From a virus: DNA of 34,034 nt. Positions 1 through 34,034 of the stretch are shown here, piece by piece. The DNA is taken from IMG/VR virus record IMGVR_UViG_3300009379_000004, positions 1 to 34,034 of that record; one strand, written 5' to 3'. Position 1 is the stretch's first letter; each line of letters opens with the position of its first letter. Position numbers and translations under genes: made by a program. Under the pieces are notes generated by a model. It made no database searches. It saw only the letters and a list, made by a program, of their open reading frames with translations, and was not told the origin of the DNA.

Positions 1-21
1 CTCCCCCGCCCCGCCGCCACC

Positions 22-447
22 TCACTCGGCAATAAAATAATCCCCTGCTGTTTCCGTAGAAACAATCTCCAGGGGATCACCTCCCCGGGTGACGTAATCC
101 CCCAGTAACTCAGATTGCCTACACCCCTCACCGTCAGGCTCCCCATGGAAAACCGTCACACACAACCGCGCAATCCGAAGATGCCGCGCCATGAGGCCGG
201 GGTTGTTATCGGCCAGGTATTCAGTGCTGGCCCGGAGCCGGTCGGATAGCCCGGGGGTGTCCGGGGTGTGGCGGATAATGTCGTGGGCACCGTCACGCCC
301 GAGGAGGATGGTACGTGTCGAGGGGATGGTGTACCAATCCTCCTCGGTGGTGGTGTTGCCCTCCTCGTCCGTCACGGATTTTGTCACCATGGCCATTTTG
401 TAATACGTTTGGCCGTCGATTATTTGCGGGGTTGTCGATAAGATCAT
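22..447 (-). CDS. Hypothetical phage tail-end protein, 141 aa
   Basis: I do not recognise a family. The protein is soluble and acidic, with no membrane segment or signal peptide. The N-terminal part (about residues 5-45) reads as beta strands with a DEEGNTTTEED turn. The C-terminal half has Arg-rich helices followed by a GDYFIAE end. The start is an ATG preceded by AGGTGA. It is the last gene of the minus-strand structural operon visible here and starts 8 bases after the stop of the fibre gene. A job in fibre assembly or as a fibre chaperone is possible from position alone, but that is inference. Confidence 0.7.
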   Translation of the reverse strand: MILSTTPQIIDGQTYYKMAMVTKSVTDEEGNTTTEEDWYTIPSTRTILLGRDGAHDIIRHTPDTPGLSDRLRASTEYLADNNPGLMARHLRIARLCVTVFHGEPDGEGCRQSELLGDYVTRGGDPLEIVSTETAGDYFIAE

Positions 448-454
448 GGGTCAC

Positions 455-1648
455 CTATGCCATTGCTGTTGCGGGGAGGGTTTTGAGGCCTTGCTTGCCG
501 TAGATGCTGCCGGGCATTACGAGGTCTTCGTTGTCTATGCCAAATTTGAGGGTATCGGTGCCGTGCAAAAACGTTCCCCCAAAATCAACCTCGACGCCTT
601 TTACCCCACCTTTGTCGATGCGCATCTTGCCGTCGGCGGAAAACAGGAGCACCTCGTCAAAGGGCGTTCCGGCCTCGTAGGGGGCTGGGGATTTACAGGT
701 GTTTGTGCCGTCGGTGGCCGTCAGTTTTCCGTCTGCCTCGTCGATGTAGAGGAGTTGTGAGCCATCGCCAAGGGATAGGAGATTGAGATCGCCGGTGGTT
801 TTCCACTGTGTGAGGGTTGGTTTGATAATGGTGTCTTTGATGGATAGTATGCCGGACGAGGCCCCACCCAACAAACCCCAGGCCCAGCTATTTTCTGGTA
901 GACTTAGGTCCCACGTCAATCCGTGTAGGTCTGCGGATGATGCGGCTGCGGTGTCAATTGATGCAGAGGCACCTGTGGTTGGGATGTATATAGGTGTGAT
1001 GGAGTACTGGGTTTTTGTGAGTTGTGCTCCCCACACGTAAACGCCATCAACAGAAACACTATTAAAACCTATACGATTAAAAGTGTCAGCCGCATTTGTA
1101 GTAAAAGTGTATTTGACGCGCGCCCATTCTTGCGTCACTTGCAATGTCTCTTGGCTTTGCGCCGCGTCTCCGTATGCCCAAATTGTAATAGTTGGGGTAG
1201 CGTCACTGCGGACCCAAACAGAAAACGTGTAAATATCCCCCGGTATCGCCGTATATGTTTGCAATAGCCAAGGGGACCTGGCTATATCAGCGTCTTCTAT
1301 TTTGTCAGCCAAGCCTTGATTAAAAGGAGCTGTTGTTGCACCTACACTAATTACAGTGCCACCTATATTGTTGTCCCATGGTGATAAAGATAGGGCCGCG
1401 CTCTGCTCTATTAAATTTGTCTCCTGCCCATGATGCAGATACCTACCATCATACTTAGGTGGTACGTTGGCGGCAAACACTGTGCCATCGTCGAGTTGCG
1501 CAGCGCCCCCACGCAAAAATGAGGCCCCTTGGGGGATGCCGTTGCGAATGAGGTAGTGGTAGCAATCATCATAGCCGAGCGACCGCAAAGCCAGCGGTTT
1601 AAGCGCCAACGGCCCCAGCGCCAGCGATTTTAATCTCATCGGTTTCAT
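455..1648 (-). CDS. Tail fibre or receptor-binding protein with carbohydrate-binding-like domain
   Basis: A 397-aa protein. The ATG at 1648 is chosen because GGGGGTG lies 8 bases upstream; an in-frame TTG at 1666 is the alternative. The N-terminus carries a 5-residue repeat (SLALG, PLALK, PLALR). Residues about 80-230 look like the jelly-roll carbohydrate-binding domain common in phage fibres: a TFSVWVRSD strand, then a VYVWGAQL motif followed by a YIPTTGA-type end. The C-terminal third is beta-rich and may form a laminin-like or trimerising tip. Its place at the distal end of the tail cluster fits a host-recognition role. The function is inferred from domain style and position. Confidence 0.7.
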   Translation of the reverse strand: MKPMRLKSLALGPLALKPLALRSLGYDDCYHYLIRNGIPQGASFLRGGAAQLDDGTVFAANVPPKYDGRYLHHGQETNLIEQSAALSLSPWDNNIGGTVISVGATTAPFNQGLADKIEDADIARSPWLLQTYTAIPGDIYTFSVWVRSDATPTITIWAYGDAAQSQETLQVTQEWARVKYTFTTNAADTFNRIGFNSVSVDGVYVWGAQLTKTQYSITPIYIPTTGASASIDTAAASSADLHGLTWDLSLPENSWAWGLLGGASSGILSIKDTIIKPTLTQWKTTGDLNLLSLGDGSQLLYIDEADGKLTATDGTNTCKSPAPYEAGTPFDEVLLFSADGKMRIDKGGVKGVEVDFGGTFLHGTDTLKFGIDNEDLVMPGSIYGKQGLKTLPATAMA

Positions 1649-1697
1649 TTTTTTGCACCCCCGCAATCAATGCGATGTAAATCACGCCGCTCAAGCA

Positions 1698-2021
1698 TCA
1701 CTCACCGCCCGAACAAACATAAACGTCGTAGGCGCCCGGAATACCCTCAGGGATAACCTCAACTAAATCCGAAAACCCGTATAACGCGACAACGCGGTTT
1801 ACCTTCGAAAGGTCGATGATCGTTTCAGCATCGTATTTATCCACAGGGATAAACGTCGCGGGGCTGCCAGGCGTCCGGAGTTTAAACTTGATTGTCCCCG
1901 TGGTCTCCGTGGTAACAATCTGGATCTGGTGAAGCAGTGCGCCGTCCCCGACTCCGAGTGGAATTTGAACGGGTCCGTTAGCCTGGGTCAACCCTACTTT
2001 TTTCGTGATAGATATTACCAT
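1698..2021 (-). CDS. Hypothetical small beta-rich tail-region protein, 107 aa
   Basis: No family recognised. The protein is mostly predicted beta strands (ISITKKVGLT, IQIVTTETTGTIKFKL), with no Cys cluster until a CSGGE end and no membrane segment. It sits between the 588-aa tail protein and the fibre, on the same strand, with a 74-base gap upstream in which I see no gene. A small structural or fibre-attachment role is plausible from context only. Confidence 0.65.
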   Translation of the reverse strand: MVISITKKVGLTQANGPVQIPLGVGDGALLHQIQIVTTETTGTIKFKLRTPGSPATFIPVDKYDAETIIDLSKVNRVVALYGFSDLVEVIPEGIPGAYDVYVCSGGE

Positions 2022-2095
2022 TGTGTCTGGTCCTCATAGGTTTTATCGGGTATCGTCCAAGTGCATCACGCTGTGACGCGTAGCACAAGTGTTAC

Positions 2096-3862
2096 TCATA
2101 GGGGATATATGCGGACGCTCACTGTGGGGAAGATCCCGTCTATCGCATTTTTTACAAAATCTGACAGCTCTGTAACCTCAGGCGCTCCATTGGGGTCGTA
2201 CCCGTCCCCTGACAAGTCTTGACCCATCTCGATGGAGACCACACCGGCATTTACTCGGGGATCGGTTGTTGCCTCGGCGGAGCGCCCTGCCTTACGCGAC
2301 ATTTGGATGACCCCGGCGTACGCATGTACCACAGTATGGTTCGAAAACTGTAAGTCAAAGTCCATGCGCAATAGACTAAACGTCGGCGTAAGCTCCCCTG
2401 TCTCCGAGGTGCTCTCTTCGGCTATTTCTGTCTTTGCGTAATGGTACTCACCTGCCAAGTCTTGCCAGGTCGGGGCGGGGCTGATGGGTGTGCTCAGGCG
2501 CGCTTTGACGTTAAACTGGACGTCCTGGGTGTAGTCCGCCTTTACCACAGGGGTGCCCCAGTTCCACCCGGTCCCGGTCGAGAAGTACGTTTTTTCGGTT
2601 TTGTGTACCTCCTCATTGCGCCTCTCAAGGTCGACCTGCAGCCCAGCGTAAAACGGTTGCAGGTCCGGCTTTTCCCCGGTCGCACAGATCCCCTTAGGTT
2701 GGACGCGGTGAGAGTCCTGGGGCGCTGCCGTCCCAGGGTCCCCCTCGGCCGCCCCGCTTGACCGCTGCACGTGGTTATAATTTGTGGTGGTGGTCTGGTT
2801 CGTCCGTATCATCAGCCAAGGGGGGTCGGCCGAACTGCCGCTATACGTGACCACCTCGTCCGCGTGCACCACTACTGGGTCCGGGTGGTCTATCGTGTCT
2901 TGCCTCACAGGGTCACACACTAATTGTGGCTCATCTGACGGTGCGATAGGGCGGGGGAACCACTGGACCCCGCTCGGTGCAGGAACCCGCGTTTTCGACA
3001 CCTCCCACGCGACCAGGTCATCCACCGGGCAGGGGAACGAGAGGGAACCCCCGGAACCATCCGGGATGTTGTCCGCGAAAGCTCCCTTTTCTACATCCCA
3101 AACGCACGCGGTCCCGTTTACCTCGATGAGCACCAGCTCGGGACAAGGCTTCGGGTTGTCCTTAAAACCCACCACTCTTGGCGTGCTCCAATCTCTATCA
3201 AGTACAACGAGCACCTCGTCACCCACGTCGAAAGCGCGGTTGTCACAACTTAGATACTCCATCGCGACATTAGCCAAGGTCTCCGCCTGGTTAACGCTCA
3301 GCTCGTTTGCGTCGCGCGTCCGTGACAAACTCACATTGCAAGTGTTAGCCACACTGTCTATGCCGAGGATCACCCCATACCGGTACATCGGCTTATATTT
3401 TTGGACCCCTGGCATTACAGCCCGGAGGAACCAGGCGGATGCGGGCCCCATACCCAAGATCGGATGGAGTATCCCGTCTCGGGCCACGTCAAAGTCGGCC
3501 TCATTGCCTGACGTCCCAGCGGGGAGGATATTGACCCCGCCGGCGGGGTCATCCGGGACCTCAGCCGTGCCCACCTCGCCCGTCACCTCCTCCGAAAAAT
3601 CAGCGCACCACGCGGTTACCCGTTTCGTCTCGGGGATGGCTTCAAGCATGGCGATCCTTTTCCGAATGGCTGCCAGCTGCGCGCTCAGTAAGGGGGCACG
3701 GGATGGGTCATCCGACACTTTGAGCCGGGTAACAGTGGCGTTAACCTTGGCCTCCTGCTCCTGAAGTATACCAATAGCCGATTTTATCCAACTGATGTTA
3801 TACACTCGGTCCACCTCGTACTTGCCAAGGGTCCCGCCTGACGCAATAACCGCTTTACCCAT
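2096..3862 (-). CDS. Large tail-tip or baseplate-like protein, 588 aa
   Basis: Probably a tail-tip or baseplate component. Residues about 25-85 are a helical segment with coiled-coil character (SAIGILQEQEAKVNATVTRL). Residues about 155-230 form a beta-rich block (YGVILGIDSVANTCNVSLS ... VLVVLDRDWSTPRVVGF) that resembles the OB-fold spacers in phage baseplate hub proteins. The rest is beta-rich and Pro/Thr-rich. It overlaps the upstream 409-aa gene by 8 bases, which suggests translational coupling. I cannot assign a lambda K/I/J equivalent. The call rests on size, fold style and position. Confidence 0.65.
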   Translation of the reverse strand: MGKAVIASGGTLGKYEVDRVYNISWIKSAIGILQEQEAKVNATVTRLKVSDDPSRAPLLSAQLAAIRKRIAMLEAIPETKRVTAWCADFSEEVTGEVGTAEVPDDPAGGVNILPAGTSGNEADFDVARDGILHPILGMGPASAWFLRAVMPGVQKYKPMYRYGVILGIDSVANTCNVSLSRTRDANELSVNQAETLANVAMEYLSCDNRAFDVGDEVLVVLDRDWSTPRVVGFKDNPKPCPELVLIEVNGTACVWDVEKGAFADNIPDGSGGSLSFPCPVDDLVAWEVSKTRVPAPSGVQWFPRPIAPSDEPQLVCDPVRQDTIDHPDPVVVHADEVVTYSGSSADPPWLMIRTNQTTTTNYNHVQRSSGAAEGDPGTAAPQDSHRVQPKGICATGEKPDLQPFYAGLQVDLERRNEEVHKTEKTYFSTGTGWNWGTPVVKADYTQDVQFNVKARLSTPISPAPTWQDLAGEYHYAKTEIAEESTSETGELTPTFSLLRMDFDLQFSNHTVVHAYAGVIQMSRKAGRSAEATTDPRVNAGVVSIEMGQDLSGDGYDPNGAPEVTELSDFVKNAIDGIFPTVSVRIYPL

Positions 3863-5084
3863 CAGCTTTCTCCCCTATTTCCATTGAGACGCTAACCCGC
3901 CCCCCAGTGCTGGCCCTAACAGTTGTGGTTATCGTGCCGACGGTAAAGGTTGTGCCCTCAAAGACCACAGTGTCCCCCGGGTTTACGTACGGGTTGATTG
4001 CGCCTATCCGGAGCCGGTGCTTACCGGAAACAAATGACGACAGCACCACATCGTCAAGCGTTACCGGTTTATACGACGCGTTCACAACCGTCCGAAGCCC
4101 CGATAGAGTGATAGATTGATTCCTGCCCCCTTGGTAGGAATCAATCTGGTCTAAACCTACCCGGGCGGTTTCCTCCTGTGAGAAAACGCCCCCGCCGGCG
4201 TCGTACGCCGTGGTCAGGACTATGTCCCCCTTGTCCCGCATGGCAATCTCTTCCAAGTACCCGGTTCCCGGCGCCACGACTTGAAGGTACGAAGGCGCGC
4301 CGGACCTGCGCCGCGACTGAAATGAGGAGATAGGGAACGTTAGGTCAGGCAGGCCATTTTCTGCGCCGGTTATCCGGCAGAGATAGAAGGCCCGGACCCT
4401 CCCCTGCGCGCGTAGGAGATCAGCCCACGCTTTACTGTCCCACAAGGACACCGAAAGAGCGAAAGCCTCTGTAAAAGCCGGGGGCATAAAAAACAGGCCC
4501 CACCTCGCCTCGCAGGTAAGGGTCGGTATAGTCGTAAAGCCAAGACCACTAAAAGACAGGGGGCTCGCTGATATTGACAGGCCCAGCACCTGCACCGACT
4601 CCTCATCGGTGGGGGGGTGCTCTAAAATAACCCCGTCATATATCTTGGTGAGGTCCCCTAAGTTGCCGCCATAAACGGTATCACCCGAGGTCAAGGGTAT
4701 CGTTGCGGTGTAGACCTTCGCGTCTTTAACCCCAACTGAAGTCACTTCGCCCGCGCGGTGGTAATTTACTACATGGATCTCGTCGAACTCAATATCCGTG
4801 TTACAGACACACATAAGCCGCTGGTCCGTAGCAGTCGTATAGGCATCGTTGCTCGACCAGGAGTTATTCGCTGCGTCCCCAGTTTTTGACAAAGTCGTGC
4901 CAAACGCAAGCCGCGGGAAAAGCGTTCCTGTAGTGGCGAACGTGGTAGCGTACGCCTCGTAGTCTGCACTGGTTAACGGGACCAAAATCCCCGCGAGGTA
5001 GAACTCAACCGCACGGACGCCCATACGTTGCCCATCCCCATGGTTGTTCGCAAAATCGAGTACTATCGTCCGCGCAATCGTCAT
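3855..5084 (-). CDS. Tail protein, paralogue of the 443-aa protein upstream
   Basis: A 409-aa protein, clearly homologous along most of its length to the product of 5547-6878. Both begin ARTIV-DFA-N-GD and continue with V(R)AIEF/VEF. Both have an NSW-S segment, an FDEI-V-N motif, a GVK-K-Y segment, then YLC--TGAE-GL-DL, PISSF-SRRRSG-PS, and a C-terminal NPGDT motif. A strong AGAGGTGGG lies before the ATG. The shared C-terminal block probably forms a conserved beta domain of the tail tip. A G7 run (coding strand C7) lies near 4608. The biochemical role is unknown; a structural tail role is inferred from the neighbourhood. Confidence 0.7.
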   Translation of the reverse strand: MTIARTIVLDFANNHGDGQRMGVRAVEFYLAGILVPLTSADYEAYATTFATTGTLFPRLAFGTTLSKTGDAANNSWSSNDAYTTATDQRLMCVCNTDIEFDEIHVVNYHRAGEVTSVGVKDAKVYTATIPLTSGDTVYGGNLGDLTKIYDGVILEHPPTDEESVQVLGLSISASPLSFSGLGFTTIPTLTCEARWGLFFMPPAFTEAFALSVSLWDSKAWADLLRAQGRVRAFYLCRITGAENGLPDLTFPISSFQSRRRSGAPSYLQVVAPGTGYLEEIAMRDKGDIVLTTAYDAGGGVFSQEETARVGLDQIDSYQGGRNQSITLSGLRTVVNASYKPVTLDDVVLSSFVSGKHRLRIGAINPYVNPGDTVVFEGTTFTVGTITTTVRASTGGRVSVSMEIGEKADG

Positions 5085-5093
5085 AACCCACCT

Positions 5094-5525
5094 CTAAATC
5101 GCGAGAGTTAAGTCGCGTAATGCCAGCATGTGGCCGTCGGGCACCTGGTTATCGGCGCCGAGGTCAATGACCCCTACCACAGTTTTGTCCACTGTGGTGT
5201 CGTCGTAGATGATAGCCGCGCTGAAATACCCGATATCGCCCCCGACGGCAGTCCATTGTATATCGTCCCACTCTATACTCGCCTCGTTCTGCATATCGTC
5301 CTCCACTACAGGAGCCGTTTTGGTGAGCGTCGCCGTGTCTTGCTCGTACCCGCTACCGGGTGGGAGCTGGTACGCGGTAACCATAGCCAAGGTGGCATGG
5401 GCCCCTGGGTCAAAGCTGAAAGTGGGCTGCATCAAAATGATTTTAAAAACATCGGTGTCCATGTTGATTGCCCCGGTGAGCAAAGCATACTTAAAGTGGT
5501 TCGAAAAAACTGTCGTTACGGCCAC
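5094..5525 (-). CDS. Conserved phage tail-cluster protein, 143 aa
   Basis: A beta-rich protein with the pattern VFSNHFKYALLTGAI ... FKIILM ... FDPGAHATLA ... ELP-type loops. I associate this pattern with a widespread but uncharacterised family in phage tail or neck regions. It lies between two paralogous tail genes. The start is GTG at 5525, chosen because AGGAGG sits 5 bases upstream. No membrane segment or catalytic motif is visible. The family impression comes from memory and was not checked. Confidence 0.7.
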   Translation of the reverse strand: MAVTTVFSNHFKYALLTGAINMDTDVFKIILMQPTFSFDPGAHATLAMVTAYQLPPGSGYEQDTATLTKTAPVVEDDMQNEASIEWDDIQWTAVGGDIGYFSAAIIYDDTTVDKTVVGVIDLGADNQVPDGHMLALRDLTLAI

Positions 5526-5546
5526 AATGGCCTCCTATAGGTTGGG

Positions 5547-6878
5547 TTACATTTCGGACATTTCTTGGGTGCCGCTAACGCCCCCGCTTGGGTCTATGCT
5601 AACCGACGTGGCGACCAGTCCCGCCACAAAAGAAACGTCATCGGTCAATATCGTGTCGCCGGGGTTTATGCTCGCGTCAGGTACGGGTGCACGGACGCGC
5701 CACCGCCCCCCATAAAAGGATCGAGACGTCACACTCAGCACCTCGACCGTTTTACCCTCGGTGTACGTGGTCTGCTTGGCGCCTACTAAAGTGATGGACC
5801 GCCCGCGGATAAGGTCTATACTGCGCAGACTTACCCGGGCCAGTTCTCCTCCCGCGGGGGCCCCCAAGGAAACCACAAGGTCCCCCGACGCTCGCTCCAT
5901 GATCTCGTTGTAAAGGCCCACACCGGGCACCTTAACCCAGAGGGAGGACGGGGTCCCCGACCTACGCCGGGAGAGAAATGACGAGATGGGGACCTGTAGG
6001 TCCTGCAGACCAGCTTCCGCCCCGGTTACGGTACAGAGGTACACCACGGGGGGGCTAACCACCGCAACATTAGTTAAAGACGGTGGGGCATTTATCCGTA
6101 ACAGCACTGACAGCGCAGGTCTCAAATGGTACTGCCGCGCCCGGAAAACAAGAGCCTGCCGCACTAAAGGCGCTAAGGACGCAGAAAGCTTGGTGTCCAG
6201 GAGAAACGGCGGGGAAACGAGGACCGCGCCCGTCCGCGCTACGCAGACCAGGGTTAACGCCGCCTTAAATGGGGGGGGGGTTATGCCCGCCGGAGGCGGG
6301 ACAAACTCAAGGGTCAACGACGCGGATAGCACAAACGGCGGGGCTTCGACCACCTGGGACGCTGGACTCAGGGACAGAATCTGTGGATGCTCGACATCAG
6401 CGGGTATGTGCTCGGCCAGCTCAACGTCGAAGATTAGGGTCAGCTCGTCTAAGTGCGAGCCGTAGACCCCGTGGTCCGCGTAGTCGTTCGGCCACTGCGC
6501 GTCCGTGTGGTAAATTTTTGTGTTTTTTACCCCCCGGGAGGTATAGCCCCCATCGTGATGCCCGTTCTCGACTCGGATTTCGTCGAAAACTATGGGGGTA
6601 TCTCGGACGACGTAGAGCCTTTGGTTTTTGTCCCTATACGACGCGCTACCCCAGCTATTATCCGCCATCGGGCCGGTTTTTGGCTTTGCCGTGAGAAACG
6701 CATAGATGGGGTAAAACCGCCAGTTATAAAAGGACGACGCAACCGCGATGGTGGGGGGCGCTACCACCTCGACGCGTACCCCTTCGAGCCAAAACTCTAT
6801 GGCCCGAACGTTCATGGTGAGGTAGTCCCCGTAGTTGTCTGCAAAGTCAAAAACGATGGTGCGGGCGGAAACCGACAT
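5547..6878 (-). CDS. Tail protein, paralogue of the 409-aa protein, with C10 tract
   Basis: A 443-aa homologue of the 3855-5084 product, sharing its N-terminal and C-terminal blocks. It is longer because the middle (about residues 180-260) contains several PPF-x-L-x-A-x-L-x-L-x-x-V beta repeats, against one recognisable PPxF copy in the shorter paralogue. One of these repeats is encoded across an uninterrupted run of ten C on the coding strand (6271-6280), which keeps the frame at this length. It starts one base from the upstream gene's stop. A tail-tip structural role is inferred. Confidence 0.7.
   Translation of the reverse strand: MSVSARTIVFDFADNYGDYLTMNVRAIEFWLEGVRVEVVAPPTIAVASSFYNWRFYPIYAFLTAKPKTGPMADNSWGSASYRDKNQRLYVVRDTPIVFDEIRVENGHHDGGYTSRGVKNTKIYHTDAQWPNDYADHGVYGSHLDELTLIFDVELAEHIPADVEHPQILSLSPASQVVEAPPFVLSASLTLEFVPPPAGITPPPFKAALTLVCVARTGAVLVSPPFLLDTKLSASLAPLVRQALVFRARQYHLRPALSVLLRINAPPSLTNVAVVSPPVVYLCTVTGAEAGLQDLQVPISSFLSRRRSGTPSSLWVKVPGVGLYNEIMERASGDLVVSLGAPAGGELARVSLRSIDLIRGRSITLVGAKQTTYTEGKTVEVLSVTSRSFYGGRWRVRAPVPDASINPGDTILTDDVSFVAGLVATSVSIDPSGGVSGTQEMSEM
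6271..6280 (-). repeat. C10 homopolymer inside a tail gene
   Basis: Ten consecutive G on the plus strand (C on the coding strand) encode the Thr-Pro-Pro-Pro part of a PPF repeat. Runs of this length are prone to slippage, so the gene could switch frame. Confidence 0.9.
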
Positions 6879-6879
6879 C

Positions 6880-7221
6880 TTATGCCTTCCAGCTGACCCA
6901 AAAGGTCAGCTTTAAAAGTCCGTTGTCCTGTACGGCACCTTTAATGGCCCCGCGGTAAAACCCCGTGGGCGTGGACATGTTGACGAGCGCGCTCTGTGCT
7001 CTTAACACATCCAAGCCCGCGCTTTGTGCCTCTGTAATCCGTGCTTCCACCACTAAAGTGCGGTCCGCTTCGACCATGCCGGAATCCACAATGACGCTGC
7101 CCCCGTCCAGGGTGGCGACACGGGATACCCTGGACTGTGAGTCCTGTAGCTTAGACGTCGGCAACTCGTCTAAGACGATCGGCGGGACTCCCAAGGGCTG
7201 TAAAGGTGTAATGCTTATCAT
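6880..7221 (-). CDS. Small tail protein after tape measure, 113 aa
   Basis: A beta-rich protein (VARVATLDGG-type centre, ADRTLVVEARI strand, LLKLTFWVSWKA end) immediately downstream of the tape measure gene, with a 3-base gap. In siphoviruses this position usually holds the distal-tail or tail-tip initiator (lambda M position). The sequence is not recognisably lambda M. Its length and beta content fit a tail-tip adaptor, but this is positional inference. The start is supported by GGGGGG upstream of the ATG. Confidence 0.65.
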   Translation of the reverse strand: MISITPLQPLGVPPIVLDELPTSKLQDSQSRVSRVATLDGGSVIVDSGMVEADRTLVVEARITEAQSAGLDVLRAQSALVNMSTPTGFYRGAIKGAVQDNGLLKLTFWVSWKA

Positions 7222-7224
7222 TTT

Positions 7225-9918
7225 TCACCCCCCTAATAGCATTTCAAGCCCCTCGGCGTTTGCTTCGACCTGGGCCATTTTTAGAACCTCATGGAAGATC
7301 ATTTCAAGGGCCGGGGTGAGCCCTTCGGCCTGCACCGTGATAGCGACCTCCCCTTTGTCGAGCGCCTCAGTTTTTGCGTCGTTGTATTTTATCTGTGACT
7401 TGGCTAATTTTTCCTGTAATTTAAAAGATTTCTCTCTGAGCGTGTTCTCTTTCTCGATCTGTTTTTCAATGCTCCACTGGTCCATTGTGGATATCCCACC
7501 ATCCATGCTACCAAACAAATCACCGATGAGGCTGCCAGTACTCTCGATGCCCACGTTTATGGAGGCGAAAGCCGACTCCATGATTTTCGCGTTGGCCTCC
7601 GCCTCGGCGATGTCAAGCTTTGCCTCCCACTCCACCTTCGATTGCATCAGGTCAAACTCGCCCTGGATGATGGCGAGCCTTTCGTCGATATCGCCCTGGA
7701 TCTGGATTTCGATTTGTTTTTCGGTTGGGATGGCCTTGTCGACTTCTGCGATTTTACCCGTGGCTTTTGTGATGTCTGCGTCCACCCGCATCATGATAGG
7801 GGTGCCGTCGGCTCTCTGGCCCACCTCTTCCATGACGATATCGATTTGCTTCACAGCTTCGGCGGCATCCACTTCTGTGGACAACACAAGGACGCCTTTC
7901 TCTGCGAGGATTGCATTGAGTTCGTCAAGATCCGCCTGGGCCTGCACATCGATCTTTATCTCTGCAGGCAACGCCTCCACTTCTGATCCGAACTCTTTAA
8001 CCGATTTCGCTGATCCATCTGCGCTTTTGCCGGTTTCCTCAAACCCTGAAGCTATGCCGGTTAAATCGTTTACAGCAGATGCGGCGGTTTTCTTCATATC
8101 CTCGATTGTTTCTTCGCTCCACCGTTTGATGCCCTCCCGTGCTGCATCAATATCGTCGCTGAATGTACCGAGGAGGAAAGCCCTGTCGAAGAGCTGGGAA
8201 ATTTTCAGCATCCCGTCAATTGTATTTGCAAAAATCAGTGTGACGCCTTTCCAGGCGGCGAGAGCTGTTTTGAATGTCCCCGTGATTGTATTTACGACAA
8301 TTTTAAATGCACCCGCGAGTTTGTCAGCGTCATCCCCTATTATAATGATTGCCGCAGCAATTTTTAGCCCTGCCGAGGTTATAATCTTTGCCGATTCTAA
8401 TATATTCCCGCTACTCTTTTTCGTTTCTGTGTCCAACTCGTTAAACCCGGAAATCATGCTTTTTATGCTGTCCCAAACAGGCTTGAAAGCCTCTACCATG
8501 CCGTCAGTTACCTCGATAAGACTGGTTACCGTGTCAACCGCTCCCTGAATCGCTTTTCCAAGATCCTCAGGTTTGGTAAGGTCTAACCCATCAAACAGAG
8601 AACTGATAGTATCACCAAGCCCGCCAAGCGCCTTGAGTAGGCCGTCAAAGTCCACGTCTTCGAATGCTTCCGGCATTGCCTTGGCGACATCGCTGAGAAA
8701 ATCCCCAAGGTCATCGGAAAACCCATTTAAGGCGTCAAAAACAGGGTTGAAAGTTCCATCAGAAACGATCTTTTGTAGGGCGTTCTCAATTTCTGTGCCG
8801 CCATTAATCGCCCCGGTTGCTGCAATCCTAAATTGGTTACCGACGACAACGCCGAGGTTCTCGAAACCCCTCTTAAACCGGAGAACGGCAACCTCGGACG
8901 TCAATAGTTTTAACGCCACCTCGTTAGCAATGGACCCGGCAGAGGCCAGGGCCCGCCCTGTGATCTCCAGTGTTTTCGACAAACCGTCAAAGACGACGAC
9001 CATTTTTGCGGCCTGCCGAATACCTACCAGCTGCGACGTCAGAAAAAGTTTTTCATCTTCATCGGCGGCCTTGAATGCCTCAGCAACATCCATCAAGATA
9101 TCCCGCCCTGACCTGAGATTCCCGTTCGCGTCCTTCTGCGCGACCCCGATTGATGCCAGCGCATCCCGCACCGGCTTTGCGTCATCAATAAGTTTCAATA
9201 AGCCCATTTTGAGGGCTGTACTGGCCTCGTCGCCTGATCGAAAAATCTCGATTACAGGCGTTAAGATGCCTGCGGTTTCCTCAAAAGAAAATCCCATCTG
9301 GTTGGCGATTGGGGCCAGCGTCGCCATACCTATACCAAGCTGGGTCACGGTGGTGGCATATTCATTTGAGACCGTGTTGAGGATATCTGTCAGCCGTACA
9401 GCCTCGGATGCTGGGGCATTAAAACCTTTGAGCACTGAGATGATAATTTCTGTGGATTCAGCCACGCCCAGCTCAGCTTCGGCAGCACCAATAACAAGGC
9501 CAATCCCAGCCTCAGTAAGATCAAGGGCCTCCTTGACGGTAAAACCCGCCTTTTTAAAATCTGTGGTGGAGTCCATGACGGACGTTGCAGCCTGTCCGTA
9601 TTTATTCGAGAGAGCGAGGACAGATTCCTCCACCATTCCGATCTGATCTTTTTCTTTTCCCAGGATTTTCGACAGATTGACGGATGCTGTTTCAAAATCC
9701 ATTGATTTTTTATAGGCATATGCGAGGCCGCCCACGGCGAGCGCTGCCAACGCGGTATCGACCTTAAGAATCATATCGGCTGCACTGGCAAGGGGGGCTG
9801 CGATATTCTCAACGGTATCCTCGAACGCGCCGAGCTTTTTGTTCATCGAGTCTACGCCAGCGCTCAAATTATCCTCGGCGTTAAACAAAACCGCCACAGT
9901 ACGGGTCAGATCAGCCAT
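7225..9918 (-). CDS. Tail tape measure protein, 897 aa
   Basis: It sets tail length and is ejected with the DNA. The long, helix-rich, Ala/Asp-rich protein starts LTRTVAVLFNAEDNLSAGVD. The first 350 residues resemble the TP901-type tape-measure core (YKKSMDFETASVNLSKILG, LALSNKYGQAATSVMDSTTDFKKAGF, then NQMGFSFEETAGIL). A hydrophobic stretch lies near residue 50 (ALAALAVGGLAYAY), with others around 510-570. The C-terminus is coiled-coil-like (KENTLREKSFKLQEKLAKSQ). It directly follows the G/GT chaperone pair, the standard siphovirus order. Length is typical for this type. Confidence 0.93.
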   Translation of the reverse strand: MADLTRTVAVLFNAEDNLSAGVDSMNKKLGAFEDTVENIAAPLASAADMILKVDTALAALAVGGLAYAYKKSMDFETASVNLSKILGKEKDQIGMVEESVLALSNKYGQAATSVMDSTTDFKKAGFTVKEALDLTEAGIGLVIGAAEAELGVAESTEIIISVLKGFNAPASEAVRLTDILNTVSNEYATTVTQLGIGMATLAPIANQMGFSFEETAGILTPVIEIFRSGDEASTALKMGLLKLIDDAKPVRDALASIGVAQKDANGNLRSGRDILMDVAEAFKAADEDEKLFLTSQLVGIRQAAKMVVVFDGLSKTLEITGRALASAGSIANEVALKLLTSEVAVLRFKRGFENLGVVVGNQFRIAATGAINGGTEIENALQKIVSDGTFNPVFDALNGFSDDLGDFLSDVAKAMPEAFEDVDFDGLLKALGGLGDTISSLFDGLDLTKPEDLGKAIQGAVDTVTSLIEVTDGMVEAFKPVWDSIKSMISGFNELDTETKKSSGNILESAKIITSAGLKIAAAIIIIGDDADKLAGAFKIVVNTITGTFKTALAAWKGVTLIFANTIDGMLKISQLFDRAFLLGTFSDDIDAAREGIKRWSEETIEDMKKTAASAVNDLTGIASGFEETGKSADGSAKSVKEFGSEVEALPAEIKIDVQAQADLDELNAILAEKGVLVLSTEVDAAEAVKQIDIVMEEVGQRADGTPIMMRVDADITKATGKIAEVDKAIPTEKQIEIQIQGDIDERLAIIQGEFDLMQSKVEWEAKLDIAEAEANAKIMESAFASINVGIESTGSLIGDLFGSMDGGISTMDQWSIEKQIEKENTLREKSFKLQEKLAKSQIKYNDAKTEALDKGEVAITVQAEGLTPALEMIFHEVLKMAQVEANAEGLEMLLGG

Positions 9919-9926
9919 CTATTTTC

Positions 9927-10516
9927 CTATTTGAGCGTCTTGTAGTATAGATCCCAAAGCTTCAATTCTTCGTCCGTCAAATACCCCTGCGGGAAGATAT
10001 CCGGCCGGGCCTCATACAGAAACCGGCCGCTGACCTTACAAATCGCTAAGCTTGCCCTGACTCCGGGGTCCCCCCAGAGCCTTTGGGCTTTCCCGGCTCC
10101 ATACCCTTTCCTGTCAGCTCAAGGATTTTGTTGGTCAGGGCGTAGAATTCCACAGGGAAACGCTCGCAGAGCATCAGGGCAAGGTCGGTATCACACGCCG
10201 GTTCAACGCTCCCGAGGACGAGTTGTTCGATCCTTTCGGCTATGGCCTGCGGGACCTCATCGACGCCGAGGGCCTTCTTGAGCCCCTTCACCTTTTCGCT
10301 TTTAGACGCCGACTCCAGCGCCTCAAGGATCGCGGAAAAGTTTTTGTTTCTGGCCGCCGCCTCTTTGGTCCGCCCAAGCTCCTGGCCGGTCAATCCCCGG
10401 ACAGTCCACACATAAGTTTCCCCTTCGCCGAAAAAGGCGGAAAGGTCTTTGACGGGGACGTCTTCTGTCCGTGTTTGAAATTTGGTTTTCTTGAACTTTT
10501 TTGCATCGAAACTCAT
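9927..10516 (-). CDS. Tail assembly chaperone fusion GT, made by -1 frameshift
   Basis: A minus-strand reading made of two frames. G is read from 10516 to the heptamer G GGA AAG at 10088-10094, then translation slips back one base. The -1 frame stays open for 53 codons to TAG at 9927-9929, giving a 196-aa product against 156 aa for G. The T part contains LYEARPDIFPQG and LTDEELKLWDLYY, the kind of segment found in GT extensions. The heptamer is identical to the one used by lambda G/GT and lies in the correct phase. GT recruits the tube protein to the tape measure during tail assembly. Confidence 0.88.
10046..10516 (-). CDS. Tail assembly chaperone G, 156 aa
   Basis: The unshifted product of the G/GT pair. 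It starts MSFDAKKFKKTKFQTRTEDVP, includes a FGEGETYVWTVRGLTGQELG segment, and ends in a Gly/Pro-rich tail just after the slippery site. It lies between the tail tube gene and the tape measure, as in lambda V-G-T-H. It is expected to act as a non-structural chaperone in tail assembly. The start ATG is preceded by GGAGGG. Confidence 0.85.
   Translation of the reverse strand: MSFDAKKFKKTKFQTRTEDVPVKDLSAFFGEGETYVWTVRGLTGQELGRTKEAAARNKNFSAILEALESASKSEKVKGLKKALGVDEVPQAIAERIEQLVLGSVEPACDTDLALMLCERFPVEFYALTNKILELTGKGMEPGKPKGSGGTPESGQA
10088..10094 (-). promoter_or_regulatory. Programmed -1 ribosomal frameshift site GGGAAAG
   Basis: On the coding strand the codons read CCG GGA AAG CCC, so G GGA AAG fits X XXY YYZ in phase. 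Both tRNAs can re-pair after slipping (GGG, AAA). The shifted frame is open for 53 codons with a GT-like protein sequence. A second, weaker option is TGGGGGG a few codons later. Confidence 0.85.
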
Positions 10517-10581
10517 AAGCCCTCCGGCTCGGGACCAGCGAATAAAGGCAGGGGAAAATAGGTGCTGGATTCCTACGATTC

Positions 10582-10603
10582 AGCCCCGGTTGCTGCCGGA
10601 GCC
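10582..10603 (-). other. Hairpin in the 103-base gap between tail tube and chaperone genes
   Basis: Eight-base arms (AGCCCCGG and CCGGAGCC, with G-U pairs) around a 6-base loop. No U tract follows on the coding strand, so it is not a standard terminator. It could protect the tube-gene transcript end or damp readthrough. No gene is visible in 10517-10619. Confidence 0.4.
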
Positions 10604-10619
10604 TATCCCCCGTATCGGG

Positions 10620-11612
10620 TTAACTGGTTACTTCAACGGCGCTCTCGGTTGCAGATATGGTGCAACTCGCGGTGATATTGTCCTCTGCGGGAAAAGACCG
10701 GGACACGCCAAATTTGCCCTGACACAAAATGTACGGAGTTTTCAAGCGGTCTGGCTTGAATTTGACGAAGATGGTTTTATTCTTTTTGGACAGCAACGGA
10801 TCAGAGATGCCGTCCTTGAGATACGCAGTAAAAGACCCCTGTCCCAGGCTGGAAGAGGTGGACCCCAAGGTCTTGCCGTAAATCTGCTTTGAGCTGGTGC
10901 TGTGCGTTGTCTCGGGCGGAGTGAAATCAGATGACTCCGGGACTTCTGCAAAATCAGGCTCAAAGTAGGAGGCATGCACCGCCTTGGGAACGCCGCCGGC
11001 ATGGATCGCCGGGAGTGCTGTAGTGAACTCCACCCCTGCCATGCCGGACACACCGTTGACAACATTCATCCGTTTCTCTGACCACGTGGGGAAGTCGAAC
11101 CGCTCCATATGGACACCCACAATCTGTTTGATCTCAGAGGTGGTATAGACGCCGGATGTTGACGATGTGATGTGGATTTGTCCAACTTCGACCTGGCCAA
11201 CCGGGATCAGAGGGGGTCCGCCCTCGGCACCGCGCACATCAGATACAACGGAACCGGATTCTGTGCCCTTGATTGCCGTGATTGTTTGGCTGCCATCAAT
11301 AATAATCGAATACTTTGCCATCGCAAGGGTGGGCCGAGCCACGTCCAGAGCCGCATTTTCAGAGATAACACGGAGTATTCCGCCCTGGTAACATGCCAGG
11401 GCGGCAACGGCTACCTGATCCGCTGCGCCGGGGGTGGTTGCACCGCCGGAGGCGACACCGTCCGGCCTTACCACTGCTTCGGTGCCAGACTCATTTGACC
11501 AAAGCTCGTCTACTGATTCAAAGAATTTACGGTCGCCCGAGTCCGTCAAGGCGGCCATGGCGACTGCCGTTTGGCTGGCCTCGTAGAAGACTACTGTATT
11601 ATCACTATCCAT
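10620..11612 (-). CDS. Major tail tube protein, 330 aa
   Basis: It forms the tail tube. The position (after the tail terminator and before G/GT) matches lambda V. The protein is beta-rich with no catalytic motif. A Ser/Thr-rich segment (DFTPPETTHSTSSKQIYG, about residues 225-245) is followed by a C-terminal beta domain (KTIFVKFKPDRLKTPYILCQGKFGVS). Its length is above lambda V (246 aa), leaving room for an extra surface domain. Function is assigned mostly from gene order. Confidence 0.78.
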   Translation of the reverse strand: MDSDNTVVFYEASQTAVAMAALTDSGDRKFFESVDELWSNESGTEAVVRPDGVASGGATTPGAADQVAVAALACYQGGILRVISENAALDVARPTLAMAKYSIIIDGSQTITAIKGTESGSVVSDVRGAEGGPPLIPVGQVEVGQIHITSSTSGVYTTSEIKQIVGVHMERFDFPTWSEKRMNVVNGVSGMAGVEFTTALPAIHAGGVPKAVHASYFEPDFAEVPESSDFTPPETTHSTSSKQIYGKTLGSTSSSLGQGSFTAYLKDGISDPLLSKKNKTIFVKFKPDRLKTPYILCQGKFGVSRSFPAEDNITASCTISATESAVEVTS

Positions 11613-11621
11613 GATCTTTCC

Positions 11622-12077
11622 TTATTGTTCGTAAGGGTTGCCGATTTTGTATGAATATTTGACCCCAAAGGTTGCCAATACTGCCGTGATTGTTTCTCCC
11701 GCATCCGGTTGCCCCGCTGGGCCGCCCTCTTTATAAAAAATACTATCCGCGAGGGGGGTGACGGGTGCCGCCGGATCTGTTACGCATTTGATCAGGTCGC
11801 CGAGCATCTGTTCCTGGGCCACAGACGGGTTGGCCGAGCCGAAAGCCATGTAGGCCTCAACCTTGACCTGGGTGGTGCATATATTCCGGCCCGACCTGCG
11901 CTCCACCTCCTCGGTTTGGGGCCAGACGACGACCGCCGGGAGATCATCAGATTCAAGGTCTCTTACGGCCCGCTTGACTTCCTGGCCGCATTCTGTGTTG
12001 TAGCCATTCGCAACCTGGATGGATTCCACCCGGGCGATGATTGCCGAAATTATCTGCTCCCTGATCGTTTCGGCCAT
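11622..12077 (-). CDS. Tail terminator, lambda U-like, 151 aa
   Basis: Caps the finished tail and joins it to the head. It starts with an amphipathic helix (IREQIISAIIARVESI), followed by LPAVVVWPQTEEVERR and a long strand ICTTQVKVEAYM, the arrangement of U-type terminators. Lambda U is 131 aa. It overlaps the Z-like gene by one base and is followed by the tube gene 9 bases away, matching Z-U-V order. Confidence 0.75.
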   Translation of the reverse strand: MAETIREQIISAIIARVESIQVANGYNTECGQEVKRAVRDLESDDLPAVVVWPQTEEVERRSGRNICTTQVKVEAYMAFGSANPSVAQEQMLGDLIKCVTDPAAPVTPLADSIFYKEGGPAGQPDAGETITAVLATFGVKYSYKIGNPYEQ

Positions 12078-12670
12078 CAGCCGAACCTCCGGAGGACATC
12101 AAGGATCCCCTTGTCGATGTTCCGGGCAAGGAGGTGGGCTGCCTGAGTTTGGATCGGGTGTTGGACCTTGTCGGAGGCGAAGATATCCTCGATCCTGGGG
12201 CCGTGGAGCGTCCTGACTTGGTATCTTGCGACCCTTTTCCCGCCCTTCATTTGTCGAAAAAATACTTGGCGGTTCCCGCTGCTGCCAGGCACATTCCCTC
12301 TCATCCCGTCGAGGATAAAGGCGTGCTTTAGTTTAGCTCTACTACCGCTGCGCTTAACCTTCACCGAAATGCCCTTACCTCGCCCGCCCCCGTATTTTTT
12401 CGCGCCGAAGCTGACCAAGCCCACCGGTCGCCCCCTCGCAATAACGGCCCCTGAAAGGTGACCAAATGTCGCCTTTTTAATAGTCAGGTTTTTAGATATC
12501 CGAGCCGCCTTGAGGTTTAATTCGTTGCCGATCCTCATACGGGCCTGTGTTTTCATCGTTTTGACAGTCGTGTTTATAGCCTGGGTCAAGACACGCTCTG
12601 TGCCGTTTTTTATCCCGGCCATTGCGGTCTGGAGCCCTGCCATGTCACTTTGATCAATAGTGATTTTCAT
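12077..12670 (-). CDS. Minor tail protein Z-like, 197 aa
   Basis: A head-proximal tail protein. It is very basic, beginning with a helix (LTQAINTTVKTMKTQARMRIG), then LKAARISKNLTIKKA and a Gly/Lys-rich middle (KYGGGRGKGISVKVKRSGSR). This looks like the prophage minor tail protein Z family (lambda Z is 192 aa). Its C-terminus (LLARNIDKGILDVLRRFG) is helical. It lies between the FII-like and U-like genes. It overlaps the 105-aa gene by 17 bases, suggesting coupling. Confidence 0.82.
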   Translation of the reverse strand: MKITIDQSDMAGLQTAMAGIKNGTERVLTQAINTTVKTMKTQARMRIGNELNLKAARISKNLTIKKATFGHLSGAVIARGRPVGLVSFGAKKYGGGRGKGISVKVKRSGSRAKLKHAFILDGMRGNVPGSSGNRQVFFRQMKGGKRVARYQVRTLHGPRIEDIFASDKVQHPIQTQAAHLLARNIDKGILDVLRRFG

Positions 12671-12971
12671 TAACTATCACCTTCACAAATTGCCCGTCGT
12701 TTTCCACAATTTTGCTCACTGTGAAGTATACGGGCCCCATTTCAAATTTATCCCCGCTCTTTGGCTCGCCCACCTCAGCCACCATCGCCTCAATCGTGAC
12801 GCCACGCTCCACTACCGTTACTTCGTACGAATCAGGCTGTAGTCCAACGTCGCGCTCGATGTCGATCAGGCAGGCGGTTGGTGTGCCGCTGACGGGACGA
12901 AACGTGGCCTCGCTCCCGACAATTGCCCACATATCAACCGCCGCCTGATTGAGCACGTCATCGATACCCAT
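12654..12971 (-). CDS. Head-tail connector, lambda FII-like position, 105 aa
   Basis: The ATG at 12971 is chosen because the major capsid gene stops at 12974; an upstream in-frame extension would lie inside that gene. The protein has an N-terminal helix (IDDVLNQAAVDMWAIVG) and then a small beta domain (GTPTACLIDIERDVGL, FEMGPVYFTVSKIVEN). That size and fold plan fits a neck protein such as FII (117 aa). No FI equivalent is present between it and the capsid gene. The role is inferred from position. Confidence 0.7.
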   Translation of the reverse strand: MGIDDVLNQAAVDMWAIVGSEATFRPVSGTPTACLIDIERDVGLQPDSYEVTVVERGVTIEAMVAEVGEPKSGDKFEMGPVYFTVSKIVENDGQFVKVIVNENHY

Positions 12972-12973
12972 GG

Positions 12974-13987
12974 TTACGCCGCCGTCAGCTTCACGAGGAT
13001 GCCGGGCCTCTTGCACAGGGGCAGAGGGTTACTCTGCGTATGCAGATCGACGCCGCGGTTAAACTTACGGGGCTCCTGTTTTGCATAAAAGGGCATGCCG
13101 ATGGTGTTGGCCGTCTCCACGAAATCGGCAGGGGCGACATAAGTGGAAAAGGTGCTCATGGTGCCGGCGGGATATGCGTGAGCCTCACCGTCCGCGATGA
13201 ATTTTCGACTGACACCTGCTGCGTCGGGGGCGTTCCCAATGTACTCCTCGAATACCAACCCACCGAATTTAAAACCTTTTCGGGGGTCACCGCCGAGTCG
13301 GTCCGATGCTTCGCCGTGGCTTTCGTAGGCGGCCTTAACGTTGGGGTGCTCGATGAGGGCGTCGAAAAAGGAATCAGAACACAGGACATCGACACCGCTC
13401 ATGGTTTCGCCCATGAGGCTTGACTCGATGTGGCGGGACACGGCCAGGCATTTTACCCGAACCTTCGTTGCGGATGTTCCGAGAACAAAGGCCTCTGTTT
13501 TCGCTGCGATGCCGAACTCGGTGTAGAGGTTGTACAGCGTGGACCCATCGCCATCCAAAATGACGCCTTTCAGAGCACCCATACGTAGGTGTTCCAGGGT
13601 GATCGCGTGCTTGTTTTTCATCGTCTGGAGCTTGTCGTTCATAATGGCGACATAGGGGGCGAGTTCATTCTCGGTGCCAAATGCTCGTACGCCTTCATAC
13701 TCGTCGGGGAGCAGAGTGTCATCAAGGGGCAGGTGGGGGATAACAAAGGACCGGATCTTCCTCTTCCCGGTTTCGTTCTGCGCCCCAGGAGACCCGGGGG
13801 GTTTAGAGGTGATCAGGTTGAGGACACCGTTTTTTTCCTCAATCATGATAGTGCGGGTCCGCACGCCCTTAATGGGCATGAGGTTCATCGCACCAATTTT
13901 CCCGTAGTTGTTGGGGATGATGTTGATGGCGTCCGTCAGGGACGCCATGGAAAATGCGTCATTTTCCCAGGGGTTCAGAACAGACAT
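12974..13987 (-). CDS. Major capsid protein, lambda E family
   Basis: Forms the icosahedral shell. A 337-aa protein, close to lambda E (341 aa). It opens with MSVLNPWENDAFSMASLTDAI, continues with IMIEEKNGVL, an H-PLDD-L--DE region around residue 90-100, and ends with MPFYAKQEPRKFNRGVDLHTQSNPLPLCKRP, all typical of the phage capsid E family. It overlaps the decoration gene stop by one base. Gene order D-E-connector matches lambda. Confidence 0.93.
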   Translation of the reverse strand: MSVLNPWENDAFSMASLTDAINIIPNNYGKIGAMNLMPIKGVRTRTIMIEEKNGVLNLITSKPPGSPGAQNETGKRKIRSFVIPHLPLDDTLLPDEYEGVRAFGTENELAPYVAIMNDKLQTMKNKHAITLEHLRMGALKGVILDGDGSTLYNLYTEFGIAAKTEAFVLGTSATKVRVKCLAVSRHIESSLMGETMSGVDVLCSDSFFDALIEHPNVKAAYESHGEASDRLGGDPRKGFKFGGLVFEEYIGNAPDAAGVSRKFIADGEAHAYPAGTMSTFSTYVAPADFVETANTIGMPFYAKQEPRKFNRGVDLHTQSNPLPLCKRPGILVKLTAA

Positions 13988-14358
13988 TAAGATTCCTCCC
14001 TTACGATAATTCCGAGGGTTTTCAGGGTCGCGAGTGCCGTGGCGATTTCGGCGGCCTCGATGTCAGCAGGCCACACAAGGTTGCTGGTCGTGATGATCGC
14101 ATCGCGAGCGATAATCACGCCGCGGACATCGGCCGTGGATGCGTCGTAATTGGCAATAGCGATACCGGCGGCAGTCTCCGTGCCATCAGATCCGTCTTGA
14201 TTAAAGGCGGCATGTTTGCCGCTTGCAGTCACCCTACCAACGACCTGGGCGAGCTTAACCGCTGTGCCTGTCAGGGTTACCTCTTCGCGGGAGTACCCAC
14301 GCTCCTGCTCCCAGACCAAGAAATCCTTGAGGTTGTTCGGTTCAACAAAAGCTGCCAT
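13987..14358 (-). CDS. Head decoration protein, lambda D-like, 123 aa
   Basis: Stabilises the expanded capsid. It contains FLVWEQERGYSREEVTLTG, a GxV segment, GIAIANYDAS and a final VPRDAIIT-like segment (VIIARDAIITTSNLVWP), as in the head-decoration D family (lambda D is 110 aa). It starts one base before the protease/scaffold stop and sits just upstream of the capsid gene in the transcript. Confidence 0.88.
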   Translation of the reverse strand: MAAFVEPNNLKDFLVWEQERGYSREEVTLTGTAVKLAQVVGRVTASGKHAAFNQDGSDGTETAAGIAIANYDASTADVRGVIIARDAIITTSNLVWPADIEAAEIATALATLKTLGIIVREES

Positions 14359-14766
14359 TTACGCCTCCGCCCTTTTTTTTGCATCAGCAACGAGGGGATT
14401 TTCACCTCCGTTGCTCATGGGGTTAACGGTTGAAAAGATTTCTGCCGCATCGGATTTGTCGGCCTGGGCGTCCAGGATCTTCGCCCCGGCCTCCTCGGGA
14501 GTGAGCGCCAGCATTTCGGCCGTGAACTTGGCGCTGGTGACGCCCGCGAGCTGGCATTTTTCCATGACCAGCCTGGTGTTCTTCAACGTATCGGTCTTGC
14601 CTTGTTCTACGCCTGCCGCCGTTGCCTCTTTCCTGATTTTTGCCACGTCGACTTCGTCGGCACCCTTAACAGCTGCGGGGACATAGCCCATGGCCGCCAT
14701 GGCTGTCTTGATTTCGGTTTCATCTTTGCCGGCAACAAGTGCCTGCAACTCTGCGCTGAATCCCAT
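14359..14766 (-). CDS. Nested scaffold protein, Nu3-like, 135 aa
   Basis: An in-frame internal start ATG at 14766 with GGAGG four bases upstream gives MGFSAELQALVAGKDETE through the shared stop of the protease gene. The length matches lambda Nu3 (132 aa). The product is helical and charged, with Ala/Lys/Glu-rich segments, as expected of a capsid scaffold. It sits exactly at the linker after the protease domain (residue 264 of the long form). Confidence 0.8.
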   Translation of the reverse strand: MGFSAELQALVAGKDETEIKTAMAAMGYVPAAVKGADEVDVAKIRKEATAAGVEQGKTDTLKNTRLVMEKCQLAGVTSAKFTAEMLALTPEEAGAKILDAQADKSDAAEIFSTVNPMSNGGENPLVADAKKRAEA

Positions 14767-15555
14767 GGATCCTCCGTTTGTCGGTTTGTATTTTGCCTGT
14801 AATTCGCTAATTAAACCCTCAAGGCTTCCGACCCGGTCAGCCATGCCGGCGTCGATTGCTGTTTGGGCGATAAACATGCCGCCCTGCCCAAAATCGGTTT
14901 TTACTTTTTCATTTGTGACCCCCCTATATTTAGCCACCTGTGAAATAAATATATCTGCCAGGGCGTCGGCCCTCGACAGGACCTCTGCTCGCCCGTCCGC
15001 TGTGCTCGGGTTAAGCCGTTTTTTTGGACTGGACGTAGACACGATCTCGATTTCCTTGTCGTCGGCGGCGCGGAAGCCAAACACAACACCGATAGAACCG
15101 AGTTCCGCCGTGACATCCACAACGATTTCGTCCGTAGCCGACGCGATCCAGTAGGCAGCGGATGCCGCCATACCGCCGACGTAGGCGACCACTGGGGTTT
15201 TTAATGCCCTGATAATCTCCGCCAGCTCATTGATGCCCGCCACCTCGCCGCCATGGGAGCCAATGTCCAGGATAATCGCATTGACACTGGGGCTTTGGTC
15301 TGCTGCCGTTATGTCGATGGCGAGGTCTTCGGTTGCGGTGCCGCCGGTGATATAGTTGTAGAAGGAGTCGTACCTGACGATCGTGCCAGAAATTGAGACA
15401 ACCGCCACGTTGCCACGAAGCGTGGCGGTCCACGTTCGTTCCAGGCGTTGCGCCCTCTTCGCTGCCAGCATTTCGGGCGTTGGAACAACCCCCTCCATGG
15501 CCCGCAAGGCCCCCTCTGACATCAGCCATGGCCTGTCAAGTACGTTAATTTTCAT
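14359..15555 (-). CDS. Head maturation protease, S49 family, with C-terminal scaffold
   Basis: Cleaves scaffold and portal during prohead maturation. The 398-aa reading starts at ATG 15555, chosen for GGAGGGAG just upstream, and overlaps the portal stop by 11 bases. Residues about 45-250 form the SppA/ClpP-like domain: LDIGSHGGEV (97-106), and GGMAASAAYWIAS (128-139) with the likely nucleophile Ser132. LGSIGV is at 152-157, and the likely general base is Lys178 or Lys179 in PKKRLNPS. The last 135 residues are a scaffold that is also made separately from an internal start, as in lambda C/Nu3. Confidence 0.92.
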   Translation of the reverse strand: MKINVLDRPWLMSEGALRAMEGVVPTPEMLAAKRAQRLERTWTATLRGNVAVVSISGTIVRYDSFYNYITGGTATEDLAIDITAADQSPSVNAIILDIGSHGGEVAGINELAEIIRALKTPVVAYVGGMAASAAYWIASATDEIVVDVTAELGSIGVVFGFRAADDKEIEIVSTSSPKKRLNPSTADGRAEVLSRADALADIFISQVAKYRGVTNEKVKTDFGQGGMFIAQTAIDAGMADRVGSLEGLISELQAKYKPTNGGSMGFSAELQALVAGKDETEIKTAMAAMGYVPAAVKGADEVDVAKIRKEATAAGVEQGKTDTLKNTRLVMEKCQLAGVTSAKFTAEMLALTPEEAGAKILDAQADKSDAAEIFSTVNPMSNGGENPLVADAKKRAEA

Positions 15556-17020
15556 CGCTCCCTCCTGTCTCGGGCTGTAAGACTCCCGTTGCCGCCGTTT
15601 TGCGGGGATCGGTATCAAAAATCAGTTCGAGCTTATCGATTGTTGAGAGTTCCTCAGCCCATTCACCGAATATAGATTCGACGTCAAGGCCACGGTCCGC
15701 CAAGGCCATCCCATATGTTTTAAGCCCGGCCCGCATCTCCCTGATTTCGCCCTTCATGTCTTTTTCGGGGTCAATCCATTTCCACGGCTGCGGCTGCCAG
15801 TGGATACCTCGCCAATATCGGCGCTTGTTTTGTAAGTAGTCAGGGGCGGATAGTTTACCGGCCACGACTGCGGTCGTGAGCCACCGTTGAATGACCGGCC
15901 GGCAGAATTGAAAAATCAGGGTTTTATTCTGCAGCTGTACAACCCTCCGGCGGAACTCAAGGAGGCCTGCCCGGATAGAGGAATAATTGACATCGGAGAG
16001 ATCGCCGGTGAGTTGGTCGTAGGTGATCCCCATGCCCGTGGACACGTCCATAAGTTGCTGTTTCATCCAGGCCACATAGTTGCCGCTGACGTCATGAGGC
16101 TGCGAAAACGCCACGGTCTGGCCAGGGGTCAGCACCGGAAACGTGCCGGGCTCCAGGCCTACAACGTCAATCCCATTATCCGTCCCCTGACTCAATCCCA
16201 ACGGGTTTGGGTCATTTGGGTCGTATTCGGCTATTTGCGTGATAAACCCGCCGAACATGGCTGTTGTTTTTCGGCGGACAAGTTCAGCGTCGACGCATTG
16301 GTCGATCTCATGGAGCTTGGTGAGTATCGACGCCATACCCGGCAACCCTCTCTGTTGTCCGGGTCTCAGCGGGTCAAATACATGACAGATATTTTTAGCG
16401 AGGATCCTCGTCCGTTCCGCCGAATTGTCGTTCATAAAATACTCGCCGGGGTGGTCTTTATGCAGCCAGTACGCCACGCGCTGACCGATCCGGTTAAACT
16501 CGATGCCCATCCGGATCTTATTGCCGTTTGAAAGGGTCGTGCTGTATGCGACGTCGAGGTGGTCAGCCTCAAGGAGTTGGACCTGAAACGGTACGGCCAG
16601 ATCAGCATAGGAGTTGCGGGGGCGGAAAAGGGCCAGGGCTTCGCCGTCAGAGAACAGGGCGTTTGACGCGACCGCTTGGAGTCCGTAAAAATCGGCGTTG
16701 CCATCGAAATCCATCTCAGGGACTGAATCAAGCCACAGTTCTTGGATCTGCTCTTTTAATTCGGGGTTGCCTTTGATTTGGAATCGGGGAGTGATCCCGG
16801 ACCCCACCATATTGCTGGTGAATGTCCCTTGGCCGCCCTTCGCGAGTGGATTGTTCCGGATCGCTTGCCGGGACCGGCCCCGGAGAGATGACAGGGAGTT
16901 CCCGACCGCTGTGTTTGGGCCGATCGTCGGAGCCATAAAAGACGACATCCGAGGCGACTGGCTCGCGCCCTCGAAAGCTCCGCTCATGGCGTACGGTTTC
17001 CCTGTCTTGTCAACTATCAT
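15545..17020 (-). CDS. Portal protein, lambda B family, 491 aa
   Basis: Forms the dodecameric portal through which DNA enters the head. Recognisable blocks include SSLRGRSRQAIRNNPLAKGG, then FYGLQAVASNALFSDGEALALF, HVFDPLRPGQQRGLPGMASIL, and LTGDLSDVNYSSIRAGLLEFRR, all typical of lambda-type portals. The C-terminus carries YWRGIHWQPQPWKWIDPEKD. The stop of gpW overlaps this start (TGATG); GTG at 17023 is a possible start three bases earlier. Length is near lambda B (533 aa). Confidence 0.93.
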   Translation of the reverse strand: MIVDKTGKPYAMSGAFEGASQSPRMSSFMAPTIGPNTAVGNSLSSLRGRSRQAIRNNPLAKGGQGTFTSNMVGSGITPRFQIKGNPELKEQIQELWLDSVPEMDFDGNADFYGLQAVASNALFSDGEALALFRPRNSYADLAVPFQVQLLEADHLDVAYSTTLSNGNKIRMGIEFNRIGQRVAYWLHKDHPGEYFMNDNSAERTRILAKNICHVFDPLRPGQQRGLPGMASILTKLHEIDQCVDAELVRRKTTAMFGGFITQIAEYDPNDPNPLGLSQGTDNGIDVVGLEPGTFPVLTPGQTVAFSQPHDVSGNYVAWMKQQLMDVSTGMGITYDQLTGDLSDVNYSSIRAGLLEFRRRVVQLQNKTLIFQFCRPVIQRWLTTAVVAGKLSAPDYLQNKRRYWRGIHWQPQPWKWIDPEKDMKGEIREMRAGLKTYGMALADRGLDVESIFGEWAEELSTIDKLELIFDTDPRKTAATGVLQPETGGSDEN

Positions 17021-17244
17021 CACAGCCCCTTGCTTGTTACTGTCCGGAAGAAGCGCCGCTTGCCGGCCGCCGCGTTGAGCTCCGCTTGGATCTCCGCCCT
17101 CAGTAATTTCAAATCCTTCAGCCCTGTGGTGTCATATTCAATTGTTTTGCCGCTGGAGAGCATGACCCGAACCACCCGTTTCCCTGTCGCCAGGGCGATG
17201 ACAGCCGCTTGGACCGCGCTTAAATCGTCTTGTGTGTATGCCAT
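17020..17244 (-). CDS. Head-tail joining protein, gpW family, 74 aa
   Basis: Needed to close the head after packaging and prepare it for tail joining. The ATG at 17244 is chosen because it follows the terminase stop by two bases with GGATGAG upstream; a longer in-frame start at 17259 lies inside the terminase gene. MAYTQDDLSAVQAAVIALATGKRV is the gpW pattern (helix, then beta hairpin, then helix LRAEIQAELNAA). Lambda W is 68 aa, and order TerL-W-portal matches. Confidence 0.9.
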   Translation of the reverse strand: MAYTQDDLSAVQAAVIALATGKRVVRVMLSSGKTIEYDTTGLKDLKLLRAEIQAELNAAAGKRRFFRTVTSKGL

Positions 17245-17246
17245 TG

Positions 17247-19160
17247 CTAACTCATCCATTTACTGCGGATTACCTGTCGTTGCCGCTGCTTTGGCTGTTG
17301 CGGCTCCGGTGTGGCCTTGCCTTGGAGCTGCTCTTTCAGTCGGTCAAAATCAATCCTGTTTACCCCGGCCCTGAGTGCTGCGTGATAACAGTAGACCTCG
17401 CAGTCTATCGCCTCGTTTCGTTCCCGGGTTTTGACCCATTCTCTCTTGGGGAAGCCCTTATTAAATTTAGTGATCAGCTTCTCAGCTGTGAGCTGCTGAA
17501 AATATTCATCCGAGGTGCCGATCGGAAAATGGTAGTAACCCGGTTGCGTTTCTTTTGAGGGGTCAAGCTCGTTATTCAGGCGGCTGTAAATAATACCCTT
17601 CGCTGCGTCCGTTCCGACTGCCCAGAGCTGCACCCCTCTTTCTATTTTCCGGCCCTTATAATCCACGTCCTGCAAAGTTGGCGGGTTTACAATGGGCTTA
17701 TTTTTGGTGCTTGCGCCCTTTACAGCGACCACACCCTGCGCCGCTCTTTTCCGGCAATACCTTTTAACTGCCTCGTCCTTGTGTCCCCCGGTATCGATAG
17801 ACATAGAGACTATCTTGAGATCTGCGCCTGAATCATGCCGGAAATCATGATTCAGGACCTCGTCAAGCTGGTCCCACACCTCATCCTGATCTGGGTCCCC
17901 GTAAAGCTCGTTGTGATAGATCTTCCAATTCTCTTCATCTTTCCCCCAGGCCCGAACCACGACGGCAAGGCGGTTATCCTGGGTATCGACTCCGGCGGTG
18001 ATCAGCATGCCGCCGAAGGGGACTGTCATGATCTTGTATGGCTCGCACCTTGCTGCGAGAGTTGTCCATTCGGGGCGGTTGCCGGCTTCTTCAAAAGACT
18101 CTGCTTTCCGGGTGTTAACCCAGACCTTCATGGGGAGATGGTTGCCCTTCCTCATGGCATGGGCCGCCTTTATAAACTCCTCCATGATCTGGGTCCATGA
18201 GAGCCAGCCAAGGGGAGAGTAGAGGGAGTTGACTTTAAACCCCCTCTTTTTCCGGTCGGGGTACCGGTGAACGTATATCCCCTTAAGCATCATTTCGCCC
18301 TTTTGATATTCCTCGATCCGGCAGTGGCAATGCTTACAAACATACCAAACATCTGTAACCTCATTAGCTTCGTTGCGCTCAAATTTGATTCCGTAATTAG
18401 TATCTTTCCCGCCAAATTCAAGGAACTGGTGTTTCTCACAATGAGGACATGGTACGTTGAATTCTCCTTGGCTTGATTCCTCATACTCGCCATCTATAAA
18501 TGAAGCACCTTTCACTGTCGGTGTGCTATTTATATAGATTTTTTTCTTACTACCGAAAGCGTCTGTCCTCTTCTTCAAAAGATCGCCCGGTGCACCCTCG
18601 TTTCCGGCTTCCTGTGTAAACCCGTCGTAGTCATCGAGTATTAGAAATTTGATAGAATCTGACCTAGCCGAAACCGGAGAATTGCAGCCGGTGAAGGACC
18701 AGCTCCCGCCGGGAAACTCTTTCAGGAGAAGAGTGTTTCCTCCTTCTCTTGATTTGCTCTCCGCGATAACCCCTCTTAGGCAAGGCATTGCGGCTACGCT
18801 GGGAGCTATTTTCTTTTTCGAGTGCTTTATAGCCATGTCATCGGTCGGCATTGCCATCATCGCCGGGCCGGGATACCTGTGGGCAATCCCAAAAAGAAAG
18901 TTGTTCGCTACCTCAGTGAAACCCATCTGTGTTGGTTTTATCGCCACGACTTCTTGAGTCGGCGACTGGGGGCTCAGCTCCCTTAGTATCTCCTCGACAT
19001 AAGGCGTTCGGGCGGTCCGATACCGCCCAGGCTCGACGCTACTCTCACTCGGGAGCCGCCGGTGTTCGTTTGCCCACTCGACATAATCAATATACGGGTC
19101 AGGCCGAAGTCCTCGGTTAAATGCGCTTATATATACAGATTTCGTTTTATCGCTCCGCAT
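17247..19160 (-). CDS. Terminase large subunit, lambda GpA family
   Basis: ATP-driven DNA-packaging motor and nuclease. The start ATG at 19160 has AAGGGA four bases upstream; GTG at 19175 is the alternative. In the 637-aa form the Walker-A-like motif KPTQMGFTE is at about 75-83 and Walker B with FLILDDYDGF at about 172-181. Two CxxC pairs (CPHC, CKHC) lie near residues 237-275. The nuclease domain begins near ITAGVDTQDNRL. Its promoter-proximal end is overlapped by the oppositely oriented consensus promoter of the RHH-ASCH pair, an unusual arrangement for an essential late gene. Confidence 0.95.
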   Translation of the reverse strand: MRSDKTKSVYISAFNRGLRPDPYIDYVEWANEHRRLPSESSVEPGRYRTARTPYVEEILRELSPQSPTQEVVAIKPTQMGFTEVANNFLFGIAHRYPGPAMMAMPTDDMAIKHSKKKIAPSVAAMPCLRGVIAESKSREGGNTLLLKEFPGGSWSFTGCNSPVSARSDSIKFLILDDYDGFTQEAGNEGAPGDLLKKRTDAFGSKKKIYINSTPTVKGASFIDGEYEESSQGEFNVPCPHCEKHQFLEFGGKDTNYGIKFERNEANEVTDVWYVCKHCHCRIEEYQKGEMMLKGIYVHRYPDRKKRGFKVNSLYSPLGWLSWTQIMEEFIKAAHAMRKGNHLPMKVWVNTRKAESFEEAGNRPEWTTLAARCEPYKIMTVPFGGMLITAGVDTQDNRLAVVVRAWGKDEENWKIYHNELYGDPDQDEVWDQLDEVLNHDFRHDSGADLKIVSMSIDTGGHKDEAVKRYCRKRAAQGVVAVKGASTKNKPIVNPPTLQDVDYKGRKIERGVQLWAVGTDAAKGIIYSRLNNELDPSKETQPGYYHFPIGTSDEYFQQLTAEKLITKFNKGFPKREWVKTRERNEAIDCEVYCYHAALRAGVNRIDFDRLKEQLQGKATPEPQQPKQRQRQVIRSKWMS

Positions 19161-19168
19161 TTTTCCCT

Positions 19169-19197
19169 TTGACACATCATGACAATGTCAATATAAT
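19169..19197 (+). promoter_or_regulatory. Consensus sigma70 promoter for RHH-ASCH pair
   Basis: TTGACA at 19169-19174, 17-base spacer, TATAAT at 19192-19197: a full match to the consensus at optimal spacing. It reads away from the large terminase gene whose 5' end it abuts. The first downstream plus-strand gene starts at 19263. Such a strong autonomous promoter is typical of moron genes. Confidence 0.85.
19180..19190. promoter_or_regulatory. Palindrome in promoter spacer, possible RHH operator
   Basis: TGACAATGTCA is a perfect palindrome about one central base, placed inside the promoter spacer where a bound repressor would block RNA polymerase. The first gene of the unit encodes a ribbon-helix-helix protein, which makes autorepression a reasonable guess. 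Confidence 0.5.
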
Positions 19198-19262
19198 GAT
19201 TATTAAGGTTACCATATCTATTCACCCCGGCCCCGTAAGGCCACCATGAAAAAGGGCATCCA

Positions 19263-19415
19263 ATGACACGACCCGGCACCACCATACAGCTACAAGCGTC
19301 AATCCCCAAAGAGCTCATGGCTGAGCTTAAAACAGAGGCTACACGGCAAGGGAGGTCTCTATCCAACCTCGTCGCCTTCCTCCTCGCCAAGGCCGTAGCT
19401 AAGGAGGGAAAATAA
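19263..19415 (+). CDS. Ribbon-helix-helix DNA-binding protein, 50 aa
   Basis: A gene too short for usual ORF cut-offs, found by reading the strand. The product has the Arc/MetJ/CopG plan. An N-terminal strand (TTIQLQASIP) is followed by helix 1 (KELMAELKTEATRQG) and a RSLSNLVAFLLAKAV helix 2, with Ser-Leu-Ser-Asn at the usual helix N-cap. Its stop TAA is immediately followed by the ASCH gene ATG. AAGGG lies 6 bases upstream of the ATG, and a 6-codon leader (ATG at 19246) overlaps the start. Most likely it represses the promoter at 19169-19197. Confidence 0.75.
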   Translation: MTRPGTTIQLQASIPKELMAELKTEATRQGRSLSNLVAFLLAKAVAKEGK

Positions 19416-19766
19416 ATGATACTTTCAGCGGTATCCATCAAAGAACCCTGGGCCTCTATGATCGCGCGGGGTGAGAAGACCATCGAACTCCGAACATGGA
19501 GGACTAAACACCGGGGCAAAATCGTCTTATGCGCCTCCAAAAAGCCAGAGGGAGGGTGCGCCGGAAACGCCTTCGCCATCGCGGACATTGCCGACGTCCG
19601 CCCCATGCGAGAAGCAGATCGCGAGAAATCCGGCGTAGATTTCTGCGAGGGGCTATACTCGTGGATTCTCAAAAACATTGAGCTCATCGAGCCGTTTCCG
19701 GTGAGCGGGAAGCCTGGCCTTTATAAGGTCACTATGCCCATACCGTCTATTAAAGAGCGTTGTTAA
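19416..19766 (+). CDS. ASCH-domain protein, 116 aa
   Basis: A small PUA-like nucleic-acid-binding or base-processing protein. The start reads SAVSIKEPWASMIARGEKTIELRTW, with the ASCH motif GxKxxExR at Gly19, Lys21, Glu24 and Arg26. Then comes RGKIVLCASKKP, the second strand of the fold. Known ASCH proteins include YqfB, an amidohydrolase for N4-acetylcytidine, which makes the neighbouring acetyltransferase-like gene noteworthy. It is on the plus strand, convergent with and overlapping the ABC-GNAT gene by 17 bases. Substrate unknown. Confidence 0.85.
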   Translation: MILSAVSIKEPWASMIARGEKTIELRTWRTKHRGKIVLCASKKPEGGCAGNAFAIADIADVRPMREADREKSGVDFCEGLYSWILKNIELIEPFPVSGKPGLYKVTMPIPSIKERC

Positions 19767-20874
19767 TAAGGGCGTTTGCCCCCTCCTTCTCCATCGGGAC
19801 GCCGGCATACTGGAACACCGCGCCGGGGCGGCACACTTTATTCGGGTTGTACTTTGCAGTAACACCTTTCCGGGTCTTCTGGATGAGGCCAGGCTTCTTG
19901 GTTAGCTTCCAGAATCTCGACTTATCGAATGCCCGAATTAGCGATGGGTGAGCCGGGTATGTCCGTAACCGGTACCCTTCCGCCATGTAAGCTGACCCAA
20001 GGGCATCGACCAGCCGAAACGCTATCCCGAGCCCTTGCCAATCAGGTAAAGTTACGAGCCGAGAAATTCCCTTGATGTCGTTGACCCTATTATTTGGCCG
20101 GTGAAGCACCGCCGCGAATGCCGCAGGATGCCCGTCCACGTAGAGAGCGAAACACCTTGCCGCCTTATTTAGGGACGCGCTCATATAATGATATGGTGCG
20201 AATACCCGCCACATCTCATAACCGACCCGCTTAATTTCCCCCTTAAGCTCGGGCCGCCGAAGTGACCCCCTCGTCGCGGTGAATTTCATCGCGGCCGGCT
20301 CAAAAACCCAGTCAGGCTGGAGCCAATCAATCACATCGTAATGGCAGGTAATGGCAACGAACTGTTTTTTATGCTTTCTGACGTATTTCTGAACCGCATG
20401 GCTCCCGATCTGTGCGACCTGCCGGTCGACGACAGATGTGAATTCATCGACGACAATCGGGCTCTGGTGTTCGAGGAGCCTCCGGGCCATCTCCACCCTA
20501 AATTTTTCACCATTTGATAGTACGCTATGCGGCCGCAACCACGCCGGTATAGTATTAAACCCTACCGATTGGCAGGCCTGCGTGATCTGCTCCATATTGA
20601 AAATGGCAGGAAAATCGTCAACCACAGCTCCACCGCCCCAAGAAAGCTGCGGCTCGTAATTGTCCGCGAAAAGGTCCTTCCCGATAACTGATTTCCCGCA
20701 ACCTGACGGCCCCACGATTAAGCCAACATTCCAGTCGCCCTTATCGATAGGGAGGTCGCCGCACCACTCTATCCGGCTCTTCTCCTCTGGTGGGACGTCG
20801 AACATCGCTTCGAGCTGCCTACAGCGGGTTGACCGGGGCACATCATTTTCAATTACAATATTAATGGCCGGCAT
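19750..20874 (-). CDS. ABC-type ATPase fused to GNAT acetyltransferase
   Basis: A 374-aa fusion. The ATPase half has Walker A GPSGCGKS (55-62), an ABC signature LSNGEK (119-124), Walker B IVVDEF (140-145) and an H-loop His178. No membrane segments are present, so it is not a transporter. The C-terminal half (about 220-325) is GNAT-like, with a QxxGxA acetyl-CoA loop (Q280 to A285), a preceding beta strand, and a late YPAHPSLIRAF segment. It overlaps the ParB-domain gene by 22 bases and lies upstream of the large terminase. A base-modification or DNA-remodelling role is inferred; Mom of phage Mu is also GNAT-like. Confidence 0.85.
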   Translation of the reverse strand: MPAINIVIENDVPRSTRCRQLEAMFDVPPEEKSRIEWCGDLPIDKGDWNVGLIVGPSGCGKSVIGKDLFADNYEPQLSWGGGAVVDDFPAIFNMEQITQACQSVGFNTIPAWLRPHSVLSNGEKFRVEMARRLLEHQSPIVVDEFTSVVDRQVAQIGSHAVQKYVRKHKKQFVAITCHYDVIDWLQPDWVFEPAAMKFTATRGSLRRPELKGEIKRVGYEMWRVFAPYHYMSASLNKAARCFALYVDGHPAAFAAVLHRPNNRVNDIKGISRLVTLPDWQGLGIAFRLVDALGSAYMAEGYRLRTYPAHPSLIRAFDKSRFWKLTKKPGLIQKTRKGVTAKYNPNKVCRPGAVFQYAGVPMEKEGANALINNAL

Positions 20875-21413
20875 TTTAACCCCCTCTCGTCAAGTTCCTC
20901 TAGGAGCTCGCCCTGGTGTGCCTCGCCGTCGCAAGCAATAACAATCTGGTATTCGAATTCTTCAAGTTGGTTGGTCTCGGCCACCCCCGTCTCACCGGCA
21001 CCACCCACAATCCCCTCCTCGACACAAAGAAGCTCCTCGATCTCCTCCATAGAAAAGCCCGTTAACTCCAGGTCAAAATCAAAAGCCTGTAAATCCCCCA
21101 TTTCGACCGAGAGCAACTCATCGTCCCACTCTGCGAGTTCGCCAGTCTTATTGTCCGCGATTCGGTATGCTTTAACCTGTGCAGGAGACAATCCATCTGC
21201 AACATGCACCGGCACCGTCGCCAAACCAAGCTTCAACGCGGCCTTAAGCCTTGTGTGCCCGGCAATTATCACCCTATCGGAATCAACCACAATCGGTTGC
21301 CGCCACTTAAATTCACTGATCGAGGCTGCGGCCTTATCAACAGCTGCGTCATTAACCCGTGGGTTCCCGGGGTAAGGGAAAATGCTATCAGTGCCAGCCC
21401 ATTCAATGTTCAT
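20853..21413 (-). CDS. ParB-like nuclease-domain protein, 186 aa
   Basis: The N-terminal 110 residues match the ParB/Sulfiredoxin fold: YPGNPR (14-19), IVVDSDRVIIAGHTRLKAAL (41-60) with the AGHTRL box, and VKAYRIADNKTGELAEWD. Such domains in phages often precede a DNA methylase, but here the protein instead ends in a short domain (EYQIVIACDGEAHQGEL, then LDERGLKCRPLIL). It overlaps the Nu1-like gene by 4 bases (ATGA) and the ABC-GNAT gene by 22. That points to co-translation and a shared job, perhaps recognising or cutting DNA. ATPase (CTPase) activity is not evident. Confidence 0.85.
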   Translation of the reverse strand: MNIEWAGTDSIFPYPGNPRVNDAAVDKAAASISEFKWRQPIVVDSDRVIIAGHTRLKAALKLGLATVPVHVADGLSPAQVKAYRIADNKTGELAEWDDELLSVEMGDLQAFDFDLELTGFSMEEIEELLCVEEGIVGGAGETGVAETNQLEEFEYQIVIACDGEAHQGELLEELDERGLKCRPLIL

Positions 21414-21982
21414 GTGGACAATTCCTCTAACTCTGTGAGAAGCGCAGTTTTTAAGATATCTCCAATTACGTGCGGGTCTTCAATCACCGCTAACTGCGGC
21501 GCCACTCTATCGGCAACTCTCAATATACCGTCCCTCACTACTCGCGCCTTGGCGAAGGCGTCACGCTCGACCCGCTCACTCGCCACTAGTTTTTTGGATT
21601 TCTCTTCAAGCTCAAGTTTTAAGAGCGCCGCTCTAAACCTTGCCTGCCAAGTCTGCGCCTGACTAAGCGTTAATTCTTGTGTATTCCCCTTCGCGGCTAC
21701 ACTTCTATGCTGTGTCGTACCCCCATCATCTTCCTGGTTTCGTTTTCCTGTTTCGGTTCCTGTTTCGCTTTGTTTCGCTTTAGGCGTTTTTTTGTTAACA
21801 TATGAGACGTTGTTTTTGAGGTCGACCAAGGCTTTTTCCGGGTGGATGAGCTTTCGCTTGCCCTCCGTTTTCAAAGAACTTTTCGATATTTTCCCCTGCT
21901 TGATGAGACGTCGAACATATTGCGGGGTTTTGTCGATTTGCTTGGCGAATTCAACAACCCCTATATGCGCGCTTTTTGCCAT
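21410..21982 (-). CDS. Terminase small subunit, Nu1-like, 190 aa
   Basis: DNA-recognition subunit for packaging. The N-terminus is a winged-helix/HTH (GVVEFAKQIDKTPQYVRRLIKQGKI) as in Nu1. A polar low-complexity linker follows (KQSETGTETGKRNQEDDGG). A helical C-terminal domain (RAALLKLELEEKSKKLVASE, then FAKARVVRDGILRVADRVAPQLA) should bind the large subunit. Unlike lambda, two genes (ParB and ABC-GNAT) plus the ASCH unit are inserted between small and large subunit genes. Start ATG with GGGGTGAGGG upstream. Confidence 0.82.
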   Translation of the reverse strand: MAKSAHIGVVEFAKQIDKTPQYVRRLIKQGKISKSSLKTEGKRKLIHPEKALVDLKNNVSYVNKKTPKAKQSETGTETGKRNQEDDGGTTQHRSVAAKGNTQELTLSQAQTWQARFRAALLKLELEEKSKKLVASERVERDAFAKARVVRDGILRVADRVAPQLAVIEDPHVIGDILKTALLTELEELST

Positions 21983-22045
21983 CCCTCACCCCTCAAACGA
22001 AACAACTTTTTGGGGCCTGTAACTGGAGAGAAATCGAGCCTTGCC

Positions 22046-22070
22046 TACCCGTATGGGTAAAAAATACCCA
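22046..22070. repeat. Iterated TACCC/GGGTA inverted repeats upstream of small terminase
   Basis: TACCC (22046-22050), TGGGTA (22054-22059) and TACCCA (22065-22070) form two overlapping inverted repeats in the 125-base gap 21983-22107. In lambda the sites bound by Nu1 (cosB R sites) lie just before nu1. These might be the packaging-recognition repeats, or simply a hairpin. No other element is seen in the gap. Confidence 0.35.
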
Positions 22071-22107
22071 GAAGGACCCGTTTTTTCATAGAAAGGGCTG
22101 AGGGCCC

Positions 22108-22362
22108 CTATCGACGCGGGTTTCGACGGTTTGATGCCCATTTTCTACCCAAAGCCCGAGATTCATTACCGAATCCGATTCTCCTTGGCACGCATTTTGC
22201 TTTAACCGTTCCCCCCGAGACACACTTGAACTCCCCCACATCCACCGAGAGCCTGCGTTTCGACTGGTCTTCGCCAAACACAAATCCACGCGCCAAGAAC
22301 TCATTTGGAGCAGCGGCGCGTGATATCTTGAGTTTACGCATCGCCTTAACCGCACGCCACAT
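22108..22362 (-). CDS. Hypothetical basic protein, 84 aa
   Basis: No family recognised. The product is strongly basic (MWRAVKAMRKLKISR start, KWASNRRNPRR end), with two Cys and no membrane segment. The ATG is preceded by AAGGAGG but only two bases away, which is tight; a downstream ATG seven codons in would also be served. It sits on the coding strand between the small membrane protein and the small terminase. It may be real from strand, SD and gap-filling, but coding is not certain. Confidence 0.5.
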   Translation of the reverse strand: MWRAVKAMRKLKISRAAAPNEFLARGFVFGEDQSKRRLSVDVGEFKCVSGGTVKAKCVPRRIGFGNESRALGRKWASNRRNPRR

Positions 22363-22445
22363 AGCCTCCTTGGTCGCCTCACCTAATCCCTCTCAATGTT
22401 CGCCAACATCCGCAACCAAGTTACGTTTACATCGTGGGCACGATC

Positions 22446-22685
22446 TCATGAATCGTCGTCCTCCAGCCTTGTCACTCGGCGATCCAACCCCTCGACATCC
22501 TTCTCAACGGCGACGAACCGGCTACCGGTTGCTATGCGCATATCTGTGAGTTGGTTGTTGAGTCGCTGGACTTGCTCGGTGAGTTGCTGGATTGGGAGGG
22601 AGACGGACGAGAGGCTGTGCTGTATGAGCCAGGAGTTGAGAGCAAGAATGATCGTGAGAACCGCGATGAATATCTTGTTGTTCAA
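22446..22685 (-). CDS. Small membrane-anchored coiled-coil protein, 79 aa
   Basis: One N-terminal membrane helix (IFIAVLTIILALNSWLI) is followed by a helical, heptad-like tail (LPIQQLTEQVQRLNNQLTDM, then RFVAVEKDVEGLDRRVTRLE). The TTG at 22685 is preferred because GAGAGG lies 5 bases upstream and the hydrophobic segment then falls at the N-terminus; a longer in-frame start at 22763 adds a Pro/Gly-rich piece. It could be a spanin-like or antiholin-like lysis factor, or a membrane anchor. Position upstream of the terminase genes gives no clear function. Confidence 0.6.
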   Translation of the reverse strand: MNNKIFIAVLTIILALNSWLIQHSLSSVSLPIQQLTEQVQRLNNQLTDMRIATGSRFVAVEKDVEGLDRRVTRLEDDDS

Positions 22686-22768
22686 GTTAACCTCTCGTCC
22701 GTCTTGGAGTTGGCGGCCCGGGCAAGGAGGAGGCCCGAGCCGCCCAGGAGTGTTACCATACACACAGA

Positions 22769-22796
22769 TCGTTACACAACATTAACGTATGGTCAA
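22769..22796 (-). promoter_or_regulatory. Candidate minus-strand promoter before late operon
   Basis: Reading the minus strand, TTGACC (22791-22796), 16-base spacer, TAACGA (22769-22774). It lies in the only sizeable gap between the early block and the membrane protein/terminase genes (22686-22852) and would drive the packaging and structural genes. The -10 is weak. Confidence 0.35.
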
Positions 22797-22852
22797 CAGT
22801 TTTTTGGTTGTTGTGTCAGATTAATTTATACGCATGCCTTGGCAACGATCCG

Positions 22853-23602
22853 TTAAAACAGTTTAAGTTGACGCTCATCCCTACTGTCTTCCCCTGCGAA
22901 CCGACGCTCAAGGTCATGGACTGTTGTGCGATTCTTAAACCCCCGATTACGCTCCGACACATTGCCGTCCATTTTGAGCATCCGCTCCCAGAGACCCGGG
23001 AAATGGGCCCTTAGATTTCTCAGCTCGCTCAATCTCTGGAGGGGGCAACAAAAACAGGATACCCGGTCGAATAAGTCGTAAAGCCCTCCCCACTCAAATC
23101 CCTTGCCCTTACAATAGGCGAGCGCCTGGGCTTCGGTGATACCCCATTCAACAAGCGGAAACCTGTGCTTCTTTTCCTGGAGTTCTTTTGACGGGTTTTC
23201 GTGTCGCTTTGTCTCGTCCGCCGCGTAGCCGATGCACTGGACGGCGTTAGGTATTTTCCGGGCGTATTTGTTGATTTCATCAACTTTTTGCCTAGTGCAC
23301 CACCGCCGTACTGGCGATGGCCAACCACTGCCGATCCGATGCACCTGACCCTTGTTCGGCCCCTTTCGTGCGATAGCGGGATGCTCGAACATCCAGTAAT
23401 CAAACGACCTCTCAGGGACCAGCCTCACAACAGGCACGTCCACCGTGGCCTCCAGTTGATCCAAATGGTCGTGCATCGCCGGGAACTCCCACCCAGTATC
23501 AAAAAACACCGCTGAATGGATCCTCTCACCCCGCTCCAACATCATGAGAAGCATGGCGGTGGAGTCTTTGCCGCCAGACAGTGAAACAATCTGATTTGTC
23601 AT
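22853..23602 (-). CDS. PAPS reductase-like PP-loop enzyme, 249 aa
   Basis: Belongs to the phosphoadenosine-phosphosulfate-reductase-like PP-loop family often seen in phages. The ATP-pyrophosphatase loop SGGKDS is at residues 9-14, followed by AVFFDTGWEFP (31-41). Six Cys (102, 123, 164, 183, 185, 186), with a C-x-C-C cluster, could hold an iron-sulfur cluster or thiol chemistry. DndC of the phosphorothioation system is a relative in the same superfamily, but none of the other Dnd genes are here. It overlaps the upstream 160-aa gene by 4 bases. The substrate is unknown; sulfur transfer to DNA or RNA is a possibility. Confidence 0.85.
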   Translation of the reverse strand: MTNQIVSLSGGKDSTAMLLMMLERGERIHSAVFFDTGWEFPAMHDHLDQLEATVDVPVVRLVPERSFDYWMFEHPAIARKGPNKGQVHRIGSGWPSPVRRWCTRQKVDEINKYARKIPNAVQCIGYAADETKRHENPSKELQEKKHRFPLVEWGITEAQALAYCKGKGFEWGGLYDLFDRVSCFCCPLQRLSELRNLRAHFPGLWERMLKMDGNVSERNRGFKNRTTVHDLERRFAGEDSRDERQLKLF

Positions 23603-24081
23603 GGCACCCCCTGCCCAAACCGCTCTTCATGATACCGCTCAAGTCGCCGCTTTTCTTCAGCTGCTCCTCGTGCACCCTCGGCCGAAACAGCCGCCGATGA
23701 CCGGCGGCCACCGTTGCCGTCAAACTCACGGCAGGCGCTCTTTTGAAAGACCGCGACATCGGCGTCGAGTTTCGATATCTTCTCCTCAACCTCTTCTTTT
23801 GTGAGGTGCCCATACTGCCGGTGCGTTTCTTCGTGTGAATCTCGGTCCGCGTTCTCGTCCCGCTGTTCCCGGGTAAGGAGTTTTTCTTTAGGAGCCTTGC
23901 GGTGAGCTTCGGTGGCCCGTTCTACAGCGTCCTCCTTGCTGTTGGCGGTAAAAAAGTTGGTTTGGTTGATACTGAACTTGTACTTCCAGAGATTGCCGAA
24001 GTTCCTGAGGAGGCCTACGTCCGAAAGGGTTTCTTCAGAAACGGGCTCTGCGGGTTTGCTGATTTTAGCCAAATCACGCAC
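23599..24081 (-). CDS. Hypothetical charged protein, 160 aa
   Basis: No family recognised. It has a globular N-terminal part (LWKYKFSINQTNFFTANSKED) and then a long highly charged helix (LTREQRDENADRDSHEETH, KEEVEEKISKLDADVAVF) and an Arg/Glu-rich end. It starts with GTG at 24081, overlapping the upstream gene's stop by 8 bases, and ends in a 4-base overlap with the PAPS-reductase-like gene. That coupling suggests a partner role for the enzyme; this is inference. Confidence 0.6.
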   Translation of the reverse strand: MRDLAKISKPAEPVSEETLSDVGLLRNFGNLWKYKFSINQTNFFTANSKEDAVERATEAHRKAPKEKLLTREQRDENADRDSHEETHRQYGHLTKEEVEEKISKLDADVAVFQKSACREFDGNGGRRSSAAVSAEGARGAAEEKRRLERYHEERFGQGVP

Positions 24082-24580
24082 CCCCCAATCGTTTTGTCAT
24101 CCCGCCAATCAACCCCTTCACCTGATCCGACCCCGCAATCGCCTTAACCTCCTCCACCCGCCGATGCGCCCGATACATCCCGACAAAGTTGCGCAAAAAC
24201 CAATCCCGCTGGGCCTCCATGGTTGCGCAAATGGATTTCCATCCCATTTTTGCCACGATCTGGGCCGTGACGGGATCGCCATATCTCGGGGTGCCGTAGA
24301 CCCCAACCCTGCGTATTGAGTCCCATACGATGAGCGCCTGAGTCATAGCTTTATCCTCGATTGTGCCCTCGATGGCGTCGACAAAGTCGGCGATGGTCGG
24401 CATGGTGGTGTACTTTCGTGTGCGGACGATGTGGTAGGCGGCCGCCTCGATTTGGTGGACGGTGTATTGGGCGAGAGCCCGGGACATAAATCCAATCGTT
24501 GTGCTCGTGACTTGCGCGCTGTAATTCTGCGCCACGGCTATCATGACCGACGCAAATTGCGGTTCGTTATCTTGGCCCAT
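24074..24580 (-). CDS. Putative phage replication accessory or helicase-loading protein, 168 aa
   Basis: Follows the replication initiator gene with a 14-base overlap, the position of lambda P or a helicase loader. The body is helical (QYTVHQIEAAAYHIVRTRKY, then PTIADFVDAIEG) and later contains TAQIVAKMGWKSICATMEAQ. I associate this with small helicase-loader-like phage proteins (DUF6475-like), from memory only. No Walker motif is present, so it is not a DnaC-type AAA+ loader. A good SD (GAGGAGGAG) lies before the ATG. Confidence 0.6.
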   Translation of the reverse strand: MGQDNEPQFASVMIAVAQNYSAQVTSTTIGFMSRALAQYTVHQIEAAAYHIVRTRKYTTMPTIADFVDAIEGTIEDKAMTQALIVWDSIRRVGVYGTPRYGDPVTAQIVAKMGWKSICATMEAQRDWFLRNFVGMYRAHRRVEEVKAIAGSDQVKGLIGGMTKRLGGA

Positions 24581-25535
24581 CGTCGTCGCTCCTCCTCAAA
24601 AATTCCTCGGCGGCGGCTTTGTTCGCCTGCAAGAGTGCGTCACCCTGGAGCCTTCCGCCCCTGTTTCCTGGATTCGTACCCGCCTTAGCGATCACAGGTG
24701 GCGGCTCGTCCTCCCATCGCCTCCCTGTGAGCCACCCTTGCGCCATCTTCGGGGTGCCCCCGTTGTTGAGCTTGGCTTGCCTGCCCTGGGCTTCAAGGCG
24801 GCTTGCTGTTAAAATCTGAGCGACGGTAGAGTCTCGGAGTTCCGGTATCGCGAGCCAGGAGTCGGCTGCCGATGCTTTTCCGTGCTTGTAGTCGAAGGCA
24901 TCCCAGAACTGTTCGAATGTTTCGAGTCGCTTCCCCGTGAGCTTCTTTTTCTTGGCTGTCAGGTAAAATGGCTCCTCGGGTGGTTCAGGCTGCCCGTCGT
25001 CCGACTCGTCGGACAAAGTCTTTTCTTTCAGGGATCCGGAATCAGGAATCAGGGATAAGGGATCAGGGATCAGCCGGGCTCGGTTAGGCCTTGGTTCGAC
25101 CTGGGTCTGTCCTTGGTCGTGCCTTGGTCTGTCCTTGGTCGTGCCTTGGTCAGAAATTTCCTGCCCCGGGCCTGTCCTTTCCCCTTCCGGGCCGGTCCTC
25201 ATCTCGACATCGTCAGGGTGCGGCGGGATCGCAGACGGTTTTTCGCGTCTGTGGGGGTTCTGGTGTGCTCGAAATCCAGGGATCCAAACATATTCCCCGC
25301 CGGTGGTCGAGTAGCGGCGGATAAGCTTTGTCTTGTCGAGCTCAGACATTAGCGCGTCGCAATCGACAGGATCAGCCGGAAAAATTTGAATTTTTATCTT
25401 CTTTGGCCGGTCCTCCAGGTAACCGGCCCGGTCAGCCAAACACCACAACCCGATGAATAAAACGCGTGCCGGGAACGAGCATTCGACCAGCTCCTCATTG
25501 CAAAAAAAACCTGGCTTTATATTTCGTGATCGCAT
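24567..25535 (-). CDS. Replication initiation protein with internal iterons, 322 aa
   Basis: Likely origin-binding initiator. The ATG at 25535 has AAGGATGAG upstream; longer in-frame starts lie in the previous gene. The first 100 residues are a winged-helix-like domain (MRSRNIKPGFFCNEELVECS, ARVLFIGLWCLADRAGYLED, ending IPGFRAHQNPH), as in many phage replication proteins. A low-complexity linker (about 110-190) contains LIPDPLSLIPD and repeats of DRPRHDQG type. The C-terminal domain (FEQFWDAFDYKHGKASAAD) is the part usually contacting a helicase or loader. The DNA of the linker holds the candidate origin, as in lambda O. Confidence 0.85.
   Translation of the reverse strand: MRSRNIKPGFFCNEELVECSFPARVLFIGLWCLADRAGYLEDRPKKIKIQIFPADPVDCDALMSELDKTKLIRRYSTTGGEYVWIPGFRAHQNPHRREKPSAIPPHPDDVEMRTGPEGERTGPGQEISDQGTTKDRPRHDQGQTQVEPRPNRARLIPDPLSLIPDSGSLKEKTLSDESDDGQPEPPEEPFYLTAKKKKLTGKRLETFEQFWDAFDYKHGKASAADSWLAIPELRDSTVAQILTASRLEAQGRQAKLNNGGTPKMAQGWLTGRRWEDEPPPVIAKAGTNPGNRGGRLQGDALLQANKAAAEEFLRRSDDDGPR
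25029..25073. repeat. Degenerate AGGGAT/ATCAGG repeats in replication gene
   Basis: Reading the plus strand, repeated short blocks of ATCAGG and AGGGATC occur within 45 bases, with three GATC sites. They sit next to the 11-bp iterons and encode the LIPDP/LIPDS linker of the initiator. They may be part of the origin or only a coding repeat. Confidence 0.65.
25089..25150. repeat. Six 11-bp-phased iterons, candidate replication origin
   Basis: CCTTGGT occurs at 25089, 25111, 25122, 25133 and 25144, and a one-mismatch copy CCTGGGT at 25100. All six begin exactly 11 bases apart. Two perfect copies of a 22-base unit are at 25108-25129 and 25130-25151. Eleven is not a multiple of three, so the repeat is a DNA-level pattern and not a simple peptide repeat. 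The location inside the initiator gene matches the origin in lambda O. Confidence 0.75.
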
Positions 25536-25539
25536 TGAC

Positions 25540-25785
25540 TCATCCTTCTCGCCCCATGCACCCACACGTCGGCCCAATAATTTTGACAACCACAGTCCCG
25601 TCCTCTTCCTGCCACCTGTACCACTCCACCTCTGCGCCGCATTGCCCACAGACCACGCGGCACGGGATCGGGATTTCTACCTCAATGAGGACAGTTTTCC
25701 CGTTTACCTCGATTTCTACCTCACGGATTGTGGTTAATTCAGTGTTGCCGGGATGAGTATTCCCACCATCTTTTTTTGTAGCCAT
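25540..25785 (-). CDS. Small zinc-ribbon-like protein, 81 aa
   Basis: No family recognised. It contains VEIEVNGKTVLIEVEIPIPCRV, then CxxC (CGQC), an acidic middle and a final CGC (GPTCGCMGREG), suggesting a zinc ribbon. The ATG at 25785 is preceded by GAGAGG. It overlaps the upstream HNH-like gene by 47 bases in another frame and stops 5 bases before the replication gene start. Confidence 0.7.
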   Translation of the reverse strand: MATKKDGGNTHPGNTELTTIREVEIEVNGKTVLIEVEIPIPCRVVCGQCGAEVEWYRWQEEDGTVVVKIIGPTCGCMGREG

Positions 25786-26068
25786 TAACCACCTCTCTCC
25801 AATCGTACCCGTGGATTTTCCAGAAAGTTTCCCGGCCCATGCCGGGAGCGTGCCGCAAGGCATGGCACTCAGGGCAGAGCGGTGCAGCCTCATCATCTGG
25901 GCCTTTAAGGGCCGTCCCTTTGCCGCTGAGTGTCTCGTGGTGGTGCATGGCCTTTGCCCCGCAAAGATGACACGGAAGTGAGCGGAACCACTTGCAGCAC
26001 CTTTTGGACCGGTAGGTATGGGGCTTGGGGTAGGCAAAGCCGGTCCAATCGACAAGTTGCTTACCCAT
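25739..26068 (-). CDS. HNH-like zinc nuclease domain protein, 109 aa
   Basis: Start at ATG 26068, with AGGAGGGG upstream. Zinc-type pattern: CHLC (Cys33, Cys36), then three His (HHH, 42-44), then CPECH (Cys65, Cys68, His69) and His73. This looks like the DUF968/Ref-like or HNH nuclease folds found in nin regions of lambdoid phages. It may help recombination or resolve DNA branches. It overlaps the DUF1367-like gene by 8 bases and the 81-aa gene by 47. Confidence 0.7.
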   Translation of the reverse strand: MGKQLVDWTGFAYPKPHTYRSKRCCKWFRSLPCHLCGAKAMHHHETLSGKGTALKGPDDEAAPLCPECHALRHAPGMGRETFWKIHGYDWREVVNGYKKRWWEYSSRQH

Positions 26069-26504
26069 ATCCCCTCCTGTGCAATTCCTGTTTAAGTTCG
26101 CGTTTCGAAACCCCAAGCCACCCGGCATGGAGCCCCAAGGCACCATCCATAAACTTGTTCATCTCCAGATGTTTCAAATTTTCAAAAGCGATAGACCGGG
26201 TTTGAATAACCACCTTTTCACCGATCACTGCAATTTTGTCAGGGTCATAAAACCGAAGCCCCACCCGGGTGTGCCAATCCACAGCCTCCTTGCTGTTAAG
26301 TTTCGGATCGGGGGAGTTTTCGGCCACGATGTTGCAGGATGCCCAATACATTCTGAGTTGCCGAAGGCTCCTGGCGTCCCGGATCTCTGTGAGCTTCCCC
26401 CGAATAACTTGGTTGGCCTTGTGGGCCGTAGCCGCCTTATCCTGCTCCGCCAGGGTGGCGGGGGCGTAGATGCCGTTTTTGTATTGGAGGGCGATTTCGA
26501 TCAT
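26061..26504 (-). CDS. DUF1367 or NinB-like protein, 147 aa
   Basis: Has the pattern RSLRQLRMYWASCNIVAEN, then VGLRFYDPDKIAVIGEKVV, and IQTRSIAFENLKHLEMNKFM. This resembles phage nin-region proteins of the DUF1367 type or lambda NinB (Orf, 146 aa), which help recombination. The similarity is judged by eye. It overlaps the exonuclease gene stop by 4 bases (ATGA), in the recombination block with ERF and YqaJ. Confidence 0.6.
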   Translation of the reverse strand: MIEIALQYKNGIYAPATLAEQDKAATAHKANQVIRGKLTEIRDARSLRQLRMYWASCNIVAENSPDPKLNSKEAVDWHTRVGLRFYDPDKIAVIGEKVVIQTRSIAFENLKHLEMNKFMDGALGLHAGWLGVSKRELKQELHRRGYG

Positions 26505-27115
26505 GGCCGAATTCTCTCAATGAGCTGGGCGAGGTCGTGGCAAAACTCTTCGACTGCCTCTTCTTGCAATGCGATATAAGAGTAGTCAGGTTCCACAGAC
26601 AAAATAAAAGACTTGAGGCCAGGGCAGTACGACATGAAGTGCCACGCGTCGTATCCGGTAACCATAAGAGAGCCCTGCACTTGAGGAATATAATCGTTGG
26701 GGAGGCGGTTTTCTTCGATGTATTTCACGGACGCTGACAATTCAGGGCATTTGATCTCAAGCCCCTCCATCTTCCCTAAAATCAATCCGTCGGGGCTGCA
26801 TAGATACAATTTACGGGCGTCCCTGTAGCATAGCGCGGGGGTCTCTACCTCGACGCCAGCCCTGAAGGCGAAGAACGAGCGCGCTTGCGGCTCCAGCTCG
26901 TGGCCACGCCTCATCGCCTTGCCGTAAAACGTGTCATCCTTGCGGCCTGTGACTCGCTCGCCCGCCAATTTGTACATGTAGCCGTTCCGTACGGACGCAC
27001 TTGGCTTTTTACCCGTGGCTGTTAAAATCTTGGCGAAAGAGGAGGCTGACGGGACGCCCATTTTTGCCTCTTCCCACTCGGCGGTGCTTTGCTTAAATAA
27101 ATTCTCAACAATCAC
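26501..27115 (-). CDS. YqaJ/lambda-exonuclease-like 5'-3' exonuclease, 204 aa
   Basis: Recombination exonuclease that makes 3' single strands for the annealing protein. The GTG at 27115 overlaps the ERF stop (GTGA) and has AGAGGTG upstream. Catalytic signature: GHELEP (71-76), then SPDG with Asp109, then LEIKCP with Glu120 and Lys122. The length is typical (lambda exo is 226 aa). Confidence 0.9.
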   Translation of the reverse strand: MIVENLFKQSTAEWEEAKMGVPSASSFAKILTATGKKPSASVRNGYMYKLAGERVTGRKDDTFYGKAMRRGHELEPQARSFFAFRAGVEVETPALCYRDARKLYLCSPDGLILGKMEGLEIKCPELSASVKYIEENRLPNDYIPQVQGSLMVTGYDAWHFMSYCPGLKSFILSVEPDYSYIALQEEAVEEFCHDLAQLIERIRP

Positions 27116-27897
27116 TGTGCACCTCTTGCGGATATAAGATCTGCTTTTGCTTGCTGAAACCATGCCACCGGAATCTCTTCGTAGGATGAGACTTTGAGAT
27201 GAGCGAGAAATCTGGTTTTGCCGTCACCCGGAAGGGCGTCCGCGAGATCCAGAATTTCAGAAAGTTGTTTTCCGGTGATGAACTGGGGTTTTTGGGGTTC
27301 GGGGGCAGAGGCCTTGCCGTCATTGTCAGCGCCTTCTGCGGCGACACCTGTAATGGCGAATCCCGTATAGCGCTTGAGATATGAGTCAGAGGATCCGATA
27401 CTCTGAATGCAATTTTTACCCCCGCTGTCATCATAGGGGCCGGACAGGGTCGTCGACTCTCTATGCCCCATGCTATGGGATAGCCATGCGGTTACCCATA
27501 GGGTGTTCCCCTCTTGCCTCTGCGTAAATGTTAAAACCAGCCCACATTCAGAAAGGGCTTGCCCAAGAATCTTTAACGACCTGGCGAGGTCTGGGTGGTC
27601 ATACTCGGTGAGTTTTCCCAACTTATTTTTATAGCTAACGTGCTCTGTCTTGCTGATCGTAAAATCCATGGATTTAAACTTTGAGAGGGCCGCAAAATAA
27701 GCCTTTCTTGCCTCGTTGGCCTCCCATCGCTCCTGAAGCGCCATCATCTTCTCGACCTTTTCAAGGTCGACACCCTGCTGGATCAGGGTGCTCATCATTT
27801 CGAACGGGGAAAGCTCGCGGACTTGCTGAGTATTTGCAGGCACCGGGGTTTTAACCCGGCTCACCTCAACTGCGGTTGTTTCGATCGGTTCAGTCAT
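27112..27897 (-). CDS. ERF-family single-strand annealing protein, 261 aa
   Basis: Anneals complementary single strands in phage recombination. Residues about 55-190 follow the ERF pattern: FAALSKFKSMDFTISKTEHV, SYKNKLGKLTEYDHPDLARSL, LGQALSECGLVLTFTQRQEG, and SSDSYLKRYTGFAITGVA (the G-S-x-x-x-Y-x-K-R-Y core). The N-terminus is a polar tail and the C-terminus a short helical domain. ATG with CAGGAGAACAAC upstream. Its pairing with an exonuclease resembles P22 and lambda-type recombination modules. Confidence 0.9.
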   Translation of the reverse strand: MTEPIETTAVEVSRVKTPVPANTQQVRELSPFEMMSTLIQQGVDLEKVEKMMALQERWEANEARKAYFAALSKFKSMDFTISKTEHVSYKNKLGKLTEYDHPDLARSLKILGQALSECGLVLTFTQRQEGNTLWVTAWLSHSMGHRESTTLSGPYDDSGGKNCIQSIGSSDSYLKRYTGFAITGVAAEGADNDGKASAPEPQKPQFITGKQLSEILDLADALPGDGKTRFLAHLKVSSYEEIPVAWFQQAKADLISARGAQ

Positions 27898-27914
27898 GTT
27901 GTTCTCCTGTGGTT

Positions 27915-28121
27915 CTAAATATCGTTCTTGAGGTATATTGAGATATCCCGAATCTGAATAGCCACAGACTCAAAATCAGAGGCAGAATATGCGGGGCTTT
28001 CGTTAACAGCGGCTCGGCACAAATTACCAGCCGTCATCCCATCACGCTCTGTTTTGAGTGCTTCCATATCGGCCACAAGCGCATACATCACGGCGAGTTG
28101 CCTTATTTCACCTTCTGTCAT
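27915..28121 (-). CDS. Hypothetical helical protein, 68 aa
   Basis: No family recognised. It is all-helical, with LAVMYALVADMEALKTERDG and SASDFESVAIQIRDISIYL. It starts in a 4-base overlap with the upstream 84-aa gene, with AGGCGGG before the ATG, and lies 17 bases before ERF. Probably a small early protein. Confidence 0.65.
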   Translation of the reverse strand: MTEGEIRQLAVMYALVADMEALKTERDGMTAGNLCRAAVNESPAYSASDFESVAIQIRDISIYLKNDI

Positions 28122-28372
28122 TTTCCCGCCTCCTTAATAATCTCTGGTGCCTGAATCGGCTCAGCCCAGGCATACATATTTTTATCGCGATCCATGTACG
28201 GCCTCTCCCCGCCGAAATAAAACGGGATGACCCAGACATGGGACTCCATGATGTCGTTTTGATTTTCCCTCGCCCGGCAGTATGTCCCGGCACCGCACTC
28301 CAGGCTTTGGGAGAGCCACGAGGGGGCTCCGGGGTGGATGATGTTTTTTGAGTGCCTGATATGCGGGGCCAT
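28118..28372 (-). CDS. Hypothetical small protein, 84 aa
   Basis: No family recognised. The ATG at 28372 overlaps the stop of the 153-aa gene by one base (TAATG). Composition is Trp/Tyr-rich near the end (VWVIPFYFGGERPYMDRDK). No catalytic motif. Overlaps on both sides suggest translational coupling within the early operon. Confidence 0.6.
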   Translation of the reverse strand: MAPHIRHSKNIIHPGAPSWLSQSLECGAGTYCRARENQNDIMESHVWVIPFYFGGERPYMDRDKNMYAWAEPIQAPEIIKEAGK

Positions 28373-28833
28373 TAGTAATCGATCCTGACATGAGGCACAT
28401 GTCCCTTGATAACGCAGACCACAAACGCCTGCGCAGCCGCCTGGGTGGCACCACATTCCTGCAGGGCATAAACAACCCCGTTGTTTACCTTTTTCCGGTG
28501 TTGCCTGTCGGCCTCCCGCCTGGTTTTCCCCTCAGCCTCGGTTTTTTCCTTGGCAATCCGCTCAGCCTTCTCGCGCTCCAGCTTCTCTTTCTGTTGCCGG
28601 AGCTCGTGCTCCCGGGCCCGGGTCTCGGCCTCAATAATCGCTGCGTCCCAATCTCTGAGGTATTGGGCGAGCCTGCGTTTTCGGTCCTCCTCGTTTTTCA
28701 CAGCCTGTACCTCGGCCCGTCTTACGGCTTCGGCGACCGCCTTTTCTGTGGCGATAAGCGCCTCGCCTGCCATACCGGCACCCACGTTTTGACGCTCCCC
28801 TCCTGATTCCGCCAGGCTCGTTTCTGGGCTCAT
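28372..28833 (-). CDS. Coiled-coil early protein, 153 aa
   Basis: Charged helix (ELRQQKEKLEREKAERIAKE) covering roughly residues 45-110, then a short domain with LQECGATQAAAQAFVVCVIK. Looks like a phage accessory to replication or recombination but is not assignable. AGGAGG lies 8 bases before the ATG. First gene of the early block after cro; the gap 28834-28973 has only a 6-bp hairpin (28877-28895) and the promoter below. Confidence 0.65.
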   Translation of the reverse strand: MSPETSLAESGGERQNVGAGMAGEALIATEKAVAEAVRRAEVQAVKNEEDRKRRLAQYLRDWDAAIIEAETRAREHELRQQKEKLEREKAERIAKEKTEAEGKTRREADRQHRKKVNNGVVYALQECGATQAAAQAFVVCVIKGHVPHVRIDY

Positions 28834-28876
28834 GGCTTTATCCTCCTGTTTTTATTATGGTTTATTTAGATTGTGC

Positions 28877-28895
28877 CTTGCTTTAGTGTAGCAAG
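28877..28895. other. Short hairpin downstream of cro
   Basis: CTTGCT and AGCAAG arms with a 7-base loop in the cro leader to early genes. No U tract. It might be an antitermination or pausing element; weak support. Confidence 0.25.
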
Positions 28896-28951
28896 AGCAG
28901 GAAATCGTAAAGAAAACATGGTTTTATGTGTCTCAGACGCACCGTCCACCC

Positions 28952-28980
28952 TTGACAGTCTGTCACGGGCGGGTTATATT
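28952..28980 (+). promoter_or_regulatory. Strong plus-strand promoter past cro, P_RE-like position
   Basis: TTGACA (28952-28957), 17-base spacer, TATATT (28975-28980). It points towards the cI-like gene, running antisense through cro, which is the layout of lambda P_RE. A 13-bp palindrome TGACAGTCTGTCA (28953-28965) overlaps its -35, so it may be repressed. No CII-type activator gene was recognised. Confidence 0.6.
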
Positions 28981-29183
28981 ATATCCAGATCATTGAGACC
29001 AACACCGAATATTTCAGCCAAACGATTGGCATCGGAGATGGAGACGCGGCGCTGCTTACTGTTGTATCGGGATACGGCGCTCCCGCATTTCGGGGGATCC
29101 AACATGGCACCCAGGGACCCATTGCTGAGGCCGTCTCGGTTCATTAGCTCTCGCAATGTCAGCTTTTTGAGTTGTTTTTCCAT
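28974..29183 (-). CDS. Cro-like repressor, HTH, 69 aa
   Basis: A small XRE-type DNA-binding protein. The ATG at 29183 has AAAGGA five bases upstream; a longer in-frame start at 29225 adds 14 residues. The HTH covers about residues 7-60: LTLRELMNRDGLSNGSLGAM, then RVSISDANRLAEIFGV. It is transcribed away from the cI-like gene and heads the leftward early operon, as Cro does. Confidence 0.75.
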   Translation of the reverse strand: MEKQLKKLTLRELMNRDGLSNGSLGAMLDPPKCGSAVSRYNSKQRRVSISDANRLAEIFGVGLNDLDII

Positions 29184-29209
29184 GACCATCCTTTTGAGAT
29201 ATTCGGTTT

Positions 29210-29224
29210 TGCCAAAATTTGGCA
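29210..29224. promoter_or_regulatory. Palindrome TGCCAAA-A-TTTGGCA in cI-cro gap
   Basis: Perfect 7-bp arms around one base. It overlaps the candidate -10 of the leftward promoter (29216-29221), so a bound protein would block cro transcription. It differs in sequence from the 29228 site, suggesting a second repressor specificity. Confidence 0.6.
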
Positions 29225-29244
29225 TACCATTGACTGATTGTCAA
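29216..29244 (-). promoter_or_regulatory. Candidate leftward early promoter (P_R-like)
   Basis: On the minus strand TTGACA (29239-29244), 17-base spacer, CAAATT (29216-29221). Its -35 lies in the operator palindrome. The -10 is poor, so activity is uncertain. Confidence 0.35.
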
Positions 29245-29246
29245 TG
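29228..29246. promoter_or_regulatory. Repressor operator CATTGAC-TGATT-GTCAATG
   Basis: Perfect 7-bp inverted repeat with 5-base spacer between the cI-like and cro-like genes. A near-identical site lies at 29811-29829, before the rightward operon. Confidence 0.75.
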
Positions 29247-29282
29247 ATAAAAATTCATTGGGTACCGGAGGGGGGCGAATAA

Positions 29283-29696
29283 ATGCTTAATATTATTGAG
29301 GAACTTACTCTAAAAGAAATTGGCGACCGGATCAAACACATCCGCGAGACGCGCAGGATGACCATGACAGAGCTGGGCTTATCTCTTGGTCGGTCGACAA
29401 ATAATGCAGCGGGCAGTCTGGTTAAAAATATTGAGGGTGGGACCAGAAAGACGCTCCAAGAGACTGAAGTCGAAGAGATCATTGAGCTTTTAAAAATATC
29501 CAAAGAGGATTTTATCGCCGCTATCCCTCTAAATAAGGCTCAGCACACCGATATCCACCCGCTGTATACGGCGGTTCCAGGCATCGAAGAATTTGTCGAT
29601 GCCCTGGGCCTCGCCCAGAGGATGGAGGACAAGGCGATGGAAAAAATGGTCCTCGGCCATATTAAAAACCAGATCGAAAAAGCGATTTCCGAATAA
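29283..29696 (+). CDS. CI-like repressor, HTH only, 137 aa
   Basis: N-terminal XRE-type HTH (about residues 10-70: IGDRIKHIRETRRMTMTELG, LSLGRSTNNAAGSLVKNIEG, then LKISKEDF). The remainder is a helical domain (FVDALGLAQRMEDKAMEKMV). There is no LexA/S24-type autocleavage Ser-Lys pair visible, so SOS cleavage is not expected. It is divergent from cro, with GGAGGGG before the ATG. It ends ahead of a strong terminator at 29727. Confidence 0.75.
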   Translation: MLNIIEELTLKEIGDRIKHIRETRRMTMTELGLSLGRSTNNAAGSLVKNIEGGTRKTLQETEVEEIIELLKISKEDFIAAIPLNKAQHTDIHPLYTAVPGIEEFVDALGLAQRMEDKAMEKMVLGHIKNQIEKAISE

Positions 29697-29726
29697 ATTC
29701 AATTCATTAAATTCGTATACAAAAAA

Positions 29727-29757
29727 GCCCCGCTAAAATTTAGCGGGGCTTTTTTTT
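29727..29757 (+). terminator. Strong intrinsic terminator after cI-like gene
   Basis: GC-rich 11-base arms (GCCCCGCTAAA and TTTAGCGGGGC) with a preceding A6 and following T8, so it works in both directions. It separates the repressor gene from the rightward operon. Confidence 0.9.
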
Positions 29758-29781
29758 ATCCTATAATTTCAGCACTTTAAG

Positions 29782-29794
29782 TTGACGCGGTCAA
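29782..29794. promoter_or_regulatory. Palindrome TTGAC-GCG-GTCAA before rightward operon
   Basis: Perfect 5-bp arms with 3-base centre. It includes a TTGACG -35 candidate; 17 bases on is TTTAAC (29805-29810), a weak -10. This may be the rightward operon promoter. Confidence 0.4.
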
Positions 29795-29810
29795 ATTAAC
29801 ATATTTTAAC

Positions 29811-29829
29811 CATTGACTGATCGTCAAAG
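29811..29829. promoter_or_regulatory. Second repressor operator CATTGAC-TGATC-GTCAAAG
   Basis: Differs from the 29228-29246 operator by one spacer base and one arm base. It lies just after the candidate promoter at 29782-29810, placing the rightward operon under the same repressor. Confidence 0.65.
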
Positions 29830-29850
29830 GCGTGGCACCCTTGGTCATAA

Positions 29851-29907
29851 GTCGAGGGCACCACGAATCACCAGAGTATCCCACCCGCCACACCTCCTGC
29901 CCTCGAC
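29851..29907 (+). promoter_or_regulatory. Structured leader with alternative hairpins
   Basis: GTCGAGGGCA (29851-29860) pairs perfectly with TGCCCTCGAC (29898-29907). The same first arm can instead take part in a hairpin with CGTGGCACCCT upstream (CGTGG 29831 with CCACG 29861, CCCT with AGGG). The two folds exclude each other, as in an attenuator or riboswitch. No U tract follows, so control of translation is more likely than termination. AGGAGG of the next gene lies at 29920-29925. Confidence 0.35.
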
Positions 29908-29931
29908 CAACCTATAACCAGGAGGCATGCC

Positions 29932-30150
29932 ATGAGCACATCGCAGCGCGTTTACGATATCACCCTCCCGTCCCTCTATCTCGCCGATTACAAAGCGGCT
30001 ATCCGCTCGATGTTGCACAGCCACCGGGCTCTTAATATTTGCGGGTGCCCCGTGTTTATTAATCCCGCCAACGGCACCGCCGTCCTGATCCCAACGAGCC
30101 GAACCCACGTGGTCGGTTGCGAATGCCTATACCAAAAAGTGAGGGGATGA
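29932..30150 (+). CDS. Hypothetical small protein, 72 aa
   Basis: First gene of the rightward operon. Starts after AGGAGG with a 6-base spacer. Contains IRSMLHSHRALNICGCPVFI and an end with GCECLYQ, so three Cys are present. No family recognised. Confidence 0.7.
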   Translation: MSTSQRVYDITLPSLYLADYKAAIRSMLHSHRALNICGCPVFINPANGTAVLIPTSRTHVVGCECLYQKVRG

Positions 30151-30152
30151 CT

Positions 30153-30440
30153 ATGGACTCAATCACCTGCATCTGTGGGCGCGATATAACGCCCCGAATA
30201 AACGTCGATGAAACCCCCGTGGATGGCGTGCGTGTAATCGAAAAGGCGGTTTGTCTCGATAGTGAGCCCGAGCGGGTGATTACCCACGTTGCGTGTGGCT
30301 GTGGGCTCGTCCACGAAATCAGTGGTTATGTCTCCATCATCATTACCCGCGACCGCATTGTGGGACAACAACGACCCAAAGCCAAAGGAGGTGGCGATGA
30401 TCGAAAAGTCTCTTGCGATTACAAAGCCTATGCACCCTGA
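30153..30440 (+). CDS. Hypothetical Cys-containing protein, 95 aa
   Basis: ATG at 30153 has GAGGGG 6 bases before it; ATG at 30147 overlaps the previous stop (ATGA) and is the alternative. Has CICGRD at the start and ACGCGLVHEISGYVSIIITRD in the middle, so it may bind zinc. No family recognised. Confidence 0.65.
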   Translation: MDSITCICGRDITPRINVDETPVDGVRVIEKAVCLDSEPERVITHVACGCGLVHEISGYVSIIITRDRIVGQQRPKAKGGGDDRKVSCDYKAYAP

Positions 30441-30465
30441 CATCAGGGCCCCCACAGCAATTTGA
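30397..30465 (+). CDS. Possible 22-aa peptide with strong SD
   Basis: AAAGGAGGTGG lies 2 bases before ATG 30397, a short spacing. The frame is MIEKSLAITKPMHPDIRAPT then two more residues. It overlaps the 95-aa gene in another frame. It may be a leader peptide, or the SD may be chance. Confidence 0.3.
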   Translation: MIEKSLAITKPMHPDIRAPTAI

Positions 30466-30534
30466 GCCAAACGGATGGTTCCAGGCGGGCCGGGTGTCAG
30501 GTCTCGACCCGCCAAACGAAAAACTGAGGATAAA

Positions 30535-30891
30535 ATGGCAGCAAAGAAAATAAACAGGATTGATACCCCCGCAAACCTCACGGCAGTCAGGGAGTTTGTG
30601 CCGGACGCAGCGACAGTACGCGATGGAGTACGGACGTTGGCCCTCGGTGGACGGGCCGCTTACACTATCACGAGGATTATCAATACTTACGGTGGCGCTG
30701 TTACTGACGCTCAAATCGGGGAGTACCTTACGAGTATAGGTATCCGGCGAAAAGCCACACTCAAGCGCGATTATGATAAAAATTGCTCATGTTGCGGCAT
30801 CAGGGAAAGATCGGGCTACTTTCTTTGCACGAAATGTCGAACCGAAAACCCCGAAGAAAAGGGCCCCGTGATGCACAGCATCCAATCATGA
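30535..30891 (+). CDS. Hypothetical protein with C-terminal zinc ribbon, 118 aa
   Basis: ATG 30535 has GAGGATAAA upstream. The helical N-terminal region (AVREFVPDAATVRDGVRTLA) is followed by YTITRIINTYGGAVTDAQIG and a C-terminal CSCCGIRERSGYFLCTKC, a four-to-five-Cys zinc ribbon. No family recognised; possible nucleic-acid binding. Confidence 0.65.
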   Translation: MAAKKINRIDTPANLTAVREFVPDAATVRDGVRTLALGGRAAYTITRIINTYGGAVTDAQIGEYLTSIGIRRKATLKRDYDKNCSCCGIRERSGYFLCTKCRTENPEEKGPVMHSIQS

Positions 30892-31139
30892 AAAAACCCA
30901 CCACCAGAGAAGCCGCACACCTCGCCGAGGCCGAGCGCTGGAACTGCACAGCGGAGACCGGTCGTAGGTCCCAGAAGCATTGTCAGTATTGCTCAATTTG
31001 GGGCGGTGATTGGCCGGTATGTACGGGGTGCCCTTTTGGGCCGGGATGCAAATTGTTTTATCGGTGGTGCGGGGCAGGACCAGCGGAAAAGCACGAAATT
31101 GCGATTGAACTTACTCAAATAGCTTGCGACGCAAAATAA
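30888..31139 (+). CDS. Hypothetical Cys-rich protein, 83 aa
   Basis: ATG at 30888 overlaps the previous stop (ATGA). Contains HCQYCSIWGGDWPVCTGCPF and PGCKLFYRWCG, so seven or more Cys in 50 residues. Its last codons lie in the first copy of a 31-bp direct repeat. Unknown function. Confidence 0.65.
   Translation: MKKPTTREAAHLAEAERWNCTAETGRRSQKHCQYCSIWGGDWPVCTGCPFGPGCKLFYRWCGAGPAEKHEIAIELTQIACDAK
31104..31134 (+). repeat. 31-bp direct repeat, copy 1
   Basis: Identical to 31690-31720; the next 15 bases also align, and every difference there is a transition. It covers the 3' end of the 83-aa gene. Confidence 0.9.
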
Positions 31140-31192
31140 GAAAATAACGATCGGCAAAGATTTGGGGACCATAGCCCAAAAAGGAGAGAATC

Positions 31193-31603
31193 ATGAGTGG
31201 CTGGAATGATGTAGACTATGAACGTGTGGATGCATGGTTAAGCCTTGAAAAGAATAAACACGTAAAGGATGCAGTTGATGAAGGGCGTTTAGAGGTCATA
31301 GATAATAAGAAATGTTTTAAGATGGACTGTAGTTTAGGAAGCCGTACATGCAAGGAATGCAAGTATAATTATTTCGTAAGGGAAGGTTTTGTAGGTTGCG
31401 GTTTCACATCATCAGCGCTTGCAGAGGAATCAAGGGGAATCGCCGAGGCAAACCGACAAAGAGACCGTGAAAGACACCGAATAGGGAATGAAAGTGCGTG
31501 GGGTGGAGGTGAAAATTCGTCTTCTGGTTCTGTTCGCTTACACCGTTATCCGAGCATGGGTGATGCGCGACGCGCCCTTTTTCCCGTAACCTCAGGTGGC
31601 TAA
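31193..31603 (+). CDS. AT-rich hypothetical cargo protein, 136 aa
   Basis: AAAAAGGAGAG lies before the ATG. The coding DNA is visibly richer in A and T and in AAA/GAA codons than its neighbours. The product has a charged N-terminus and three CxxC-like Cys (CSLGSRTCKECKY), then a basic tail (ANRQRDRERHRIG). It lies between the two copies of the direct repeat, which suggests a recent insertion. No family recognised. Confidence 0.65.
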   Translation: MSGWNDVDYERVDAWLSLEKNKHVKDAVDEGRLEVIDNKKCFKMDCSLGSRTCKECKYNYFVREGFVGCGFTSSALAEESRGIAEANRQRDRERHRIGNESAWGGGENSSSGSVRLHRYPSMGDARRALFPVTSGG

Positions 31604-31689
31604 GTATCTATAAGTAAACTCAACTTGATCAACGACCATATTGCCTGGGTGGGTGAACGTGGTCGCGGAGAGAAAGGCTTTGCCCGCCT

Positions 31690-31720
31690 ATTGAACTTAC
31701 TCAAATAGCTTGCGACGCAA
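31690..31720 (+). repeat. 31-bp direct repeat, copy 2
   Basis: Second exact copy, 586 bases downstream of copy 1. It is followed by AAGGAG serving the next gene, while the matching spot after copy 1 has no SD. The gap 31604-31737 holds no other convincing gene. Confidence 0.9.
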
Positions 31721-31737
31721 GACAAGGAGACGACGCC

Positions 31738-31956
31738 ATGCCCACCAACGAACTGATAGCCCTTAGCTACACATGCAAAAAATGCCAAACTACTGTCAAT
31801 TTTACCACCAACCCGGTCGGCGCAGGAGCTTGGATGATGGGCGCACCCGCAATGCAATGTCTCAAGGGGCTCAACATTAAAGCGCGAGAGATGGTCGCGA
31901 GCCTCAAATGTGCGAAGTGCATGAGGCATGCGCAGGATCTTTTCGAAACGGTTTAG
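31738..31956 (+). CDS. Zinc-ribbon-like small protein, 72 aa
   Basis: Two CxxC pairs (CKKC at about 13-16 and CAKC near residue 60). AAGGAG lies 8 bases before the ATG. Hypothetical; sits before the lysis genes. Confidence 0.7.
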   Translation: MPTNELIALSYTCKKCQTTVNFTTNPVGAGAWMMGAPAMQCLKGLNIKAREMVASLKCAKCMRHAQDLFETV

Positions 31957-31976
31957 CAACCAAGTAAGGAGATGCC

Positions 31977-32582
31977 GTGAACCCAACACTCTTAAATCCA
32001 ATCGCAATCTCAGGAGCCGTAAAAGCCCGTGGCGGCATCATCTTTGAGGATCCGGCGGGCTACGATCTCAACATCGTGGGTATCCGCTCAAACGACACGG
32101 AAGCCAACACCTTCAACGATTTTCTGACTATTTCCTACAGGCTCAAAGACCAGTGGGTCTTCTTCGCCTTCCCCGCCACCACCGACCCTGGTTTGTACTG
32201 GCGACGAAACCCCATGAACGTGAGTGGCACGGCCATCATCGTACCGGGCCAATACCGGGGTGCCTATAGCATTGGGCGCCATAAAGGCTACCCCGCCCTC
32301 CGACAAACCGGAGAGCTCGCTGTCTGGCGCGATGCCAACAAAGACCGCGTTCTTGATATGGGATCTGAGATTCCCACGGAAATCGGTCATTTCGGCTGCA
32401 ACATCCACAGGGCCAACTCGGATCATGCAAGTGCCCAGGTGGATAAGTGGAGCGCAGGGTGCCAGGTAGTTCAAGACCCCACGCACTTCATGTTTTTTAT
32501 GGAACTTTGTGAGACGGCTGCTGCGTCTTTTGGAAACTCGTTTACCTATACCCTTATCACCGAAGAGGACCTGCAGGCATGA
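31977..32582 (+). CDS. Putative cell-wall-active lysin, YkuD-like signature, 201 aa
   Basis: GTG start with AAGGAG five bases upstream. Contains NIVGIRSNDTEANTFNDFLT, a W-FFAFPATTDPGLYW segment, GTAIIVPGQYRGAY, and near the end NIHRANSDHASAQVDKWSAG followed by CQVV. The paired His (IHRA) and SxGC motif recall L,D-transpeptidase-type (YkuD) active sites. I have seen this pattern in other phages, usually unannotated. Overlap by 4 bases with the holin gene supports a lysis role. Enzyme class is tentative. Confidence 0.65.
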   Translation: MNPTLLNPIAISGAVKARGGIIFEDPAGYDLNIVGIRSNDTEANTFNDFLTISYRLKDQWVFFAFPATTDPGLYWRRNPMNVSGTAIIVPGQYRGAYSIGRHKGYPALRQTGELAVWRDANKDRVLDMGSEIPTEIGHFGCNIHRANSDHASAQVDKWSAGCQVVQDPTHFMFFMELCETAAASFGNSFTYTLITEEDLQA

Positions 32583-33136
32583 ACCTCAAATCCATCATCT
32601 CTAAAATTGGTGCCAGTATAGTTCGCGAGGCTATCCCCGGCGGAGGCCTAATCCTCGATACCGTCAACGCCTTCCTCCCCGACGACAAAAAACTCGATAG
32701 CAGCGCCACGGGTAATGATATCCAGTCGGCAGTCGACTCCCTGCCACCCGAGCAAAGGGCCCAAGTCCTCACCAAAGAGTATGACGTGGAGATTGCTGAG
32801 ATCCAGACGCATGCCCGCACCCAGGAGGCCATGGCGAAGGTGGATATCGCCCGGGCATCCACCCGGCCTCAAATCGCCATCATGATGGCTAAAGTCGTAG
32901 CGTTCGCCATCGTCATCGTCATGTCCATATGGGCCGTGGCCGTACTCCGTAATAACACCGAAACGCTCAAGGTCCTCGCCGACTCCAGTGTATTTATCCT
33001 CACAATCCTTGGTACCCCTACCCTGCTCCTGCGCTCCTATTTCGGCATGAGGACCAAAGAAAAAACCGCCGGTCGGGAGACCGGACCTGCTCGCAACCCT
33101 GTGGCTGAGATAATCGGGGCATGGCGGTCTAAATAA
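32579..33136 (+). CDS. Holin, GTA 3-TM family-like, 185 aa
   Basis: The N-terminal amphipathic part (IVREAIPGGGLILDTVNAFL) and a long charged helix are followed by two clear membrane segments: IAIMMAKVVAFAIVIVMSIW and VFILTILGTPTLLLRSYFG. This resembles the gene-transfer-agent 3-TM holin family. It overlaps the lysin gene (ATGA). Expected role: inner-membrane permeabilisation at lysis. Confidence 0.8.
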   Translation: MNLKSIISKIGASIVREAIPGGGLILDTVNAFLPDDKKLDSSATGNDIQSAVDSLPPEQRAQVLTKEYDVEIAEIQTHARTQEAMAKVDIARASTRPQIAIMMAKVVAFAIVIVMSIWAVAVLRNNTETLKVLADSSVFILTILGTPTLLLRSYFGMRTKEKTAGRETGPARNPVAEIIGAWRSK

Positions 33137-33166
33137 AGCCGTGCCTAAACCACTAAGGAAACTAAA

Positions 33167-33370
33167 ATGCTTAAATTCGACAAAATCATGAAAGGCTTTA
33201 CTAAGACAATCACAGCGTTAGACGGCCTGGCTGACAGCAAGCTCCGCGAAATTAACGCAATAGACGAGCGTGCCGCCAGGTTGGGCGAGTTGAGACATAA
33301 AGCCAACGAAGAGGGCTCTGCGGCGTCAGCCACCGCTAATAAGTTGCGCGAACTCATAGGCGCAAAATAA
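33167..33370 (+). CDS. Short helical protein in lysis region, 67 aa
   Basis: AAGGAAACTAAA precedes the ATG. All-helical and charged (LADSKLREINAIDERAARLG, ELRHKANEEG). No membrane segment. Resembles small coiled-coil partners found near phage lysis genes; no family recognised. Confidence 0.65.
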   Translation: MLKFDKIMKGFTKTITALDGLADSKLREINAIDERAARLGELRHKANEEGSAASATANKLRELIGAK

Positions 33371-33453
33371 TCAAATCAACCCTCGCCGTCGTCATAGCTG
33401 ACGGCATTGCAACAGCCCTGGTGATCCTGGCGGCGATAAAATGGGGGTGCCCC

Positions 33454-33555
33454 ATGGAACAGCACAAAATAGATAAAGAGGTTATCGCTTGGCTCACATG
33501 TCTCATTGCCGGGATCACCATTTTTATCATAAGCAATGGAGTACCAATCCAATGA
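33454..33555 (+). CDS. Tiny membrane peptide, at least 33 aa
   Basis: ATG 33454 gives MEQHKIDKEVIAWLTCLIAG then TIFIISNGVPIQ, one membrane helix. Open frame extends upstream to the previous stop with another hydrophobic stretch (LAVVIADGIATALVILAAI), reachable from GTG 33421 only in part, so the true start may be a non-ATG codon near 33368. Its stop overlaps the MazG-like ATG. Possible antiholin or second holin. Confidence 0.5.
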   Translation: MEQHKIDKEVIAWLTCLIAGITIFIISNGVPIQ

Positions 33556-34034
33556 AATTTGTAGACTACCAAATGGCAGCGGCCACAACATGCCTGCCTC
33601 AATGTTTTTGTGGCGACTACCTCCGCCCCGGCCTCCTCAGCGAGGCGGGTGGGATCAGCGGCCAAATCAAACGCATCGTCAGGGGTGATGTCCAGCTCGA
33701 AAACTCCCGGCACCTCATCGCCGGGGAGCTGGGCGACACGCTGTGGTATGCAGCAATGTACGCCAACCTCAAGGGCCTCAACACTGACGAGGTTGCCCTC
33801 CGCGCCGAACTCTACTACCCGCGCACCGACTCAATATCAGAGCTGGAGGAGATGGCCGCCAATATCGTCGCCGACGCCTATATATTTCGCATGGCGTCAA
33901 CCCTCTCTCAGCTACTCGGACTCCTGCACAACCTCGGAAAAATGGCCAACGCCATTGGCTTTTCGATGCACGAGGTCGCTGAGTTCAATCAAGTAAAATT
34001 GGCGGACTGGGCCGGGCGGGGTGTGTTCCGGGGG
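33552..34034 (+). CDS. MazG-like nucleotide pyrophosphohydrolase, cut by window end
   Basis: The frame is open from ATG 33552 to the last base, so the gene continues outside. It contains LLSEAGGISGQIKRIVRGD, an ELGDTLWYAA box (the ExxD metal-binding motif of MazG), and later NQVKLADWAGRGVF, as in phage MazG-like enzymes. A roughly 70-residue helical stretch with a second, degenerate LGxLxNLxxMANAxGFSMxEVAE lies between them, longer than usual. MazG-type enzymes hydrolyse NTPs and may alter host stress signals. Confidence 0.8.
   Translation, partial: MKFVDYQMAAATTCLPQCFCGDYLRPGLLSEAGGISGQIKRIVRGDVQLENSRHLIAGELGDTLWYAAMYANLKGLNTDEVALRAELYYPRTDSISELEEMAANIVADAYIFRMASTLSQLLGLLHNLGKMANAIGFSMHEVAEFNQVKLADWAGRGVFRG

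Follow-up and report, generated by a model that had tools for sequence, protein, structure and literature searches.

A conserved ParB and ABC-ATPase/GNAT gene pair as a candidate DNA-modification cassette of phages

Described systems closest to the locus

Researchers have predicted that a GNAT coupled to an ABC ATPase acylates a DNA base (Iyer et al. 2013, as cited in PMC7824862), and the citing paper names phage pT24 for the combination of ABC and GNAT. The ABC-GNAT protein of the window (the whole stretch of viral DNA analysed here, 34,034 nt) retrieves the ABC and GNAT genes of pT24. As far as the citing paper relays the predicted system, the window has the same combination and adds to it a ParB protein, a specific tail on that protein, an ASCH gene running convergently, and neighbouring terminase genes; some of this context may already be mentioned in the 2013 work. 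In the open-licence PMC literature, we found no report of chemistry for the 2013 prediction and no description of the tail, the partner swaps, or the vertically kept Planctomycete copies.

Mom of phage Mu, which has a GNAT fold (PMC7824862), resembles ABC-GNAT in having an HY motif and a similarly placed later conserved Arg, pairs with the same ParB domain, and sits in the same slot of collinear phages. However, Mom has no ABC domain, its ParB partner lacks the tail, and comparison of the window GNAT with Mom profiles (hhalign) gave non-significant probabilities of 3.6% and 0.7%, although the two HY motifs were aligned. The Mom family (phrog_1384) was also absent from the families listed for 31 ABC-GNAT members, and membership of that family was dismissed on both grounds. 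Thus, the analogy with Mom drawn in the original prediction holds functionally, by context, but not as sequence kinship. The tRNA(Met) cytidine acetyltransferase TmcA, which acylates cytidine N4 in tRNA, likewise carries an NTPase and a GNAT in a single chain, but its substrate is RNA. GNAT folds were among the best PDB matches of ABC-GNAT in a fold search, and TmcA was the top match by E-value (9.7e-7), but with a weak TM-score of 0.26. The NTPase of TmcA is of the helicase type. COG2401 of archaea denotes an ABC ATPase fused to an acetyltransferase.

In the 7-deazaguanine system, DpdB, a member of the ParB superfamily, goes with DpdA (PMC6392294; PMC12839542); a base-modifying enzyme is coupled to a ParB-superfamily protein as here, whereas the reaction is transglycosylation rather than the proposed acyl transfer. 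ParBc proteins also occur as fusions with DNA methyltransferases and as neighbours of the DNA carboxymethyltransferase CmoX, and the 2025 paper reporting this called the function of ParB domains with phage DNA modifiers unknown (PMC12783734). The ParB domain of the ParB-DNA methyltransferase fusions (phrog_498) is closely related to the window ParB (residues 1-132, E 2.7e-44), but these fusions join a methyltransferase to ParB without ABC or GNAT.

The ParB and ABC-GNAT proteins and their pairing

Open reading frames and domain scans place the Nu1, ParB, and ABC-GNAT genes in a consecutive overlapping run on the minus strand (Table 1). The original prediction had described a four-gene overlapping unit ending in TerL. 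Both predicted overlaps, Nu1/ParB and ParB/ABC-GNAT, were borne out, but TerL falls outside the unit because a gap of 574 nt, holding the previously overlooked RHH and ASCH genes on the opposite strand, separates it from ABC-GNAT. ABC-GNAT shares its last 17 nt with the ASCH gene, and TerL, with both the GpA ATPase and nuclease domains, is of the GpA (lambda-like) type. Among loci with a recognised TerS, only the window has TerS 5' of the pair; the true functional unit is the ParB and ABC-GNAT pair, and the Nu1-like TerS is its neighbour, not a member. A PAPS-reductase gene lies upstream of the pair in the window. A tie to a Dnd/Ssp-like system was rejected and this neighbour taken as coincidence, because a relative recurs near a single related locus (L062) and weakly (19 bits).

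Table 1. Features of the locus in window coordinates
Feature	Position	Strand	Remarks
GpA-type terminase large subunit (TerL)	17247..19175	-	Pfam GpA_nuclease 4.8e-95, GpA_ATPase 9.5e-72
Small RHH/Arc-type gene	19263..19415	+	Pfam RHH_5 7e-11
ASCH (PUA-like) gene, convergent to ABC-GNAT	19416..19766	+	Pfam ASCH 1.7e-8
ABC-ATPase/GNAT gene, whole	19750-20874	-	phrog_11143; Pfam ABC_tran and Acetyltransf_1 above cut-off
GNAT acyltransferase half, residues ~206-374	19750..20259	-	Pfam Acetyltransf_1 3.5e-6
AHPSLIRAF	19953-19927	-	GNAT half
Acetyl-CoA loop QGLGIA, residues 280-285	20037-20020	-	GNAT half
SRLVTLPD	20064-20041	-	GNAT half
FAPYHYM	20202-20182	-	GNAT half
ABC-type ATPase half, residues 1-~205	20260..20874	-	Pfam ABC_tran 1.5e-5
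H-loop block CHYDVIDW, H-loop H178	20346-20323	-	ABC half
Walker B IVVDE, residues 140-144	20457-20443	-	ABC half
Signature LSNGE, residues 119-123	20520-20506	-	ABC half
Walker A GPSGCGKS, residues 55-62	20712-20689	-	ABC half
ParB end/ABC-GNAT start overlap, 22 nt	20853..20874	-	same overlap possible in relatives
ParB C-terminal tail, residues ~152-186	20853..20960	-	conserved motif, confidently modelled
ParB/Srx N-terminal-domain protein, 186 aa	20853..21413	-	phrog_620 E 1.7e-49
Nu1/ParB overlap	21410-21413	-	4 nt, ATGA
Nu1-like terminase small subunit (TerS)	21410..21982	-	phrog_57 E 7.3e-20

The ABC-GNAT protein belongs to the ABC-ATPase-GNAT family phrog_11143 (E 2.5e-98 over residues 5-362, both domains in one chain), which is predicted to acylate DNA. 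As had been claimed, the Walker A, signature, Walker B, and H-loop motifs and the QxxGxA loop of the GNAT half are all intact; a D-loop (SVVD) is also present in the ABC half. Most ABC and GNAT motif positions are invariant across 31 aligned relatives: the CHYDVIDW block is identical in 31/31, and Y230, R272, P277, Q280, G281, G283, and R349 of the GNAT half do not vary. The maximum 19-residue hydropathy of 1.07 agrees with the expected lack of membrane segments; on this ground, and with no permease recognised among the scanned neighbouring proteins, an ABC transporter was rejected.

The ParB protein comprises a domain (~1-135), a flexible linker (137-151), and a tail (~152-186). Its match to Pfam ParB_N (8e-5) is under the Pfam cut-off, but the closest folds to its structure model (mean pLDDT 88) are the N-domains of ParB, Noc, and KorB. 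The Pfam scan matched the N-terminal domain alone and detected no HTH domain (HTH_ParB), and the gene downstream encodes an ABC ATPase instead of ParA, which led us to reject a chromosome or plasmid partition ParB. The tail, modelled confidently after a low-confidence linker, has the motif xYxIxVxCxxExxQxxLxexLxxxGxxCRxLxx across ABC-GNAT-linked ParBs. In a ParB-first survey it was present in 9/9 ABC-GNAT-linked ParBs and 0/128 ParBs with other partners, counts that are not independent, as close Streptococcus-type relatives make up eight of the nine and ABC-GNAT-linked ParBs were themselves the source of the tail profile; the ABC-first locus set gives broader support. The tail even stands alone as a mini-ORF preceding ABC-GNAT in three loci (L087, L090, L180). 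We predict that it is a partner-specific adaptor docking ABC-GNAT.

A search for conserved pairs, suggested with the original prediction, found ParB immediately 5' of ABC-GNAT in 62 of 74 informative non-redundant loci, and of 70 distinct pairs, 38 allow the exact 22-nt overlap and 12 an overlap of 4 nt; the adjacency exceeds chance. The unit is conserved across very different phages, among them Arthrobacter phage EastWest, Lactococcus phage P335, and Pseudoalteromonas phage SL25. ParB or the tail was not detected beside ABC-GNAT in PX29, vB_VmeM-32, P12024S, pT24, and Enterococcus 9184.

Partner swaps, accessory genes, and chromosomal copies

ABC-GNAT fills the slot of Mom in collinear Arthrobacter phages. 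EastWest and Martha share a left gene (66% identity), the ParB domain (55%), an AlpA-like gene (80%), and a sliding clamp (44%); the EastWest slot holds a tail-bearing ParB and then ABC-GNAT, whereas that of Martha holds a tail-less ParB, a 73-aa gene, and then Mom (phrog_1384, 6e-66). The Streptococcus prophages Javan523 and Javan291, with an upstream gene 61% and a ParB domain 70% identical, carry ABC then GNAT beside ParB in the former and a relative of the phrog_842 HMC-glucosyltransferase (7e-21) in the latter. Because the downstream flank did not match, this is a ParB-partner swap rather than a fully bracketed slot; the swap evidence consists of these two phage pairs. The ParB-first survey of 144 viral loci returned 97 long fusion proteins bearing a methyltransferase-type DPPY motif (labelled by protein length and motif, not by family scan), nine ABC-GNAT, five Mom, and one glucosyltransferase partner, with ParB-DpdA-QueC among the remaining loci. 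In Appa, the ParB and Mom genes overlap.

The window ASCH is of the ASC-1 type (motif GxKxxExR), and its best PDB relatives are chains of ASC-1 (Activating signal cointegrator 1). A convergent ASCH gene lies within 1 kb downstream of ABC-GNAT in 11 of 73 non-redundant loci, compared with 8 of 324 locus-bins elsewhere. It is probably a nucleic-acid-binding accessory, and the RHH/Arc-type gene directly upstream of it is a probable local regulator. YqfB-type ASCH proteins hydrolyse N4-acetylcytidine and have the triad Lys21-Thr24-Glu74 (PMC6972931). The window protein (GEKTIELR) and those relatives in which the motif was found have Glu at the position of the nucleophile Thr24; thus, the nearby ASCHs are not YqfB-like hydrolases, and a role as a YqfB-type eraser of acyl-cytosine was rejected.

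Planctomycete chromosomes carry the pair or ABC-GNAT at a conserved locus with no terminase seen nearby, and these ABC-GNAT copies are kept vertically. Clustered with them in the same orientation are a gene resembling phospholipase A2 and another with a weak match to a protease-type model. These results come from profile searches covering a part of the whole distribution, namely three phyla picked from the matches of a first genome-contig scan, which was swamped by general ABC Walker A matches and superseded.

Proposed function and alternatives

We consider it reasonably probable that the pair is a late-expressed phage DNA-modification cassette, in which ABC-GNAT would act as a ParB-targeted, ATP-dependent DNA-base acyltransferase. 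Tagging of phage DNA with a so far undescribed chemical group is the most likely role because the pair is conserved across phages and at some loci sits where relatives carry DNA-modifying enzymes, and the DNA-modification reading of the original prediction gains contextual support from the ParB pairing, the Mom and glucosyltransferase swaps, and the ParB-methyltransferase and ParB-DpdA relatives. Expression of the two genes would coincide with that of the late (packaging) genes. The ParB-type domain would engage phage DNA, and its C-terminal tail would dock ABC-GNAT. By binding and hydrolysing ATP, the ABC half may position or open the DNA, while the GNAT half would move an acyl group from acyl-CoA onto a base amino group, with adenine N6 or cytosine N4 as the likeliest chemical targets. 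Such acylation may shield the DNA from host nucleases ahead of packaging. Binding or reading of nucleic acid is the probable task of the convergent ASCH protein.

Proteins and small molecules are acylation substrates of GNAT domains as well. The pair might regulate the terminase or the host, combining protein acetylation with ATP-driven manipulation of DNA at the packaging site, which fits the finding that TerL lies 0-2.2 kb downstream of ABC-GNAT in at least 16 of 71 non-redundant loci and upstream in 0 of 56 (lower bounds, because eight TerL queries were used), even overlapping the ABC-GNAT stop by 4 nt in L051 and L062. However, these TerL neighbours vary among several terminase types, and the pair or ABC-GNAT is also located after tail genes, next to replication genes or far from a terminase in phages, and at the conserved Planctomycete locus, where no terminase was seen nearby; Mom or a glucosyltransferase can moreover replace ABC-GNAT. 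The packaging gating put forward in the original prediction is therefore unsupported, and we regard this reading as improbable.

We give equally little weight to a TmcA-like activity, in which tRNA or some other RNA would be the acylation target of the NTPase-GNAT and ParB would serve as its NTP-binding regulatory subunit. The leading position of TmcA by E-value and the N4-acetylcytidine hydrolysis by YqfB-type proteins would suit it, but the other identified ParB-domain partners act on DNA, ABC-GNAT and Mom exchange slots, and the neighbouring ASCHs are ASC-1 type with the Glu substitution. An accessory defence or anti-defence module, in which host proteins or nucleotides would be the targets of the ABC ATPase-GNAT and ParB would be the effector, as a nuclease or an NTPase, is likewise unlikely: the PADLOC match of ABC-GNAT is weak (mad3, 3e-9) and confined to the ABC signature region, and the best ParB matches are methyltransferase fusions, against which stand the possible nuclease or NTPase activity of ParB/Srx proteins (discussed in PMC10853773) and the phospholipase- and protease-like neighbours in Planctomycetes.

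DNA-base acylation by the pair gives the 2013 prediction a testable form, with named phages, two genes, and one small tail, and EastWest and Martha offer a matched phage pair for comparing ABC-GNAT with Mom. For the ParB domains to which many phage DNA modifiers are fused or linked, it further suggests the function of a common targeting adaptor. We tentatively speculate, at somewhat less than even likelihood, that the ParB N-terminal domain is a plug-in adaptor common to chemically diverse phage DNA modifiers (methyltransferases, Mom, glucosyltransferases, DpdA, and ABC-GNAT) with an enzyme-specific C-terminal dock, that a new acylated base is the product of ABC-GNAT, and that Planctomycetes have domesticated ABC-GNAT as a chromosomal mark. 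The vertically kept Planctomycete copies suggest that bacteria may use the same chemistry.

Layout and conservation of the ParB and ABC-GNAT cassette

In the source record, a 34,034-base IMG/VR virus entry, the small terminase and ParB genes overlap by 4 nt, and the ParB and ABC-ATPase/GNAT (ABC-GNAT) genes by 22 nt. These two junctions of the original prediction, in which four genes were joined by overlaps, stand, but the large terminase (TerL) is separated from ABC-GNAT by a 574-nt gap with two opposite-strand genes, so that four joined genes is wrong. One of the two is an ASCH gene, which shares 17 nt with the end of ABC-GNAT and is an additional component that had been missed; the other is of RHH/Arc type. 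As predicted, the ABC and GNAT motifs are intact, with most motif positions invariant across 31 relatives, and ABC-GNAT has no membrane segment. Upstream of the unit lies a PAPS-reductase-family gene (phrog_424; PADLOC SspD match 5e-27), which is probably independent.

Coordinates of features in the window and in comparison loci
Source	Feature	Coordinates	Strand
Window	PAPS-reductase-family gene	22853-23602	minus
Window	Nu1-like small terminase gene	21982-21410	minus
Window	ParB-domain gene	21413-20853	minus
Window	ABC-ATPase/GNAT gene	20874-19750	minus
Window	ASCH gene	19416-19766	opposite to ABC-GNAT
Window	RHH/Arc-type gene	19263-19415	opposite to ABC-GNAT
Window	GpA-type large terminase	19175-17247	minus
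L087	Tail mini-ORF to formyltransferase	3370-5095	
L090	Tail mini-ORF to formyltransferase	3349-5224	
L097	ABC and GNAT within polymerase	1462-4978	
L100	Two ParBs and ABC ATPase	1623-3624	
L144	Divergent ABC-GNAT, Amidoligase_2-type gene	1465-3813	
L145	Divergent ABC-GNAT, Amidoligase_2-type gene	2-2271	
L167	Planctomycete cluster	4478-9396	
L278	ParB, DpdA relative, QueC	2079-4026	
L287	P-loop protein	4235-5656	

ParB and ABC-GNAT form a real, conserved cassette. A tblastn search matched ABC-GNAT in 75 phage records, whose hosts are varied, with every match below 60% identity, and a scan of viral contigs for ABC-GNAT gave 80 loci; after reduction, there were 76 units at <80% identity, with informative upstream sequence in 74. 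The search for conserved pairs across phages, which the original prediction had proposed, placed ParB directly upstream of ABC-GNAT in 62 of these 74 units. Another unit (L087) has the ParB C-terminal tail alone there, as a mini-ORF, and 11 have neither. Of these 11, L042, L019, L079 and L096 either carry ParB no more than ~3 kb away or follow a first copy that has one. Of 70 distinct pairs, 38 have a start codon allowing exactly the 22-nt overlap, and 12 have one allowing 4 nt. The two halves are encoded by separate ABC and GNAT genes, downstream of ParB, in some Gram-positive phages.

Several variants were also seen. One ParB gene precedes two tandem ABC-GNAT genes ~1 kb apart in L039, L040, L042, L043 and L044. 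L087 and L090 have a tail-only mini-ORF, ABC-GNAT and an overlapping formyltransferase gene (Pfam Formyl_trans_N), and the acyl group may differ there. Phage SSU5 (L100) has two tailless ParB-domain genes and then a related ABC ATPase without the GNAT half. Divergent ABC-GNATs of 466 and 453 aa (L144, L145) belong to a distinct, though related, group; an Amidoligase_2-type gene comes after them, and no ParB is adjacent; L145 has an integrase-like gene upstream (by eye).

The ParB tail and the partners of the ParB domain

The ParB model is confident (mean pLDDT 88). Its N-terminal ParB/Srx domain has its closest fold matches in the N-domains of ParB, Noc and KorB; a low-confidence linker (137-151) then leads to a C-terminal tail, which is again modelled with confidence. 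The motif of this tail, xYxIxVxCxxExxQxxLxexLxxxGxxCRxLxx, is recurrent among ABC-GNAT-linked ParBs, and the tail is a stand-alone ORF upstream of ABC-GNAT in L087, L090 and L180. In a ParB-first survey, using a profile built from ABC-GNAT-linked ParBs, the tail occurred in 9/9 such ParBs (eight of them closely related) versus 0/128 others. We infer that it is a docking piece for ABC-GNAT.

In places, related phages carry a DNA-modifying enzyme instead of ABC-GNAT beside ParB. The Arthrobacter phages EastWest and Martha share the left gene (66% identity), the ParB domain (55%), an AlpA-like gene (80%) and the sliding clamp (44%). In the stretch from ParB to the AlpA-like gene, Martha has a 73-aa gene followed by Mom (phrog_1384, 6e-66) where EastWest carries ABC-GNAT plus two small genes; of the two ParBs, that of EastWest alone bears the tail. 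The Streptococcus prophages Javan523 and Javan291 share the upstream gene (61%) and the ParB domain (70%), and after ParB Javan523 has ABC and GNAT, Javan291 a glucosyltransferase relative (phrog_842, 7e-21); the downstream genes tested gave no match between them. In Microbacterium phage Appa, ParB overlaps Mom by 8 nt. In Enterococcus phage 9184 (L097), ABC and GNAT split the DNA polymerase gene close to its 3' end, and the related PMBT2 has Mom directly after the polymerase. The C-terminal piece of the 9184 polymerase is fused to the GNAT ORF.

The 144 viral loci gathered by ParB similarity divide into 97 where ParB is part of a long fusion bearing a DPPY-type methyltransferase motif, 9 with ABC-GNAT, 5 with Mom, 1 with a glucosyltransferase, 7 truncated and 25 other. 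The last class includes L278, where ParB overlaps a DpdA/queuine-transferase relative followed by QueC, a gene set for 7-deazaguanine-type modification. In L315 the protein looks like a glycosyltransferase by eye, and its relatives in phages likewise adjoin a gene with a partition-protein annotation. Most identified partners of this ParB domain are thus DNA-modification enzymes, and it is chiefly on this ground that ABC-GNAT is taken to be one too. Published work is in agreement: DpdB, which accompanies DpdA, belongs to the ParB superfamily (PMC6392294; PMC12839542), and ParBc proteins occur alongside CmoX and are frequently fused to DNA methyltransferases, in a role called unknown (PMC12783734). 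Proteins resembling those of L278 lie downstream of ParB in L255, L292, L317 and L324. A 473-aa P-loop protein in L287 and downstream radical-SAM-looking proteins in L191 and L323 overlap ParB, and are possible further DNA-modification partners.

Terminase and ASCH neighbours, and chromosomal copies

A TerL on the same strand follows at 0-2.2 kb in 16/71 loci and precedes in 0/56 (lower bounds from eight TerL queries). These TerLs are of several types, and in L051 and L062 there is a 4-nt overlap between TerL and the ABC-GNAT stop. Such proximity would reflect late expression just before packaging. Among loci with a recognised small terminase, only the window has it upstream of the pair, and thus the exact Nu1-ParB-ABC-GNAT-TerL order is local. 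ASCH genes, always convergent, occur within 1 kb downstream in 11/73 loci versus 8/324 locus-bins elsewhere. These ASCHs are of ASC-1 type and, wherever the motif was found, lack the Thr nucleophile of YqfB (PMC6972931), so that they more probably bind or read than erase.

Strong matches to profile A1, used in the cellular-genome search, were found in 2/399 and 2/396 genomes of two phylum samples, and in 18/294 genomes in the phylum of the planctomycete Aeoliella. Four of these 18 carry tailed ParB and ABC-GNAT at a single syntenic locus, beside transaldolase, PIG-L deacetylase, response-regulator and phospholipase A2-like genes. At this locus, ABC-GNAT is under constraint, with pN/pS of 0.14-0.24 against 0.24-0.38 for ParB and synonymous sites mostly near saturation. 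ParB is thus a more constant companion than terminase, and the pair is kept without a packaging machine. The cluster (L167, syntenic L168-L170; four genomes) ends in the pair; along with the phospholipase A2-like gene, it holds small unknown genes and one with a weak match to a protease-type model.

Proposed mechanism

The kind of function was predicted earlier: Iyer et al. 2013, as cited in PMC7824862, predicted acylation of a DNA base by a GNAT that is coupled to an ABC ATPase, and that work may already contain some of the context described here. In the readable literature, we found no description of a ParB tail specific to ABC-GNAT, of its swaps with Mom and a glucosyltransferase, or of the vertically kept chromosomal copies. 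Our observations concern genetic architecture alone, and the substrate, base, acyl donor and purpose are predictions. On the best reading, ParB would bind DNA and, through its tail, recruit ABC-GNAT. The ABC half would spend ATP on positioning or opening the duplex, for which TmcA offers a comparison (best PDB match by E-value, but TM-score 0.26), and the GNAT half would acylate an exocyclic amine of a base.
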